Source: a virus
DNA length: 47,972 nucleotides
Strand: one strand, 5' to 3'
IMG/VR virus record: IMGVR_UViG_3300024432_000018
Location: 1 to 47,972 of that record
Part shown: piece after piece, positions 1 to 47,972 of the stretch
Position numbering within the stretch: the first letter of the stretch is position 1
How the letters are laid out: the number at the start of each line of letters is the position of its first letter
Translations under genes and position numbers: made by a program
The notes under the pieces: generated by a model
Databases searched by the model: none
The model's input: the letters and a program-made list of their open reading frames with translations, nothing else
Told to the model about the DNA's origin: nothing

Positions 1-2
1 AG

Positions 3-266
3 CTTTATCCAGGTAGTGAAGATGGAAGGTTAAAGCTCAAAATGTTTGCTGAGATGAAAGGCAATGCAACAAGAGCAATAAAGAGTATATCAGAGCATAT
101 CACAAAAGATGGTATTCAATTGAAATTCAAGCTTCATGGAAAAGAAAAGTCACTTGAACTGCTTGGCAAACATCTTGGCATGTTTATGGAGAAATTCGAT
201 CTTGCCGATGATCTCAAAAAGATATTAGTTGAAAGAATCTTCACTGATAATAGGCCGAAAGAATGA
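3..266 (+). CDS. terS: Terminase small subunit, C-terminal part (gene split by window ends)
   Basis: This is the 3' end of the small-terminase gene that starts at 47574. Across the circular join the protein is about 177 residues. The part here is the helical, lysine-rich C-terminal half that would follow the DNA-binding N-terminus. The small subunit recognises the packaging site and recruits the large subunit. Its stop codon overlaps the start of the large terminase gene (ATGAGTG at 263), which implies translational coupling. An ATG at 42 lies inside the frame and is not the true start. Confidence 0.85.
   Translation, partial: LYPGSEDGRLKLKMFAEMKGNATRAIKSISEHITKDGIQLKFKLHGKEKSLELLGKHLGMFMEKFDLADDLKKILVERIFTDNRPKE
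6..131. repeat. Left copy of 126-bp terminal direct repeat
   Basis: These bases are identical to 47847-47972 at the other end of the window. Both copies lie inside the small-terminase gene in the same reading frame, and joining them restores one uninterrupted coding sequence. This is what an assembler leaves when it closes a circular or circularly permuted phage genome. The first five bases of the window (AGCTT) do not match the corresponding bases before the right copy (AACAA), so they look like an end artefact. Confidence 0.95.
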
Positions 267-1537
267 GTGTAGAGACACAGATACAAGATAAAGTGCAAAT
301 TCATTATCACTCTGGTCAAAAGAAGATATTTTTCGACTCTAAGGCCAAAAAGAAGGTTATAGCTAAAGGGCGTAGATTCGGGTTGACCAAAGGTTATGCT
401 AACCGAGCTATCGAATATCTGATAGATGGGATTGGTCCCGGATTGTGGATAGATACGGTGAATGCGAACATAGAAAGATATGTGGAGCGGTATTTTTTTC
501 CAGTATTGAGGCATATCCCTCAGAAGGATTGGAAGTGGAGGCAGCAGAGGAAGGAGCTTGAGATATTTGGCAATAAGCTTGATATGAGAAGCGCAGATAG
601 GCCGGAGTTGATTGAGGGTTTTGCCTATAAATTCATTATGCTGAATGAGGCGGGAATCATATTGAGGAAGGAATATCTTTATTACAATGCTATCCTTCCA
701 ATGACACTAGACTTTAATCCTGATTTCTATGTTGGTGGAACGCCCAAAGGTAAAGGCTTATTCCATGAATTAGCTGTTAAGGCAGACGACCCATTGACTG
801 AGAATCAGGAATTTTTCCGATTCACTTCGTTTGATAATCCATACCTAACGAAGAAGGATGTTGAAGAGCTCACGAAAGAGTTGCCTAAAGCTATCCAGGA
901 GCAGGAGGTATATGCTAAATTCTTAGAGGATGAATCGACTGTATTCAGGAATCTCTTGCAGTGTGCTACGGCAACGCCTCAAAACCCAGAGACAGGGAAG
1001 CGGTATTATCTGGGTGTGGATATAGCAAGAGTTCAGGATTATACAGTCATAGATGTATTAGATAGTGATGGCAACCAAGTTTACATGGATAGATTTAATA
1101 TATTAGATTGGAAGATACAGCGAGAGCGGATTAAATATGTTGCTCAGTTATACAATAATGCCCAGGTCTGGTTGGATGCTACAAGTATGGGTGGTGATAT
1201 GATGTATGAAGATCTGCGTGACTTGAATTTGGATGTTCAGCCATACAAGTTCACTAATGAGAGCAAGAAACAATTAGTCCAAGCTGAAATGATGGCATTA
1301 GAGCAAGAGAAAATAAGGATATTCAACAAGAATGACCCTAATGGAAAAGTGCAGTTCAATGAGATGGTGATATTCGAATATGAGATAACATCATCCGGTC
1401 TTATTAGGTATCAAGCCCCAGAGGGTTTTCATGATGATTGTGTTTATGGGTTGGCTTTGGCTAATTGGGGTGTTCAGCATGGGGGCGGAGGAGCCGTAGG
1501 GATACCGAAAGTGGGGACAGGTGATATATGGTCATGA
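263..1537 (+). CDS. terL: Terminase large subunit (ATPase/nuclease)
   Basis: This is the 424-residue packaging motor that pumps DNA into the prohead and cuts the concatemer. A Terminase_6-like Walker A segment, GRRFGLTKG, lies at residues 36-44. The C-terminal RNase H-like nuclease starts near residue 248 (YYLGVDIARVQDYTVIDVL), with further acidic sites in VWLDATSMGGD and the HDD motif near residue 390. Length is normal for the family. It overlaps the small subunit upstream and the portal downstream, the standard packaging order. The Walker A loop is slightly non-canonical (LTKG rather than GKT), as is common in this family. Confidence 0.93.
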   Translation: MSVETQIQDKVQIHYHSGQKKIFFDSKAKKKVIAKGRRFGLTKGYANRAIEYLIDGIGPGLWIDTVNANIERYVERYFFPVLRHIPQKDWKWRQQRKELEIFGNKLDMRSADRPELIEGFAYKFIMLNEAGIILRKEYLYYNAILPMTLDFNPDFYVGGTPKGKGLFHELAVKADDPLTENQEFFRFTSFDNPYLTKKDVEELTKELPKAIQEQEVYAKFLEDESTVFRNLLQCATATPQNPETGKRYYLGVDIARVQDYTVIDVLDSDGNQVYMDRFNILDWKIQRERIKYVAQLYNNAQVWLDATSMGGDMMYEDLRDLNLDVQPYKFTNESKKQLVQAEMMALEQEKIRIFNKNDPNGKVQFNEMVIFEYEITSSGLIRYQAPEGFHDDCVYGLALANWGVQHGGGGAVGIPKVGTGDIWS

Positions 1538-2994
1538 ACATAAAGAAATCCTTTGCATCTATAGTCGCTTCCCAGAAGACAAAGGCTAAATTCATGAAAT
1601 ACAAGATGTCTGCCCAGAAAGGGCGGGTGACAAAACTTGAGAATCAGGTCAGTAAACTCCAGCATCTTATGAAGGATGATATTCTTGCTTTGACTGATGC
1701 TGTGTCAGGCTATAAAGGTAACGCTTATCCCAGTTATGAATCCGCGGTGGCAGAGATAGACAGAAAATACAAGGGTGTAGCCGATTGGGGGGTATTGCAG
1801 ACAGGAAGTATTATCGACCTTCGAGCTGCCTTCATCATAGGCGATGGTTTAATAGTATCAGCAGAAGGTGAAGAGGCGGAAAAAGAACTGGAATGGGTAG
1901 AGGAATTTTTGAAATATAATGACCTTGACCGTGAGGTTGCCCAAGAGTTTGCTAAGGAAGCAGAGATTGAGGGCAAAATCGCCCTGAAGCTGGCGTTGGA
2001 GGAGGACAAAGAACAGGATAAAGAGGTAGGCGAAAAAAACAAGAAGTGGAAGGTGTCTGTCCGGTTCATTAGTTGGTTGGATAAGAAATATGAAGTCGTG
2101 CCTAATCCTTTGGACTATTTAGACTATCAAAAGCTCAAGTGGAAGGCTACGGGCAAACGTAAGGAAGAGACGCTTGATGCCAAGGAGTTTGTCTACAAGA
2201 AGTTCGGTGGTCGGATAATGAACCCGAATGAGGCCGCTCCGAAGATAATGAAATGCCTTCCTCAAATAGAGAGCTTTGATAAGGCACTGAGGGATTGGAG
2301 ACAGATTAATCACATCTTTGCTGGCCCAGTTTTCTATGCGGAATGTGAAGATCAGAAAGAAGTCGATGCCATGCTTACTGCCTTTACTGATAAAAACTTT
2401 AAGATTAATAAGATATTGGCCGGTACTGCTAAAGTATATTTTGTAAAATTAGATGTTGGGGGTATAGAGTCGATTGAAAATGAGATTGCGGACTTAGCAA
2501 AAGTGATAAGTGGCACGACTGGCGTTCCTGTCCATTGGTTTGGATTTGTGGATCTTATGTCAAATAGAGCAACGGCAGATGATCTTCTAAACATGATAAA
2601 TGCCGCCACAACTAAGGAACGGCAAACATGGATTGGAGCTTATGAGGAAGTTATACATAAGGCGATGATGATGTGGAATAATGCTGCAGAGAAAGGGATG
2701 AGCAAGGAGAAGCAGCTTGATCCTGATAAGATTAAGGTTGATATCCCGATCATAACCAAGATGCACTATGACCGATTGGAGAAGATATTCTTGCCTGCTG
2801 TTATAGCGGGTAAGATTTCCGATGAGGCTTGGCTGGCGATGTTACCTGGATTCGATGTTAAAGCAGAACTGGATAGAAAAGAGGAGAAGGAGAAGAGTGA
2901 GTTTGAACAGATAAAGAATGAGAATAAGGATTTAAAAGCCAATAAATTAGAGAAAGATTTGTTTGGAGGAAGTAAGAAGGAAGAGGAAGAATAA
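1528..2994 (+). CDS. Portal protein
   Basis: This 488-residue protein fits the portal by position (directly after the large terminase, overlapping it by 10 bases), size and composition. The core has the typical portal pattern of a glycine/aspartate-rich crown region, then a segment near residues 325-350 (SGTTGVPVHWFGFVDLMSN) resembling the portal loop that precedes the long stem helix. The C-terminus is a charged Lys/Glu-rich coil. The start at 1528 has AGGTG five bases upstream; an alternative ATG at 1534 would remove two residues. The portal forms the dodecameric DNA channel and binds the terminase. Confidence 0.85.
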   Translation: MVMNIKKSFASIVASQKTKAKFMKYKMSAQKGRVTKLENQVSKLQHLMKDDILALTDAVSGYKGNAYPSYESAVAEIDRKYKGVADWGVLQTGSIIDLRAAFIIGDGLIVSAEGEEAEKELEWVEEFLKYNDLDREVAQEFAKEAEIEGKIALKLALEEDKEQDKEVGEKNKKWKVSVRFISWLDKKYEVVPNPLDYLDYQKLKWKATGKRKEETLDAKEFVYKKFGGRIMNPNEAAPKIMKCLPQIESFDKALRDWRQINHIFAGPVFYAECEDQKEVDAMLTAFTDKNFKINKILAGTAKVYFVKLDVGGIESIENEIADLAKVISGTTGVPVHWFGFVDLMSNRATADDLLNMINAATTKERQTWIGAYEEVIHKAMMMWNNAAEKGMSKEKQLDPDKIKVDIPIITKMHYDRLEKIFLPAVIAGKISDEAWLAMLPGFDVKAELDRKEEKEKSEFEQIKNENKDLKANKLEKDLFGGSKKEEEE

Positions 2995-3171
2995 ATGAAG
3001 GATAAAAGAGTTGATATTTTACTGGAAACTTATGATGAGCATAAAAAATGTAACCATTGTACACAAGACCAAGGTTGTCACTGGTGTTTAAAGATGATGA
3101 AAGATGGGTTTCCAAAACAAGTAAATTGTTATGGATATATCAGGAGATGTGAATTAGAGAAGGAAGAATAA
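2995..3171 (+). CDS. Cys-rich 58-residue protein
   Basis: This short gene starts immediately after the portal stop (TAAATG) and ends flush with the next ATG. It has seven cysteines and two histidines, including CNHC and CHWC pairs, so it probably binds zinc. The spacing suggests cotranslation with the portal and the following gene. The function is not recognised; a small virion or host-takeover zinc-ribbon protein is possible. Confidence 0.6.
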   Translation: MKDKRVDILLETYDEHKKCNHCTQDQGCHWCLKMMKDGFPKQVNCYGYIRRCELEKEE

Positions 3172-3363
3172 ATGCCATATACAGAGATTAAGGAGGAAGT
3201 CGTAGATGGCAAGAGGAAGTGGTGTTTTCGGAACAAAGAAACGAGACAAAGGATTTGTGCTGATAGTCATGAAAAAGCCGTTAAAGCAATGAGAGCCAGG
3301 TATGCACATGCCCAAGAATTTTCCAGAATAAAGAGATTTGTATTAGTAAAGGAAGGCGATTAA
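3172..3363 (+). CDS. Small hypothetical protein, 63 aa
   Basis: A basic protein whose middle resembles the short substrate-like phage peptides that begin MPYTEIKEEVVDGKRKW and carry an HEKAVKAMRARYAH helix. It abuts its neighbours on both sides (TAAATG at the start, TAATG at the end). Similar short genes are common near phage portals, but no defined role is known to me. Confidence 0.6.
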   Translation: MPYTEIKEEVVDGKRKWCFRNKETRQRICADSHEKAVKAMRARYAHAQEFSRIKRFVLVKEGD

Positions 3364-3518
3364 TGTGTTGTGGCAAAATGATAAGAATTCCCAGTAAGCG
3401 GGAAAAGAGGATACTAACAACAGGAGATATAAGTATAGATTTAGATAGGGAAAATAGGGAGAAAAAAGATGATAACAACAAAACAAGTAAACGTGAACTT
3501 AGAAAAGGGTCGAATTAA
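3363..3518 (+). CDS. Small hypothetical protein, 51 aa
   Basis: It starts on the last base of the preceding stop (TAATG). The N-terminus, MCCGKMIRIPSKREKR, has a double cysteine and is followed by an acidic then basic tail. It overlaps the next gene by 50 bases in another frame, so the overlap makes this call less secure. I do not recognise a function. Confidence 0.45.
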   Translation: MCCGKMIRIPSKREKRILTTGDISIDLDRENREKKDDNNKTSKRELRKGSN

Positions 3519-3882
3519 GCTCAATCAGGTGACCACAAAGACTGTAGATGCCAGTATCAAGGTTGAGCCTCCAAAAGCACCGATTAAGGCAAAGAGCATT
3601 ACCACTACCACTCTTCCAGATGTTGCTGATATAGCAGAGAAGAAGAGGCGTGATGATATCATGGCAGAGCAGAAACTTGCCATGAAGGATAAGAAGAAGA
3701 TTGTGATGGTAGAAAAGGAGACAAGCTTTCAGGAAAACATAGTTACCTATCAAAAAGAGCAAAATGAAATAATAGCTAAAGAAAAGAGCCTGAAGATGAA
3801 GGCAGAAAAGAAGCCTTGGAATAAGATGAATACTAAAGAGAGAAAAGAATATCAGGCAGAGAAAGCAAGGAAAAAGAAATGA
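3469..3882 (+). CDS. Lys-rich structural-operon protein, 137 aa
   Basis: A strongly basic, helical protein with repeated KK pairs and a C-terminal tail ending AEKARKKK. GGGAG lies upstream of the start. Position between portal and probable protease suggests a head-assembly or internal DNA-binding protein. No family is recognised. Its stop codon overlaps the next start (ATGA). Confidence 0.6.
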   Translation: MITTKQVNVNLEKGRIKLNQVTTKTVDASIKVEPPKAPIKAKSITTTTLPDVADIAEKKRRDDIMAEQKLAMKDKKKIVMVEKETSFQENIVTYQKEQNEIIAKEKSLKMKAEKKPWNKMNTKERKEYQAEKARKKK

Positions 3883-4511
3883 AATTCACAGCTAAACTCC
3901 AGCAAATGGCATCCTCGGAGATAATGAATATTATCCCTAAAGATATCTATGAGGAGATTAAACAGCGAGATCCGCATCCGCTCTTTCAGGCTTATGTCGT
4001 AGGTCATGAGGGTGAGGCAACAGGTGAAGTGGTAGGAGTGGGGACAAAGATATTGAACTGGTTCTCATCGGCAATAAATAAGATATGGAAAAAGCTAAGT
4101 TATGGAATAAAAATATTTCATAGTCATAATGTAGACTCAAGTCACGAGGGACGGCAATCAATAGGAGAGGTTGTCGGTAAGGCAATAAAGACGATCAAAG
4201 ATAGGGTTAATGCCATAGCCATCATGTATATTTATCCTGAATATAGAGATTTAGGTTTTGACATAGCTTCGATAGAAGTTGATATGGACATTACTGGCGA
4301 CAATGTTCATGATGTGAATGTAGGGGATGTTACGGGGATTGCTTTGGGTAATTCGAAAATCGAGAAGCCCGGGTTTGAAGGTGCTACATTGTTATCCCAG
4401 ATTCAGGCGATGTCAAGGAAGTTGGAGATAACTGACGAACCTAAATGGGAACTCAGTTACAATAGAACTCGCCAAGGAGAACAAAGGTTCGAACTGGTGA
4501 AGGAGGCCTAA
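3879..4511 (+). CDS. Probable prohead maturation protease
   Basis: This 210-residue protein lies directly before a scaffold-like gene and the decoration/capsid genes, the usual place for the capsid protease. It has a conserved-looking HSHN...SSHEGRQSIGEVVG block near residues 85-110 and a second block at residues 140-170 with beta-strand character. Histidine and serine residues that could form a catalytic site are present, but the exact triad cannot be assigned from one sequence. It would cleave scaffold and capsid precursors in the prohead. An inactive structural homolog is the main alternative. Confidence 0.55.
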   Translation: MKFTAKLQQMASSEIMNIIPKDIYEEIKQRDPHPLFQAYVVGHEGEATGEVVGVGTKILNWFSSAINKIWKKLSYGIKIFHSHNVDSSHEGRQSIGEVVGKAIKTIKDRVNAIAIMYIYPEYRDLGFDIASIEVDMDITGDNVHDVNVGDVTGIALGNSKIEKPGFEGATLLSQIQAMSRKLEITDEPKWELSYNRTRQGEQRFELVKEA

Positions 4512-4512
4512 T

Positions 4513-5070
4513 ATGGCTGAAAAGATAACGCTAGGTGAGATTAAAGAAATCATCAAGGCGGAGAAAGTATCTCCGAGCGATCTGTTCGGAGTGGAAGATT
4601 TAACCACTGATCCATTAGTTATGGGATTCGTAGATTCTACTGTTAAGGAGCTGAAAGGCAAATTATCAGGAGAGTACGAGGCTCGCAAGAGAGTTGAGAA
4701 AGATGGCAATAAAGACAAAGATGATGCTGATGATGAGATGAAGAAGAAGGATGAGAAAATCAAGAAGCTAGAGATTGAGGGTGCAAAAAGAGACGCCACT
4801 GAGCTTTTTAGCTCAAAGATGAAGGAACGAAAACTTGGTAAACAACAAGAAGCATTCCTTAAATCAAAACAAAGCGGCTTCACACCCGAAGACCCCGAGA
4901 ATCTTGATAAAGAGGTTGATAAGTTCTTGGATAAAAACGTAGAGGAATACAATGCGACAGCCAAGATATTCGGACATAAAACAGATGAACCAAAAGGCGG
5001 AGAACCAAAAGGCGGAGGCGAGCCTGGTGAAGGTGGATCAAAAGAAGACGACGAATTAATACCGGATTGA
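4513..5070 (+). CDS. Scaffold-like protein
   Basis: A 185-residue, highly charged protein predicted to be mostly coiled coil (Glu/Lys/Asp-rich at residues 55-95), with a Gly/Pro/Lys-rich tail near residues 155-180. Charged helical composition, position between protease and decoration/capsid genes, and size fit a phage scaffolding protein that shapes the prohead and is then removed. It starts one base after the previous stop. Confidence 0.7.
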   Translation: MAEKITLGEIKEIIKAEKVSPSDLFGVEDLTTDPLVMGFVDSTVKELKGKLSGEYEARKRVEKDGNKDKDDADDEMKKKDEKIKKLEIEGAKRDATELFSSKMKERKLGKQQEAFLKSKQSGFTPEDPENLDKEVDKFLDKNVEEYNATAKIFGHKTDEPKGGEPKGGGEPGEGGSKEDDELIPD

Positions 5071-5142
5071 CCGGGAAAAGAACGGCAGGCAAAACAGCCG
5101 ATTGTCTGGGCGGAAAAAATCCAATAAGGCTGGAGTAGTATA

Positions 5143-5571
5143 ATGGCACAATTTTTAAGAACAGCAACACCTGACGGAGATTGGCGCAGCTTCAAATTTA
5201 CCAATGCACTCGTTCCGGCTTTAACACTGACCGAGGGTTTGATTTATCAGATCCAGGACACGATTGGGGTATTGCTTCTCGATATCCAATACACAGCAGC
5301 GGGATGCAAAAAAGCCAAGACAATCGGATCAGGCGAAGAGGGAGTTCTCATTTATCATGCGGAGAAAATCCGGGTCAACAAAGATACTGGAGTTGCATGT
5401 CTTCCAGGAGATGCAATTTATTGGAATGGAGTTCAAGGTGGAAATGTCAGTTGTAGATATTCAAGTGGTGGAATTTGGATTGGAATATGTGTATGGGCAG
5501 CCGCAGCGGGTGATACTACAGTTATAATTGACATGAAGGGTGAAGTTGGTCTGCTGGAGTTAATAGCATAA
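5143..5571 (+). CDS. Head decoration protein, DUF2190-like
   Basis: A 142-residue beta-rich protein with an alternating hydrophobic pattern and the segment CLPGDAIYWNGVQGG, typical of the DUF2190/capsid-cement proteins that sit just upstream of the major capsid gene. They trimerise on the capsid lattice and stabilise it against internal pressure. It is separated from the scaffold gene by 72 bases and from the capsid gene by 7 bases. If the glycosyltransferases downstream act on the virion, this surface protein is one candidate target. Confidence 0.7.
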   Translation: MAQFLRTATPDGDWRSFKFTNALVPALTLTEGLIYQIQDTIGVLLLDIQYTAAGCKKAKTIGSGEEGVLIYHAEKIRVNKDTGVACLPGDAIYWNGVQGGNVSCRYSSGGIWIGICVWAAAAGDTTVIIDMKGEVGLLELIA

Positions 5572-5578
5572 GGAGAAA

Positions 5579-6658
5579 ATGATGAGAGGAAAAATAATAA
5601 AAGACTGGGATAAGGTTGACTGGAGAAAACTCTTTGTTCCTGGAGAGAAAGACGTACAACATCAGCGTGCGCTAATGAAGGCACTTTCATTCTTTCTTGC
5701 TATTCCCAACACGAATGTTCCCACACAATTTGCTAGCGACGAGAAGTTCACAGAGAAAAAGAAAGAATTTGACACGGCCAGGATGCAATATTTTGCCACA
5801 CTGAACGATTTCCCCGCAACCGCAAAGGAAGTCATAGACAAATATCACGAACTTGCCGTATATGACAATGGTTTTGAGCAGATCTTCAATATGCGTGATT
5901 ATACCGGATCAAGAAGAGATGGCTTTTCCATTGATACAGTACGGGCAGGACTGACTTTCAGGAAGATGCTAACTGGTGAAAAACTTCATGTCTATCAGAT
6001 GGAAGGAGAGAGAGAGTTCATATACTTCGATTACTATGGCGGAGCACTTGGATGGGATAGGAAGCTCTTTGAGAACCAGGATTGGTGGCAGCTTGAGGAG
6101 AATGCGATTGAATTCAGGAATGAGGCATACAGGATCAGAGCAGCCACGTTTTATGCTTTAATTGAGGCAGTAGGTACGGCTGCTGGATGGGTTGATATTG
6201 GTTGGGCGGCTCATCCCGATGGCGTTGCAGCTGGAAATAGAGGCTATATAGCAGCAAGAGATGCTGCGACCATGAATCTTGCAGCCCAGACAATTCTTCT
6301 GGCATGTCAGGCCAGCGGTTACGGAATTTCAGCACAGAATGTCTCATTTATCATCCTTGCACCAATCCAATTGAGAGCACGAATCAAGCAGGCCCTGGGC
6401 GTAAGTTATGATACAGCAGATCGTGCGACTTCTGTTATCGACTACAATTTCACCACAATTATCACAACCATGCTTGCAGTGACAGATCATTATTGGGTAA
6501 TTCTTCCCAAGAGAAAAATTGTCGGTGGGGATAGGCTGAATTTGGAGACCTATTCTGAATTCGACATGCTTTCTCGGACGGATTCAGCAGCCGGATGGAT
6601 GGCTTTTGCAGGTGGAATTGGAGATACGGACCAGATGGAGCGTTGCAATATCGTTTAG
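5579..6658 (+). CDS. Major capsid protein
   Basis: A 359-residue protein with the length and composition of an HK97-fold capsid subunit, following scaffold and decoration genes and followed by an intrinsic terminator. The N-terminal 60 or so residues are charged and helical; the rest alternates strands with aromatic-rich stretches such as EREFIYFDYYGGALGWDRK near residues 142-162. AAGGAG lies just upstream of the ATG. The assignment rests on gene order, size and general pattern. Confidence 0.8.
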   Translation: MMRGKIIKDWDKVDWRKLFVPGEKDVQHQRALMKALSFFLAIPNTNVPTQFASDEKFTEKKKEFDTARMQYFATLNDFPATAKEVIDKYHELAVYDNGFEQIFNMRDYTGSRRDGFSIDTVRAGLTFRKMLTGEKLHVYQMEGEREFIYFDYYGGALGWDRKLFENQDWWQLEENAIEFRNEAYRIRAATFYALIEAVGTAAGWVDIGWAAHPDGVAAGNRGYIAARDAATMNLAAQTILLACQASGYGISAQNVSFIILAPIQLRARIKQALGVSYDTADRATSVIDYNFTTIITTMLAVTDHYWVILPKRKIVGGDRLNLETYSEFDMLSRTDSAAGWMAFAGGIGDTDQMERCNIV

Positions 6659-6680
6659 ATTGAAGTTAAGTTGAAATTAG

Positions 6681-6717
6681 AGAGAGGAGTAGGGGTAAAC
6701 ACCTATTCCTCTTTTCT
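6681..6717 (+). terminator. Intrinsic terminator after the capsid gene
   Basis: The stem AGAGGAGTAGG (6683-6693) pairs with CCTATTCCTCT (6702-6712) over 11 bp with one G-T wobble. The loop is 8 bases, and TTTTCTATA follows. It lies 22 bases after the capsid stop and before the first gene of the glycan block, so it should reduce transcription of the sugar-active genes relative to the capsid gene. Confidence 0.8.
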
Positions 6718-6731
6718 ATAAAGGAGAGAAT

Positions 6732-6962
6732 ATGACATTTAAAGCATCTGATATTAAGGTAACAATTAAAATGAAAAAGATTGTCAAATTATCAATATTA
6801 TTAAACATTTGGAAAGCTCATCTCTGTTCAGTTGATAGTTATCTTATAGCATTTTGGGCAATTACACACATAAGAATTTATTGGATTCACAAGAGAAAGA
6901 TATTCCCATATTTTGAATTATCAAAAATGGGTAGTTTGACACATTTTGGGTTAGAAACATGA
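6732..6962 (+). CDS. Hypothetical protein, 76 aa
   Basis: First gene after the capsid terminator, with AAAGGAGAG upstream of the ATG. It has a basic N-terminus and a hydrophobic/aromatic middle (residues 20-50), perhaps membrane-associated. It overlaps the following cupin gene by four bases (ATGA). The function is not recognised. Confidence 0.5.
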   Translation: MTFKASDIKVTIKMKKIVKLSILLNIWKAHLCSVDSYLIAFWAITHIRIYWIHKRKIFPYFELSKMGSLTHFGLET

Positions 6963-7300
6963 GACAAGGAAAGAACTGGGGATATACGACAGAATTCTTC
7001 CGTAATGCTATGGTCAGCACCTACCATCTTGAAATAAAGGAAGGTGGGTACTGCTCAGAGCATCGCCATAAACATAAATACAATCTGTTTTATGTTCTCT
7101 CTGGAGTATTGGAATTGACAATCTGGCGTGATAAGAAAAATAAAGATATAACTGTTATTGAAGCAGGGCAATCAACTGCAATATCACCTGGCTTTTATCA
7201 TAAATTCAAGGGATTAACAAAATGCGAGGCTATCGAAATCTATCAAGTTCTTTTGATTGATCCCGATATTGAGCGTAGAACAGTAGGGGGCATTAAATAA
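6959..7300 (+). CDS. Small cupin-domain protein
   Basis: A 113-residue single-domain cupin. The first metal-binding motif is visible as HRHKHKYN near residues 36-43, with the downstream glycine-rich turn LSGVLEL and a second motif ending in a histidine in SPGFYHKF. Small cupins of this kind include sugar epimerases/isomerases and sugar-binding proteins. At the head of the glycosyltransferase block a role in nucleotide-sugar modification is a reasonable inference, but the substrate is unknown. Confidence 0.75.
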   Translation: MRQGKNWGYTTEFFRNAMVSTYHLEIKEGGYCSEHRHKHKYNLFYVLSGVLELTIWRDKKNKDITVIEAGQSTAISPGFYHKFKGLTKCEAIEIYQVLLIDPDIERRTVGGIK

Positions 7301-7398
7301 TGGAAATACCATTTGCTGTAATTTGGATACTTATTGGTATAGGTTTCTTTTTTTTAATATTAACATTTATAGATTTAATAAGACATGGGGGGCATTAA
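7300..7398 (+). CDS. 32-residue single-TM micro-protein
   Basis: The ATG overlaps the cupin stop (TAATG). Almost the whole product is one hydrophobic segment (residues 6-24, rich in Ile, Leu and Phe) followed by a short basic tail RHGGH. The gene is flanked by a direct repeat, GGGGGCATTAAATA, at 7286-7299 and 7388-7401. It may be a genuine membrane peptide or a by-product of a duplication at this junction. Confidence 0.4.
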   Translation: MEIPFAVIWILIGIGFFFLILTFIDLIRHGGH

Positions 7399-7401
7399 AT
7401 A

Positions 7402-9366
7402 GTGACCATAATAACCACGTCAGATATAAGAGTTAGTAAAATCGTAGAAGAAATGGACAGAAGAAGGGAGAACTGCAGGATTAAAAAGCAGAAAGAGGAT
7501 ATGATAAAGGCAAATTGGAAAGAACTCCATAAAAAGGGATTTGGCTATACGGCAGAGGGCAGGAAACCAGTAATTCTTGATTATGAACAGGGAAGAATGC
7601 TTTATGATATTCTGCCTGATGGATCATGGAAAAATCAAAGGTGTTTCATCATTGGAGGAGGCGAAAGCTTAAAGGGTTTCGATTTCTCCAAGTTGAAAAA
7701 CGAACTTGTGATCGGTGTGAACCGTGCTTATGAGATGGGCAACTGTACAATCAATTATGCTATGGATAACAATCTTTACCATTGGATAACGAAGGGAAAA
7801 CTAGGTTGGGAGGCAAAAAAGAGATTTAAAGATTTCAAGGGCATTCCTGTCTGGCTTGACTCTGCCGGTTATGACTATCCAAGAGGCATATTTATACTTA
7901 ATAAATTAGATAGTCATAAAAATAGTTATGTTATGAAAGATGGCATTAAATCGGGAACCAATGCGGGATTCGGTGCCTTGAATCTTGCTGTGTGCCTAGG
8001 GGCCAATCCTATATATCTCCTTGGATTCGATATGGAGGGTAAGGATGGGAAGCAAGTCTGGTGGCACAATGGATATCCCGAAAATCAAATAGAAAGGGTA
8101 TATGATAAATTCATTCTTGATTTCAAGAAAATAGTCCCAGACCTCAAAGAAAAAGGTATTCAGGTAATAAACCTTAATCCTGACAGCAAATTAAAGTGTT
8201 TTGATTTTGGAAAATTCGAAGATATAAAACCGATAAAGCGACCCGTGATCGTATCTTTTTATACAAAGGGAACCGGATATGAAGAGCAGGTAAAACAATT
8301 AAAAATTACTCTGAAGCGATTCAATCTGGAGAATGATGTTGTGGGTATTGCAGACAGAGGCAGTTGGCATAAAAATACTTATTATAAATCACAATTCATC
8401 CAGCAAATGATGAATAAGCATCGCGGACGTTCAATCGTCTATGTCGATGCGGATGCCAAGATGCGCATGAATCCTGTGTTGTTTAATAATCTTAAATGTG
8501 ATTTTGCCTGTCATTTTCACACAGGAAAAGAACTTCTTTCTGGAACGCTTTATTTTGGAAACACAAAGGGGGCTCGTTATTTAATTAAAAAATGGGTAGA
8601 AGAAGACAAGCTACATCCAGAGACCCCTATGCCACAGAAGAATCTGCGAACCGTATTTGACAGGGAGAAGAATAAAATTAAGTGGAAGGCATTGCCTGTT
8701 GAATATTGCATGATATATGACAGCCGTTCACGCTACAGAGTCAATCCAGTTATAGAGCATTTTCAGTTGAGCAGGCAGTACAAGGGTACAAAAAGCAAGC
8801 GGCACAAGGGTACAATAAATCAATCGCTTGTTGAAATACGAAAATTTTGTAAGGATAAAAAAATCTGCCTTCTCGGAAATGCCAATTCTATTCTTAATGG
8901 AAAAAAGGATATAGACTCATTTGATATAGTCTGTAGAATGAATAGGGGATATCCCGGGGGGAAAGAGAAGTTTATTGGTAGTCGTACCGATGTGCTTTTC
9001 TTATCAACGGGCTTGAGTGGTGAGAAGGTTCGGGGCTTATTTAACCCTCGTTTTGTTGTCTGGATGACCGCTTGCCATAGGTTGGCATATCCCTGGGTTT
9101 TTAAAAGTGCCGTACAAAATCCAGCAGAGGACTGGAAAGCTCTTCATAACAAGCTTTCCATAAACCCCACGACTGGCATTATGGCTTTGAATTTCATCCT
9201 CAAGCACATAGATTTTAAAAGTCTCGATATATATGGTTTTGATTTTTTCAAAACGAAGACTTGGTATAATGCAAAAATAGACAATGGACAGAAACATAGT
9301 GGGGAAAAAGAGGAAATTCTATTCATGAACATGATAAAAGATAGGCCAAATGTGAAATTCACATGA
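7402..9366 (+). CDS. Three-domain glycan enzyme: MAF/DUF115-like + GT-A-like + GT29-like
   Basis: A 654-residue fusion. Residues about 73-225 resemble the MAF/DUF115 (MptE-like) fold: CFIIGGGESLKGFDFSKLK, GVNRAYEMG, then LGFDMEG. Residues about 285-420 look like a GT-A nucleotide-sugar transferase with an acidic metal motif YVDADAKM near 345. Residues about 485-654 match the GT29 sialyltransferase pattern: large motif CLLGNANSIL...FDIVCRMNRG, small motif NPTTG near 588, and a final H...E motif (KHSGEKEEI) near 631. GT29 enzymes use CMP-sialic acid, but the donor here cannot be inferred. The start is GTG at 7402. It heads the sugar-transferase series. Confidence 0.75.
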   Translation: MTIITTSDIRVSKIVEEMDRRRENCRIKKQKEDMIKANWKELHKKGFGYTAEGRKPVILDYEQGRMLYDILPDGSWKNQRCFIIGGGESLKGFDFSKLKNELVIGVNRAYEMGNCTINYAMDNNLYHWITKGKLGWEAKKRFKDFKGIPVWLDSAGYDYPRGIFILNKLDSHKNSYVMKDGIKSGTNAGFGALNLAVCLGANPIYLLGFDMEGKDGKQVWWHNGYPENQIERVYDKFILDFKKIVPDLKEKGIQVINLNPDSKLKCFDFGKFEDIKPIKRPVIVSFYTKGTGYEEQVKQLKITLKRFNLENDVVGIADRGSWHKNTYYKSQFIQQMMNKHRGRSIVYVDADAKMRMNPVLFNNLKCDFACHFHTGKELLSGTLYFGNTKGARYLIKKWVEEDKLHPETPMPQKNLRTVFDREKNKIKWKALPVEYCMIYDSRSRYRVNPVIEHFQLSRQYKGTKSKRHKGTINQSLVEIRKFCKDKKICLLGNANSILNGKKDIDSFDIVCRMNRGYPGGKEKFIGSRTDVLFLSTGLSGEKVRGLFNPRFVVWMTACHRLAYPWVFKSAVQNPAEDWKALHNKLSINPTTGIMALNFILKHIDFKSLDIYGFDFFKTKTWYNAKIDNGQKHSGEKEEILFMNMIKDRPNVKFT

Positions 9367-9373
9367 GAAGAAA

Positions 9374-10048
9374 ATGAAAGAAGAAAAGAAAATAATTATA
9401 GCCATTCCCACTTGTTCCTCGGGGCGAATTCCCACGCTTATCAAGACAGTAGAGACAATTCAGGCTGGGGAATATAAGAATGTCCATCCGGTGATACTTG
9501 CTGACGGCAATCCAGAGATAGAAAGGGTGGCAAAAGAAAAGTTGCACCATATTTCAGTTATAGCAAACAGAAAGAGAAGGGACTGGGTATTTTCTATAAA
9601 CCGGATATTACGAGAATTCGATTCGGATTATTATATTTTTGGTTCAGATGACCTCACCTTTCAACCCCGTAGCATTAAATATGCTATGGCAAAAATGCAG
9701 GAATGTTTCCCTGATGGTTTTGGGGTTATTGCCCTTGCAAGGAAAAATAAATGCACCTTTGGTCTCTTCGGCCATAAGTTTGCTGACCATTTTCCGAATC
9801 GGCAGGTGTTTTGTCCCGACTATATACATTATGCTTCAGATTCAGAGCTTATGCGGTGTGTTAGAGCATTGGATAAATATGCTTATCCCCCAGAAAGAAA
9901 AGGCATGGTTTTGCATTCCCGGTTGAAAGATGAAACGTGGAGATTGGCGCGGCGAGTCAGGACTAGAGACCATGTAATACGCGATGAACGACAGGAAAAA
10001 GGTTATTTATGGGGAGTTGATTTTAATCTTATAACAACGAGAAGCTAA
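9374..10048 (+). CDS. GT2-type glycosyltransferase (copy 1)
   Basis: A 224-residue GT-A enzyme. The N-terminal strand IIIAIPTCSSGRIPTLIKTVETI is the nucleotide-sugar binding start of family 2, and FGSDDLTF near residues 92-99 supplies the acidic metal site. The tail contains a Trp/Arg-rich segment (KDETWRLARRVRTRD). It is paralogous to the next gene along its whole length, and their stop and start overlap (TAATG). It probably transfers one sugar to the same glycan as its copy or to a related position. Confidence 0.8.
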   Translation: MKEEKKIIIAIPTCSSGRIPTLIKTVETIQAGEYKNVHPVILADGNPEIERVAKEKLHHISVIANRKRRDWVFSINRILREFDSDYYIFGSDDLTFQPRSIKYAMAKMQECFPDGFGVIALARKNKCTFGLFGHKFADHFPNRQVFCPDYIHYASDSELMRCVRALDKYAYPPERKGMVLHSRLKDETWRLARRVRTRDHVIRDERQEKGYLWGVDFNLITTRS

Positions 10049-10734
10049 TGGAAAGAGGAATGAAGGTAACTGTAGTTGTCCCTAGCTGTTCTTCCAGCCG
10101 AACTCCTATGCTTATCAAGGGGGTTGAATCGATTCAGGCGAATACGTATAAGAATGTCCACATTGTAATCGTTGCCGATGGGAATTTAGATATATTTGAA
10201 ACTACAGGGACATATTTTGAGAACAAAGAATCGGAGAATGTTACAATCATTTTAAATAAAGAAAGGAAGGATTGGGTTTTCTCTATGAACCGAGTGTTTA
10301 AGGAGTTTGGCTCGGATTATTATATCTATGCAGCAGACGATCTCTTCTTTCCACCTGCTTGTATTGATTATGCCATGATAAAGATGTGGCAATGTTTCCT
10401 CGATGGTTTTGGACTTGTCAGCATCGGGAAAAAACATAAATGTGCATTCGGTCTTCTTGGTTATAAGTTTGTCGAGCACTTTCCAGACCGACAGGTATTC
10501 TGCCCCGACTATATACATTATGGTTCGGATGCAGAGCTTTGGTGGACTGCCAACAAGCTAGAAAAGATTGCTTATATAGCACATAGGCCAAGTTCGGTTG
10601 GCCATCATAAAATGAAAGATGAGACGTGGAGAATAGCAGAAGGGTTTAGGGCCAGGGATAATGCAATATATCATCAACGGAAGAAAATGGGTTTAAGTTG
10701 GGGAATTGATTTTAAACTTATAGCAGAAAAATGA
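10048..10734 (+). CDS. GT2-type glycosyltransferase (copy 2)
   Basis: This 228-residue protein is a tandem paralog of the preceding gene. The shared blocks are TVVVPSCSSSRTPMLIKGVESIQ, YAADDLFF (metal site), RQVFCPDYIHYGSDAEL and KMKDETWRIAE. The two copies have diverged considerably, so the duplication is not recent. Both keep the acidic motif, so both may be active, with different donors or acceptors. It overlaps the next gene by four bases. Confidence 0.8.
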   Translation: MERGMKVTVVVPSCSSSRTPMLIKGVESIQANTYKNVHIVIVADGNLDIFETTGTYFENKESENVTIILNKERKDWVFSMNRVFKEFGSDYYIYAADDLFFPPACIDYAMIKMWQCFLDGFGLVSIGKKHKCAFGLLGYKFVEHFPDRQVFCPDYIHYGSDAELWWTANKLEKIAYIAHRPSSVGHHKMKDETWRIAEGFRARDNAIYHQRKKMGLSWGIDFKLIAEK

Positions 10735-11624
10735 TTAAAATTTATTATGTTCCAACATTAGGAGAGGGTACAAGAGAGTATAGGCTTATCAAACAGGGTC
10801 TTATGAATAACTCCAGAGTTGAGCTTGTTGGCAGTAAAGAGGAAGGTGATTTTATCTTCCAGTTTTATTATCTCTCCAAACATAAACAGCATTTTCCCCA
10901 TGATCTCCCACCAGAAAAGACCGTACTCATTGATTATAGCGATAAAGTCTACTGGCTTTCTCATGTTCCGTGCTTTGCGTATTTTAAGAGAAGTTGGCCG
11001 GCGATGGTAAGAAAAGAGAATTACATTAGCAGAACACTTATTCCAAGGGCCCCTCATCTTCATCCCATAATGATGGCGATTATGGATGAGTTCATAATTA
11101 AAGAAGAAATGGAAAGAGATGTAGCACTATCATGTACATTAAGGAGACATCGGCATAGGAAGAAATACGCACACCGTAACAGAGTGAGGGTTTTGGATCT
11201 TTTGGGGAAAATGGATATTCGGGGTAAAACGTATATCGAGGAATTTAATAAGGGAACAATGCAGAGGTTCAATGCGCCGGATATGAGAGATTATTTTAAA
11301 TTATTGAAAAGGAGTAGGATCATAGTGACCTGCAATCCCGATCCGTGGGAGGGAGATCATAGAACATGGGAAGCTTTTGCAAGCGGGACGCTTGTTTTTG
11401 TCGACAGGATGTGGACACCAATGACGTATCCACTCGTTGATGGAAAACACTGTATATTCTACGATCCATCAGATCAGGGACTCGAGGAACTTCGGAAGAG
11501 GATTATATTTTATTTAGAACATGGCGAACTTGCTTATGACATTGCCAGGGAAGGTCACGATTTTACAATGAAATATCACAGGGCATCGAACAGAATAGAT
11601 GAGATATTGGATGTGATAACATGA
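10731..11624 (+). CDS. GT-B (group 1) glycosyltransferase
   Basis: A 297-residue protein. The C-terminal half carries the nucleotide-sugar binding signature of group-1/CgeB-like transferases: CNPDPWEGDHRTWEAFASGTLVFVDR (residues ~202-227), then a helix-rich end that includes YDIAREGHDFTMKYH. The N-terminal half is the acceptor-side Rossmann domain. It is shorter than typical GT-B enzymes (350-400 residues), so the acceptor domain may be reduced. ATGA overlaps on both sides place it in the same translational unit. Confidence 0.75.
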   Translation: MIKIYYVPTLGEGTREYRLIKQGLMNNSRVELVGSKEEGDFIFQFYYLSKHKQHFPHDLPPEKTVLIDYSDKVYWLSHVPCFAYFKRSWPAMVRKENYISRTLIPRAPHLHPIMMAIMDEFIIKEEMERDVALSCTLRRHRHRKKYAHRNRVRVLDLLGKMDIRGKTYIEEFNKGTMQRFNAPDMRDYFKLLKRSRIIVTCNPDPWEGDHRTWEAFASGTLVFVDRMWTPMTYPLVDGKHCIFYDPSDQGLEELRKRIIFYLEHGELAYDIAREGHDFTMKYHRASNRIDEILDVIT

Positions 11625-12226
11625 ATTTCCCTAATGGATGGCTATCGGGAAAGCAGGCTTCATATCTGGCGCAGCTTGTGAGAGATGTTGTTGGAGTGGA
11701 GGGTGGGTTCCTTGAGGTGGGCTCATGGCATGGCCGCTCTTCGGTTGTCATAGGGTTAGAGGTCAAGAAATTAAATAGCTGCCTTTATTGCGTGGATATA
11801 TGGAGTAAAAAAATGGTGGGAGAAGAGGAGAAAAAACGCAAGAAGACAATAAAGGCGTACAGGGATATGCCTGATGTGGCAGCGATATATTTTAAGGGGG
11901 ATTCTTTTCTCATCTTCATCGAAAATATTAAAGTGAATGGCTTAGGTGATACTATAATTCCCGTCGTAGGACTCTCTTCGACGGTAAGGGCAACATGGAA
12001 AATTCCCCTTAGATTCATTTTTATAGATGGTAATCATGAGTATGAATATGTACGTGATGATTCTCTGTGGAGACAGTTTTTAACGATCGGGGGAATTATA
12101 GCTTTTCATGATTATCGGCGGGGGAGCGAGGTCAAAAAAGCTGTCAATGAAGAAATGGATAATGATTCTAATTTTGAAATGATAGGCGGGATTCATAACA
12201 TTAAAGTATTCAGGAGATTGAAATGA
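11621..12226 (+). CDS. SAM-dependent methyltransferase (Methyltransf_24-like)
   Basis: A 201-residue class I methyltransferase. Motif I is GGFLEVGSWHGRSSVVIG near residues 28-45, the acidic strand is LYCVDIW near 59-65, and the FIFIDGNHEYEYVRDD block near 133-148 is typical of Methyltransf_24. A late strand AFHDYRRGSEV follows. In a glycan cluster it could O-methylate a sugar, but a nucleic-acid or protein target is not excluded. Overlaps both neighbours. Confidence 0.8.
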   Translation: MNFPNGWLSGKQASYLAQLVRDVVGVEGGFLEVGSWHGRSSVVIGLEVKKLNSCLYCVDIWSKKMVGEEEKKRKKTIKAYRDMPDVAAIYFKGDSFLIFIENIKVNGLGDTIIPVVGLSSTVRATWKIPLRFIFIDGNHEYEYVRDDSLWRQFLTIGGIIAFHDYRRGSEVKKAVNEEMDNDSNFEMIGGIHNIKVFRRLK

Positions 12227-12753
12227 ATTTGGATAATTATCTGCCAAGACTCAACTTGAAGACAGTAGAATTCTTAAAGAAAATCATAACACCAGAGAGT
12301 TTAGTTTTTGAGACTGGTTCAGGTAATTCGACTATTTGGTTCGGAAAGCAGATCAAAAAAGTTGTTGCACTAGAGGATAATAGAGATTGGTATGATAAAG
12401 TTCGGGAATTTGCAAAGCAAGAAAATCTACAGAATATAAAATTATATTTTGATCCCGACTATTCAAGAAAACAATTCAAAGACATACTGAAAAAAGAGGA
12501 TATTATTGAATATGACATTGTTTTACATGATGGGCCACACAGTGTGGGCTTGAGAATATCGGCGATGAAATTTATACATTCCTTTGTAAAGCCAGGTGGA
12601 TATCTTATTATCGATGATACGCATAAAAGCCAATGTTCGGAAGCGACAAAAAAGTATCTCAATATTTTACGTTGGAAGAAATTAGTCTTTTATGGGCGCG
12701 ATGCTTTCAGAGCAAAGAAATCCGCCATTGTTTATCAAAGATCTTTAAGATGA
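12223..12753 (+). CDS. SAM-dependent methyltransferase
   Basis: A 176-residue class I methyltransferase with a motif I variant (VFETGSGNSTIWFG, residues ~28-41), an acidic strand VVALEDN, the YDIVLHDGPHS block, and PGGYLIIDDTHKS before the last helices. The ETGSGNST form differs from the VELG form in the next three genes, so it is a separate lineage. It overlaps the preceding gene by four bases. Confidence 0.75.
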   Translation: MNLDNYLPRLNLKTVEFLKKIITPESLVFETGSGNSTIWFGKQIKKVVALEDNRDWYDKVREFAKQENLQNIKLYFDPDYSRKQFKDILKKEDIIEYDIVLHDGPHSVGLRISAMKFIHSFVKPGGYLIIDDTHKSQCSEATKKYLNILRWKKLVFYGRDAFRAKKSAIVYQRSLR

Positions 12754-12769
12754 ATGAGGAAATAATTTT

Positions 12770-13348
12770 ATGAATTTAGAGCTTTTTAATAATCTCATGA
12801 AAGAGAAACCAGAACAACAGGAATATGAATGGTTAATGTTTCTGGAAATTTGTGAGACATATTTAAAAAAGCACAAAATCGGAAGCCCCATTATTGTGGA
12901 ATTAGGAGCATATAGGAACTGCCAAAAGAAATTTTACGAACAACTTCTTGGAGCTGAACACATAGGCATTGATGTAAAAGCGTGGCGACATCCTGACATT
13001 GGAGGAAGCACCCATGATCCCAAAACACTAGAGAAGCTCAAGGAGAAACTCAATGGGAGACCAATAAATATCCTCTTTATCGATGCCAATCATCGCCATG
13101 AGAGTGTCAAGAGAGATTTTGAGATATATTCTCCATTATGTACTGATATCATCGTGATTCATGATACAGAAAGTGGCCGATATGAAAACTCAAGAAAGTA
13201 TGAGGTCTGGAGGTTCTGGGATAAATTGAAGAAAGAGTCATTCACGGTAAGAGGAGAGCTTGAAAATTTCTTATTTCTTTCGATACATCAGCATCGTTTT
13301 GAGGGGAATGAATATGAGATGGGAATAGGGATGATAATAAAAAGATGA
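12770..13348 (+). CDS. CmcI-like methyltransferase, tandem copy 1
   Basis: The first of three consecutive paralogs (192 residues). Shared features are a helical N-terminus (MNLELFNNLM), motif I VELGAYRNCQKKFYEQLLGA, the acidic strand GIDVK, NILFIDANHRHESVKRDFEIYSPLC, and a HDTESGRY strand. This is the cephalosporin-hydroxylase/CmcI-type O-methyltransferase layout. AATAATTTTATG upstream gives only a weak ribosome site. It probably methylates sugars or acts on a related surface modification; the substrate is unknown. Confidence 0.75.
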   Translation: MNLELFNNLMKEKPEQQEYEWLMFLEICETYLKKHKIGSPIIVELGAYRNCQKKFYEQLLGAEHIGIDVKAWRHPDIGGSTHDPKTLEKLKEKLNGRPINILFIDANHRHESVKRDFEIYSPLCTDIIVIHDTESGRYENSRKYEVWRFWDKLKKESFTVRGELENFLFLSIHQHRFEGNEYEMGIGMIIKR

Positions 13349-13905
13349 ACTTAAAACTTTTCAATGAACTTACAGAAATGCCATTGGCTCAGGATGTGCA
13401 TGAGTGGAAGGTATTCCTAGAGTTTTGCGAGTCATATTTGGAGAAACATAAAATTGAAAAGCCCATTGTCGTAGAATTGGGTATATGGAGAAATGGGCAG
13501 AAGAAATTTTATGAACAACTTCTGGGGGCATATCATATAGGCATTGATTCATCTAAGAAAAAAAGTAGACCTGATATTCAGGGAAATACGCATGATCCAA
13601 GAACGCTGGAAGCGCTTAAAGCAAAGCTTGGAGGAAAACAAATAGATATTCTTTTCATAGATGCCTCTCACTTGTATGATGATGTGAAAAAAGACTTTGA
13701 GATATACTCACCATTATGCAATGGTATCATTGCGTTCCACGATATAAATAACGGTCGATATCAAGGAGAAAGAGAAGTCTGGAAATTATGGGATGAATTG
13801 AAAGCAGAATCAACCATAGAGGCGGGAAAATATAAGGACTTTTTGTTTATCTCAATAGAAGAGGCAAGGGGGATAACAGGAATAGGACTGATGATAAGAA
13901 AATGA
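13345..13905 (+). CDS. CmcI-like methyltransferase, tandem copy 2
   Basis: The second paralog (186 residues), overlapping copies 1 and 3 by four bases at each end (ATGA). It keeps motif I (VELGIWRNGQKKFYEQLLGA), DILFIDASHLYDDVKKDFEIYSPLC, and the FHDINNGRY strand. Sequence similarity to copy 1 is high over the middle and lower at the ends. Close head-to-tail copies fused by overlap suggest duplication within the operon. Confidence 0.75.
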   Translation: MNLKLFNELTEMPLAQDVHEWKVFLEFCESYLEKHKIEKPIVVELGIWRNGQKKFYEQLLGAYHIGIDSSKKKSRPDIQGNTHDPRTLEALKAKLGGKQIDILFIDASHLYDDVKKDFEIYSPLCNGIIAFHDINNGRYQGEREVWKLWDELKAESTIEAGKYKDFLFISIEEARGITGIGLMIRK

Positions 13906-14495
13906 ATTTAAAACTTTTTAACAAGCTCATGGAGATACCACCACTCCAAACCAGAGACGAGTGGTGGATATTTCTAGAGATTTGCGACTTTTATTTGAAG
14001 GAACGTAAGATCAAGAATCCCATTGTCATGGAATTGGGGAGTTGGAAGGGCAGGCAAAAACCATTCTATGAACAACTTTTTGGGGCCACATATATAAGCA
14101 TTGACCGCTCTAAGAAGGGATACGGGCCTGAAATTCAAGGACTCACTAGTGATCCCAGAACACTAGAAAGGCTCAAGGAAAGACTTGCAGGAAGGCAAAT
14201 AAACATCCTCTTCATTGATGCTGACCATCATTATGAGGCAGTTAAAAGCGATTTCGATATGTACGCACCACTGTGTGATGATATTGTTGCGTTTCATGAT
14301 GTAAATTATCCATCAATTATGAGACTTTGGAATGAACTGAAGGCGAAACCGTCTGTCTCGCCAACAAAGGAAAAAGAGTATCTGTCACCAATGTGGTTAA
14401 ATCTAAGCATAGAGGAAAGAGGATGGGTAGATAAGGATAATATATTTATTTTAATAGAGATGGCAAGTGGAATTGGGATGATGATAAAGAAATGA
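13902..14495 (+). CDS. CmcI-like methyltransferase, tandem copy 3
   Basis: The third paralog (197 residues). Motif I is VMELGSWKGRQKPFYEQLFGA and the acidic block is NILFIDADHHYEAVKSDFDMYAPLC. It differs from copies 1 and 2 by a longer insertion near residues 160-185. The three copies all keep the SAM-binding and acidic residues, so all may be active with different acceptors. Confidence 0.75.
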   Translation: MNLKLFNKLMEIPPLQTRDEWWIFLEICDFYLKERKIKNPIVMELGSWKGRQKPFYEQLFGATYISIDRSKKGYGPEIQGLTSDPRTLERLKERLAGRQINILFIDADHHYEAVKSDFDMYAPLCDDIVAFHDVNYPSIMRLWNELKAKPSVSPTKEKEYLSPMWLNLSIEERGWVDKDNIFILIEMASGIGMMIKK

Positions 14496-15103
14496 AAAAA
14501 TTTATTTTCTACACGGCAGTTTTTGGAAAAAAGTGCAACTGGAAAAAGCCGATATATTCCGATCCGACTATAGATAGGTTTTTTTATACAGATTTGGAAA
14601 TCACAAATGATCTTTATCAGATGAAAAGAATAAAGTTAGATTATCTTGATCCAGTCAGAAGAAACCGATTTATAAAAATCTGCATCCCCGATGAGATATT
14701 CAATAATTATGAATACAGTTTTTATATGGATTACAAACATCCAGTAGCAATTGATTTTGATTATCTCCTAAATTGCCTGGAATCGAATTCTGATATCTTA
14801 ATAACCCCACACAGAAGGAGAGATTGTATTTATGATGAGGGAATGATCTGTATTAAGGGGAAGGAAAATAAAAAAGAGATTATTTTGAAACAATTAGATT
14901 TTTATAAACGTGAAAATTATCCAATCCACAATGGACTTTATGCTGCGTATTGGCTCTTTAGGCGACACACCAAGGAACTGGAAGAGTTTTCAAGGCAATG
15001 GTGGAAGCAAGTTGAAAAATATTCATATCGGGATCAGATAAGCCTTCCCTATGTGGCCTGGAAATATGGGATGAAAATTTCTCCGTTCAAGAGGCCTAAA
15101 TGA
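14492..15103 (+). CDS. DUF616-like glycosyltransferase (copy 1)
   Basis: A 203-residue protein with the DUF616/TOD1-type glycosyltransferase layout: FYTAVFGK at the start, DRFFYTDLE, then YSFYMDYKHPVAIDFDYL (residues ~73-90), where the acidic residues are likely to replace a DXD metal site, and PHRRRDCIYDEG. The C-terminus ends DQISLPYVAWKYGMK. It overlaps the preceding methyltransferase and is followed by a paralog that overlaps it by four bases. Confidence 0.7.
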   Translation: MKKFIFYTAVFGKKCNWKKPIYSDPTIDRFFYTDLEITNDLYQMKRIKLDYLDPVRRNRFIKICIPDEIFNNYEYSFYMDYKHPVAIDFDYLLNCLESNSDILITPHRRRDCIYDEGMICIKGKENKKEIILKQLDFYKRENYPIHNGLYAAYWLFRRHTKELEEFSRQWWKQVEKYSYRDQISLPYVAWKYGMKISPFKRPK

Positions 15104-15717
15104 AGAAGTTTGTTCTTTATACGGCAGTTTTCGGGAAGTTGGGCAAATCTAGGACACCTCAGTTGTCTAATCCAGATGTGGATAGATTTTGTTATACAGA
15201 TTTGGATATTAATGATGAGTTCTATCAAATAAGAAAGATGAATCTGGATCATCTTGAGGCAGTTAGGAGACAACGTCTGATTAAAGTCTGTATTCCTGAT
15301 GAGGTTTTTGACAATTATGAATACAGTTTTTATGTAGATCGTAAACATCCAATAAAGGTCGATTTTGATTATTTTCTGAGCTTGTTAGAACCCCAGTCTG
15401 ATTTTGCAACACGTCCACATCGATACAAAAGAAGAACCTGTGTTTATGAAGAGGGGCGGGTTTGTATTGAGGGGGGAAAGGGTAATGAAGCAGATATCTT
15501 AAAACAATTAGAATTTTATAAAAAAGAAAATTACCCGGTTGATAATGGACTTTATGCCACGTTTGTTTTGTTCAGGCGACATACAAAAAGATTGAAAGAA
15601 TTCTCAAGATTATGGTGGGAACAAATTGAGCGGTATTCACACAGAGATCAGATAAGCCTTCCTTATGTGGCCTGGAAATATGGGATGAAAATTTCTTTAT
15701 GTAAGAGATCGAGATGA
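15100..15717 (+). CDS. DUF616-like glycosyltransferase (copy 2)
   Basis: A 205-residue tandem paralog of the previous gene, with the same blocks: LYTAVFGKLGK, RFCYTDLD, YSFYVDRKHPIKVDFDYFL, PHRYKRRTCVYEEG and DQISLPYVAWKYGMK. The last block is nearly identical in both copies and in their DNA, which indicates a fairly recent duplication or gene conversion at the 3' end. Confidence 0.7.
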   Translation: MKKFVLYTAVFGKLGKSRTPQLSNPDVDRFCYTDLDINDEFYQIRKMNLDHLEAVRRQRLIKVCIPDEVFDNYEYSFYVDRKHPIKVDFDYFLSLLEPQSDFATRPHRYKRRTCVYEEGRVCIEGGKGNEADILKQLEFYKKENYPVDNGLYATFVLFRRHTKRLKEFSRLWWEQIERYSHRDQISLPYVAWKYGMKISLCKRSR

Positions 15718-16505
15718 CAGAGTTAATTACGCTTATTACTCCTACAGGAGATAGACCGCTGGCCTTTGCTCTCTGCCAAAATTGGGTTAGAAAACAAACC
15801 CTGCAACCTTATCAATGGATTGTTGTTGATGATGGAAAGATACCCATGATTCCTTATGCTCCGATGGCTTATATAAGACGAGAACCAGGGGTCAATGATC
15901 CACAGTGCACATTAATCCTTAACCTCATGACCATTCTCCCATTAATTGAAGGCAATAAAATCATAATCATTGAAGATGATGAATATTATGCTCCTAAATA
16001 TGTGGCAGAAACAGCAACTCGACTTGACCAGCATGAAGTTGTGGGCATTGGCGGTACTAAATACTACCATTTGTTTTCAGGTGGACATTATAGCCATAGA
16101 AACTGGGGTCATGCTTCTCTTGCCCAGACGGCATTTCGAAATTCATTTTTGCCAGAATTTAAAAAAATATTAAATACGAATATTGAAATTGCTCGGATAG
16201 ACAAGCATATATGGGAAAAACTTAGGGGGAGTGGTCGCGGAAATATTTTTGGTGATGATGATAATGACCCATTGTATTTAGGCATAAAGGGCTTGCCCGG
16301 TCGTCCTGGCATAATAGGGCATGATCCAAAATCTAGCCCTTATCACAGGAAGGGTTCTCACCCCGATATATCTCATAAAGTTCTAACGCGATGGATACCC
16401 GAAGATTGCGATATTTATATAGATATAATTAAGGGAAAATTGACGGAGGATAATTGTCAATCGTATTTCCTAAATCAAGGAAAGAATAAAAAAGGGCAAT
16501 TATGA
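15714..16505 (+). CDS. GT-A type glycosyltransferase
   Basis: A 263-residue protein. It starts with a family-2 strand (LITLITPTGDRPLAFALCQNW) followed by WIVVDDGK; the metal motif is IIIIEDDEYY near residues 82-91. Residues ~175-200 contain a Gly/Asp-rich loop (GSGRGNIFGDDDND). It has more divergence from the 9.4-10.7 kb pair than they have from each other. It overlaps both neighbouring genes by four bases. Confidence 0.75.
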   Translation: MTELITLITPTGDRPLAFALCQNWVRKQTLQPYQWIVVDDGKIPMIPYAPMAYIRREPGVNDPQCTLILNLMTILPLIEGNKIIIIEDDEYYAPKYVAETATRLDQHEVVGIGGTKYYHLFSGGHYSHRNWGHASLAQTAFRNSFLPEFKKILNTNIEIARIDKHIWEKLRGSGRGNIFGDDDNDPLYLGIKGLPGRPGIIGHDPKSSPYHRKGSHPDISHKVLTRWIPEDCDIYIDIIKGKLTEDNCQSYFLNQGKNKKGQL

Positions 16506-17125
16506 TAGAGGGATTCAGGGATATTTATAAAGGACAGGCAATATGGATTGTCGGCAAAGGGCCAAGTCTGCAATATCTCACGAAAGAGGATGTCGGATCG
16601 GGACCAGTTATCACAATTAATGAAGCTATTATCAAAATAGAAGAACTTGATTTGCCGAATCCTATTTATTCGATGCAGAAAGATGGTGGGGATCGAAGGC
16701 GATATTTCCGCTCACATCCATTTATACTTAGGCCAGATTGTGATTATAAATCAAATTGTGGTGATAAATGTGGTAATATGTATAAACCCAAAAAGGGAGC
16801 AATACTTCTGGTTCATAAGCACGAATCTCTTTATTGTTTTGCCGATTATTTGCCACGCTATGTTTTTGATTGGGCAAAACTTGGACTTAAATGTAATCGA
16901 TTTTCTCTAGTCATAGCAATAAGAATCGGGATTTTGATGGGATGTAAAAAGTTTTGTTTCATATCATTTGATGTGCATACTACTGGTTGTTTAGTTTCAT
17001 ATATCCCCAATGTTGGCATAACTGAAACTAATCCTGCATTTAAGAATTATACATGGAAAGTTAAACGATATCTAAAAAATCTTGATTATATGTGGATTAC
17101 TCCAAAAAAGAGAGCTGCTAAATAA
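16502..17125 (+). CDS. MAF/DUF115-like protein
   Basis: A 207-residue stand-alone relative of the N-terminal domain of the 7402-9366 protein. The nucleotide-sugar-like site AIWIVGKGPSLQYLTKEDV lies at residues 13-31, followed by INEAI and a late FISFDVHTTGC strand. In bacteria such domains occur in flagellin-glycosylation (motility accessory factor) proteins and in glycan clusters. The function here is inferred from context only. Confidence 0.6.
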   Translation: MIEGFRDIYKGQAIWIVGKGPSLQYLTKEDVGSGPVITINEAIIKIEELDLPNPIYSMQKDGGDRRRYFRSHPFILRPDCDYKSNCGDKCGNMYKPKKGAILLVHKHESLYCFADYLPRYVFDWAKLGLKCNRFSLVIAIRIGILMGCKKFCFISFDVHTTGCLVSYIPNVGITETNPAFKNYTWKVKRYLKNLDYMWITPKKRAAK

Positions 17126-17126
17126 A

Positions 17127-17834
17127 ATGATTCCTATTTTTATTATAAGTTTTGAAAGATTGAATGTCTTGGAGCAATCGATACAATCTTATTATGACTG
17201 CATTAAAACACCTTTTGAGATTGTTATCATGGATTTTGGTTCAACCTTTGTGCCAACACTAAAATACTTAAATATTTTAGAATACAAAGGAAGTAAGGTT
17301 TATTGGAAAGGAAAACTTAGTAATAAACGGCGATTTAATATGCGCGTTGATGAAGTCATTCAGGATTATTTCAAGACCCACCCCGCGAGCAATTATGTAG
17401 TGACTGATCCTGATATAGCCCTAGATAATGTTGATGGAGATATCTTGGAAGTTTATACGCATCTTCTTGGAATTTTGCCTGAAAATTATATTGTCGGCTC
17501 GATGTTGAGAATAGATGATCTTCCAGATCATTATCCATTAAAAGACGACGTGCGCTTTAGGGGATGGGAGCCATATTATCACTCAAGGAAAGTGAAGACG
17601 ATTCAATATAAAGATAAGATAATAAAATATGTTCTTGTCAAGATTGATACTACTTTCGCAATGAATAGGGCGGGAACGCATTGGAGGAGACACATGAAAG
17701 CAGCCAGGGTTTTGCCTCCTTATGGGGCAAGACATTTGGAGTGGTATCTTGATCCCAAAAAGCTGACTCCAGACCAGAAATATTATATGAAACATGCTTC
17801 AAGGGGAATTACCCATACTTTTAAGGAGGCTTAA
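17127..17834 (+). CDS. GT-A type glycosyltransferase
   Basis: A protein of 235 residues when started at ATG 17127, two bases after the previous stop. The N-terminus PIFIISFERLNVLEQSIQS and the acidic motif VVTDPDIALDN near residues 91-101 fit a GT-A fold with a DPD-type metal site. A longer reading from TTG 17082 overlaps the preceding gene and adds no recognisable sequence. It is the last sugar-active gene of the block; AAGGAGGC before the following ATG starts the fibre genes. Confidence 0.7.
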   Translation: MIPIFIISFERLNVLEQSIQSYYDCIKTPFEIVIMDFGSTFVPTLKYLNILEYKGSKVYWKGKLSNKRRFNMRVDEVIQDYFKTHPASNYVVTDPDIALDNVDGDILEVYTHLLGILPENYIVGSMLRIDDLPDHYPLKDDVRFRGWEPYYHSRKVKTIQYKDKIIKYVLVKIDTTFAMNRAGTHWRRHMKAARVLPPYGARHLEWYLDPKKLTPDQKYYMKHASRGITHTFKEA

Positions 17835-18194
17835 ATGAAAATAGGCTATCATAGCACGATTATTGATGTTTCATCTGGTAAGGGAAAGCTGGCATTTATT
17901 ACTGTGTTTAATGCTGGAACGGAAGATAAGTCGACAATCTATCTGGATGTGGAAGGAAGCTCTTTGAATAATCCCTTCCAGACTGATATGTATGGAAGAT
18001 TTAGTTTCTTTGCCACTTCTGGAGCATATGATATTGAGGTTTCTGGGATTGGCATTGTGACTTATAAACTGGAAGGAGTTTCAATAATGGGTTTATCGTT
18101 TCCACCAAAAGATATGTATGGGGTTGTAAATTTCTTCTATAATCCCAGCACAGACATGGTGGAAGTAATAACCGCCGATAAACCTGCTAAATAA
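17835..18194 (+). CDS. Virion appendage / fibre-type protein, 119 aa
   Basis: A beta-rich protein with the pattern FQTDMYGRFSFFATSGAYDIEVSG, common in phage tail-fibre and head-appendage proteins (a short beta-sandwich with aromatic spine). AAGGAGGCTTAA lies right before the ATG. It is the first structural gene after the glycan block and a plausible target of it. Confidence 0.6.
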   Translation: MKIGYHSTIIDVSSGKGKLAFITVFNAGTEDKSTIYLDVEGSSLNNPFQTDMYGRFSFFATSGAYDIEVSGIGIVTYKLEGVSIMGLSFPPKDMYGVVNFFYNPSTDMVEVITADKPAK

Positions 18195-18207
18195 ACAGGA
18201 GGTTAAA

Positions 18208-18675
18208 ATGGGAAGAATACTATTAGACCCAAACGCAGTTGCCTACACAGATGATGAAATTGTAGGCAAGGTGAATGCAGCTGCGGCTAAAGTCAGCAGG
18301 GTAGATGCGATTGAACCTGCTGCCCTTGAAGAGACTGCCGCTTTCCAGAAACTCTCACAGACAAAAGAAGATAAGCTAGATGGTATTGCTGAAGGCGCAG
18401 AGGTTAATCCCGCTGATTTAGCAGCACTAGATTCAGCACAGGACACGAAACTCAATGGAATTGATACTGGTGCAAAGGTTGACCAAGATGGAGACAATAT
18501 AGTTGCTGCCATTAACTCTGGAACTAATCCAATTACTCGTGAAGCTGCACTCAGTCAAGCTGATTTGAAGCTTGTTAAAAGTGAACCAGCATCTGGAGAA
18601 AGAGCCATTACTTCAGTTTCCGTTGATGCAGATGACAAACTGGCTGCCGACCATAGCGACACACCAGAGCCGTAA
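18208..18675 (+). CDS. Fibre protein with KLxGIxxGAxV repeats
   Basis: A 155-residue, Ala-rich protein. Two copies of the phage-fibre repeat are visible: KLDGIAEGAEV at about residues 57-67 and KLNGIDTGAKV at about 81-91. Such repeats form trimeric beta-structure or coiled coil in tail and head fibres. AGGAGGTTAAA precedes the ATG. It lacks a long receptor-binding tip, so the following gene may supply one. Confidence 0.75.
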   Translation: MGRILLDPNAVAYTDDEIVGKVNAAAAKVSRVDAIEPAALEETAAFQKLSQTKEDKLDGIAEGAEVNPADLAALDSAQDTKLNGIDTGAKVDQDGDNIVAAINSGTNPITREAALSQADLKLVKSEPASGERAITSVSVDADDKLAADHSDTPEP

Positions 18676-18687
18676 GCTAATTGAAAC

Positions 18688-19017
18688 GTGAGTAGGACAA
18701 ATTTAGGCGCAAAAGAACTGTGCGACGGAAGCGTGACAAGTCTACACGCTCATTCAGGAGGTGGCAATGGAGCAATCATTAAATCTGGTGAGATTGTGAC
18801 AGATGGAGATGGCAATGGTATTGTCATATTTGGAACGGCATTCCCTGATGTGAATTATGCGATTTCTTTTGGTTGCGATGGCTCGAATGACGACATAATT
18901 TCTACATGGTTAAACAAGACTGTTAATGGTTTTGATGTTAGAACTCATGATGATGGAGGCAAGGATGAAGCTAATGTTATAGTTAATTGGATTGCAACGC
19001 CATATAGTAATCCATAG
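18688..19017 (+). CDS. H-type lectin-like fibre tip, 109 aa
   Basis: The protein has an SLHAHSGG motif near residues 18-25, typical of fibre domains with HxH, followed by an IVIFGTAFPDVNYAISF...GFDVRTH...VNWIAT pattern that resembles the short H-type lectin sandwich in phage fibre tips. The start is GTG at 18688 with only a weak ribosome site, 13 bases after the previous stop. It may be the separate receptor-binding end of the preceding fibre. Confidence 0.6.
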   Translation: MSRTNLGAKELCDGSVTSLHAHSGGGNGAIIKSGEIVTDGDGNGIVIFGTAFPDVNYAISFGCDGSNDDIISTWLNKTVNGFDVRTHDDGGKDEANVIVNWIATPYSNP

Positions 19018-19029
19018 AGCAGAATGTAA

Positions 19030-19215
19030 ATGATAATAGGATCTACTAATGCAATCGCAATATTATGGAGAGAATCGCCTGTTTTGTTTAAGGTTAATCC
19101 AGAAAAAAGAAGGTTTGACGTAGAAAAAGAAAGAAGGATATTTAATGTCAATCCAGAAGAGAGAATATTCAAAATTATTCCAAGAGAAAGAATATTTAAA
19201 GGACAACAAGAATGA
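19030..19215 (+). CDS. Short protein with F-x-V-x-P-E-x-R repeats
   Basis: A 61-residue protein. After residue 18 it consists of four or five copies of a 9-10 residue unit (FKVNPEKRR, FDVEKERRI, FNVNPEERI, FKIIPRERI). Each unit alternates a hydrophobic residue with a charged turn, suggesting a repeating beta-structure. Similar repeats occur in phage head genes next to connectors. It overlaps the next gene by four bases. Confidence 0.6.
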   Translation: MIIGSTNAIAILWRESPVLFKVNPEKRRFDVEKERRIFNVNPEERIFKIIPRERIFKGQQE

Positions 19216-19493
19216 GTCAGCCGATAATTGAGAAATATAATTCCGAGCGATTCAAGATTGGATTGCAGTATTTTCCGCCAGACTTGCCAGATGGCGAGAC
19301 GATTGACAAAGTGGATGTCGGGGTTTATCCTTTGGGATTGATGCTGGAGGGTGATTCTGAGATAGATGGAAATACGGTAAAGCAGATGATAGGCGGGGGA
19401 AAAAGGCTAACAAATTATGTCATCACTTTCAATGTAGAGATATCGACGGGAAACAGTTTTGAGAATACTATTTTAATAAAGATCGTTTTTTAG
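19212..19493 (+). CDS. Structural protein, 93 aa
   Basis: A small beta-rich protein with the segment FKIGLQYFPPDLPDGETI and a Gly-rich loop, typical of short genes between fibre-type and connector genes. It is translationally coupled to the repeat protein before it. No individual function can be given; a head-surface or connector-associated protein is likely. Confidence 0.55.
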   Translation: MSQPIIEKYNSERFKIGLQYFPPDLPDGETIDKVDVGVYPLGLMLEGDSEIDGNTVKQMIGGGKRLTNYVITFNVEISTGNSFENTILIKIVF

Positions 19494-19502
19494 GAGGTTA
19501 AG

Positions 19503-19964
19503 ATGAGTTTGGGATGGTTCGATGATCTCACGGATGCGAAGGCTTATTTTTCAACCGAGAGGCTTGTGACAACTAGCTGGGACGCAATGATCGACGCACT
19601 CAAAACCAAAGCCGTAACGAATGCCTATAACCGGATATTCTATAATTCCAAATATGACGTACCGACCTATGCTGCAGCTACGGCTGCCCAGTTGATAGTG
19701 TTAAAGAAGGTGAATGGTGAGATGGCTTATTATTTGGCACAGCATCTAGAGGATGAGGACAGGCGCATGGGCTTGCGCGCGCAAGGAGTTACAAAAGCAG
19801 GGATAGTAGAGGAAGAATACAAGGATGACATAGAGCTTCCTATCCCTCCGTTCATTGATGACATATTAGAAGAGGAGGGTTTTACAACCGAGAAGGCATT
19901 TGGTATGGTAGATGTGGACAGAGACGAGGATAAATCCGTTGATGAAAAGGTCGATAAATTTTAA
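19503..19964 (+). CDS. Head-tail connector-like protein
   Basis: A 153-residue helical protein with a DnaT-like/gp6-type head-tail connector pattern: MSLGWFDDLTDAKAYFSTERL followed by several helices and an acidic tail. Its position before the minor head and head-closure genes fits an adaptor that docks under the portal. GGAGGTTAAG precedes the ATG. Confidence 0.6.
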   Translation: MSLGWFDDLTDAKAYFSTERLVTTSWDAMIDALKTKAVTNAYNRIFYNSKYDVPTYAAATAAQLIVLKKVNGEMAYYLAQHLEDEDRRMGLRAQGVTKAGIVEEEYKDDIELPIPPFIDDILEEEGFTTEKAFGMVDVDRDEDKSVDEKVDKF

Positions 19965-19975
19965 GAAGGTGAAAA

Positions 19976-20548
19976 ATGCCTTGGAAATATAATCCATTCA
20001 CAGGAGAGCTGGATTATTTCTCTGTGGATATAACACCGACATTAAGTGCACTATGGATGGATGCGCAAGCCATAAGAGCACCCACAACAAATCCAGCAGA
20101 ATTAATATCTCACGGTACATTAGAAACTCCCGCATTCCAGTTTGCAAATGCAATTGAGGCTAATCAAGAAAATATAACCTTTAATATGCGAATACCAAAT
20201 CGAATGGATAGAAGCGTAGCTTCTTGTATTTCTGTTGGTTGGAGTGCTGATGGTTCAAGTCCTGGTAATTGTAGATGGCAGTTAGAATATCTATGGACAG
20301 CGCCAGGAGAAGACACGGGAGCGGGAGCACAGGAGACCCTCTATGTGACAGGCACGGCAGCAGTCGTAGCAGATGGTTTAATCATAAGCACATTTACAGG
20401 CATAGATTTGCCGAGTGCAACAGATGTTTGTCTTCATTGCAGAATAACAAGGCTCTCGGCAGATGCCCTTGATACAATAGGTGATACCGTAGAGCTTCAT
20501 GGTATTTGTCTTGGTTGGGTAAGTGATAAATTAGGTTTACCAATATAA
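19976..20548 (+). CDS. Appendage protein with N-terminal NPFTGELDYF motif
   Basis: A 190-residue beta-rich protein. Its N-terminus (MPWKYNPFTGELDYF) is the short anchor motif seen in many phage fibre and head-appendage proteins. The rest is a beta-sandwich rich in Thr, Ala and Gly with several cysteines. It is likely to be an exposed virion component, and a possible substrate of the glycosyltransferases encoded upstream. Confidence 0.65.
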   Translation: MPWKYNPFTGELDYFSVDITPTLSALWMDAQAIRAPTTNPAELISHGTLETPAFQFANAIEANQENITFNMRIPNRMDRSVASCISVGWSADGSSPGNCRWQLEYLWTAPGEDTGAGAQETLYVTGTAAVVADGLIISTFTGIDLPSATDVCLHCRITRLSADALDTIGDTVELHGICLGWVSDKLGLPI

Positions 20549-20562
20549 TATAGGAGATAAAA

Positions 20563-20790
20563 ATGAGTCAAGGAGGATTATGGTCTGAACGAATAAGATA
20601 TGATGCGCAAAATAGGGTACAATATATTGCAAAAGCAGTGGCAGGAGCGGATGAAGATGCCTTGGTATGGCAAATTTCACGCTATTATTATGACGGCACT
20701 TCAACGAGAATTCTGGATACACTATGGGCAGGTGGCGATAGTTCGCAGAAATGGAGTTTTACTTTGCGAGAAACTTACACTTATTCATGA
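20563..20790 (+). CDS. Hypothetical structural-region protein, 75 aa
   Basis: A short beta-type protein (AQNRVQYIAKAV...VWQISRYYYDG). The ATG has an upstream GGAG. Its size and place directly after a fibre-anchor gene suggest a companion of that protein. No family is recognised. Confidence 0.5.
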   Translation: MSQGGLWSERIRYDAQNRVQYIAKAVAGADEDALVWQISRYYYDGTSTRILDTLWAGGDSSQKWSFTLRETYTYS

Positions 20791-20796
20791 TGATTA

Positions 20797-21684
20797 ATGG
20801 CAAACATATTAGGACGCATCCCCCTGAGAGAAAGAGTCAGGGAGCTTGAGAGGATATACGGAGTGATCGAAAGAGAGATGGCAAGAGAGATGGCATCGAT
20901 GGATATCGGAAACTATCGAGAACTGCGGGCAATTAGAACGCAGGAGAAAATTGACGGATTGGTGAAAATGCTGAACAGAGCGGCAATAAAATGGTCAAAA
21001 AAAGCTGTCCCCGAAGCCTATGAGAGAGGATATTCGGTAGCTAGGATACGACTTGAGATACTCGGGGTGCAGAAAGATGAGGAGTTTCCCGAAAAAACAC
21101 ACGCCCAGACTATCAAATACGAGACAGATAAAACAATGGATGTTTTAATTAGAGCTAATCAGAGCATAAAGATGAATGTGGCAACCTTTATTTATTTGGC
21201 ACGAGCAGCGGCAAGAGGGTTATCGCAGTTCCAGGCTTTTGATATGAGGGATGAGGAATTGATTGATAATCTTTTAGGTGATGCTTTGAGGGCGGGAGAA
21301 ACAAGAGCATATGCCGCTAAAGCGGTGAGGGAACATTTCAGTGAACGATTTGGTAATGCTAAATTTATTACGATAAACGGACGGGATTATAACCTGCGGA
21401 AATATGCTGACTTGGTAGCTAAGACAAGGTTGAGGGTTGTCCAGACCGAGGCTGTCAAGAATAGCTGTAAAGAGTATGAGAACGACCTTATCCAGATATC
21501 CTCTCATGGCACAGATTGTCGGAGTCTTATCTGTCAAGAATATGAGGGCAATGTCTATTCGATATCGGGGCAACATCCCGTTTATTCCATGCTACCTGCT
21601 TGGCCTCCGTTCCATCCCCGATGTCAACATCATGCCCGTCCGACTTCCGAAGTGGCTATTGAAGTGAGTGCTAGATATGCTTAG
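20797..21684 (+). CDS. Minor head protein (Mu F/SPP1 gp7-like)
   Basis: A 295-residue protein. Residues 1-200 are helical and end in the KTRLRVVQTEAVK motif. The C-terminal end has the typical Cys/His-containing strand block CQEYEGNVYSISGQHPVYS, then LPAWPPFHPRCQHHARPT. This is the Phage_Mu_F / minor-capsid family, which binds the portal and is present in a few copies per head. It is usually encoded next to the portal; here it is about 18 kb away, downstream of the glycan and fibre genes. Confidence 0.85.
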   Translation: MANILGRIPLRERVRELERIYGVIEREMAREMASMDIGNYRELRAIRTQEKIDGLVKMLNRAAIKWSKKAVPEAYERGYSVARIRLEILGVQKDEEFPEKTHAQTIKYETDKTMDVLIRANQSIKMNVATFIYLARAAARGLSQFQAFDMRDEELIDNLLGDALRAGETRAYAAKAVREHFSERFGNAKFITINGRDYNLRKYADLVAKTRLRVVQTEAVKNSCKEYENDLIQISSHGTDCRSLICQEYEGNVYSISGQHPVYSMLPAWPPFHPRCQHHARPTSEVAIEVSARYA

Positions 21685-21973
21685 AGCTTATTTCCAGGAT
21701 ACGATAACTCTTCATTTTGATACAGGGCATGTTTGGGGCGAGCCTACATGGTTTATTCCCGATCCTATAAAGGCTTATGTAAAGTGGAAAAGCCATCTAG
21801 TAAGGAATCTTTCCGGTGAACAGGTTGTTTCAAGAGCGATAGTTTATATTATTTATGACCGTACTTTGACGCATAAGGATAGGATTCAAATAGGAACTAT
21901 TATATATTCGATTTTAGATTTAACTCCAGGCAAGGACTTTAGCACTTCACATCAGGAGGCTCACATCCAATGA
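21677..21973 (+). CDS. Head-tail joining protein
   Basis: A protein of about 98 residues (start ATG 21677; GTG 21668 would add three residues). The sequence has strand-rich segments (YFQDTITLHF, WKSHLVRNLSGEQVVSRAIVYI, HKDRIQIGT) typical of the Phage_H_T_join/head-closure family. It overlaps the minor head gene end and the next start. It closes the neck and connects head to tail. Confidence 0.7.
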   Translation: MLRAYFQDTITLHFDTGHVWGEPTWFIPDPIKAYVKWKSHLVRNLSGEQVVSRAIVYIIYDRTLTHKDRIQIGTIIYSILDLTPGKDFSTSHQEAHIQ

Positions 21974-22410
21974 GCAAAGAGACAGGTATGTATCTTGATA
22001 CGACAGATTTCGATAAGAAATTTGATGATTTGGTCAAGAAGGCCATTCCTGGAGATGCACAGAAAGGATTATTTAATGCAATGAATGAACTCCTGAGCGA
22101 TTCGATAACAAAGCCTCCCCAGGCACCTAAAGATATCGGAGATCTATGGGGTTCTACCGCAGGCACGGTCAAAGTGGAAACAAAATATAAAGAATTGGGT
22201 GTCCGTGGTGGATTCAATATCAAGTATGCTCATCGTCATCATGAGGTTGCGCCAGGAACTTATAAATATACTATAACGAAGGGAGCATCACAGCCTGGAC
22301 CGAAATTCATGCAATCGAAAATGGTTCAGTATGGTAAGAGATATATGGAAATTGTGGCAGAAACCATTAGAAGAAAAGGGAAAATGACAATCAAGCTAAA
22401 AAGGAAATAA
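21970..22410 (+). CDS. HK97 gp10-like tail-completion protein
   Basis: A 146-residue protein with an N-terminal helix, then LWGSTAGTVKVE...YAHRHHEVAPGTYKYT strands and a basic C-terminal helix, the pattern of HK97 gp10-like head-tail proteins. It has overlaps with both neighbours (ATGA before, shared base after). It fits between head-closure and tail-terminator genes in standard order. Confidence 0.7.
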   Translation: MSKETGMYLDTTDFDKKFDDLVKKAIPGDAQKGLFNAMNELLSDSITKPPQAPKDIGDLWGSTAGTVKVETKYKELGVRGGFNIKYAHRHHEVAPGTYKYTITKGASQPGPKFMQSKMVQYGKRYMEIVAETIRRKGKMTIKLKRK

Positions 22411-22889
22411 TGATTAAAGAGATTACGACTTTTATCCGCGATCGAGTTGCATTGTTGCCAGTGCCGCCAGTGCCGTTGTTAGTTATTGACACAGATCTTT
22501 TTGCTGGCCATAGACCCCAGGCTGTGGCAGATGCTTGTGATGTGATTCTGGAAAGTACAGGTGGAGAGGCGTTCTTTGAGCTTCCCGAAAGAGCCGATCC
22601 TGTGATTCAAGTGCTGTCGAGGGCCAGGACTTATTTCACAGCCAGAGCAAGAGCGCATGTGATTTATGATGCTATTTTTAGGATTCATACAGTTCCAGAT
22701 GTGGCTCCCAGACTAGGTTATACATATGGCTCGGCAGGATGGACTCTTCCCTTAGTCCCATTGGTGACAGGAGTCCCATATGAGGCAATGGTTATAGTAC
22801 CATTGTCTCCGCCTCAATATATAGGACAGGATGAAAAGTTAAGACATGAATTTTCAACGAATTATATTTTTAAAGTTAAAAGGCTTTAA
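22410..22889 (+). CDS. Tail terminator-like protein
   Basis: A 159-residue protein placed between the gp10-like and tail-tube genes, where the tail terminator normally lies. Sequence shows a short N-terminal helix and several strands with a Pro-rich segment (LPVPPVPLLVIDT). The family call relies on order and size. It would cap the tail tube and bind the head adaptor. Confidence 0.6.
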   Translation: MIKEITTFIRDRVALLPVPPVPLLVIDTDLFAGHRPQAVADACDVILESTGGEAFFELPERADPVIQVLSRARTYFTARARAHVIYDAIFRIHTVPDVAPRLGYTYGSAGWTLPLVPLVTGVPYEAMVIVPLSPPQYIGQDEKLRHEFSTNYIFKVKRL

Positions 22890-22909
22890 GGGATAAATCT
22901 TTCTATCCC
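22890..22909 (+). promoter_or_regulatory. Hairpin before the tail-tube gene
   Basis: GGGATA (22890-22895) pairs perfectly with TATCCC (22904-22909), with an 8-base loop. There is no U-run after it, so it is unlikely to be a strong terminator. It lies in the 48-base gap before the highly expressed tail-tube gene and may protect or process the mRNA. Confidence 0.4.
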
Positions 22910-22937
22910 AAAATAAGCCAGATTTTAGGAGGTAAAC

Positions 22938-23489
22938 ATGGCAAGTCCAAACAAAGATTTGGGACCGTGTGTAGTTATCTGGGATGGAAGAGCGATAGAT
23001 GCAGGAACACCTGCAGGTGGTGTCGTATTCACCAAGACATTCGGTGGAGTGTTTTTTCGCTATGAAGAACTACAGGCTCCGATTCAACGAGATCAGGCAG
23101 GTCTGACACATGTGGATGATGTGACGACAGGTGTGGTCAATCCCGAGCTAGAAGTTCCCCTAACCCAAGAAGAAATTGGCAGGCTAGACAAATGTTTTGC
23201 CAATTCTGTTGTAGCTGCAAATTCCTTGAGAGTTAGCAATCCTGTAGGTGAAGCTATTTATACGCGTGCAAGACAAGTCATTGTCAAGCCAGTTGTGAAT
23301 GGAATTATTTCCCTCGTCTCAACTGAATGGTTGTATATTCACAAAGCTTTTCCCCGTATCACAATGGAACAGGCTTATGACAACACTGCGCAGAGATGTG
23401 TCAAGGTGATTTTCAAGGGATATCCCGATGACGACAGTCCACGGGTCAATGAGATGTGGAGATATGGCACTTGGGTAGATAGGGTATGA
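22938..23489 (+). CDS. Major tail tube protein
   Basis: A 183-residue protein with balanced beta-strand composition, preceded by AGGAGGTAAAC and located just before the tail-assembly chaperone genes and tape measure. Position, size and an isolated strong ribosome site fit the tube subunit of a siphovirus-like tail. No sheath gene is visible, so the tail is probably non-contractile. Confidence 0.75.
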   Translation: MASPNKDLGPCVVIWDGRAIDAGTPAGGVVFTKTFGGVFFRYEELQAPIQRDQAGLTHVDDVTTGVVNPELEVPLTQEEIGRLDKCFANSVVAANSLRVSNPVGEAIYTRARQVIVKPVVNGIISLVSTEWLYIHKAFPRITMEQAYDNTAQRCVKVIFKGYPDDDSPRVNEMWRYGTWVDRV

Positions 23490-23872
23490 ATGAAGATCGA
23501 TTAGTTCTAAACACGAAGAAGAGCCTTTACGAGCCGATTGAGATTGAGATTGACGGACAAGTCTATCAGAGCGTAAAGACAACCCGGACTTTATTAGCTG
23601 AAGTTGACAAACTAGATGAGAAAGCTGCAGGAAATGATGACGAGGCACTCTATAAGGTAGTCCAGCTTCTCTTTAATGTTGAGCGAAAGGTTCTTGAGAA
23701 ACTTGACAAGAGGGAAGTACAGGATATCTATACTTTTTCCAAGAAGAAATTCCTTGAGATTGAAAAGCAGAGAGTAGATATAATCACCAAGTCATTCTCG
23801 AAAGTTTTTCCAGGACAAAAGGTAGTAAAGGAAATACCCCCTTCCCGGAAGAGGCCTGGAAGCAAACAGTAA
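23486..23872 (+). CDS. Tail assembly chaperone, short (G-like) product
   Basis: A 128-residue helical protein, overlapping the tube gene by four bases. It corresponds to lambda G: the short chaperone coating the tape measure during tail assembly. The region after residue 92 overlaps a second reading frame one base behind (-1) that continues to 24153. Candidate slip sites in the overlap are A_AAG at 23818-23821 and 23827-23830 and the run ACCCCCT at 23836-23842. Confidence 0.8.
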   Translation: MNEDRLVLNTKKSLYEPIEIEIDGQVYQSVKTTRTLLAEVDKLDEKAAGNDDEALYKVVQLLFNVERKVLEKLDKREVQDIYTFSKKKFLEIEKQRVDIITKSFSKVFPGQKVVKEIPPSRKRPGSKQ

Positions 23873-24153
23873 TCCTCATAGCGAGGGAGTTTCCGGGCCA
23901 GTTTCCGGGTGAGGAGCTCTATAACCTGGATATCAGGGATGAGCTTCGATGGACAATAGAGGCTCGTAGGAAGCAGATATTGCGTGATCTCTCTATGCTT
24001 CAGATGGTTAATCTTGGATTTGGTGGAGGAGAAAAGACAAAACGGGTCTATAGCGATATGCTCAACGAGTATTATGCACTTGAGGGTCAGGACAGAAGAA
24101 GGGAGGAGATCGAGGCAAACTGGGAGGCTTTGAAAATAAAGAAGAGAGGATAA
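23764..24153 (+). CDS. Tail assembly chaperone, -1 frame extension (GT-like)
   Basis: This frame is open from 23764 to the TAA at 24151-24153, one base behind the short product. It contains no good early start codon (the first ATG is near 23994), but translates to a normal protein: EEAWKQTVILIAREFPGQ, then LRWTIEARRKQIL and a charged tail ending LKIKKRG. This is the lambda GT arrangement, where a minority of ribosomes shift -1 to make the long chaperone. The slip site is not a canonical XXXYYYZ heptamer, so its exact position is not resolved. Confidence 0.75.
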   Translation, partial: KAESRYNHQVILESFSRTKGSKGNTPFPEEAWKQTVILIAREFPGQFPGEELYNLDIRDELRWTIEARRKQILRDLSMLQMVNLGFGGGEKTKRVYSDMLNEYYALEGQDRRREEIEANWEALKIKKRG

Positions 24154-24154
24154 G

Positions 24155-27100
24155 ATGGCATTCGAAGTCGGTGCAATAGTAGGGAAACTCCAATTAAAAA
24201 AAGACCAATGGGATCAGTCTATACGAAAAGTTAAGGATGACCAGAAAAGCCTCAGCGGACTTGTAGTAAGAAACAGCCAGCAGTTCAAGCAAATGGGTAG
24301 AGCCATGACTATAGCAGGCGGTGCTATCGTTGGTGCTGTTGGATTGATGGTTAAGGCTTATGCAGGTTTCGATAAATCAATGACCGAATCACTTGCCATC
24401 ATGGGTGATATTTCTGATGAGATAAGAAAGGAGATGGCAGCCACTGCATTGGAGATGTCAACGAAGACGACCTTTGCTGCCAAGGAATTAGCCAAGGCCT
24501 ATTTTTTCCTGGCATCAGCTGGGATGGATGCAGCCCAATCTATAAAAGCATTGCCTGTTGTGGCGAAGTTCGCCCAAGCCGGAGCATTTGATCTTGCAGT
24601 TGCAACCGATCTTTTGACAGATGCTCAAACTGCAATGGGGCTTTCCTCTAAAAATGCTATAGAGAATCAAGAGAATTTAATAAAAGTTTCCGATATCCTG
24701 GTAAAAGCCAATACTCTTGCAAATGCTTCTGTTCTTCAATTTTCAGAATCTTTAACGAATAGAGCTGCTGCCGCTCTTGTTAATGTAAATAAAAGTATGG
24801 AAGAAGGTGTGGCTGTTCTTGCTGCATTCGCTGATAAAGGTGTCAAGGGTCAAATAGCAGGACAGCGATTAGCCATGATGTTGAATGCTCTTGATGTGGC
24901 AGCTAGGAAAAATAAAAAAGCATGGGATGAAAACGGACTTGCACTTTTTGATGCTCAAGGCGAAATGCGGAAGACAGGAGATATAATCGGTGATTTAGAA
25001 GTCCTATTTGCTGACATGACGACAGAACAGAAATCGGCAACCCTGGCAGCACTTGGATTTAATGTCAGAACAAAAACTTCTATTCTGACATTGATGGGAT
25101 CGTCGGAAAAGATAAAGCAATGGGAAAAGGATTTAAAAAGTGCTGGTGGGACTACAGAAGAGGTTGCTGAAAAGCAGTTGCAGACTCTCAATAATCAATT
25201 TATACTCCTTAAAAATACAATTACAAAGGCAGTGATATCCATAGGTGGAACTTTAGCCCCAGCGATACAAAAGATTGTTATAGATTTTAAAAATATTATA
25301 GGAAAAGTTTCGGAATGGATAAAAGAACATCCTAAGCTTACGGAGATTATCGCAAAATCTGCCCTTGCTGTTGGTGGCTTATTAGCTGTCTTGGGCCCAC
25401 TGATGATGATGCTACCTGGATTGGTCATAATTTTACCCAAAATAGGAGCTGCTTTTTCAGCCCTTCTCGGCCCCCTAGGTCTTGTTATTATCGGCATTGC
25501 AGCAGTCGGAGCCGGCATTAACAAGCTTATAAATATCCATAAGAAAAAATTAGATGAAGAAATGGATATGATGATAAAGGCCTCCAAGGGTGCTGCTGAA
25601 TTCCATGCTTTCCGCCGAGAGCTAATTGATAGAGAAATCGTTACAGTTAAAGAATGGGGAGCCATTTACGAGAAGCATGGCAGAAATTACAAGCGGGTTA
25701 TGAAGGCAATATCGACTCTTGATGAATATGCACATATCAGAAAACAATTAGAAAGGATACAGGAAGAAGAAAAAAAGACTGGCAAAACTACGGAGGATTT
25801 GGGTAAGAAATTTTCGCCGGGATTAACCAAATCTATGATAGATGCTGTTTATAAAAGTGATAAATTAGTTTTGTCTTTAGAAGATATAGGTGGTGTGATA
25901 AAAGAACTGCCTCCTGATATGTCTAAATTTGGGCAAACGAGCAAAGATGTTTTCGATAGTTTAATCCCAGGATTCGGCAAGGTAAAAGAAGTAACGCAAA
26001 GTGTAGGGAAAGAATTCGGTCTTCTTCCTATTACATTTTTTGATAGTGGTAAAAAGATTCTGACAACTAACGATGCAATCAGGGCGGGAATAATAAAAAC
26101 AGGCGAAGAAATAGGTGACAGTTGGGCAGAGATGAACAAAAATATCCAAGCCGAATGGATATCAACTATATCAAAACTTATAACTGAATTCGATTCTTTT
26201 GATAAAATTATAAAGGATACTTTTAATGCTATTTTCAAAATGTTTGCAGATACTGTAGCAAAAATGGTCACTGAATGGATAACAGGGACAATAACCATGA
26301 AACTAGCCATTGAGGGAATCAAAAAGACAATGAAAACCTTCGCTGTTGCTTTCATGGCTTATGTCAGCGTGGGTATTGTTAAACATATTCTTACGGTTTT
26401 TGGAATTTTAGGAGATGAAATTGACGAAATTACACGGCGAGTAAATGAAGGGACAAAAGAAGTTATTCGTCGCACGGATTATTGGGCGGAAGCCATAGAA
26501 GAGCTTACAAAAAAAGTTATCGCCTTTGGTAAAAAAACAGAATTTACAAGAGTAGATCAAGATATCTTGAATAAGTCCTGGGAAAAGACAATAGCATTGG
26601 CCAAAGAATATGGTACAGAAGGCTCAAAAGCATTTGTTGGGGCAATATTAAAAATGAGGGAACTTGGACTTGAGGTAAAGAGTCTAAGTGAATACATAGT
26701 TAATCAACTTGACAAAATTCCAGATGCCTTAACTTCTCTCATAGGCTCATTCGATGAAGTTGGAGGCTCTATTGAGGATACAGGAATTCTTGCCCTTCAT
26801 ACATTCAACGCAATGATAGAGAGCGGAATGTCGTGGACAGAAACTGTCAGCAAGATGAAAGAACCGCTTGCAGCTTTAAGGGATAAATACGAAGAGTTGG
26901 GGATGGAAGCTGATACGGCCTTGGATGAGCTTTTCAAGATAATAGGTGTTACAGAAGAACACGAGAAGCTATTCACGGCGATAGATGCTAATAAGACGAT
27001 ACTCGAAGCACTTGGAAATTCAGGCTGGCTCACACAGGATGCTTTGCAAGCTCTGGCTGGCGATGCCGAACAGTTCTATCAGAATTTAATTGATGCAGGC

Positions 27101-27724
27101 ATAGAAGGGGACACAGCCCTCAGAATGATGGGGCCAACACTTCAGAAAATTCAGGATTATGCAGAAGCTTACAATTTAACACTTGATGAGGGGACTCAAG
27201 CTTTAATTGATCAGGCCACTGAAATTGGGGTAATAAAGGAGGCTCAAGAAGATAGTGCCGAAACCCAAGAGAAGCTTTTTAAAGAACTGGGCGATACAAT
27301 TGAAGATGCCATTAAAGAAGGATTTAAGAAAGCTTTCGATTATGCAAAAGAAGGGGCTCAGGATGCCGCCGTCAATATAGGGGATACCTTATCAAGAATC
27401 CGGCCACTAATTGATATTGGCTTCGATTATAAAATGCCACAATTCAATATCCCTGCTTTTCAGCACGGAGGAGTGATAGAGGCTGGGCCAAGACAGCCGA
27501 CAATGCTAACATTTGGTGAGGGAGCACAGAGAGAGCGTGCGGTTATCTCCCATATAGGCGGAGGCGAGACAGGGGCAGGAGATATTAGAATTGAGGCTAA
27601 TTTTAATGTTGAAGCACTTACCGTCCGCAGCGATGAGGATGTTGAGCGTATTGAAGAGGCTTTCAGAAGAAACGTAGATGGTCTCAGCGAAAAGGTTGCG
27701 GGTCACCTGAGGAGGTTTGGCTAA
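24155..27724 (+). CDS. Tail tape measure protein
   Basis: At 1,189 residues this is the largest gene in the window, placed directly after the chaperones. Residues 1-350 have a TP901-type core, including GRAMTIAGGAIVGAVGLMVKAYAGFDK near the start and AAKELAKAYFFLASAGMDAA. Hydrophobic stretches near residues 405-455 and 728-750 would insert into the host membrane on ejection. The remainder is long helix. A tape of this length implies a tail of roughly 175-180 nm at 0.15 nm per residue. Confidence 0.9.
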   Translation: MAFEVGAIVGKLQLKKDQWDQSIRKVKDDQKSLSGLVVRNSQQFKQMGRAMTIAGGAIVGAVGLMVKAYAGFDKSMTESLAIMGDISDEIRKEMAATALEMSTKTTFAAKELAKAYFFLASAGMDAAQSIKALPVVAKFAQAGAFDLAVATDLLTDAQTAMGLSSKNAIENQENLIKVSDILVKANTLANASVLQFSESLTNRAAAALVNVNKSMEEGVAVLAAFADKGVKGQIAGQRLAMMLNALDVAARKNKKAWDENGLALFDAQGEMRKTGDIIGDLEVLFADMTTEQKSATLAALGFNVRTKTSILTLMGSSEKIKQWEKDLKSAGGTTEEVAEKQLQTLNNQFILLKNTITKAVISIGGTLAPAIQKIVIDFKNIIGKVSEWIKEHPKLTEIIAKSALAVGGLLAVLGPLMMMLPGLVIILPKIGAAFSALLGPLGLVIIGIAAVGAGINKLINIHKKKLDEEMDMMIKASKGAAEFHAFRRELIDREIVTVKEWGAIYEKHGRNYKRVMKAISTLDEYAHIRKQLERIQEEEKKTGKTTEDLGKKFSPGLTKSMIDAVYKSDKLVLSLEDIGGVIKELPPDMSKFGQTSKDVFDSLIPGFGKVKEVTQSVGKEFGLLPITFFDSGKKILTTNDAIRAGIIKTGEEIGDSWAEMNKNIQAEWISTISKLITEFDSFDKIIKDTFNAIFKMFADTVAKMVTEWITGTITMKLAIEGIKKTMKTFAVAFMAYVSVGIVKHILTVFGILGDEIDEITRRVNEGTKEVIRRTDYWAEAIEELTKKVIAFGKKTEFTRVDQDILNKSWEKTIALAKEYGTEGSKAFVGAILKMRELGLEVKSLSEYIVNQLDKIPDALTSLIGSFDEVGGSIEDTGILALHTFNAMIESGMSWTETVSKMKEPLAALRDKYEELGMEADTALDELFKIIGVTEEHEKLFTAIDANKTILEALGNSGWLTQDALQALAGDAEQFYQNLIDAGIEGDTALRMMGPTLQKIQDYAEAYNLTLDEGTQALIDQATEIGVIKEAQEDSAETQEKLFKELGDTIEDAIKEGFKKAFDYAKEGAQDAAVNIGDTLSRIRPLIDIGFDYKMPQFNIPAFQHGGVIEAGPRQPTMLTFGEGAQRERAVISHIGGGETGAGDIRIEANFNVEALTVRSDEDVERIEEAFRRNVDGLSEKVAGHLRRFG

Positions 27725-28533
27725 TGGGTAACTTGGCATATTTTCCATTGACTGATGATTTAATTGATGATGACGATACTGTCATTACTGTTGAAACAGG
27801 CACGATAGTTGCAGACTATCCCCTAACAAAACTTCAGAACATCCCGATGGCAGATACGACTAGGATAACCCCCGCTGGGGGAATAGTGAAATTAGGATTC
27901 GACTTAGGGGGTGGAAATTCGGCAAACCTCAAATTCTGGGCATTCTTAAATCATAATATCGAGAGTGGTAATTGGCTTGTCGCCTCATACACGGACAACA
28001 ATTATAATGTAGTTGTTGAATCCCATTCTGTCCCCCATAGGAATTATGATGCCAAGTTGAGTCATAATTGGGATGCACCTTCGCAATTTTGGGGTGTGAC
28101 CTTCGGTGCCGGATGTAGTTATCCTGGTGCTTTCTGGGAAATGGGAAAGATTCTCAGCGGTCTTGATGTTACGGAATTTTCAAAAGGTGTTAGTCCCGGC
28201 ATAGAGAGAGGATTAGGACATAGGAATATCCATCTTGAGACGGAATTCGGTGTTACCTGGGATTATGCTTTACAGGAAAACATCAACTATCTGGGTATCA
28301 GGTGGGACCCAGATATCAAGGCGACTTTATTAAATGAGATATTGGCTTTCATCAGGCTTACTAAAGGTGGCGCATATCCAGCAGTTATCATTCCGGATAA
28401 GGATGAAGCCGAAGTCTATTATATGAAAAACCAGGATAGGCTCAACTGGTGGGAAGAGATGGCAAGATCAATAATAAGGAATTGCGTTATGAATTTTGCA
28501 GAAATGTCGAGGGGCAAAATTATGTCGGCTTAG
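27724..28533 (+). CDS. Distal tail-like protein
   Basis: A 269-residue beta-rich protein following the tape measure, sharing one base with its stop. The N-terminus (LAYFPLTDDLIDDDDTVITVETG) and later strands resemble distal-tail/tail-tip beta-sandwich proteins. It has no recognised enzymatic motif. Its place before the hub gene supports a distal tail assignment. Confidence 0.55.
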   Translation: MGNLAYFPLTDDLIDDDDTVITVETGTIVADYPLTKLQNIPMADTTRITPAGGIVKLGFDLGGGNSANLKFWAFLNHNIESGNWLVASYTDNNYNVVVESHSVPHRNYDAKLSHNWDAPSQFWGVTFGAGCSYPGAFWEMGKILSGLDVTEFSKGVSPGIERGLGHRNIHLETEFGVTWDYALQENINYLGIRWDPDIKATLLNEILAFIRLTKGGAYPAVIIPDKDEAEVYYMKNQDRLNWWEEMARSIIRNCVMNFAEMSRGKIMSA

Positions 28534-28544
28534 AGGATAGAGAG

Positions 28545-30608
28545 ATGGCTTGGATAGACGAAGCACGTAAACATACCGCAGAACCCGTCGCTGTCGTGGA
28601 GATAGCTTTCACTGTACCAAAGAAATACAGTGTTGACTATATAAGACCTGCTGGCACTACAGCCTATAAGGGCAATATCCTCAAGCTTCCCTATATATCA
28701 AATTCGATAGGCGATCTTGTAAGAACTTTTATCTCCTCAAAGATAGAGATTATATTTGCTGATACTGACAGGGAGTTCAGGAATCTCATAATGACTGAGG
28801 GGATAAAGAACAGAGAAGTGACAGTCAAGCTTCTATTCGTGAACACCACGGTTGCCGCAGGATTGACTATATTCATAGGCAATATCTATAACTGGAACCC
28901 GATGAAGGACATGAAATTTATGATTGAGTGCGAGCAGAAATCAAAGAATCTTAAAAATATCTATCCCAATAAAGTTGTGACCGTAACTGACTATGCTAAT
29001 GTCGATGAATTTGGATTGGGCAAACTGATCCCCGTTCCTTATGGCACGATATCAGCGCTGACATTGTCTGTCGATGGTGCTTTTCCCTGTATTCTTGTCG
29101 ATCCAACGGAAGATGCCGAAGAGCACTTGGCTAGCTTACAAGCCTATATCGAAGAAGTGACTAATGGAGATTTTAGCGAGGGCGATCCTCCAGATGATTG
29201 GACGGCGAGGGCGGGAGCTACATTATCACAAGAAGCAGGTGGCGTGGATGCTGGTGATTGTCTGATGATAACTGGAGATGGCAATGCTAATCCTTGGGCC
29301 TTGGGTAGGGTGGACTTAGTTGCGGGAAGGACTTATAAGTTTTCTTATTATGTTAAAGAAGGAGATGAGGCAACGTTTGCGGCTTATGTATGGCATAATG
29401 GGGAGGGTTATGGAATCCTAGGCCCTGGAGAGGAGGCAACAGGCGCTTGGGTTGAACACACGGTTACATTCAAAGCTACGGCAACAGAAACATCCGATAT
29501 ACACTTAGTTCAAATATGTGATGCTGATGCTGGTACATTCATCTATTTTGATGAAGTTCATGTTTACGAAGTCATAGGAATCGATAAGGTATATATTGAT
29601 AAAGAAGAAAAAACTATCGATACTCATTATACAATCAGTTATCAGATTATAGATAACAAAGTCCATGCGGAAATTCACTGGGAAACTGGTGTAAAACCAA
29701 GATTTGATAACTTGGTTAGCTGTGATATTTCTTTCGGCACAAGGGCTCCCTGTGAAGCATGGAAGCATTTCCTGATTAATTTCTGCGGATATGTGGATGG
29801 AGATTTCGACGCCACCTCTTACGATGCCGCCTATGCGATAGAATATGGCAGGGGCTATACGCTTGATGGCGCTTTTATCACGGGAAAAGAACTTATCGCT
29901 CATGAGGATCAGATTAGAAACGAATTTGAGCTTGATATATGGCGAGATCCGAAAGATGGGCTTATCCATTTCAAGTATATATCTGCACTGCTTCCGATTA
30001 CCGTGCATTATAAAGACTATGTTGATATTCTCAAAGGTTATGAACCGAATACTCGGGTGGAAAAGATCATAAACTATCTGAAATATCTATATAATTATAA
30101 TTATGCTCGTCATAATTTCCATAACCGTCCTTATAGGGAGGATGCCGATAGCCAGACGAAATACGGGGCGACCTATCGCGATCAGCAGAACTTCTACTTT
30201 GTGAGAAGCGCGAGCGTTGCGCTGGATTTGGCTTCGAGGAAACTGCTGAGGCGGAAAGACCCGATTGTCTTTGATAAATTCCCTTTGCCGATTAAGGCTT
30301 TTAATGACAGCCTGGGAGATGTTATAGAGATAACCCATTTTGAGGGTAAGGGGTCGGCTGGTTATGTCAAAAGAGCTTTTCAAATTCGCACTACTCAGGA
30401 TGATCCAAGTAATTTTACCCGCAAGGAGACACTTGAGGATGTAACTAATTACATCGGAAGTGCATTCATTCTGGGGCCTGGCGATATGGCACGTTATACT
30501 TTAGCGACAGCGGAACAGCGGGAAAAATACGGGTTTCTCTGTGGTGACACTGCTCCGAATGTAGACAAATATTCAGACGGAGATCCTGCGAAAAGATTAT
30601 ATGACTAA
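28545..30608 (+). CDS. Tail hub/tip protein with inserted carbohydrate-binding module
   Basis: A 687-residue protein from ATG 28545 (GAGGATAGAG upstream, 11 bases after the previous stop); a longer GTG start at 28449 overlaps the previous gene. It is a tail-hub type protein by position and general fold. Residues about 205-344 contain a separate module beginning VTNGDFSEGDPPDDWTARAG and ending HVYEVIG. Its hallmark is the CBM4/9/22-like sandwich with VAGRTYKFSYYVKEGD and IYFDEVHVYEV. The rest resumes with VYIDKEEKTIDTHYT and the hub end. It probably helps binding of host surface glycans. Confidence 0.65.
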   Translation: MAWIDEARKHTAEPVAVVEIAFTVPKKYSVDYIRPAGTTAYKGNILKLPYISNSIGDLVRTFISSKIEIIFADTDREFRNLIMTEGIKNREVTVKLLFVNTTVAAGLTIFIGNIYNWNPMKDMKFMIECEQKSKNLKNIYPNKVVTVTDYANVDEFGLGKLIPVPYGTISALTLSVDGAFPCILVDPTEDAEEHLASLQAYIEEVTNGDFSEGDPPDDWTARAGATLSQEAGGVDAGDCLMITGDGNANPWALGRVDLVAGRTYKFSYYVKEGDEATFAAYVWHNGEGYGILGPGEEATGAWVEHTVTFKATATETSDIHLVQICDADAGTFIYFDEVHVYEVIGIDKVYIDKEEKTIDTHYTISYQIIDNKVHAEIHWETGVKPRFDNLVSCDISFGTRAPCEAWKHFLINFCGYVDGDFDATSYDAAYAIEYGRGYTLDGAFITGKELIAHEDQIRNEFELDIWRDPKDGLIHFKYISALLPITVHYKDYVDILKGYEPNTRVEKIINYLKYLYNYNYARHNFHNRPYREDADSQTKYGATYRDQQNFYFVRSASVALDLASRKLLRRKDPIVFDKFPLPIKAFNDSLGDVIEITHFEGKGSAGYVKRAFQIRTTQDDPSNFTRKETLEDVTNYIGSAFILGPGDMARYTLATAEQREKYGFLCGDTAPNVDKYSDGDPAKRLYD

Positions 30609-30625
30609 AATAATGGAGACTTAAG

Positions 30626-31375
30626 ATGACAATATTAGGTGGCGAAGATGCTGACCATTTAGTTGAATTTCCCCATACAATCTACAATAAGATTAAGAAC
30701 CATTGGTATGGAAATGTTGCGCCTGCTTCTCCAGTAAATGGAATGATTTGGGTCAAGGATGATGGGGTTGCCTCTGTTTACTTTGGTGGCTGGGTTGAAA
30801 TAGGAGGAGTAGGAGATGTCACAGCAGCAGCCAACTTGACTGATCTTGCCATAGTGAGGGGAGATGGCGGAGCAAAGGGCGTGAAGACTAGCACAGCATT
30901 GATTTCCGATGCTGGTGAGATGACGAATCCTTCTCAACCCGCCTTCCTTGCTTATAATTCAGTTGCAGATGCTAATGAAACAGGAGATGGCACTTTTTAT
31001 ACAGTTGAGTTTGATACAGAAGTATATGACCAGGGTGGGGATTTTGCAGCCAATGTGTTCACCGCTCCAGTTGATGGGCGATATCCGTTTACTGCTCATG
31101 TTTTAATGGATGGTTTGGATAACGATACTTATGAATTTGTAAAAATTGTTCTCGTTACATCAAATAGGTCTTATCATGTAAATTATGATTCTGGTTTAAT
31201 TGCCAGTTGCTATGGTGGGACTATGAGAAGTGTTCAGATATCTGTTATTGCTGATATGGATGCGGATGATACAGCATTTATTCAAGTATATGTAGAGGGC
31301 GGAGCGAAACAAGTAAATATCTGGGGACATGCCGCTATGGTGGCTACTTATTTTTCAGGAGCATTACTTTGTTAA
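30626..31375 (+). CDS. Fibre with shared anchor and C1q-like jelly-roll
   Basis: A 249-residue protein. The N-terminus (EFPHTIYNKIKNHWYGN) matches that of the 31689 gene, so the pair share an attachment domain. The C-terminal 140 residues resemble a C1q/TNF-type jelly-roll: FTAPVDGRYPFTAHVLMDG, then strands to GHAAMVATYFSGALL. Such trimers sit at receptor-binding tips. AATAATGGAGAC precedes the ATG. Confidence 0.7.
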   Translation: MTILGGEDADHLVEFPHTIYNKIKNHWYGNVAPASPVNGMIWVKDDGVASVYFGGWVEIGGVGDVTAAANLTDLAIVRGDGGAKGVKTSTALISDAGEMTNPSQPAFLAYNSVADANETGDGTFYTVEFDTEVYDQGGDFAANVFTAPVDGRYPFTAHVLMDGLDNDTYEFVKIVLVTSNRSYHVNYDSGLIASCYGGTMRSVQISVIADMDADDTAFIQVYVEGGAKQVNIWGHAAMVATYFSGALLC

Positions 31376-31399
31376 GCATCGGAGTATAAGGAGAATTGA

Positions 31400-31687
31400 A
31401 TGAAGATAAAAATTGACGGAGAATTAATTTACGAATCATCTAAAACTGATGATTTATGTGCCGACAATGATTTATTGGATAAGAAAGAATGGCTCAAAAA
31501 TGCCTGGATCGGTAAGGTTAACAAATGCAAGAAGCGACTCATTCGGGAGTGGCAATCAAAATTAATGAATGATCCAGGCGTGGATACTATTCCTGCGAAT
31601 GAAGAAGATTTTATTAAATTAGTTACTTCTCGACCTGATTATAAAAATCGGGTGAAAAGAGAAAAAGAGGCATTAAAGGAGGCTTAA
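31400..31687 (+). CDS. Hypothetical protein between fibre genes, 95 aa
   Basis: A mainly helical, charged protein (DLLDKKEWLKNAWIGKVNKCKKR). AAGGAGAATTGA precedes the ATG. Small helical genes between fibres often encode fibre-assembly chaperones, which is the best guess here. No family is recognised. Confidence 0.5.
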   Translation: MKIKIDGELIYESSKTDDLCADNDLLDKKEWLKNAWIGKVNKCKKRLIREWQSKLMNDPGVDTIPANEEDFIKLVTSRPDYKNRVKREKEALKEA

Positions 31688-31688
31688 A

Positions 31689-32591
31689 ATGGCATTAATA
31701 GACGGCGACCAAGCTGTATTAGACGACCCTTTTCCTTATACAATCTATAATGAGATAAAGAACCACTGGAGAGATGCGGACGCTCCAGGTAATATCCAGC
31801 CTGGAATGATATGGTCAGATTCGGATGATGATAAGCTCTATCATCACGGTGCTGCCGATGAGGAGATTCTTCAGCTTACCCGAAGCAGTGATGTTAAACC
31901 CCAATTTGCAGGCTTGTGGATTAACGAGACTTCAAATGTCGAAATGACTTGGGGAATCACGATGAATCAACTTGATGAAGACGATGAAATCCTCGCTCTC
32001 AAATCAAGCGATGTAGATCATGGAATTACTAATTGGGCTGAAACAGATACTTACGGAAGTTTTAAAAAGTATAGTGGAAATAGTGGTGGGTTATGGATAA
32101 TGGGTTTTACCGAAGTAGACGTTGCAATAGTATTAGGCGGAGATGTAACTACCGACAATACAGATAAGGATGGTACAGCAAAAGCACCGGTAATGATAAA
32201 TGCCTCAAAGAAAAGTGGTACAGGTCATGATGTTATGGGTGTGGATGCAAATTTATTTGTTATTCGAGAATATGTTAATGCTAGATTCATTTTCGATAAG
32301 GACGGAGACATGTTTTATGATGGGGCGGCACCGGCTAATTATGATAAGTTTAATGATCCTGTAGCCTGTCATGATTTAGCAAGGCACCTATACAATATAA
32401 GAAAACCCATAGATGAACAATTGACCGATTTTATTGAATACAACTGGCAAGACCTCGTAACGATGGGGGTTATATCAAATGGTGGTTTCGTCTCGACTAA
32501 AAACATGACTACTCTGATTCTCGGGGCAATAAGCCAACTTTACAAAGAGAATCAGATGTTGAATAATAAATTAAAACAACTGGAGAATTGA
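31689..32591 (+). CDS. Fibre protein with shared N-terminal anchor
   Basis: A 300-residue protein whose residues 1-60 match the start of the 30626 gene (PYTIYNEIKNHWRDA...GMIWS). The middle is a beta-rich domain, and the end has a helical segment (TKNMTTLILGAISQLYKENQMLNNKLKQLEN) that could be a trimerising coiled coil or chaperone-like tail. It is the last fibre before a small gene and the leftward pair. Confidence 0.65.
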   Translation: MALIDGDQAVLDDPFPYTIYNEIKNHWRDADAPGNIQPGMIWSDSDDDKLYHHGAADEEILQLTRSSDVKPQFAGLWINETSNVEMTWGITMNQLDEDDEILALKSSDVDHGITNWAETDTYGSFKKYSGNSGGLWIMGFTEVDVAIVLGGDVTTDNTDKDGTAKAPVMINASKKSGTGHDVMGVDANLFVIREYVNARFIFDKDGDMFYDGAAPANYDKFNDPVACHDLARHLYNIRKPIDEQLTDFIEYNWQDLVTMGVISNGGFVSTKNMTTLILGAISQLYKENQMLNNKLKQLEN

Positions 32592-32603
32592 TAAGGAGGC
32601 TTT

Positions 32604-33017
32604 ATGAAGATTGATGTAAATTACAAATTTTTGAACATCAGGGGAAAAGTCCAAAGGGAATCAGAATTTGAGAAGGATGAGAATGATTTGCCAATTAGGG
32701 ACAAATTCGGCAATCTTATCCCCAAGCTCGGGCCTCCATTCACCCTAAGAAGTGCCTGCCTTAATGTCCTTGTCAATCCCCCAGTAGATAGTGATGGCAG
32801 AACAGGGAGACCGACAGAACAGAGTGCAGAACATAATATCATGCTGGCTGAGTTGGCAAGGGAAATTTACAAATCGAATGGATTGATTGATTTATCGGCT
32901 GATGACGTGAAACTCTTGAAGGACTATATAAACAAAAGATACAATCAGAATCCTCTGATAATCACTCAAGCTTATGAGATTCTTGACCCGACAGACGCAG
33001 AAAAGAAAAAGAAATAA
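32604..33017 (+). CDS. Hypothetical tail-region protein, 137 aa
   Basis: A basic protein with the segment KYKFLNIRGKV-like start and a DLSADDVKLLKDYINKRYNQNP C-terminal helix. AAGGAGGCTTT precedes the ATG. It is the last rightward gene before the convergent pair at 33031-33738. I do not recognise its function. Confidence 0.5.
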   Translation: MKIDVNYKFLNIRGKVQRESEFEKDENDLPIRDKFGNLIPKLGPPFTLRSACLNVLVNPPVDSDGRTGRPTEQSAEHNIMLAELAREIYKSNGLIDLSADDVKLLKDYINKRYNQNPLIITQAYEILDPTDAEKKKK

Positions 33018-33030
33018 TCTTAATCTATCT

Positions 33031-33387
33031 TTAAGGTCTCATCAATGTTTTAATATTTCGATAAACAACATAACCTTTTATTACGGTCAAACCTACAATA
33101 ACTATCCAACCTAATTTCTTATCTCTCTTATAAATATAATCAGAGAGCTTGATAATAGTGATATTCAAAACAGTATGGATTGCTATGGTCAACGGCGGAT
33201 TCTTTATATACCATTGAGCCAATGGGTTCGCTTCAGAATAACCATGCTTAATCCCGTATAGAGTTATACTGACATCAACATAATCTAGTGTCACATAGCT
33301 TAATTGAAAAGCATTGAACGTCTTGTCTTCAGCGAAAAGCCCAGAGGCTAAAAACAATAACAGAATGAAGATAAGAAGTTTTTTCAT
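33031..33387 (-). CDS. Membrane protein with signal peptide, leftward
   Basis: A 118-residue protein read from the opposite strand. Residues 1-19 form a signal peptide (KKLLIFILLLFLASGLFA, then ED). Three hydrophobic segments follow near residues 65-80, 90-100 and 100-112, resembling small DUF5658-like membrane proteins. It is one of only two genes on the minus strand, suggesting a moron with its own control. It might change host membrane properties or block superinfection, but that is only inference. Confidence 0.6.
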   Translation of the reverse strand: MKKLLIFILLLFLASGLFAEDKTFNAFQLSYVTLDYVDVSITLYGIKHGYSEANPLAQWYIKNPPLTIAIHTVLNITIIKLSDYIYKRDKKLGWIVIVGLTVIKGYVVYRNIKTLMRP

Positions 33388-33396
33388 TTGATTCTC

Positions 33397-33738
33397 TTAT
33401 GATAATTTGTATGTAGCTCCTTTAAGTCCCAATTTCCTTATCTCTTTGCGGATTAGGATATCAGCCTTAATCTTTGAATCTGCTTCTACGCTAACTTCTG
33501 CAACTTTAGTGCCGAGTGACGATTTAATAGTAGCTCTGAATTTGATTTTGATGTCTGGCTCTGGTTTAGGTTTAGTTGATCTTAGAACCGATGCTATATA
33601 ATTACTCGGATGTCTTTTCTCAACACGATCAGGTGGATAGAAATCATGGCCAATGAGCTTAATTAGTCGTCCATGTAGCTCATCTTCAATCCAGATAAGT
33701 TCCCTCATATCACCATATGTGATTATACCTGCGGGCAT
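33397..33738 (-). CDS. Hypothetical leftward protein
   Basis: A 113-residue protein from the ATG at 33738, which has GGGAG five bases upstream on the minus strand. The reading frame is open up to TTG 33945, so a longer product of up to 182 residues cannot be excluded, although no better ribosome site is visible further upstream. The sequence has strands and a C-terminal block IKIKFRATIKSSLGTKVAEV. It lies ten bases from the membrane-protein gene and is probably in the same operon. Confidence 0.5.
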   Translation of the reverse strand: MPAGIITYGDMRELIWIEDELHGRLIKLIGHDFYPPDRVEKRHPSNYIASVLRSTKPKPEPDIKIKFRATIKSSLGTKVAEVSVEADSKIKADILIRKEIRKLGLKGATYKLS

Positions 33739-33954
33739 CTTGTCTCCCTTTTTTATCAGCCAACAATAGCGAGTATTCAATACCCCAGCATTGACTGTTC
33801 CAATTTCTCTTTTTGTCAGATTCTCTTTCATAGCAATACTAATATAGGTTATATGACCATACATTGTAATAGTCTTTGGAGATGAAATTATCTCATCTGA
33901 AAGGATTAGACATTCTAGGGGGAGAAAATAGTTTGTGAATGGCAAAGAAAAAGC

Positions 33955-33984
33955 TTGACAAAGGCTTTTCTAGTGCGTTATAAT
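33955..33984 (+). promoter_or_regulatory. Strong sigma70-type promoter for the rightward early genes
   Basis: TTGACA (33955-33960), 18-base spacer, TATAAT (33979-33984): both boxes are perfect consensus. The predicted transcript start is near 33991, 52 bases before the first gene ATG. No other strong promoter lies between the divergent leftward genes and this early region. Confidence 0.85.
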
Positions 33985-33985
33985 T

Positions 33986-33997
33986 CATTACGTAATG
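33986..33997. promoter_or_regulatory. Operator-like 12-bp palindrome at the early transcription start
   Basis: CATTACGTAATG is a perfect 12-base palindrome immediately after the -10 box and overlapping the predicted start site. A repressor dimer bound here would block the promoter. No phage repressor is recognised in the window, except for a few small HTH proteins. A host or phage regulator is equally possible. Confidence 0.6.
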
Positions 33998-34042
33998 GAT
34001 ATAGAGGCAATTATATTAAGATGCGTTACAAGGAGTTAAGGA

Positions 34043-34225
34043 ATGGCTAAATTTAAACCTGAACGTAGAACATGTAAAAATTGTGGCAAATCTTATACAG
34101 CCATGAGATATTGGGCTAAATATTGTTCTGCTAGCTGTAGAATTGCATATTTTAGAAAAACTCATCCTCATATTTCTCCAGAGGAATTAAAGCAGATTAA
34201 GGATAGGTTGGGTATCCAGGAATGA
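34043..34225 (+). CDS. Small zinc-ribbon protein, 60 aa
   Basis: First gene after the early promoter, with AAGGAG upstream. Four cysteines are arranged CKNCGK...CSASCR, suggesting a zinc-binding ribbon followed by a helical tail. It overlaps the HNH gene by four bases. Confidence 0.65.
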   Translation: MAKFKPERRTCKNCGKSYTAMRYWAKYCSASCRIAYFRKTHPHISPEELKQIKDRLGIQE

Positions 34226-34701
34226 TTAAAGCAATTTATGGTAAAGTTAAATTCAATAGGCATACATGCCCAAAATGTAGGAATTCTTTGTTAAATAATA
34301 GCCTTTGGTTTAAATGTGACATATGTGGGTATAACAATCAAGATGAAGAAGCAACAACATTTAAAGTGATTGTTCCACCACCAGGTATAAGAAAAACTCC
34401 TCCTCGACATATCCAAAAACAAATATTGAAAGTTCAGGATGATAAATGTTACTGGTGTGCCAATAAATTTAATAGTATATATTGGAAAAACAACAAGGTT
34501 AAATTCCTGAAAATTCATTGGGATCATAAAATTCCTTTTAGTTATGAGCAAACAAATAGAGATGAAAATTGGGTGGCAAGTTGTAATATCTGCAATTTAT
34601 TTAAATCAAATTTCATGTTTAAAAAAGATGAAGAATGCCGATCTTTCATACTAAGAAGATGGCAAAAATCCATAGATAAGGATGAAATCTCAATTAATTA
34701 G
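34222..34701 (+). CDS. HNH endonuclease 1
   Basis: A 159-residue protein with two Cys pairs at the start (CPKC...CDIC), then CYWC, the first H in HWDHKIPF and the core near residues 117-135 (NWVASCNICNLFKSN). This is a normal HNH fold with structural zinc. It may be a free-standing homing or recombination-associated nuclease. It sits in the early operon directly after a small zinc protein. Confidence 0.75.
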   Translation: MIKAIYGKVKFNRHTCPKCRNSLLNNSLWFKCDICGYNNQDEEATTFKVIVPPPGIRKTPPRHIQKQILKVQDDKCYWCANKFNSIYWKNNKVKFLKIHWDHKIPFSYEQTNRDENWVASCNICNLFKSNFMFKKDEECRSFILRRWQKSIDKDEISIN

Positions 34702-34724
34702 AACTATTCTCATAGGAGGGGAAT

Positions 34725-34901
34725 ATGAAAATACAAAAGATTATCAGCAAAAGTAAAGATGGGAAAAGAATGGAGGTTATTGCAACTGATGGAAATTTCT
34801 TGCACACATTTCATATTCAAAAACATCAAAAAGATTGGAAATACTGTGCGGGCTATGAAAAAGGTCGGATGATTTTGGGGTCAATAAAGGATAAACAATG
34901 A
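34725..34901 (+). CDS. Small hypothetical protein, 58 aa
   Basis: A basic peptide (KIIKSSKDGKRMEV-type start, then FHIQKHQKDWKYCAGYEKG). AGGAGGGGAAT precedes the ATG, and TGA overlaps the next ATG. The function is not recognised. Confidence 0.5.
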   Translation: MKIQKIISKSKDGKRMEVIATDGNFLHTFHIQKHQKDWKYCAGYEKGRMILGSIKDKQ

Positions 34902-35014
34902 CCATAGCAGATTTTCTATTCCTGTCTCATGGAGGTGTCGAGAGGACTAATTTGATAAACCGTCTTATTTCTTATGGGAGGGGATTCGTTCCTCTCCCTA
35001 ATCTATTTAAGTGA
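34898..35014 (+). CDS. Micro-protein, 38 aa
   Basis: The ATG overlaps the preceding stop. The sequence TIADFLFLSHGGVERTNLIN is a short helical peptide, and its 3' end contains the hairpin listed separately. It could be a real peptide or a leader controlling the next genes. Confidence 0.35.
   Translation: MTIADFLFLSHGGVERTNLINRLISYGRGFVPLPNLFK
34976..34998 (+). terminator. Stem-loop with partial terminator features
   Basis: GGGAGGGGA (34976-34984) pairs with TTCCTCTCCC (34989-34998) over nine base pairs with one G-T wobble and a TTCGT loop. TAATCTATTT follows, which is only moderately T-rich, so termination would be partial. It lies at the end of a 38-residue ORF and may act as an attenuator. 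Confidence 0.4.
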
Positions 35015-35023
35015 GGTGAAATT

Positions 35024-35437
35024 ATGGAAGTTTATATTGTAACATCAGGAAGCTATTCAGATTATGGAATTGATGCTGTTTTTACAAATAAAAAAACCGC
35101 TGAAATATTTGCTGATAAAATAGATGGAGAAGTAGAAATATGGGAGACTTTACATAGCAATTTAATAGATAAGATAACTCATAATAAAATATTTTGTGTG
35201 AGAATGAATAAAGAGGGCAATACAGATTTAGTAATGGAAGAAGATTTTGATTCACATGAGATTAAAAATGCCATAGAGAAAAAAACAATAATATTTAAAG
35301 CGGTTGATGGATACTGCATGATAACTTATATGTTTGCTAAAGATGAAAAACATGCAGTCAAGATTGCCAACGAAAGAAGAGTTCAATTAATAGCAAATAA
35401 TGAATGGAATAAAAAAGGAGAGGTGAAAGATGTCTAA
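35024..35437 (+). CDS. Hypothetical protein, 137 aa
   Basis: A soluble mixed alpha/beta protein (EVYIVTSGSYSDYGIDAVFTN) with an acidic middle. The ATG has AGGTG upstream. It follows the hairpin and begins a run of small genes. No family is recognised. Confidence 0.55.
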   Translation: MEVYIVTSGSYSDYGIDAVFTNKKTAEIFADKIDGEVEIWETLHSNLIDKITHNKIFCVRMNKEGNTDLVMEEDFDSHEIKNAIEKKTIIFKAVDGYCMITYMFAKDEKHAVKIANERRVQLIANNEWNKKGEVKDV

Positions 35438-35615
35438 GACAAAGCAGAGCCCATCCTCTAACGATGGACTCGGGACTAAGCGAAACAGTGATATGCTTCT
35501 TGATTCTGCAAGAATAATAGTATCTTCTACCGATTCTGTCAAATTAATCACAGCACAAATCCGATATCAGATGCTCGTGGAGAAGATGTATAGGCAAAAT
35601 GCGAGGATGAAATAA
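35430..35615 (+). CDS. Hypothetical protein, 61 aa
   Basis: It overlaps the previous gene by eight bases, with GGAGAGGTGAAAG upstream of the ATG. Ser/Thr-rich at the start, with a helical basic end (YQMLVEKMYRQNARMK). The function is unknown. Confidence 0.5.
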   Translation: MSKTKQSPSSNDGLGTKRNSDMLLDSARIIVSSTDSVKLITAQIRYQMLVEKMYRQNARMK

Positions 35616-35806
35616 TGGCTGAAGATATTACGTCGACAATTTATAGGGTAGCTTGTCAGTATTATCATTGTTCAGATGGTAATGATAAGCAATATCCAGA
35701 TTGTAAAGAGAAGGATAATCGCTTGGTTTGTCCTGCACTTCCGCTCATTGATATTTATGAGGAAATTGAAAGAGAAAAAACTGAAGCCAAAGAAAAGGAG
35801 AAGTGA
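35615..35806 (+). CDS. Cys-rich small protein, 63 aa
   Basis: The ATG shares a base with the previous stop. Cysteines are arranged CQYYHC...CKEK...CPAL and could bind zinc, with a charged helical end rich in Glu/Lys. Its stop overlaps the next ATG (TGATG). Unknown function. Confidence 0.5.
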   Translation: MAEDITSTIYRVACQYYHCSDGNDKQYPDCKEKDNRLVCPALPLIDIYEEIEREKTEAKEKEK

Positions 35807-35910
35807 TGGCTAAAATAGCCTTGGAACTAGCATTTGAAGCTACGGTAATCACCATGCTTTTTATATTCACCCTACTTTGGCTCATAGGCCGAATCAAAAA
35901 AAGGAGATAA
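35806..35910 (+). CDS. Single-TM micro-protein, 34 aa
   Basis: A hydrophobic helix (residues 12-28, TVITMLFIFTLLWLIG) followed by the basic tail RIKKRR, giving an inside-positive membrane anchor. AAGGAGAAG precedes the ATG. Not recognised; small membrane proteins like this often modulate host functions. Confidence 0.5.
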   Translation: MAKIALELAFEATVITMLFIFTLLWLIGRIKKRR

Positions 35911-35911
35911 A

Positions 35912-36055
35912 ATGAATAGATACCCGCAATGTAATGATTGCAAATATTTTATTAAGCAGGAAATAAGGGATATTTGTAAGCGTTATTTTCAGGGGAGGTT
36001 TTTAAGTAAGGATACAATTACCTTTAGTGTATGTAAGTATTATAAATCAAAATGA
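35912..36055 (+). CDS. Cys-rich small protein, 47 aa
   Basis: Starts one base after the previous stop. Four cysteines (CNDC...C...CKYY) suggest a small metal-binding domain. It overlaps the next start. Confidence 0.45.
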   Translation: MNRYPQCNDCKYFIKQEIRDICKRYFQGRFLSKDTITFSVCKYYKSK

Positions 36056-36186
36056 AATTACATAAACATAAGTGGATAAAAGTCAAGCCCTCATTAGATA
36101 GTCCATTCGAGCAGGGGACTTATTTCTGGGCTTGTAAAAGATGTAAAGCAGTAGAATTTAAGAAACCTAAAAGGAGGCTTAAATGA
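36052..36186 (+). CDS. Small basic protein with CKRC, 44 aa
   Basis: A Lys/Arg-rich peptide with a single CKRC pair and an N-terminal HKHKW cluster. AAGGAGGC lies inside its 3' end and serves the following gene. It overlaps both neighbours. Confidence 0.45.
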   Translation: MKLHKHKWIKVKPSLDSPFEQGTYFWACKRCKAVEFKKPKRRLK

Positions 36187-36461
36187 ATAAGAAAAGAAAG
36201 ACTCTTGGTGATGTTATCTTTATGGACAAGGAAGGATTGGCTTCGTTATTAGATCAGGCAGCCAAACTCAGGGGTGAAAAGATGCCCTGGCATAACTGCA
36301 ATATCTGTGGAGATCCATACATGGAAACAGAGCTCATCGATGATGAGGACATTGGTTATATTTGTGAAGAATGTGCGAAATCAAAGCAAGAATTGGATGA
36401 TGAGCAGGAAGAGATAGAAACTATGATGAGAGAAGAGAAAAAAAGTAAGGCATTACCTTAA
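36183..36461 (+). CDS. Zinc-binding protein with acidic tail, 92 aa
   Basis: Residues 38-63 contain NCNICGDPY...YICEECAK, a four-cysteine zinc ribbon. The remainder is very acidic (DDEQEEIETMMREEKK). Such proteins can regulate host enzymes or transcription, but the function here is unknown. It follows the small basic peptide with a four-base overlap. Confidence 0.55.
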   Translation: MNKKRKTLGDVIFMDKEGLASLLDQAAKLRGEKMPWHNCNICGDPYMETELIDDEDIGYICEECAKSKQELDDEQEEIETMMREEKKSKALP

Positions 36462-36471
36462 AGGAGGATAA

Positions 36472-36612
36472 ATGACAATTACAAAAAATCAATTTGATAA
36501 TTTTGCTAGAGATGTTTGGCAGGAAACTAAAATTGATAAAGAATGGTTTATTGATTTATTGAAGTATTTCTTACTAATTCATTTAGCAATTGAAATTAAG
36601 GAGGATAAATGA
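36472..36612 (+). CDS. Small helical protein, 46 aa
   Basis: AAGGAGGATAA lies upstream of the ATG, and its own 3' end contains AAGGAGGATAA for the ATPase gene. The sequence is a helical amphipathic peptide. It may be a leader coupling expression of the ATPase. Confidence 0.45.
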   Translation: MTITKNQFDNFARDVWQETKIDKEWFIDLLKYFLLIHLAIEIKEDK

Positions 36613-37631
36613 CATTATTACAAAAATCAAAGCCAGAAATGGCATATCTCAAGGCTGGTCTCTATGGGGAAGCGGGAAGTGGAAAAACTTTCACAGCTTC
36701 CCAATTTGCCATCGGTCTCCATAAGTACATTAAATCCAATAAGGCAATTGCTTTCTTGGATACCGAGACAGGTTCGGATTTCGTATTGCCAAAATTCAAG
36801 CAAGATAAGATTGAACTTATGGTAGCAAAGACCAGAGCATTCGCCGACCTGCTTACAGTCGTTGATGAGGCAGAAAAAAGCTGCTCAATTCTCATTGTTG
36901 ATTCTATCACCCATTTCTGGAATGAGCTCCTGGACAGCTACCAAAAGAAACACAACATAAGCCGGATCACTCTAAGACACTGGATTCCGTTAAAGCAGAT
37001 GTGGCGAGAATTCACAACTCGATTCATAAATTCAAAGCTCCATATCATAATGGCTGGCCGATCAGCGTATATCTGGGATGATGTTGAAGATGAGGAAGGA
37101 GTGAAGGAGCTAAAAAAGACAGGTACAAAAATGAGAGCAGAGACAGAGATGGGATATGAACCAAGCCTACTTGTGGAGATGGAGACGGTGAGAACATCAG
37201 CGCGGACAGGTGCTAATTGGATTCATAGGGCATGGGTAATCAAGGATAGGTTCGATGTTATCGATGGTAAATGCTTCGACAATCCAGGATTCGATTCATT
37301 CCTACCGCATATTAAATCATTGAATCTCGGTGGCAAGCACAGGGCAATGGATAAAGACAGGGATTCTCAGGCTATTCTCAATAATGACAATAGAGGTGAG
37401 GCAGTATTCAGGAAAATAAAAATTATAACAGAGAAGGTTCAGAATGCAGTTTACAGAGCTTTTCCAGGACAGACTGCAAAAGATAAACTTGGAAGGATGG
37501 ATTTGCTCAAGAAGGCATTCGACACAGATTCCTGGACTGCAATCACATCTATGCGGAGAGAGGATTTGGAAGTCGGATTAAAAATAATCGAAAGTGAAAT
37601 AAGAAAGGAGGTAAAAAGTGAGAGAAATTAA
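36609..37631 (+). CDS. Sak4-like AAA+ recombination ATPase
   Basis: A 340-residue ATPase with Walker A GEAGSGKT at residues 20-27 and Walker B SILIVDS at 93-99 (D98). The rest matches the RecA-like single-strand annealing or Sak4 family: a D-T-E-T-G-S-like segment near residue 51 and helical C-terminus. Sak4 acts with SSB in phage recombination and replication. The SSB analogue is encoded two genes later. It overlaps both neighbours. Confidence 0.75.
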   Translation: MTLLQKSKPEMAYLKAGLYGEAGSGKTFTASQFAIGLHKYIKSNKAIAFLDTETGSDFVLPKFKQDKIELMVAKTRAFADLLTVVDEAEKSCSILIVDSITHFWNELLDSYQKKHNISRITLRHWIPLKQMWREFTTRFINSKLHIIMAGRSAYIWDDVEDEEGVKELKKTGTKMRAETEMGYEPSLLVEMETVRTSARTGANWIHRAWVIKDRFDVIDGKCFDNPGFDSFLPHIKSLNLGGKHRAMDKDRDSQAILNNDNRGEAVFRKIKIITEKVQNAVYRAFPGQTAKDKLGRMDLLKKAFDTDSWTAITSMRREDLEVGLKIIESEIRKEVKSERN

Positions 37632-38328
37632 ATTTAGGGCTGAGTATCAAGGAAGGCTTTATGATGTAATGACTAGATTACCTAAGGTTATAAGACATCC
37701 AAGATACAAAGGATGGCATTATTGCAATGGTTATGTCATGCGACTGATTACAGAACATCCCTTTGCTAATAAGCGAGGGTATGTTCCTGAGCATAGGCTA
37801 GTAATGGAAGAATATCTAAGTAGATTCTTGATGCCGTGGGAAAAGATACATCATAGAGACCAAAACAGAGCAAACAATGAATTTTCTAATCTAGAACTCT
37901 TCGGCAAACAATCTAACCATGCAGAGAACCACCTGCGGGGGGAAAGAAATCCACATGGTCAATTCATTGCAAATGAACCAATTTTTAGTGACTTAAAATT
38001 CCGCCTTTATAATCAGAATACAAGAACAACAAAAATTTATACACTTGCTACTTTAATTGGGACAACCTTTAGGCGTGGACAATTCCAATTTCGAGGAAGA
38101 TTTACGGGCTTAAAGGACAAGAACGGTAAGGAGATTTATGAGGGTGATGTCATTGCAATAGAAGATCATGTGAATCATGTCGTAGACTTTAAAGATGGAA
38201 TGTTTATGTGGGGAAATATTAGACCATATATACCCATCCACGAAAAACTAGAACAATGTCCTTGTGAAATTATCGGCAACATCCATGAGAATCCAGATTT
38301 ATTAAAATCTAAAAAGGAGGCAAAATAA
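37618..38328 (+). CDS. YopX-like protein with inserted HNH domain (HNH endonuclease 2)
   Basis: A 236-residue protein from GTG 37618 (AAAGGAGG upstream). The N-terminal MREIKFRAEYQGRLYDVM and C-terminal FTGLKDKNGKEIYEGDVI...IIGNIHENPDLL are the two halves of a YopX protein. Between them (residues ~30-120) is an HNH block: PEHRLVMEEYL, KIHHRDQNRANNEFSNLELFGKQSNH and a GERNPHGQ tail. So the nuclease has been inserted in frame into an otherwise standard YopX protein. It overlaps the ATPase gene and the SSB-like gene. Confidence 0.7.
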   Translation: MREIKFRAEYQGRLYDVMTRLPKVIRHPRYKGWHYCNGYVMRLITEHPFANKRGYVPEHRLVMEEYLSRFLMPWEKIHHRDQNRANNEFSNLELFGKQSNHAENHLRGERNPHGQFIANEPIFSDLKFRLYNQNTRTTKIYTLATLIGTTFRRGQFQFRGRFTGLKDKNGKEIYEGDVIAIEDHVNHVVDFKDGMFMWGNIRPYIPIHEKLEQCPCEIIGNIHENPDLLKSKKEAK

Positions 38329-38732
38329 TGGGATTACCACCGTATGAACCTAATTTAATTCAGGAAGGTCATTATACCTTCAAAGTATCAGAGGATTATG
38401 AACAGAGGCGTGGAGAAAATGATGGGCTTTACATCATCTTTAAATTCAAGATCATCAGTAAGGATGGTTCATCAAGGAAATACAATGATATTTTCGTTCC
38501 CTGGGAAGAGAGATACAAGGATCTTCTCTTGGCTTTTGGTGCTACACCAGATGAGAAAGGAAAAGTTCATTTAGGGGATATAAATATTATTGGGAAGCAA
38601 TTCGAGGCTGATATTGTCCATGTCAAAGATTCAAGGGATCCTACCAAAGTCAGAGATAAGATAGCGAATATTGTTGTCAACGATGATGTGCCACCACCTG
38701 AAGATCCAGGAGAAGAAGAGATTCCTTTTTGA
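38328..38732 (+). CDS. SSB-like protein (DUF669-type) with acidic C-terminal tail
   Basis: A 134-residue protein. The first 100 residues form strands in an OB-fold-like pattern. The C-terminus ends DPGEEEIPF, equivalent to the acidic tail of bacterial SSB (DDDIPF-type) that binds recombination and replication proteins. It probably coats single-stranded DNA and recruits the ATPase encoded two genes upstream. AAGGAGGC precedes the ATG. Confidence 0.7.
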   Translation: MGLPPYEPNLIQEGHYTFKVSEDYEQRRGENDGLYIIFKFKIISKDGSSRKYNDIFVPWEERYKDLLLAFGATPDEKGKVHLGDINIIGKQFEADIVHVKDSRDPTKVRDKIANIVVNDDVPPPEDPGEEEIPF

Positions 38733-38743
38733 GTAGATATTGT

Positions 38744-38772
38744 TTGACATAGAGGTTTAATTCTTATATGAT
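38744..38772 (+). promoter_or_regulatory. Sigma70-type promoter for the structured RNA
   Basis: TTGACA (38744-38749), 17-base spacer, TATGAT (38767-38772). It lies in a 165-base gap without a coding gene, directly before the inverted-repeat transcript. Predicted start is near 38779. Confidence 0.8.
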
Positions 38773-38779
38773 TTGAATA

Positions 38780-38889
38780 TGCTGGTAGTAAATAATGAGA
38801 CATGAATTAACAGCCCTTGAACTGGTCTGCCCTAATTTTAGGGTATCCAATCGCTACCAGCAAGATCGGGGAGAGGGCTCTTCTTTTCT
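38780..38889 (+). ncRNA. Structured RNA or regulatory leader (unassigned)
   Basis: A stem is formed by TGCTGGTAG (38780-38788) and CTACCAGCA (38854-38862), perfect over nine base pairs. Inside it CCCTAA (38830-38835) pairs with TTAGGG (38838-38843). After the main stem, a G-rich stretch pairs with CTCTTCTTTTCT-type bases (38869-38889) like a weak terminator. The unit starts just after a good promoter and ends before the SD of the next gene. It may be a small phage RNA or a riboswitch-like 5' leader. It is not a tRNA: no complete cloverleaf can be drawn. Confidence 0.55.
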
Positions 38890-38897
38890 AAGGATGG

Positions 38898-39119
38898 ATG
38901 ATGATAGATAAAAACAAAAAAGAGGTCGAATATAATGCAGAATATTTTATTGATGATTTGACTAATTTGCTTTCTTCATTTATGAATAAAATGGATATTA
39001 TGAAAGAGATGGAATTCACACTGAAACAGAAATCTCAAATTGCTGGTTTGATTTTGGGTGTAGTGACTTCATTTAATAAAATAAATGAAATGCTAAAACA
39101 ATGGGGATTTTTATCATAA
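38898..39119 (+). CDS. Hypothetical protein after the structured RNA, 73 aa
   Basis: A helical protein; ATG codons lie at 38898 and 38901, with AAGGATGG before them. Because the structured RNA lies immediately upstream it may be under its control. No family is recognised. Confidence 0.5.
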   Translation: MMIDKNKKEVEYNAEYFIDDLTNLLSSFMNKMDIMKEMEFTLKQKSQIAGLILGVVTSFNKINEMLKQWGFLS

Positions 39120-39129
39120 GGATGGATGA

Positions 39130-39297
39130 ATGAAAAAATTATCAATGATTATTCGTTTCATTTTAACCTTTTTATTAATTTATGGGGCATACACAGAAAC
39201 AGGAATATGGACAGCATTATCTTTATTTCTAATATTTATGAGTGTGGAAATTCAAAGTTATTTAATTAGGAAAAGTAATGAAAAAAAGATTTGTTGA
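39130..39297 (+). CDS. Membrane micro-protein, 55 aa
   Basis: Two hydrophobic segments (IIRFILTFLLIYGAY and WTALSLFLIFMSV) separated by a short turn, with a basic end. It overlaps the replisome-organizer gene by 20 bases. AAGGATGGATGA precedes the ATG, the same spacing as for the previous gene. Confidence 0.5.
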   Translation: MKKLSMIIRFILTFLLIYGAYTETGIWTALSLFLIFMSVEIQSYLIRKSNEKKIC

Positions 39298-39982
39298 AAG
39301 ACCTTGGTTTCCGTTCTGGGCGGATAAGTGGATTTTTGGTTCTATGCGAATCGAATGCACTCTAGAAGAAAGAGCAATATGGATTGACCTCCTTGCATTC
39401 GCTTCTAAGGATGATGGTTATATTAGGGCAAATGAAACAACACCATATTTAATTCAGCAATTAGTTGGGATGCTTTTGATTCCTGAAGATAAATTAAAAC
39501 CTGCTATTAAAAAATTCATAAAGTTAGATAAATTAGAAGAACCAATATCTGGAATTTATAGGATAGCAACTTGGGAAAAATACCAATTATCAGAAAGTTA
39601 TAATAGGGTACAAAAGCATCGAAAGAAGAAAAAAGGGGGGAAAGCGTTACACTGTAACGAAAATGGCGTTACCAAATCATATCATAATAAACTAAATCAT
39701 AATAAACTAAATAATAATACATACACCGATGAGTTTTCTCTCTTTTGGAATTACTATAACTACAAAGTCGCAAAGAAAGATGCACTAAAGGCATTTGAAG
39801 CACTTAGAAGAAAGGGTGAAACATTCGATAATATCATGGAAGCTGCTAAAGGATATTTTAATCATTTAAGGAATGAGAAGGTACATAGCAATTTTGAAAA
39901 GGCGATGATGTATCCAGCAACTTTTTTAAGGAATGAGAAATGGAAAGATTTTCTCGGAGTTAAATATAATCCACCAATGTAA
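39278..39982 (+). CDS. Replisome organizer / DnaD-like protein
   Basis: A 234-residue protein. The N-terminal 110 residues match the phage replisome-organizer N-terminal pattern (PWFPFWADKWIFGSMRIECTLEERAIWIDLL...). After a Lys-rich and Asn-rich linker (residues 112-150) the C-terminal domain (SLFWNYYNYKVAKKDALKAFEALRRKG) resembles helicase-loader or DnaD-type ends. It would bind the origin and recruit the host helicase. The linker DNA contains the origin-like repeats listed separately. Confidence 0.65.
   Translation: MKKRFVERPWFPFWADKWIFGSMRIECTLEERAIWIDLLAFASKDDGYIRANETTPYLIQQLVGMLLIPEDKLKPAIKKFIKLDKLEEPISGIYRIATWEKYQLSESYNRVQKHRKKKKGGKALHCNENGVTKSYHNKLNHNKLNNNTYTDEFSLFWNYYNYKVAKKDALKAFEALRRKGETFDNIMEAAKGYFNHLRNEKVHSNFEKAMMYPATFLRNEKWKDFLGVKYNPPM
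39645..39720. other. Candidate replication origin inside the initiator gene
   Basis: CGTTAC (39645-39650) and GTAACG (39654-39659) form an inverted repeat with a 3-base spacer, and CGTTAC recurs at 39667-39672. The following AT-rich tract has two perfect 15-base tandem units, ATCATAATAAACTAA, at 39681-39695 and 39696-39710, plus a degenerate third. This resembles lambda-type origins in which iterons and an AT-rich unwinding site sit within the initiator gene. Not tested. Confidence 0.55.
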
Positions 39983-39991
39983 GGAGGAATC

Positions 39992-40318
39992 ATGACTGAA
40001 ATACCGATTATTTGGAAAATTCTTATTTTACTTATTCTTTTACTGGTGTCCGTAATCAGCACTTTTCTTGGATGGCGTGTATTGGATTTGAGGAAAAGAG
40101 TCAAGCAGTTGCAAAAAGATAGGGATAAAGCACTTGAAGATTGGTATAGATTATTAAGAACAAAGCCCATGTTGGATGAACTTGAGAAGAAGATGATACT
40201 GAATGCGCTGAAGATGCCGGGATATAAAGCTGCCATTGATGAGCCCAGCACGCATCATCATGTGAGGAAGGCGTATCGGGAACTAAAGGAAAAGATCAAG
40301 GAAAGCTTAAGCGAATGA
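39992..40318 (+). CDS. Membrane-anchored coiled-coil protein, 108 aa
   Basis: Residues 10-27 form a hydrophobic segment (LILLILLLVSVISTFLG), then a coiled coil (RVKQLQKDRDKALED) and an MLDELEKKMILNALKMPGYK segment. AAGGAGGAAT precedes the ATG. The function is unknown. Confidence 0.55.
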   Translation: MTEIPIIWKILILLILLLVSVISTFLGWRVLDLRKRVKQLQKDRDKALEDWYRLLRTKPMLDELEKKMILNALKMPGYKAAIDEPSTHHHVRKAYRELKEKIKESLSE

Positions 40319-40485
40319 AAGGTTATAAACCACCACCAAAAAAGAGCAGGAGACCAAATAAGCCGACTCCTGCACCACCAAGAGTTATCAAATGCCCCCA
40401 CAAAAAGACAGTCGCACTCAACGAGGAAGGACATGCCGGAGCCTATTGTTCTGATTGTGGGGAAAAATTAGAGGATGCGTGTTAG
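40315..40485 (+). CDS. Pro-rich zinc-binding small protein, 56 aa
   Basis: Pro/Lys-rich N-terminus (KPPPKKSRRPNKPTPAPPR) followed by cysteines in KCPHKK...YCSDCGEK. This suggests a four-ligand zinc site. It overlaps the previous gene by four bases. The repeat copy R1 begins one base after its stop. Confidence 0.5.
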   Translation: MKGYKPPPKKSRRPNKPTPAPPRVIKCPHKKTVALNEEGHAGAYCSDCGEKLEDAC

Positions 40486-40516
40486 GTGTCGCATAAGATT
40501 ATGTCCACTAAGGAGG
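40486..40516 (+). repeat. Gene-junction repeat R1 (GTGTCGCATAAG...AGGAGG)
   Basis: GTGTCGCATAAG, spacer ATT, then ATGTC and AGGAGG. The 3' end supplies the ribosome site for the gene at 40525. One of four closely similar copies between 40.48 and 41.65 kb. A short pairing CATAA/TTATG is possible in this copy. Confidence 0.85.
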
Positions 40517-40524
40517 TAATTAAA

Positions 40525-40827
40525 ATGGATAGAAAGGAACTTGTGGAATGGTTAGAATATTTTTATACAAAAGATGTTAAAAAAATACCCAATCATGGCA
40601 CAGCAACAGATGCATACAAGGAAATTTGGGCAATCCTAAAGAAACCCAAAGTCACCGAAGAATGGATTAAGGAGAAGTCGGAGGAATTCCTTATTAAAAC
40701 AAATATATCCGTTCAGAATCCCGAAGCAGTAAAACAACAATTAAAGATAATTAAAGACTTCATCCACTCACTCATTAAGGAAAGCGTGTCGCATAAGTCA
40801 TTATGTCAACTAGGGAGAACTAAGTGA
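40525..40827 (+). CDS. Accessory helical protein, 100 aa (paralog A)
   Basis: Starts at ATG 40525 behind the AAGGAGG of R1. Mainly helical (ELVEWLEYFYTKDVKK...IWAILKKPKVTEEWI). It is related to the 41183 gene: both have a helix, a short linker with His/Asn, YKEIWAIL- or YQQIKEIL-like and a KVTE/EITE segment. Its last residues are encoded by repeat R2. Confidence 0.55.
   Translation: MDRKELVEWLEYFYTKDVKKIPNHGTATDAYKEIWAILKKPKVTEEWIKEKSEEFLIKTNISVQNPEAVKQQLKIIKDFIHSLIKESVSHKSLCQLGRTK
40786..40817 (+). repeat. Gene-junction repeat R2
   Basis: GTGTCGCATAAG, spacer TCATT, then ATGTCAACTAGGGAG. It lies over the 3' end of the 40525 gene, so its first part is translated as SVSHK. GGGAG serves the next small ORF. 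CATAA pairs with TTATG around a 4-base loop. Confidence 0.85.
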
Positions 40828-40913
40828 TTGATTATTTATTACCGTTGCTCATAATCACCTGCTTCATATGGCTATGCTATGAGATTGGAAAACAGATTAA
40901 AGAGTTGTGGTGA
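40824..40913 (+). CDS. Single-TM micro-protein, 29 aa
   Basis: GTG start overlapping the previous TGA, with GGGAG of R2 upstream. One hydrophobic segment (LLPLLIITCFIWLCY) and a basic/charged tail. Possible membrane peptide; function unknown. Confidence 0.4.
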   Translation: MIDYLLPLLIITCFIWLCYEIGKQIKELW

Positions 40914-40934
40914 ATTTATAAGAAGGAGGAGTGA

Positions 40935-41027
40935 ATGAATAAGTTATCAATTATTATTGCGATTGTAGTTTTTATCATAATTTATTTTCCTTGGCTCTAT
41001 TTTTATCTCAAGAGGAGGAATGAATGA
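40935..41027 (+). CDS. Single-TM micro-protein, 30 aa
   Basis: AAGGAGGAG precedes the ATG. Hydrophobic segment LSIIIAIVVFIIIYFPWLYFY, then basic YLKRRNE. It is the second TM micro-protein in this cluster; its stop overlaps the next start. Confidence 0.45.
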   Translation: MNKLSIIIAIVVFIIIYFPWLYFYLKRRNE

Positions 41028-41182
41028 AAATTACTCACATCACGAATTTTGAGACCTGGAAAACGATGGGTGAACATTACGGCTTCGATCCCTATGAACA
41101 AGTTGACTTCGGCATAGATAAGGGTGGAGGCAATAGTATGGATTATGAGTATGTGGGGGATATCCCGGAAAGGGAGGAATGA
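41024..41182 (+). CDS. Hypothetical protein, 52 aa
   Basis: Starts on the overlap with the previous gene. It has no recognisable domain; rich in His, Gly and Asp (TWKTMGEHYGFDPYEQVDFG). The stop abuts the next ATG. Confidence 0.4.
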   Translation: MKITHITNFETWKTMGEHYGFDPYEQVDFGIDKGGGNSMDYEYVGDIPEREE

Positions 41183-41422
41183 ATGAGTAAATTGAATAAA
41201 GAAGAGCTTTTGGATGAACTTATAAATGCCTATGGGCATCATCCATCTTCTATTAAAAATGAACAAGCCTACCAACAAATAAAAGAGATACTACAGAATC
41301 CAGAAATTACGGAAAAAGAAGCTGATAAATTATTTGATGGAATTGACCAGATTCATTATTACATGGACAGAAAAAGAAAATTTAAACAAACACTCAAAGA
41401 GATAGGTATCCGTGTCGCATAA
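41183..41422 (+). CDS. Accessory helical protein, 79 aa (paralog B)
   Basis: Related to the 40525 protein: LNKEELLDELINAYGHHPSSIKN and YQQIKEILQNPEITEKEADK match its helical blocks. The stop lies within repeat R3 (GTGTCGCATAA). GGAGGAATGA precedes the ATG. The function is unknown. Confidence 0.55.
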   Translation: MSKLNKEELLDELINAYGHHPSSIKNEQAYQQIKEILQNPEITEKEADKLFDGIDQIHYYMDRKRKFKQTLKEIGIRVA

Positions 41423-41439
41423 GAATGTCAACCAGGAGG
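41412..41439 (+). repeat. Gene-junction repeat R3
   Basis: GTGTCGCATAAG, spacer A, then ATGTCAACCAGGAGG. The stop TAA of the upstream gene lies in this copy, and AGGAGG serves the GTG start at 41445. It is the shortest of the four copies. Confidence 0.85.
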
Positions 41440-41444
41440 AGTGA

Positions 41445-41669
41445 GTGAGTATTAAAGAACAGCCTAAATATGAAGAATACTCCAAGAGTAAGAAGAATTG
41501 CGAATTCAAGATTGGTGGCAAATTAAAGGATGGTAGGATTATTAGTGAGTTTATGGGATGGTATCTTGTAGCTTATTTTGACCCTGAATATAAAGAAGAA
41601 GCATTAGAAAAAAATAGTGTGTCGCATAAGAGAACATGTCAACTAAGGAGGAATGAATGGCTAAAATAA
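41445..41669 (+). CDS. Hypothetical protein, 74 aa
   Basis: GTG start, AGGAGG of R3 five bases upstream. A mixed protein (EYSKSKKNCEFKIGGKLKDGR) with a short strand and helical end. Its last residues come from R4 and the following junction. It overlaps the next gene by 13 bases. Confidence 0.45.
   Translation: MSIKEQPKYEEYSKSKKNCEFKIGGKLKDGRIISEFMGWYLVAYFDPEYKEEALEKNSVSHKRTCQLRRNEWLK
41619..41651 (+). repeat. Gene-junction repeat R4
   Basis: GTGTCGCATAAG, spacer AGAAC, then ATGTCAACTAAGGAGG. It spans the 3' end of the 41445 gene and supplies AAGGAGG to the next ATG at 41657. It is nearly identical to R1 in its two conserved blocks. Confidence 0.85.
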
Positions 41670-41875
41670 TATCTGGCTGTTGCGGTGAAGAAGTTGCTGA
41701 AAAGTATGGGATTAATTTCTGTAAAGGGTGTGGATATCAATGTGACGCAAGAGAAGTTTCTGAGTGTTGTGAGGCAGAAATTAAGGTCCATCAGCCACCG
41801 CCCGACCATCATCCCGAGCATGGCCCACCCGACCCGATTGAATCTTGTGGTGAGTGTGGCAAGAAGGAGGAGTGA
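41657..41875 (+). CDS. Cys/His-rich zinc protein, 72 aa
   Basis: Many cysteines in pairs (SGCCGEE, CKGCGYQC, SECCEAE, SCGECGKK) plus a Pro/His-rich block PPPDHHPEHGPPDP. Two or more zinc sites are likely. Ribosome site supplied by R4. The function is unknown. Confidence 0.55.
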   Translation: MAKIISGCCGEEVAEKYGINFCKGCGYQCDAREVSECCEAEIKVHQPPPDHHPEHGPPDPIESCGECGKKEE

Positions 41876-42034
41876 ATGGAAGATATAGCACGAATGAAGA
41901 CAACCCAAATATTAACAGTTATATTCATATGTAGGAAATGCGTGTCAGAAATGGAGGTTTTTAGAAAAAATGATTTCATAAAAATAGTTTGCCCTAATTG
42001 TAGGCAGACAAAAAAGTTGAAGATATTGTTTTAG
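41876..42034 (+). CDS. Cys-rich small protein, 52 aa
   Basis: AAGGAGGAGTGA precedes the ATG. Cysteines in CRKC and CPNC, an arrangement like a zinc ribbon. The first 20 residues include a hydrophobic strand (QILTVIFI). Unknown function. Confidence 0.45.
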   Translation: MEDIARMKTTQILTVIFICRKCVSEMEVFRKNDFIKIVCPNCRQTKKLKILF

Positions 42035-42044
42035 AGGAGGGAAA

Positions 42045-42368
42045 ATGAATTTATCAGAACTTATCTTGGAGAAAATTAAGCAAGATCATCAAGGTAAGGA
42101 AAATTCGTGTAAGAGAAGATATCTTTTAAATTACGCTCATTATTTTGATCCAGATTTAACAGATAGAAAATTAAGAAAAATTATTAAAACAATTCCAGTA
42201 ATCTGCACATGTGAAAGAGGTTATTTTATAGCAATTTCAAAAGAAGAATCAGATTATTCAATTGAATATTTAAAGAAAAAAATTTATCCTCTTTGGGAAG
42301 ATGTAAAAAATATTCAATTAGCCTATCCTCAATATTATCAAGATGAGCAGATGGAGTTATTTCAATAA
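42045..42368 (+). CDS. Winged-helix-like protein with beta-clamp motif
   Basis: A 107-residue protein. Residues 25-65 suggest a winged helix, and the C-terminus ends EQMELFQ. QMELF (102-106) fits the Q-x-x-L-F form of bacterial clamp-binding motifs, so the protein may dock on the host sliding clamp and link phage replication or transcription to it. AGGAGGGAAA precedes the ATG; the stop and next start overlap. Confidence 0.6.
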   Translation: MNLSELILEKIKQDHQGKENSCKRRYLLNYAHYFDPDLTDRKLRKIIKTIPVICTCERGYFIAISKEESDYSIEYLKKKIYPLWEDVKNIQLAYPQYYQDEQMELFQ

Positions 42369-43078
42369 TGAAAAGAGATGAGAAGGGGCGAGTTTTAAGA
42401 GAACCTAGAATAGGAAAATTTTGTTTAATTTGTGGAGAAGTATTTTTTGTTCGCCCGAAACGAATAAAAGCTAAATTTTGTTCAAAGAAATGCCAAGGGA
42501 AATATTATTCTGGGAAAAATAATTATTTCTATGGAAAAAAGATGATTCGTTCTCCTGAAATGATTGAAGCAATAAGAAAGAAGATGGTTGGATTAAATAA
42601 TCCTAATTGGAAAGGTGGGAAAAAGCTTAAAAATACTTGTAAACAATGTGATAAAATATTCTTCACTCATCCATCTCGGTCAAGGTCATTGTGTTCACTA
42701 TTATGTATGGGAAGTTGGCAAAGTGAAAATAGGAGGGGAGAAAATCATCCAAGTTGGCAGGGAGGACTTACACCAAAAGTATTAGAGAGGGTTAATTCAA
42801 GGGAGTGGAAAACATTAAGATTGAAAATATATAAAAGAGATAATTATACATGTCAGAAATGTGGAAAAAAGAATATACGATTATCTGCCCATCATATAAT
42901 CCCATTCCAATATAGTCTGTGTGATAAATCTTTTAATTTAATTACTCTGTGCCAATCTTGTCATGGCAAGGAGGAGTTTTTATTCAAAAAAGAAAACGAA
43001 GAATTGTACTGTCTCTTAAATCAATGGAAGGCAATTAGAAAAGAATTTCCTGGATATAAAAATAAGGAATTATTCTAA
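42368..43078 (+). CDS. HNH endonuclease 3 with zinc and NUMOD-like modules
   Basis: A 236-residue protein. Two zinc modules (CLICGEVFF...CSKKCQ and CKQCDKIFF...CSLLC) precede short NUMOD-like repeats (LNNPNWKGGKK, ENHPSWQGGLT). The HNH core is at about residues 155-205: CQKCGKKNIRLSAHHIIPF, then NLITLCQSCHGK. This modular layout is typical of free-standing phage homing endonucleases. Confidence 0.75.
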   Translation: MKRDEKGRVLREPRIGKFCLICGEVFFVRPKRIKAKFCSKKCQGKYYSGKNNYFYGKKMIRSPEMIEAIRKKMVGLNNPNWKGGKKLKNTCKQCDKIFFTHPSRSRSLCSLLCMGSWQSENRRGENHPSWQGGLTPKVLERVNSREWKTLRLKIYKRDNYTCQKCGKKNIRLSAHHIIPFQYSLCDKSFNLITLCQSCHGKEEFLFKKENEELYCLLNQWKAIRKEFPGYKNKELF

Positions 43079-43239
43079 TGGGACGCCATCTAAATAAAGA
43101 AGATTATGCAAAACGAGCCAAGAGGATAGTGGAATTGAGAGATAAAGAGGGGCTACAATTTACAGAGATTGCAAAAAGGATGGGCATCCTGCAGGGAGTT
43201 GTTGAGTATTCTTACCATAAGTCGAAGAGGGAAAAATGA
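43078..43239 (+). CDS. Small HTH regulator-like protein, 53 aa
   Basis: Helical and basic. LQFTEIAKRMGILQGVVEYSYHKSK (residues ~27-50) fits a helix-turn-helix like sigma region 4 or a small phage regulator. Overlaps both neighbours. Confidence 0.45.
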   Translation: MGRHLNKEDYAKRAKRIVELRDKEGLQFTEIAKRMGILQGVVEYSYHKSKREK

Positions 43240-43427
43240 ATAAACTTATCCCTTTTCTTTTATTAAGTTCGTTAGGTGAGATTTTTAAAAGAGATAATGT
43301 TCAAAAGATTGCAATAGATTCATATCCCGTAAAACAGCCAAAACAAAGCATGCAATTATCCAAACAGCAAACTCAAAAGTTAAAAGGAAAAAAGGCAAGG
43401 AAAAACAGAGGAAGGAAACGGACATGA
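43236..43427 (+). CDS. Basic small protein, 63 aa
   Basis: Lys/Arg-rich, with a hydrophobic N-terminus (LIPFLLLSSLGEIF) and a basic tail ending KKARKNRGRKRT. It may be a nucleic-acid-binding protein. Overlaps the resolvase gene by four bases. Confidence 0.45.
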   Translation: MNKLIPFLLLSSLGEIFKRDNVQKIAIDSYPVKQPKQSMQLSKQQTQKLKGKKARKNRGRKRT

Positions 43428-43882
43428 AAAACATCCTGGCCATCGATCCTGGAATTCATTGCGGATGGGCAGCCAATACAGAGGGTTCTGTGAAAAGTGG
43501 AGTGCAGAACTTTGAATTAAAGCGTGGCGAAGGGTCTGGGATGCGACTGCTGAGATTTGAGAATTGGCTGAGGGATATGATCTGGCTAGTCAAGCCTGAA
43601 ATTATAGCCTATGAGGCACCGCATATAAGATGGGCAAGGGCAGCGCAATCATTGCAGGAGATGGTGGCGGTCATCCAGCTCTATTGTGAGAAAAATAAGA
43701 TAAAGAAATATGTGCCAGTAGAGCCAAGCGTGGTCAAGAAATACGCTACCGGAAAGGGCAATGCGAACAAAGAGATGATGCTCAAGGAGGCACAAAGAAG
43801 ATTCGGCGATCATATCCAAAGCCAAGACGAGGCAGATGCTCTATTAATTTTGGCTTGGGCTAGAGAGGAATATGGGAAATGA
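43424..43882 (+). CDS. RuvC-like Holliday-junction resolvase
   Basis: A 152-residue RNase H-fold nuclease. Catalytic acids are visible: D8 in AIDPGIHCGW, E64 in IAYEAPHIRW, and D135/D138 in QDEADALLIL. The fold and spacing match phage RuvC-like resolvases that resolve recombination or replication junctions before packaging. The catalytic set is complete, so it is probably active. Confidence 0.85.
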   Translation: MKNILAIDPGIHCGWAANTEGSVKSGVQNFELKRGEGSGMRLLRFENWLRDMIWLVKPEIIAYEAPHIRWARAAQSLQEMVAVIQLYCEKNKIKKYVPVEPSVVKKYATGKGNANKEMMLKEAQRRFGDHIQSQDEADALLILAWAREEYGK

Positions 43883-44331
43883 ACAACAACACAACAACTT
43901 TCAAAGAAGGACACACCCCCTGGAATAAAGGATTAAAAGGAACTCACTTTTCGCCCGAAACAGAATTTAAAAAAGGTCACAATCCAACAAGCTTTTGTGC
44001 CATCCTCGGAACAATTAGATTCCGAAAAACAAAAAGAGATAATCGCATTAGAAAGTTTATAAAAATTGCACATCCAAGCTTATGGGAAGAATATGCAAAG
44101 AACCAATGGAAAAGATATTTTGGATTTATTATCAAAGCAGATATTATCCATCATAGAAACGGAAACTCTCTTGACGATAAAATAGAAAACCTAATTGCAA
44201 TGCCAAGGGCAGAACACCCAAAATATCATAGCCGATGGGGACTTCGGTCTATTGCAGAAAAGGATTTACTACGCCTTAAAGATAGGTATACCAGGATAGC
44301 CGAGAAAAGATTAGCGCAGGGGGTGTTATGA
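43879..44331 (+). CDS. HNH endonuclease 4
   Basis: A 150-residue protein. The N-terminus has NUMOD-like FKEGHTPWNKGLKG and FKKGHNPTS, and residues ~92-112 hold the nuclease core (IIHHRNGNSLDDKIENLI), followed by an EHPKYH segment. It directly follows the resolvase with a four-base overlap, consistent with homing into a replication-recombination region. Confidence 0.7.
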   Translation: MNNNTTTFKEGHTPWNKGLKGTHFSPETEFKKGHNPTSFCAILGTIRFRKTKRDNRIRKFIKIAHPSLWEEYAKNQWKRYFGFIIKADIIHHRNGNSLDDKIENLIAMPRAEHPKYHSRWGLRSIAEKDLLRLKDRYTRIAEKRLAQGVL

Positions 44332-44588
44332 TTAAACACATTTTAAGATGGCAGTTCTTCCTCGGTATCTTTATCGGTCTCATTTTCGGTGCTGTTCTGG
44401 CAACTTTCTTTTATGTGAAAAATATCGATGTGGCTGGGATAAGAGAAGACCATGAATACCTGAGAAAGCAGTATGAGATGTTGAAAAAAGAACAGGTGAT
44501 CAGCGATAATATCTCAGATTATATTGACAGGGCTAAAACTATAATGGAGTGGAATGAACAGGCTATAGTAAAGCCTGAAAATAAATAA
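44328..44588 (+). CDS. Membrane protein with helical tail, 86 aa (possible i-spanin)
   Basis: A single N-terminal transmembrane helix (residues 9-28, QFFLGIFIGLIFGAVLATFF) and a long helical, charged exterior. The layout resembles an inner-membrane spanin, but no matched outer-membrane partner gene is adjacent. Overlaps both neighbours. Confidence 0.45.
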   Translation: MIKHILRWQFFLGIFIGLIFGAVLATFFYVKNIDVAGIREDHEYLRKQYEMLKKEQVISDNISDYIDRAKTIMEWNEQAIVKPENK

Positions 44589-44599
44589 GGAGGTAAAAC

Positions 44600-44887
44600 A
44601 TGATTGATTTAACAATTGCAGAACAAATCTTAGCAGTAGGCTTAGGTCTTGGTTTTGGCGTGGTAGGGTTGACGCAGCAGTTAAAGAAATGGACTGAGGC
44701 TCTATTCAGGGTATCCTGGAAATACCTGGGACAGACACTTTCGTTTCTAGTCTCTGCTGGCGCTTCAGCTCTTTTTGTCTCGGCTCAAGGTTGGAGCTTG
44801 AAGCAGTTCATCATCTACACAGTTCTGGTGTGGATGCTAGCTAACGGCTATTTCAAGGTGAAGAAAAGCCCCGCAGATCTTCTGTAA
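44600..44887 (+). CDS. Holin-like membrane protein, 95 aa
   Basis: Three hydrophobic stretches (residues 5-22, 38-60, 68-82) and a basic C-terminus KKSPADLL. AAGGAGGTAAA precedes the ATG. It sits in the lysis region before the lysin, so holin is a good candidate, though no family match is certain. Confidence 0.5.
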   Translation: MIDLTIAEQILAVGLGLGFGVVGLTQQLKKWTEALFRVSWKYLGQTLSFLVSAGASALFVSAQGWSLKQFIIYTVLVWMLANGYFKVKKSPADLL

Positions 44888-44897
44888 CTATCAAGGG

Positions 44898-45227
44898 ATG
44901 GAGGGTGGGCAAATTAAAATGGAACACTATAGAAATCGACACTGGTTGAAACAGAAATATCTGATTGACAGATTCTCCTCCGATGAGATAGGTGATATGT
45001 GTGCAGTGAACAGTCGAACAATCAGGTATTATCTTAGAAGATTTGGAATAAAGCTAGAACAAAACATTATAATGACGAAAGATATCCATGTCATTCTTCC
45101 TGATTGCCTTCATGAAAATCTTAAAAGACATTGCAGACACAGGAAAAAGACTACCATATCTTCAATAACTAGGATGGCTTTAATTGAGTTTCTGATGAGA
45201 AATAATCTTAATTTCTATAAGGAATAA
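44898..45227 (+). CDS. Helix-turn-helix regulator
   Basis: A 109-residue protein; starts at ATG 44898 or 44919. RFSSDEIGDMCAVNSRTIRYYLRRFG (residues ~26-51) is a clear helix-turn-helix. The C-terminus (residues 75-105) has a ribbon-helix-like segment. It lies just before the lysin promoter and may control it or lysis timing. Confidence 0.6.
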   Translation: MEGGQIKMEHYRNRHWLKQKYLIDRFSSDEIGDMCAVNSRTIRYYLRRFGIKLEQNIIMTKDIHVILPDCLHENLKRHCRHRKKTTISSITRMALIEFLMRNNLNFYKE

Positions 45228-45240
45228 ATCAAATTCCTTC

Positions 45241-45269
45241 TTGACATTAAAGATATCATACCCTATGTT
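45241..45269 (+). promoter_or_regulatory. Sigma70-type promoter for the lysin
   Basis: TTGACA (45241-45246), 17-base spacer, TATGTT (45264-45269). The predicted transcript start is near 45276, only a few bases before the lysin ATG at 45279. Confidence 0.7.
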
Positions 45270-45278
45270 ATTTAACAA

Positions 45279-45761
45279 ATGCCTAGTTCTGGATCTAATC
45301 TATTACTGGAATCATACTACCGCGCCAAAGCTGTCGAATATATCCAGCACTGGATAGGCACACCCTATTCGTGGGGTGGCGACGATTTTTCAGCCTTTGA
45401 TTGCTCTGGGCTAGTCGTCGAAGTCCTCAAATCCATCGGTAAATTCTATGACCATGAGGACTATTCTGCCAATGGGCTCTATCTAAAATATAAAGATAAC
45501 GAGGTCACGCCTGCTTTTGCGGGATGTCTCGTATTCTGGTTCAATAAAGAGGGGAAAGCCGTTCATGTCGCCATGATGATATGCAAGTATTTTCTTGTTC
45601 ATGCGTCCGGTGGTGGATCGTCAGTTAAAACCATGAAGGATGCCATAGACAAGAATGCCTACGTCATGATGAGGGAACTCAAAAAGGTGGCGAAATTCAG
45701 GAAGGGTCATTATGGCCAGGACTACAAGGTTGTAGACCCTTTCGAGCCTAAAAAAAAATAA
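45279..45761 (+). CDS. NlpC/P60 endolysin
   Basis: A 160-residue protein. The catalytic triad is C42 in DCSG, H96 in VHVAM and H108 in VHASG. This is the full NlpC/P60 fold of phage cell-wall peptidases, cutting the peptide stem. It has no signal peptide, so it needs a holin or other release. No Shine-Dalgarno precedes the ATG, and the promoter puts the transcript start only 2-4 bases upstream, so the mRNA is probably leaderless. Confidence 0.85.
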   Translation: MPSSGSNLLLESYYRAKAVEYIQHWIGTPYSWGGDDFSAFDCSGLVVEVLKSIGKFYDHEDYSANGLYLKYKDNEVTPAFAGCLVFWFNKEGKAVHVAMMICKYFLVHASGGGSSVKTMKDAIDKNAYVMMRELKKVAKFRKGHYGQDYKVVDPFEPKKK

Positions 45762-45925
45762 TGAGTGACATATTCAAAATCCTCACAGAGCTTTTCAAGA
45801 TATTTAGACGTGCCTTTTCAGAGGCGAAAAAGAAAAAGAACGAAGAGGAGATAGGCGATGTTAAGGAAGCAATCGAAAAAACCGATTTAAATAAATTGAG
45901 AGATGAAATTCTCGGTCACAAATAG
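45761..45925 (+). CDS. Small helical protein, 54 aa
   Basis: Overlaps the lysin stop by one base. Charged and helical (SDIFKILTELFKIFRRAFSEAKKKK). It could be a lysis accessory protein; unknown function. Confidence 0.45.
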   Translation: MSDIFKILTELFKIFRRAFSEAKKKKNEEEIGDVKEAIEKTDLNKLRDEILGHK

Positions 45926-45934
45926 AGGAAAATT

Positions 45935-46504
45935 ATGACAGAAGAAGAATTAATTCAAAAAATATTAAAACGTCGGGAGTATATTCATGAATGGAGAAAT
46001 AGACCAGGGTATAAAGAAAAAGAAAAGCAAGCAGGTCACAAGAGATATATGGAAAACAAAGAAAAGGTGCTTAAACAATCAAAACTATGGCAACAAAATA
46101 ATCGAGAAAAAACAAGACAATATAGCAACGCATACAGAGAAAAGCATCCTGAACATCAAAAGAATTGGATAAGAAAGAATCCCGTTAGATATTGGGCTTA
46201 TGGAACACTTTCATGTCATAAAAAAAGAGGATATGAAATCAAAATAAGTAGAGCAGAATTAGAAGAAATTGGCAAAAAAACCCTGACTTGTCATTATTGT
46301 GGTGTTGAGTTAGATTATTCACCCCTTAAAGGAAAGCAAGCAAAAAATTCACCTTCTTTAGACCGAATAAATAATGGAAATTTAATAGTTAAAGAGACGA
46401 TTCAAATAATCTGTCAAGACTGCAATAGAACAAAGTCAGATAGGACACATTTAGAGTTTATTGAATATTGTCAGCAAATAACAAATAAGTTTGCGAGTTT
46501 ATAA
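45935..46504 (+). CDS. HNH endonuclease 5
   Basis: A 189-residue protein. The HNH core lies at ~118-175: CHYCGVELDYSP, then SLDRINNGNL and IICQDCNRTKSDR. The N-terminal half is basic and helical. It is placed between lysin and lipoprotein genes, and interrupts the lysis region. AGAGGAAAATT precedes the ATG. Confidence 0.75.
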   Translation: MTEEELIQKILKRREYIHEWRNRPGYKEKEKQAGHKRYMENKEKVLKQSKLWQQNNREKTRQYSNAYREKHPEHQKNWIRKNPVRYWAYGTLSCHKKRGYEIKISRAELEEIGKKTLTCHYCGVELDYSPLKGKQAKNSPSLDRINNGNLIVKETIQIICQDCNRTKSDRTHLEFIEYCQQITNKFASL

Positions 46505-46782
46505 TGAAAAGACCATTAAAAACAATTAGCTTATTTATTTTATGCGTGATTCTGTGCTTAACCGTAAATAGCTGCTCATTTATTAAACCGTTATTAGAGA
46601 TACCTGAGATGGGAATACCTCTCTTTGATGTGCTGAAGCCAGGAGTGGAGGTTGATATCCTGAAGATAAATGAGGATGGCACAGTCGTTGTTACGGCCGA
46701 GTTTATGGTCTGGGTGGTGGAACTTAAGCAGGAGATACAACGCCTGAGAGATAAGGTTGAGGAAGAATGGCAAGAAAATTAA
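46504..46782 (+). CDS. Lipoprotein, 92 aa
   Basis: A lipoprotein signal peptide ends at LTVNSC (residues 19-24), with the lipidated Cys at residue 24. The exterior is beta-rich then a coiled coil. It could be an outer-membrane spanin or a superinfection-exclusion lipoprotein. A lipobox supports a Gram-negative or Gram-positive envelope, not an archaeon. Confidence 0.6.
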   Translation: MKRPLKTISLFILCVILCLTVNSCSFIKPLLEIPEMGIPLFDVLKPGVEVDILKINEDGTVVVTAEFMVWVVELKQEIQRLRDKVEEEWQEN

Positions 46783-46955
46783 AGTTTGATCTTCATACAG
46801 GAATCGCTTTTCTTATTTGGGCAGCACTACTGACCTTTGCTTATTATAATCCAAATCCTCAATTCCAAAACTATGCAATTTGGCTCACTGCAGGACTGAC
46901 GGCATATACAGGCAAGAGGCTTTTCCAGAAAAAGAAAGAATTCATTGGGAAATAG
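46767..46955 (+). CDS. Two-TM small protein, 62 aa (possible holin)
   Basis: Two hydrophobic segments (HTGIAFLIWAALLTFAYY and AIWLTAGLTAYTGKRLF) and a basic tail. Overlaps the lipoprotein gene by 16 bases. A holin or antiholin role is inferred from place and topology. Confidence 0.5.
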   Translation: MARKLKFDLHTGIAFLIWAALLTFAYYNPNPQFQNYAIWLTAGLTAYTGKRLFQKKKEFIGK

Positions 46956-46964
46956 GGGGATGTG

Positions 46965-47168
46965 ATGGAAATAAATCCATTAACGATAGTTGCTGTAGTA
47001 GGTGTAGCAAGCCTGCTTATAGAGAGAGTCTTTTATTATAGATCGCTGTATCGTAGGAAGAATAACAATCCTGGCAATTATGGTGTGAAGATAGGGAAGC
47101 TTGAGACAGAGGTTGAGAACATCAAGGAGGATATAAGGGAGATAAAGAGAAGGCTGAATAGGAAATGA
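46965..47168 (+). CDS. Membrane-anchored coiled-coil protein, 67 aa
   Basis: Start ATG 46965 (GTG 46962 is also in frame) with AGGGGGA upstream. One TM segment (residues 5-22) and a coiled coil (KLETEVENIKEDIREIKRRL), a layout seen in XhlA-like lysis proteins. Confidence 0.5.
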   Translation: MEINPLTIVAVVGVASLLIERVFYYRSLYRRKNNNPGNYGVKIGKLETEVENIKEDIREIKRRLNRK

Positions 47169-47186
47169 AATTAGAGAATAATCAAC

Positions 47187-47309
47187 ATGAAAGAAAAATA
47201 TGATTTAGATGAAGGCGAAAGATTCGTAGGCATTAATGTTGGAATTATTGAGTTCTTATGGTGGATTCCATTTACATTAATTTTAGTAATTTTATCTATA
47301 TTATTTTAG
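47187..47309 (+). CDS. Single-TM micro-protein, 40 aa
   Basis: An acidic N-terminus and a hydrophobic end (EFLWWIPFTLILVILSILF) that forms one TM segment. Function unknown. AGGAGGC at its end serves the next gene. Confidence 0.45.
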   Translation: MKEKYDLDEGERFVGINVGIIEFLWWIPFTLILVILSILF

Positions 47310-47317
47310 GAGGCACT

Positions 47318-47482
47318 ATGAAACATTTTTTATGGCGACTTTTAGGTCGTAGGTTTTGGATTAAGTTGAATTCTCATTACAAGTCCAAGGGTAATGAGCG
47401 TTATTCAGAGTGGGAGCAGAAAAAAGACACAATTAAAAATCACTACATCTATGGGTTTCATAAAGCCCTTAATGTTGAATAG
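47318..47482 (+). CDS. Small basic protein, 54 aa
   Basis: ATG 47318 has AGGAGG four bases upstream; a longer GTG/ATG reading from 47258 overlaps the TM peptide and lacks a ribosome site. Basic (HFLWRLLGRRFWIKLN). Function unknown. Confidence 0.5.
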   Translation: MKHFLWRLLGRRFWIKLNSHYKSKGNERYSEWEQKKDTIKNHYIYGFHKALNVE

Positions 47483-47505
47483 GAAATGAATCTTTAGGGA
47501 AAAAA

Positions 47506-47577
47506 GTGAATAGCATAGCATTAGACAAATCGAATTCGTTGCTTAGAAGCTATCTTAAGAGGTTGAATTTCAGATGA
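47506..47577 (+). CDS. 23-residue leader peptide before small terminase
   Basis: GTG start with GGGA upstream, reading to a TGA that overlaps the terminase ATG (ATGA at 47574-47577). It may be a translational coupling peptide. Confidence 0.35.
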   Translation: MNSIALDKSNSLLRSYLKRLNFR

Positions 47578-47972
47578 AGCTGAAAAATGCTAAACATGAA
47601 TGTTTTTGTCAGGAATACATCATCGATCTTAATGGTGCTAAGGCAGCAGAGCGTTCTGGATACAGTAAGAAGACAGCAAGGACTCAAGCTAATCAACTCT
47701 TGACAAAACTTGACATCTCAAAAAGAATTGCAGAACTTAAAGAGATAAGAAGCGAACGGACTGTCATCACTCAAGATATGGTTTTGAAGGAATTAAAGAT
47801 ATTGGCTCAAAGCGATATCCAAGATTATCTTGAAGTTGTGAAACAATATCCAGGTAGTGAAGATGGAAGGTTAAAGCTCAAAATGTTTGCTGAGATGAAA
47901 GGCAATGCAACAAGAGCAATAAAGAGTATATCAGAGCATATCACAAAAGATGGTATTCAATTGAAATTCAAG
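47574..47972 (+). CDS. terS: Terminase small subunit, N-terminal part (continues at window start)
   Basis: 133 residues are read here and the frame continues at position 132 of the window for a total of about 177. The N-terminus (EYIIDLNGAKAAERSGYSKKTARTQANQLLTKLDISKRI) is the Terminase_2 helix-turn-helix that binds the packaging site. AAGAGG lies 11 bases before the ATG. The large terminase gene follows across the join. Confidence 0.85.
   Translation, partial: MKLKNAKHECFCQEYIIDLNGAKAAERSGYSKKTARTQANQLLTKLDISKRIAELKEIRSERTVITQDMVLKELKILAQSDIQDYLEVVKQYPGSEDGRLKLKMFAEMKGNATRAIKSISEHITKDGIQLKFK
47847..47972. repeat. Right copy of 126-bp terminal direct repeat
   Basis: Identical to 6-131. See the left copy for interpretation. 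The exact length (126) and location within a gene suggest an assembly overlap of a circular molecule rather than a biological cos or terminal repeat. Confidence 0.95.

Follow-up and report, generated by a model that had tools for sequence, protein, structure and literature searches.

The window analysed here, i.e. the whole 47,972-nt (48.0 kb) stretch of the uncultured phage record IMGVR_UViG_3300024432_000018, carries a 126-nt near-terminal direct repeat (6-131, identical to 47847-47972), and because of this repeat the record probably represents a complete genome. Between the gene of the major capsid protein (MCP), which ends at position 6658, and that of a head-tail connector family protein, which begins at 19503, lie a cupin gene and 14 genes coding for sugar-transfer enzymes and methyltransferases (6959-17834; Table 1). 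The initial annotation had described an island of at least twelve sugar-active genes at this place, comprising almost a quarter of the genome, and Pfam searches recovered all of the gene types named there within 11.1 of the 48.0 kb (23%). The 76-aa ORF at 6732, where its left border had been set, matched no family in Pfam and PHROG searches and shows no evidence of being a sugar gene. The island genes are co-directional, most of them overlap by 4 nt, and they are embedded in the structural operon with no excess of terminators. Small Ig-like/fibre-like ORFs (17835-19493) separate the island from the connector gene, the family of which is located directly 3' of the island in loci L004, L008, L016 and others, and genes for a minor head protein (20797) and a tape measure protein (24155) follow downstream.

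Table 1. Features of the glycosyltransferase/methyltransferase locus and its borders.
Feature	Coordinates	Strand	Evidence
Head decoration/cement protein, 142 aa, candidate glycan acceptor	5143..5571	+	Pfam Phage_cement_2 24.0 bits at cut-off 24.0; PHROG 122 head decoration
MCP, 359 aa, candidate glycan acceptor	5579..6658	+	Phage_capsid_4 E 8e-6, just below cut-off; PHROG 24071
ORF, 76 aa, no assigned function	6732..6962	+	44% identical to L007 ORF at equivalent place
Cupin, 113 aa	6959..7300	+	Cupin_2 E 1.4e-8; 86% identical in L007, equivalent place
Three-domain glycosyltransferase, 654 aa, anchor gene of the locus	7402..9366	+	Pfam segments; AF2 model of whole protein
Domain 1 of 654-aa protein, Maf/GT42-like	7609..8217	+	AF2 pLDDT 95.1; structure matches
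Domain 2 of 654-aa protein, GT-A fold, residues 279-462	8236..8787	+	Structural match; PF03407 in homologues L009, L010
Domain 3 of 654-aa protein, GT29/sialyltransferase-like	8854..9363	+	Glyco_transf_29 26.9 bits vs cut-off 23
GT2 glycosyltransferase a	9374..10048	+	Glycos_transf_2 E 4.5e-9; 66% identical to lone L004 copy
GT2 glycosyltransferase b, tandem paralogue of a	10048..10734	+	Pfam GT2; about 50% aa identity to a
GT-B glycosyltransferase, CgeB-like	10731..11624	+	Glyco_trans_1_2 E 2e-15; 57% identical in L004
SAM methyltransferase 1	11621..12226	+	Methyltransf_24 E 3e-17
SAM methyltransferase 2	12223..12753	+	Methyltransf_24 E 1e-6, weak TylF
SAM methyltransferase 3, tandem paralogue set	12770..13348	+	Methyltransf_24 just below cut-off, weak RMNT_CmcI
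SAM methyltransferase 4, tandem paralogue set	13345..13905	+	Methyltransf_24 E 6e-7
SAM methyltransferase 5, tandem paralogue set	13902..14495	+	Methyltransf_24 just below cut-off
TOD1/MUCI70 (DUF616) glycosyltransferase a	14492..15103	+	PF04765 E 3e-12
TOD1/MUCI70 (DUF616) glycosyltransferase b, tandem paralogue, 61% aa	15100..15717	+	PF04765 E 2e-14
GT2-type glycosyltransferase	15714..16505	+	63% identical to L008 fusion domain; Pfam GT2 E 2.6e-4, just below cut-off
207-aa protein, second Maf/GT42-like transferase candidate	16502..17125	+	hhalign E 1e-4, 48 columns, probability only 58%
Glycosyltransferase-like protein, 235 aa	17127..17834	+	47.5% identical to L003 island gene; no Pfam match
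Head-tail connector family gene, right border of locus	19503..19964	+	Relatives in 43 loci

A near-identity DNA search of phage records gave no match, and nothing scored above the cut-offs in NCBIfam. Relatives of the MCP were found in viral contigs (n = 139), and the family of the cement protein is present in 51 loci. The sole GTDB match, L018, comes from a short contig assigned to a Bathyarchaeota bin, possibly by mis-binning. An NlpC/P60 gene at 45279 of the window rather suggests a host with peptidoglycan.

The MAF-like and GT29-like types listed in the initial annotation are both present, yet as parts of one three-domain protein of 654 aa and not as separate genes. The AF2 model of the whole protein has a low mean confidence (62.6), with domain 2 being well modelled. 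The top structural match of the domain 1 model is the flagellin glycosyltransferase Maf (5MU5; Z 14.7 over 179 residues, ∼13% identity), followed at a lower rank by the GT42 sialyltransferase CstII (Z 11.8), to the sequence of which the domain 1 profile also aligns (E 3.9e-4); both kinds of match thus place the domain in the Maf/GT42 fold. As its score for PF01973 (MptE-like, formerly MAF_flag10/DUF115) amounts to 21.0 bits and is under the curated gathering cut-off of 34.6 bits, the domain is called Maf-like rather than a Maf; its relatives reach up to 27.3 bits. Invariant residues of domain 1 include Asn38, Asp141 and His153 (domain numbering). No genes for CMP-nonulosonate synthesis were identified in the island. 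Domain 2 is most similar to domain D1 of PBCV-1 A064R (2P6W; Z 17.0, rmsd 3.0 over 180 aa, 10% identity), a match at the level of the fold that is shared with other GT-A enzymes close behind, such as LH3 (Z 15.6) and glycogenin (Z 15.3).

The remaining genes include tandem duplicates of the GT2, methyltransferase and DUF616 (renamed TOD1_MUCI70 in Pfam) types, and the paralogues are under conservation, with dN well below dS. Three of the five methyltransferases score above the Methyltransf_24 cut-off and two just below it. The GT2 gene at 15714 encodes as a separate protein a domain that L003, L008, L011 and L014 carry as a fusion with the Maf-like domain. The product of the gene at 16502, which has no Pfam or other family match, aligns with the N-terminal motif of the Maf-like domain in hhalign and is probably a second transferase of the Maf/GT42-like kind. 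For the last island gene, the ATG at 17127 was preferred by context over the TTG at 17082. Searches of PDB sequences that started from the alignment of the complete 654-aa protein, from the methyltransferases or from the detached GT2 protein (15714) returned nothing useful, and the search with the cupin, possibly a sugar isomerase, matched only an oxalate decarboxylase. No membrane-like segment was found in 15 of 16 island ORFs, the remaining one being borderline, or in any of 47 ORFs of the relatives, and the proteins of the island therefore look soluble.

The check proposed in the initial annotation, whether related phages conserve the island at this place, came out positive for its first enzyme gene, whereas the gene set behind it varies. 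In all 68 evaluable MCP relatives, the MCPs of which form 47 clusters at 80% identity, the first enzyme gene 3' of the MCP gene encodes a Maf-like domain of the domain 1 type, and such recurrence makes the arrangement more than chance. The genes that follow range from none at all, as in L051 (MCP, Maf-like gene and connector only), up to the set of the window, which is the largest among the 30 resolved loci, and the variable genes analysed in the relatives are overwhelmingly glycan-related. The island of the window is a mosaic: the Maf-like anchor is fixed in the lineage, while phages duplicate, lose and swap the genes of the cassette behind it, so that related phages should carry differing head glycans. 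Maf-like genes are present in 326 viral contigs. In loci with other capsids, the genes upstream of the Maf-like gene match at least five other MCP families as well as head-tail adaptors, and in the unrelated phages S20, D3 and PAJU2 a Maf-like gene is located beside head genes. In L015, a methyltransferase gene comes first and is followed by the end of the contig. The locus is not universal, since no island was seen in the distant isolate Microcystis phage MACPNOA1, whose MCP is related. One further locus (L006) was discarded because the contig is GC-rich and the ORFs that matched there appear to be a spurious reading frame.

Taken together, the fixed place behind the MCP gene, the exclusively soluble enzymes, the fold matches to Maf and A064R and the precedent of phage Corndog make glycosylation and methylation of the virion, as proposed in the initial annotation, the best-supported reading, and we regard it as likely that the island is a phage-encoded locus for the decoration of one of the head proteins with a methylated glycan made by cytosolic enzymes, the probable acceptor being the MCP or the decoration protein. 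Acceptor, donors, order of reactions and use are inferred as follows. The Maf-like domain would probably act in the cytosol and transfer the first sugar onto the head protein before heads are assembled or while they are being assembled; domains 2 and 3 of the same protein, together with the GT2, CgeB-like and DUF616-type enzymes, would then add further sugars one at a time from host nucleotide sugars, and the five SAM methyltransferases would methylate the sugars added. Such a glycan may serve shielding, receptor interaction or stability.

Maf is a cytosolic O-glycosyltransferase of flagellin, and so acts on a self-assembling protein (PMC4065374, PMC11339370); the enzyme of the window, in contrast, shares the catalytic-type domain only, which is fused to other glycosyltransferase domains and encoded beside a capsid gene. 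PBCV-1 A064R and A061L are capsid-glycan enzymes, A064R building the capsid glycan of that virus (PMC9614988), and the window likewise encodes a multidomain glycosyltransferase and sugar methyltransferases, although PBCV-1 is a eukaryotic giant virus with N-glycans. A parallel in gene placement is provided by the cluster O mycobacteriophages (Corndog and relatives), whose virion-glycosylation genes are reported to modify the capsid and tail tube proteins (PMC4351075; PMC11600133, citing Freeman et al. 2023, a study also referred to in PMC12619734). As in the window, glycosyltransferase and O-methyltransferase genes are inserted there into the head-gene operon of a siphovirus, but they number four and lie between portal and protease, whereas in the window a Maf-like multidomain enzyme leads a larger set between MCP and connector, and the genes of this set are exchangeable among the members of a diverse, uncultured lineage. 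The Pseudomonas phages D3 and PAJU2 and Tetraselmis virus S20 encode a Maf-like domain beside head-tail genes, and P1 encodes one in pmgO, which is located among putative morphogenetic genes; these loci comprise few genes (Maf-like and methyltransferase), usually annotated as sialyltransferase or hypothetical, and no paper on what these genes do was found in the literature searched.

Glycosyltransferase folds do not by themselves fix the acceptor, and conserved Ser/Thr residues of the MCP and the cement protein indicated no clear one. The initial annotation had left the choice between capsid, decoration protein and fibres, and a glycosylated tail or fibre protein would agree with the Ig-like/fibre-like ORFs next to the island, with the larger fibre-like ORFs of L010 and L014 in that position and with phage CcrColossus, where the Maf-like gene comes after the tail genes. 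However, since this gene follows the MCP gene even in loci devoid of such ORFs (L004, L008, L011 and also L005), as well as in the minimal L051, a head protein fits better and a tail or fibre acceptor seems unlikely. Modification of a host envelope glycan, leading to serotype conversion or superinfection exclusion, is a common role of phage glycosyltransferases, and one GT2 protein of the island has a very weak GtrB-like PHROG match (E 0.007). Nevertheless, conversion of host lipopolysaccharide, which had been named as the finding that would speak against virion modification, is not supported and must be considered quite improbable: unlike Gtr O-antigen conversion cassettes, which also encode glycosyltransferases, the island has no multi-spanning membrane proteins of the GtrA/Gtr type, no membrane flippase, transferase, polymerase or lysogeny gene was found (nor any integrase among the tested ORFs of at least 200 aa), and the genes stay inside the structural operon, behind the MCP gene across several MCP families. 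The strongly differing gene content might point to a hotspot where unrelated cargo with no common function has gathered, but this is very improbable given the glycan-related nature of the variable genes, the conserved paralogues and an anchor never missing in evaluable MCP relatives. Hypermodification of phage DNA with sugars hardly merits consideration: virus-encoded glycosyltransferases of this kind exist (Pyle et al. 2024, as cited in PMC12619734) and some of the island methyltransferases match a PHROG called ‘DNA methyltransferase’, yet no base-hydroxylating or thymidylate-synthase-like enzyme occurs among the window genes scanned (all except a few small ORFs), and cupin, GT42/GT29-like and DUF616 enzymes fixed beside the MCP gene fit poorly.

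The initial annotation regarded the island as an undescribed system. This is true in part: a smaller locus of like kind, and with it the principle of virion glycosylation, is known from the mycobacteriophages cited above, to a few of which the reports found in the literature searched are confined, whereas no earlier description seems to exist of the Maf-like anchor, of its fixation throughout the lineage or of the exchangeable cassette, and no described linkage between Maf and capsids was found in the same literature. Glycosylation of the virion head being the preferred reading, one may tentatively go further, with odds slightly against, and see in the MCP-adjacent anchor and its recombining cassette a phage counterpart of the bacterial O-antigen/capsule loci, which would define a head-glycan ‘serotype’ for each phage and would have emerged in, or spread among, several phage groups that are not related to each other.

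The data suggest head glycosylation by phage-encoded enzymes throughout an entire phage lineage. If true, a sugar coat on the head would be a constant feature of a large group of related uncultured phages and would recur in unrelated phages, including the laboratory phages D3 and possibly P1, whose genes carry vague names; a class of phage genes loosely labelled ‘alpha-2,3-sialyltransferase’ would thereby be explained. The locus would also be a source of new multidomain glycosyltransferases, which may need no lipid carrier to modify proteins, and the benefit of a sugar coat to phages would become directly testable.

The window is a single viral contig of 47,972 bases; its left part is organized as a standard siphovirus structural operon, and the 126-nt direct repeat located near both ends indicates that the window is probably a complete genome. 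The initial annotation had placed twelve or more sugar-active genes between the major capsid protein (MCP) gene and the connector/fibre genes, which is borne out by the 14 transferase genes and one cupin gene counted there, all in a single orientation and with overlaps of ≤4 nt at ten gene junctions. The island has a GC content of 37.6%, compared with 41.8% in both structural flanks, and its promoter-like and terminator-like matches stay at the level of the shuffled background. The four small ORFs that follow the island are missing from the related loci L004, L008 and L011, and larger, unrelated-looking ORFs are present in L010 and L014.

Positions of features in the window and, where indicated, in related loci
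Feature	Position	Remark
Direct repeats	6-131; 47847-47972	126 nt
Terminase	263	
Portal	1528	
Unnamed gene	3879	protease/scaffold place covered by longer homologues in relatives
Cement protein	5143	
MCP	5579	island next
Maf-like gene, domain 1	7609-8217	
Maf-like gene, domain 2	8236-8787	
Free-standing domain gene	15714	
Four Ig-like or fibre-like ORFs	17835-19493	between island and connector
Connector	19503	after island
Minor head protein	20797	
Tape measure	24155	
Two minus-strand ORFs	33031-33945	at GC-skew flip; one with membrane-like N-terminus; larger without PHROG match
HNH endonuclease-type genes	34222; 37618; 42368; 43879	one fused to YopX domain
Repeated element (repeats D7, D8, D14)	40765-41665	GTGTCGCATAAG, then strong ribosome-binding site, ahead of several small genes; possibly regulatory
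NAD-epimerase-like sugar gene (L002, closest relative)	6723-7673 of L002	named by sequence resemblance; between portal and next head gene; possible second glycan site in same operon
pmgO, pmgP, ppp, pmgQ (L021, P1 region)	P1 79592-81452	

A constant feature of the locus is the Maf-like glycosyltransferase gene behind the MCP. An MCP-profile scan, in which glycan genes were not a search criterion, gave 139 MCP relatives, of which the best 80 were fetched. Sixty-nine of these continue for 600 nt or more past the MCP, and in 64 of the 69 an HMM detects the Maf-like gene as one of the first two ORFs that follow. The set is not fully neutral, because many loci behind the profile had come via the Maf-like domain and taking the best 80 tilts it towards closer relatives. 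Four more of the 69 were recovered by tblastn, and the last one carries a cupin gene before the contig ends. The MCPs of these relatives form 47 clusters at 80% identity. An MCP relative (L018, JAOZHP010000121.1; 39%) lies on a short contig assigned to a Candidatus Bathyarchaeota bin, which might point to an archaeal host or reflect mis-binning. A previous scan, whose MCP profile rested on only four sequences, agrees in that all loci extending past the first post-MCP gene contain the Maf-like gene. When contigs were selected by the Maf-like domain instead (80 fetched of 326), a window-type MCP was found in 55 loci, with the Maf-like gene behind it in 55/55, directly in 43 and one gene later, often after a cupin, in 11. 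The MCP-connector interval spans 1 to 20 ORFs in the 30 loci of this set with a visible connector; that of the window (12.8 kb) is the largest, and in L051 the Maf-like gene is the sole occupant. As for the conservation of the island at this place, which the initial annotation proposed to check, the anchor is fixed, whereas the genes behind it differ between relatives.

The anchor is a 654-aa enzyme with three domains. The model of domain 1, built with 60 relatives (pLDDT 95.1), most closely matched the solved structure of the Magnetospirillum Maf glycosyltransferase 5MU5 (Z 14.7). Next, at Z 11.7-11.8, came two GT42 sialyltransferases, CstII and CstI, together with HPPK, an archaeal pterin kinase; CstII was also reached by sequence with the family profile (E 3.9e-4), and eleven columns of the 60-row alignment are invariant. 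For domain 2 the top structural match was the PBCV-1 enzyme A064R (Z 17.0), with other GT-A enzymes close behind; in PBCV-1, an alga virus, A064R adds sugars to the capsid glycan (PMC9614988). Domain 3 contains a GT29 segment scoring above the Pfam cut-off. The whole-protein model is of moderate confidence only (pLDDT 62.6).

A small version of the cassette, found in L004/L005, consists of a cupin, a 652-aa enzyme, GT2, CgeB, a methyltransferase, DUF616 and one further GT-like gene. The window shares this gene order, but has two GT2 genes, five methyltransferases, of which three are L004-type, and a pair of DUF616 genes. Its tandem copies are ∼47-61% identical in protein; each diverges from its sister about as much as from the one counterpart in L004 (dN 0.23-0.39, dS saturated), which marks them as old and conserved. 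Gene 15714 encodes, as a separate protein, a domain that L003, L008, L011 and L014 carry in fusion with the Maf-like domain (63% identity to that of L008), and the last island gene resembles one of L003 (47.5%). Other relatives instead possess epimerases, a pyruvyltransferase, radical SAM, LicD, a cytidylyltransferase or a weak sulfotransferase-like gene. In tree tests, portal and MCP data rejected a clade of the window, L004 and L012 (p 0.006), and domain-1 data grouped these three and rejected the backbone clade (p 0.03). As the groups were chosen after the identities were known, these tests support rather than prove gene exchange between phages.

The island proteins are predicted to be soluble, and neither a flippase nor a polymerase or oligosaccharyltransferase was identified; hence sugars would likely be transferred sequentially from nucleotide sugars in the cytosol. 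Transfer of this kind is described for Maf systems (PMC4065374) and in the work on A064R (PMC9614988). With the cupin as a possible exception, no gene of the window island is clearly one for nucleotide-sugar synthesis, so the host is expected to supply the donors; certain relatives bring their own. Because the constant neighbour of the Maf-like gene is the MCP, directly preceded by the cement protein gene, these two proteins are the favoured candidate acceptors, but conserved Ser/Thr residues in them single out no clear acceptor. Taken together, glycosylation of a virion head protein seems likely, and the glycan may serve in antibody or protease shielding, receptor contact or stability.

A comparable locus is found in cluster O mycobacteriophages, where an O-methyltransferase and glycosyltransferases lie between portal and protease (PMC4351075), enzymes described elsewhere as acting on the capsid and tail tube proteins (PMC11600133). 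The principle is the same; unlike the cluster O locus, however, the window-type locus is widely distributed, keeps a Maf-like anchor at a constant place next to the MCP, and has a much larger, exchangeable cassette. No published description of this combination was found in the literature searched.

Unrelated cultured phages also harbour a Maf-like gene among head genes: in Tetraselmis virus S20 an MCP-like gene and one ORF precede two Maf-like genes, which together with glycosyltransferases and a methyltransferase extend to head closure; in Pseudomonas D3 it lies two genes after the MCP, with a methyltransferase further downstream; and in PAJU2 it follows head closure. In CcrColossus it is located behind tail genes. 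In metagenomic loci lacking a window-type MCP, the genes upstream of the Maf-like gene show similarity to head-tail adaptors and to five or more other MCP families. The distant isolate MACPNOA1 (MCP identity 26%) has no such genes annotated behind its MCP. In P1 the Maf-like gene is pmgO, annotated as putative morphogenetic; behind it come pmgP, ppp and pmgQ, the last a glycosyltransferase gene. In this laboratory phage, too, such putative morphogenetic genes may have a role in virion modification.

Follow-up and report, generated by a model that had tools for sequence, protein, structure and literature searches.

The 654-residue protein encoded at positions 7402-9366 of this virus record combines three glycosyltransferase-like modules in one chain, a MAF/MptE-like module (D1), a GT-A module (D2) and a GT29 module (D3), each with a predicted fold and conserved candidate residues. 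The fusion recurs in other contigs, D1 is linked to the major capsid gene, and the modules behind D1 are exchanged between related loci. We read this, with slightly better than even confidence, as a MAF-like domain that initiates glycosylation, is dedicated to a virion protein, likeliest the major capsid protein, and is joined to swappable glycan-extending enzymes.

The window, i.e. the whole stretch of 47,972 bases that was analysed, is the complete virus record, and its terminase, portal-like gene, capsid gene and tape measure identify a tailed phage. All features given here lie on the plus strand. The major capsid protein gene, whose product is the proposed acceptor (5579-6658), matched Phage_capsid_4 of Pfam slightly below the cut-off (E = 8.2e-6), and its gene order is kept: the succession of portal gene, 3879 gene, 5143 gene and capsid gene is conserved in related loci. 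The 5143 gene, directly upstream of the capsid gene, has a weak head-decoration match. Only a gene for a cupin-domain protein (6959-7300; Cupin_2, E = 1.4e-8), perhaps a sugar isomerase, separates the capsid gene from the 7402-9366 gene; in related loci it either precedes D1 in the same way, directly after the capsid gene, or stands between D1 and D2 where these are split. The 7402-9366 frame starts with GTG and is free of internal stops.

Downstream follows a transferase island, after which the head genes resume. It comprises two tandem GT2 genes (9374-10734; PF00535, E = 4.5e-9 and 1.2e-9), a Glyco_trans_1_2 gene of GT-B type (10731-11624; PF13524, E = 2.1e-15), five tandem Methyltransf_24 genes (11621-14495; PF13578 in all five), which are probably paralogues, and two TOD1_MUCI70-like transferase genes with a GT2-like gene (14492-16505; PF04765, E = 2.7e-12 and 2.2e-14; PF00535, E = 2.6e-4). 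The TOD1_MUCI70-like pair stands in tandem at 14492-15717; this family is known best from plants. The head genes restart with the 19503 gene and a minor head protein gene at 20797-21684 (together 19503-21684; PHROG 4611, E = 3e-30), in an order that matches related loci. No RNA families or tRNAs were found in the window.

The earlier note on this DNA had proposed three transferase-like modules in one 654-residue protein, and family searches, profiles and comparison of AlphaFold models with the PDB support all three. D1 spans residues about 60-277 (7579-8232) and is defined by profiles, structure match and conserved residues. All 27 D1 relatives matched PF01973 (best E = 4.8e-8); for the window copy itself, the score fell below the Pfam cut-off. 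The family, named for MptE-like proteins, covers both MAF and the pterin diphosphokinase MptE. Residues 84-275 matched PHROG 4603, annotated as 'alpha-2,3-sialyltransferase' (E = 7e-24), and a D1 profile search of the PDB returned the GT42 sialyltransferase Cst-II at E about 1e-3. Within the full AlphaFold model, D1 aligned with the MAF structure 5mu5 from residue 60 onwards (Z = 15.8, 195 residues, 3.6 Å). N107, D122, N187 and D210 are invariant among the 27 relatives, H222 is present in 25 of them, and in related loci D1 also occurs as a standalone gene beside transferase genes. MAF proteins transfer nonulosonic acids onto flagellin Ser/Thr, and their central domain resembles Cst-II (PMC11339370). 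The MAF-like assignment of the earlier note thus holds for the central domain of MAF; the N-terminal Rossmann-like and C-terminal helical MAF domains are absent from the model of the 654-residue protein. The boundaries that the earlier note gave for D1 and D3 (73-225 and 485-654) were slightly short.

Residues 1-60 are modelled mostly as one helix and a disordered stretch. Ahead of the helix is an N-terminal ITT(R/S)(D/N) motif that several capsid-linked D1 proteins share at their start, in two copies in L203 and L206, and that also begins some small unrelated head-region proteins (window 7411-7500; L203 7839-10142; L008 10-246; L200 2120-2365); it is perhaps a docking tag.

D2 begins at about residue 279 and extends to about 461 (8236-8784). 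The D349-A-D351 motif carries the two aspartates of the DxD-type transferase that the earlier note had proposed; both are invariant in 53 of 53 D2 relatives. The nucleotide-diphospho-sugar transferase family PF03407 was matched by 31 of these 53 relatives, the window copy not being among them, and the D2 profile gave no significant match in the PDB. In the full AlphaFold model, residues 279-461 aligned with the glycosyltransferase 2p72 of virus PBCV-1 (Z = 17.5, 178 residues, 2.9 Å).

The assignment of D3 (residues about 475-654; 8824-9363) to GT29, also anticipated together with its large, small and H/E motifs, rests on Pfam, a profile search of the PDB and a model of its own. PF00777 matched window D3 above its curated cut-off (26.9 bits versus 23, E = 4e-6) and all 21 D3 relatives (best E = 1.6e-17). 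The D3 profile retrieved ST3Gal-I (7e-12), ST6Gal1 (3e-9) and ST8SiaIII (8e-9), followed by GT42 Cst-II. The structure-match list of the full model was filled by D2 matches, which makes the lack of GT29 or Cst rows there uninformative, and D3 was therefore folded alone (pLDDT 89.8, pTM 0.88). This model aligned with ST3Gal-I (Z = 14.0, 166 residues, 3.0 Å), and all human GT29 structures scored above GT42, with the Cst enzymes at Z about 12, archaeal HPPK at 11.1 and MAF at 8.8. The L (492-516) and S (588-616) motifs and H632-x4-E637 are all present; among the 21 relatives, the VS-motif histidine is kept in 18 and the glutamate in 17. The structure prediction and domain-wise searches that the earlier note had called for thus returned GT29 for the C-terminus and MAF for D1. 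Homology between D1 and D3 was also considered: their profiles aligned in collinear fashion, though weakly (probability 12%, E = 0.0025), and the claim is limited to a related fold.

GT29-like proteins are also frequent in Paracoccus, Thioclava, other Rhodobacteraceae and Thiomicrospira relatives (L113-L192), and some of them have 560-643 residues with an N-terminus that carries no family assignment. None of the 80 bacterial loci from a genome scan with a narrow alignment contained a D1 or D2 module. A viral GT8-GT29 fusion occurs at L013 7338-8513 (PF01501, E = 1e-26; PF00777, E = 1e-16), and GT29 proteins of similar length are present in L015 and in the Elusimicrobia contig L115.

The full-protein AlphaFold model was built from a 30-sequence alignment that leaves out D3-only rows, many of which MAFFT aligned with D1. 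It reached pLDDT 85.2 and pTM 0.63, the latter value making the placing of the modules relative to each other uncertain. Searching with the whole protein retrieved two contigs at 71% over the full length and one D1-D2 relative; part-by-part searches extended this to more than 100 loci, on all frames of which the three module profiles were then run. The triple fusion occurs in six further contigs representing four lineages (L002/L003, L008/L009, L010 and L035; 71, 64, 64 and 59% identity to the window protein), which rules out an assembly chimera or a frameshift. D1-D2 fusions number 24 non-redundant sequences, and D1 and D2 are also seen as separate neighbours. D3 forms its own gene directly before a D1-D2 fusion in L069, L071, L079, L090 and L092, and directly before a D2-bearing protein in L005 and L019. 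The presence of the same modules fused in some genomes and separate in others suggests that they share a job.

In 18 separate contigs, the homologous capsid gene is followed by D1. These include the triple-fusion loci that have upstream DNA (the window, L002, L008 and L035) and fourteen others (L030, L031, L036, L038, L041, L050, L053, L066, L076, L086, L093, L094, L101 and L105); in L037 and L077, capsid proteins of other PHROG families are encoded a few genes upstream. Searching from the capsid side recovered 15 loci, five of which end soon after the capsid gene, and in all ten with DNA downstream D1 comes next, either directly or with a cupin gene in between. The two counts overlap, several contigs being identical, and we attach no probability to them because of this overlap and because the contigs are related by descent. 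The linkage persists until the capsid proteins are only about 40% identical. The genes of a divergent D1-D2 clade have lysis genes or PhoH nearby and not the capsid gene; the modules are thus not bound to the head in every case.

Behind the constant D1, the remainder of the protein varies, a pattern that a single sequence could not reveal. This remainder consists of GT-A plus GT29, of GT-A alone (L197, which is the contig of L094, and L207), of a stretch with a GT2 domain at its end (L195, L203 and L206; 768-769 residues) or of one with a GT9 domain at its end (L198; 890 residues); in the GT2- and GT9-ending proteins Pfam confirms only the last domain, and the middle stretch was read as transferase by eye. 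The window and L195 have capsid proteins that are 78% identical and D1 modules that are 64% identical, and do not share the tail, whereas the window and L002 share only 49% in the capsid protein and 73, 77 and 73% in D1, D2 and D3. Judged by these identities, the tails are exchanged independently of the capsid. Across 22 loci, capsid and D1 identities correlate with r = 0.61, and the two are therefore linked, not strictly co-inherited.

The D1 profile also recognises proteins of cultured phages: Orf7 of PMG1 (E = 5.5e-20), gp126 of CcrColossus, two proteins of XacN1 and two of Tetraselmis virus S20. A search with PMG1 Orf7 found Orf7 of Pseudomonas phage D3 (93%) and PmgO of P1 (33%, 2e-23), so that, by sequence comparison, the D1 family reaches the Pseudomonas phages PMG1 and D3 and, through PMG1, P1. 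In PMG1, the genes for the major head protein and the head-tail adaptor flank it, and the relative in PAJU2 follows the head closure gene. The CcrColossus relative comes after a tail gene and precedes genes for a nucleotide-diphospho-sugar transferase, a methyltransferase and a GT9; the neighbours of P1 pmgO are pmgP, ppp and the glycosyltransferase gene pmgQ. The D1 relatives in CcrColossus, P1 and XacN1 do not adjoin a capsid gene. In a study of 29 knockout mutants of P1, 24 plaqued normally, and the essential genes were pmgA, B, C, G and R; PmgO is not named in the text of that study (PMC9024508). Proteomics identified at least two virion glycoproteins in XacN1, which its authors tie to other transferase genes, ORF328 and ORF334 (PMC5852040). 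Tetraselmis viridis virus S20 (L212) has an algal host on record, yet its head operon is of tailed-phage type and contains two D1-family genes amid transferase genes, and its true host may be a bacterium.

We infer the activity, donors, acceptor, order of steps and purpose of the 654-residue protein as follows. The constant D1 would recognise a protein of the virion, most probably the product of the upstream major capsid gene, and link the first sugar to its side chains, in the way that MAF modifies Ser/Thr of flagellin. D2 would extend the glycan with a sugar from a nucleotide-diphosphate donor, and D3 would cap the chain using a CMP-sugar, for example sialic or another nonulosonic acid, the single chain of modules handing the growing glycan onward. 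By replacing the C-terminal modules, a phage could alter its own surface glycan. No CMP-sugar synthesis genes were detected in the 47,972-base record with PF02348 and PF03102, so the donors would come from the host. The earlier note had imagined a flagellin-like glycosylation step; D1 retains the corresponding fold and a putative protein-modifying role, with no flagellin involved. Since the record is that of a phage, with only a cupin gene between this head-operon gene and the capsid gene, a protein of the phage head, and not flagellin, is the probable acceptor.

Glycosylation of the capsid protein agrees with the place of PMG1 Orf7 in a head operon, with the virion glycoproteins of XacN1, which has two D1 relatives, and with the action of MAF on Ser/Thr. 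Against it count the other genes favoured by the XacN1 authors, the clade near lysis genes or PhoH, the D1 relatives away from capsid genes, the lack of CMP-sugar genes and the pTM of 0.63. GT29 and GT-A enzymes often act on glycans, and this, with the divergent D1-D2 clade adjoining lysis genes, would fit a fusion whose target during infection is a glycan of the host surface (O-antigen, capsule or wall polymer), as in a defence against superinfection; its location among the head genes would then reflect late expression only. We consider this unlikely: the linkage of D1 to the capsid gene, tight down to about 40% capsid identity, weakens it, and the PMG1 relative too sits between capsid and connector genes.

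A somewhat smaller chance is given to another virion protein (decoration, tail or fibre) as the acceptor in place of the capsid protein. The positions of the D1 relatives after a tail gene in CcrColossus and after head closure in PAJU2 are in its favour, as is the weak head-decoration match just upstream of the capsid gene, but in the relatives of the window it is the capsid gene that is the constant neighbour. Finally, D1 could be a nucleotide-binding or targeting domain of MptE-like fold, leaving sugar transfer to D2 and D3, given that PF01973 is also named for MptE, that the window copy is under its cut-off and that archaeal HPPK, which matches D3 at Z = 11.1, has a related fold. This appears improbable in view of the MAF match at Z = 15.8, the recovery of Cst-II by profile, the four invariant residues with the nearly invariant H222, and the D1 genes that stand alone beside transferase genes. 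For the head-operon family as a whole, we propose tentatively, at a little less than even confidence, that a capsid-dedicated MAF-like enzyme with interchangeable transferases diversifies the sugar coat of the head, in a manner like surface-antigen variation.

The module families are known. As far as the searched literature shows, neither the fusion nor its capsid-gene linkage nor the exchange of tails has been described. No prior description of a phage MAF, of GT29 in phages or of a capsid sialyltransferase was found in that literature, which mostly excludes subscription journals. The data suggest that these phages give their own heads a sugar coat that can be changed. The protein provides a GT29-like module of compact size from a bacterial virus, as well as a natural case of several glycosylation enzymes joined in one chain whose parts can be exchanged, and the GT29-like proteins of bacterial genomes bear on the origin of the GT29 family. 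Orf7 of phage D3 and PMG1 and PmgO of P1, annotated only as sialyltransferase-like or 'putative morphogenetic', offer D1-family candidates in laboratory phages.

These phage proteins are the closest known counterparts by family, and that of PMG1 lies directly in the head operon; Orf7, PmgO and gp126 of CcrColossus are single-domain proteins whose accompanying transferases are separate genes, unlike the window protein. The best structural match of D2, the PBCV-1 capsid glycosyltransferase (2p72/2p6w), takes part, according to its depositors, in glycosylating the PBCV-1 major capsid protein; it is a single-domain enzyme of an algal virus with 11% identity to D2, and likeness of fold is no proof of shared function. 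With the GT29 sialyltransferases (ST3Gal-I, ST6Gal1, ST6GalNAc2 and ST8SiaIII), D3 has the sialyl motifs, H-x4-E and fold in common, but it is a compact module of 180 residues, about 20% identical to ST3Gal-I, within a phage fusion. MAF (M. magneticum 5mu5 and C. botulinum CbMaf) shares its central-domain fold with D1 and a protein-modifying role, putative for D1, next to the gene of the acceptor. In contrast to MAF, which has N-terminal Rossmann-like and C-terminal helical domains (PMC11339370), D1 is without both, is linked to a capsid gene and is fused to further transferases.

Follow-up and report, generated by a model that had tools for sequence, protein, structure and literature searches.

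A candidate pseudoknotted leader RNA at the head of an early operon in an uncultured bacterial virus

The window analysed here is the whole 47,972-base IMG/VR virus record IMGVR_UViG_3300024432_000018, from an uncultured bacterial virus, and its genes are tightly packed and, for the most part, rightward. Among its few intergenic gaps is one of 165 bases (38733-38897), which separates a gene whose product is probably single-stranded-DNA-binding-like (SSB-like), a label given from its position and C-terminus, from an open reading frame (ORF) of 73 amino acids (Table 1). Neither Pfam nor PHROG gave a match for the SSB-like protein. Upstream of it lie a Sak4-like AAA_24 gene and an HNH/YopX gene. 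In the latter, the C-terminal part of YopX is preceded by a fused HNH endonuclease segment, an arrangement that looks like the insertion of a homing endonuclease into yopX. A 13-nt string, TAAGGATGGATGA, is repeated at two consecutive gene starts (38890-38901 and 39117-39129). Elsewhere in the window, a perfect 12/12 promoter, TTGACA-18-TATAAT at 33955-33984, adjoins leftward genes (33031-33945) and is likely to be the main early promoter.

Table 1. Genes and predicted RNA features around the gap, in window coordinates
Feature	Position	Strand	Basis or remark
Sak4-like AAA_24 gene	36609-37631		upstream of SSB-like gene
HNH/YopX gene	37618-38328		upstream of SSB-like gene
SSB-like gene	38328-38732	+	ORF call; syntenic relatives with acidic ..DIPF end; upstream of RNA
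sigma70-type promoter TTGACA-17-TATGAT	38744-38772	+	-35 at 38744-38749, -10 at 38767-38772
P1 5' strand UGCUGGUAGU	38780-38789	+	folding and covariation
A-rich loop L1	38790-38811	+	conserved AAUGAGA at 38794-38800; homologue alignments
Open frame of 38 aa, from AUG of AAUGAGA	38795-38911	+	codon score between coding and non-coding
Pseudoknot (PK) 5' strand AGCCCUU	38812-38818	+	fold test; re-formed in L127 and L169
P2 hairpin UGCCCUA-AUUU-UAGGGUA	38824-38848	+	pairs 38828-38834/38839-38845; inside internal loop GGUC..UAUCC
P1 3' strand GCUACCAGCA	38853-38862	+	folding and covariation
10-nt linker	38863-38872	+	GAUCGG at 38864-38869; about 10 nt in 3/3 members
PK 3' strand GAGGGCU	38873-38879	+	fold test
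Pyrimidine/U-rich tract CUUCUUUUCU	38880-38889	+	directly 3' of PK; possible terminator tail
Shine-Dalgarno (SD) AAGGA	38890-38894	+	precedes 73-aa gene
73-aa gene, function without assignment	38898-39119	+	first of operon toward replisome organiser gene
Replisome organiser gene	39278-39982		same operon as 73-aa gene; a 55-aa ORF also lies downstream of RNA

The sequence-only reading had proposed that the gap holds a promoter, and one is present inside it with 11/12 matches, from which transcription is predicted to start at about 38779, one base before P1. TTGACA/TATGAT-like sites as such are not over-represented, five being found in the whole window and 1-5 in shuffles. The RNA that would follow has the architecture of an H-type pseudoknot, in which P1 (10 bp) encloses P2 (7 bp) and is crossed by a third helix, PK (7 bp). 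The perfect 9-bp stem that had been described at 38780-38788/38854-38862 is exact, and it lengthens to 10 bp via a U.G pair; about 25 distinct exact 9-bp inverted repeats with the spacing of P1 occur in the window, so that the stem alone is weak evidence. The 85-nt P1 unit reaches -27.0 kcal/mol, against -15.8 +/- 3.0 kcal/mol for shuffled sequences, 3/1000 of which are as good; for the 117-nt region, the minimum-energy fold departs only mildly from expectation (z -1.46). An inner hairpin had also been noticed, and it is there, with 7 bp, one of them G.U, rather than the 6 bp given. As to the terminator-like end, a hairpin GGGGAG-AGGG-CUCUUC followed by UUUUCU does exist, but it is weak and no more frequent than chance predicts (1 found against 1.0 expected), and it competes with the crossing helix AGCCCUU/GAGGGCU, which had been overlooked. 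The summed stacking of P1, PK and P2 is -49.9, compared with -31.2 +/- 3.8 for dinucleotide shuffles, none of which (0/1000) is as good. This architecture was picked after being seen, which makes the shuffle test post hoc, and therefore homologues were searched for.

A search with the AAA protein led to related phages, whose DNA was searched with covariance models based on only the window sequence (R1), on two sequences (R2) and on three (R3). R1 found a match in L127, a related uncultured phage with an AAA protein 58% identical (positions 7293-7409, 56.4 bits, E 1.4e-9). R2, which was also run with filters off, found another in L169, whose AAA protein resembles that of the window (positions 2248-2380, 27.3 bits, with E 6e-4 when 280 kb were searched and 1.8e-3 when 793 kb were); taken alone, the L169 locus is the weaker evidence. 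On sequence evidence the family thus numbers only three, each in an uncultured phage, and the AAA genes of these phages are related. The members share a P1 of 10-11 bp, an A-rich L1 with AAUGAG, the PK, P2, the 10-nt linker and an upstream promoter-like site. Across the three members these sites read TTGACA-17-TATGAT/TAGAAT/TAGGAT, score 10-11/12 matches and have their -10 elements 7, 13 and 20 nt before P1. The spacing is common as well, with AUGAG just after P1, the PK 5' strand 15-17 nt past the AUG, and about 10 nt between the 3' strands of P1 and PK. Three unpaired blocks, AAUGAGA, GGUC..UAUCC and GAUCGG, are the same in the window and L127.

The helices, in turn, are each re-formed with different bases across the three members. 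P1 pairs UGCUGGUAGU with GCUACCAGCA in the window, CCCGGAUAGC with GCUGUCCGGG in L127 and ACCGGCCAGG with CCUGGCCGGU in L169, and PK pairs AGCCCUU with GAGGGCU, GAACCCCCAG with CUGGGGGUUC and GACCCC with GGGGUC. In the three-sequence alignment, both-side compensatory changes are found in 12/20 P1/P2 pairs and 96.7% of cells are paired, a result reached by 0/500 shuffles; shifting the pairing partners by 1-3 columns abolishes pairing. This alignment was fitted to the model structure, and window against L127 needs just one 2-nt gap. Within each member, the two P1 strands form a much better stem with each other than with the P1 strands of other members. PK prefers its own partner in the window and in L127, and the L169 PK 5' strand pairs at least equally well with the 3' strands of two other loci; PK strands are C-rich/G-rich in all members, which makes cross-pairing partly possible.

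Whether the interval codes for protein bears directly on this RNA, as a conserved coding frame had been named as one finding that would speak against it. The gap had been said to encode no protein; a 38-aa frame is open there, but comparison argues against selection on its protein. A small protein or leader peptide could start at the AUG of AAUGAGA, with the stems incidental or serving ribosome-mediated attenuation; the frame is open and overlaps the start of the next gene in 3/3 members (window 38795-38911, L127 7309-7440, L169 2263-2631), and SD-like purines lie within the P1 5' strand. However, over 22 codons compared between the window and L127, the differences are spread nearly evenly by codon position (10/10/7), with 17 nonsynonymous codon changes and 1 synonymous, so that neither amino-acid conservation nor third-position bias is seen between these homologues. 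A 2-nt indel after P1 shifts the frame, no Pfam or PHROG family corresponds to it, and its codon score is intermediate. A conserved protein from this frame is therefore unlikely, judging from the sequences, and we consider the small-protein explanation as a whole very improbable; the frame may be translated as a regulatory leader.

Neither the window RNA nor its L127 counterpart matches any family in Rfam 15, including riboswitches, EAR, C4 antisense RNA and phage RNAs, when a covariance-model score at or above the gathering score of the family is required; the best sub-threshold matches are chance hits to unrelated snoRNA/miRNA-type families. R3 found no additional member in 1.5 Mb of phage DNA, and a search of 247 genomes from a single phylum also gave none; its best score was 25 bits, and its two matches were set aside because they resemble ordinary terminators. 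Most of the AAA/SSB relatives searched carry no copy of the RNA. The window DNA showed no similarity to phages at a meaningful E, the L127 copy none to plasmids, and the SSB and 73-aa proteins, as single queries, retrieved no relatives. Matches in IMG/VR to the pattern GCTGGTAG..CTACCAGC were attributed to chance, and the pattern AATGAGA..GGTCTG..TATCCA returned L127 and otherwise chance-like hits, none of them matched by R2. The proposal of a novel structured RNA has thus held up, with two homologues from the covariance search that had been suggested as its check, compensatory changes in P1 and P2, a re-formed PK, no Rfam family and no conserved protein. The structure and conservation of the RNA are well supported, and, very probably, this folded molecule of about 110 bases is a genuine RNA whose family is still missing from the catalogues.

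What this RNA does is less certain. The best explanation, to which we give about even weight on sequence grounds, is that the RNA (approximately 38779-38889) serves as a cis-acting, pseudoknotted 5' leader to an early operon of phage replication/recombination genes and represents a family outside Rfam. Under this model, an H-type pseudoknot containing an A-rich loop would be built from P1, P2 and the crossing C-rich/G-rich helix, and the PK, by being formed or unformed, would set how much transcription (through attenuation or bypass of a terminator) or how much ribosome entry carries on into the operon. The computational evidence extends to the structure, its compensatory changes, the promoter-like sites upstream and the place at the operon head; transcription itself, the direction of control and whatever the PK may sense or bind are what we infer here. 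In each member the RNA heads a co-directional early operon, which comprises the 73-aa gene and then the replisome organiser in the window, a 49-aa gene, an MT-A70 methylase and a putative replication gene in L127, and zinc-ribbon ORFs, AAA and SSB in L169. In the window and L127, a U-rich tract (CUUCUUUUCU and UUUCUUUUUU, respectively) follows directly after the PK 3' strand, and the start of the next gene comes within about 20 nt of the PK helix and tract.

The main rival, ranked after the leader and tentative at best, is a free small RNA, about 110 nt long and with its own promoter, in which the PK helix as terminator stem and the U tract would end the RNA, and which would act in trans on a host or phage protein or mRNA. 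The promoter, the compact fold and, in the window and L127, the U tract adjoining the 3' end of the PK strand are consistent with it, as are the neighbouring genes, which differ in each phage; these differences among the downstream genes also argue against control of one particular gene. Moreover, strong promoters with P1 and PK ending on U tracts were found at 4 distinct loci among about 530, compared with 1 among 1677 random positions. L169, however, is without a U run, the window tract is weak and its classical terminator hairpin no better than chance, and the RNA is always sense-oriented at the head of an operon, with the SD of the next gene about 11 nt past the PK in the window. The U-rich tract after the PK, the operon-head position and this nearby SD therefore favour the cis-acting leader, and gene context leans toward it over a small RNA.

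The same promoter scan bears on the wider idea that these RNAs belong to a widespread, unrecognised class of promoter-proximal phage RNAs, in which the PK helix is a switchable terminator or gate, and which would join the present family with look-alikes in the unrelated phages L131 and L019; we regard it as unlikely. In the scan, enrichment at promoters relative to random positions was confined to the U-tail subset and absent for the geometric score alone, and one candidate (L132) was discounted, being inside a likely coding frame. The L019 element (3733-3865, identical in L076) lies right after a NinG/DUF1364-type gene and has the architecture of the window RNA in an unrelated sequence, with TTGACA-18-TATGAT, P1 GTGGTCGCAACA/TGTTGCGACCAT, PK GCCATTTTCT/AGAAAGTGGC and then TTTTTT. 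That of L131 (minus strand, about 6355-6530; L199 about 19365-19540) has TTGACA-17-TATATT, a 12-bp P1 TGCTTATGGAGA/TCTCCATAAGCA and a 9-bp PK CCCCCGACG/CGTCGGGGG, and it stands directly 5' of a gene for a probable membrane-anchored hydrolase, probably a lysis gene. The string CACAAGACAAA is common to the A-rich loops of L131 and L019. GC-rich long-range stems after SSB genes in L160, L166, L167, L168 and L170 were considered as the same element and rejected, since they are unmatched by R2 and R3 and look like another hairpin type. A separate element is indeed found after SSB or DUF1364 genes (L166 4363-4497, L167 4397-4607, L168 4368-4520, L170 4367-4494, L237 5039-5110), tandem in L167 and L168, and is composed of a long-range GC stem (e.g. 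GCCGGGG..CCCCGGC), a pyrimidine-rich loop, a TTTT tract and the SD of the next gene.

Phage genomes are protein-packed, and few structured phage RNAs have been catalogued. The finding of a covarying pseudoknot RNA that comes joined to an early promoter and has been shuffled among different replication/recombination operons suggests a portable module controlling the onset of phage DNA metabolism, and three aligned members with a fold make it amenable to probing, mutation and large-scale search.

Three known systems offer points of comparison. In fluoride/crcB-type attenuator riboswitches, which lie upstream of a gene, an H-type pseudoknot overlaps the terminator-like end, an arrangement also predicted for the window RNA, which differs from them in that there is no Rfam match at a relevant score and no conserved regulated gene. 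The put RNAs of HK022 are structured, promoter-proximal on phage early transcripts and composed of two adjacent hairpins, and they function in antitermination. A put-like signal, modifying RNA polymerase in cis past terminators, would be a special case of the cis-acting leader, and we hold it to be improbable; the window RNA would likewise open an early phage transcript, beginning at about +2 of the predicted one, co-directional early genes come next and no protein partner is apparent, but its anatomy is another, with P1 enclosing P2 and crossed by the PK in place of tandem hairpins, and the U tract after the PK points the opposite way. In the translational operator of gene 32 in T4/RB69, the T4 pseudoknot component is about 28 nt long, and the operator lies immediately 5' of the ribosome-binding site of the SSB gene (PMC535899). 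The window RNA, in contrast, is about 110 nt long with P1, P2 and its own promoter, and it follows the SSB-like gene, preceding the unrelated 73-aa ORF. Both are phage pseudoknots 5' of a Shine-Dalgarno sequence, beside an unstructured U/A-rich stretch and in a replication/recombination context (PMC535899).
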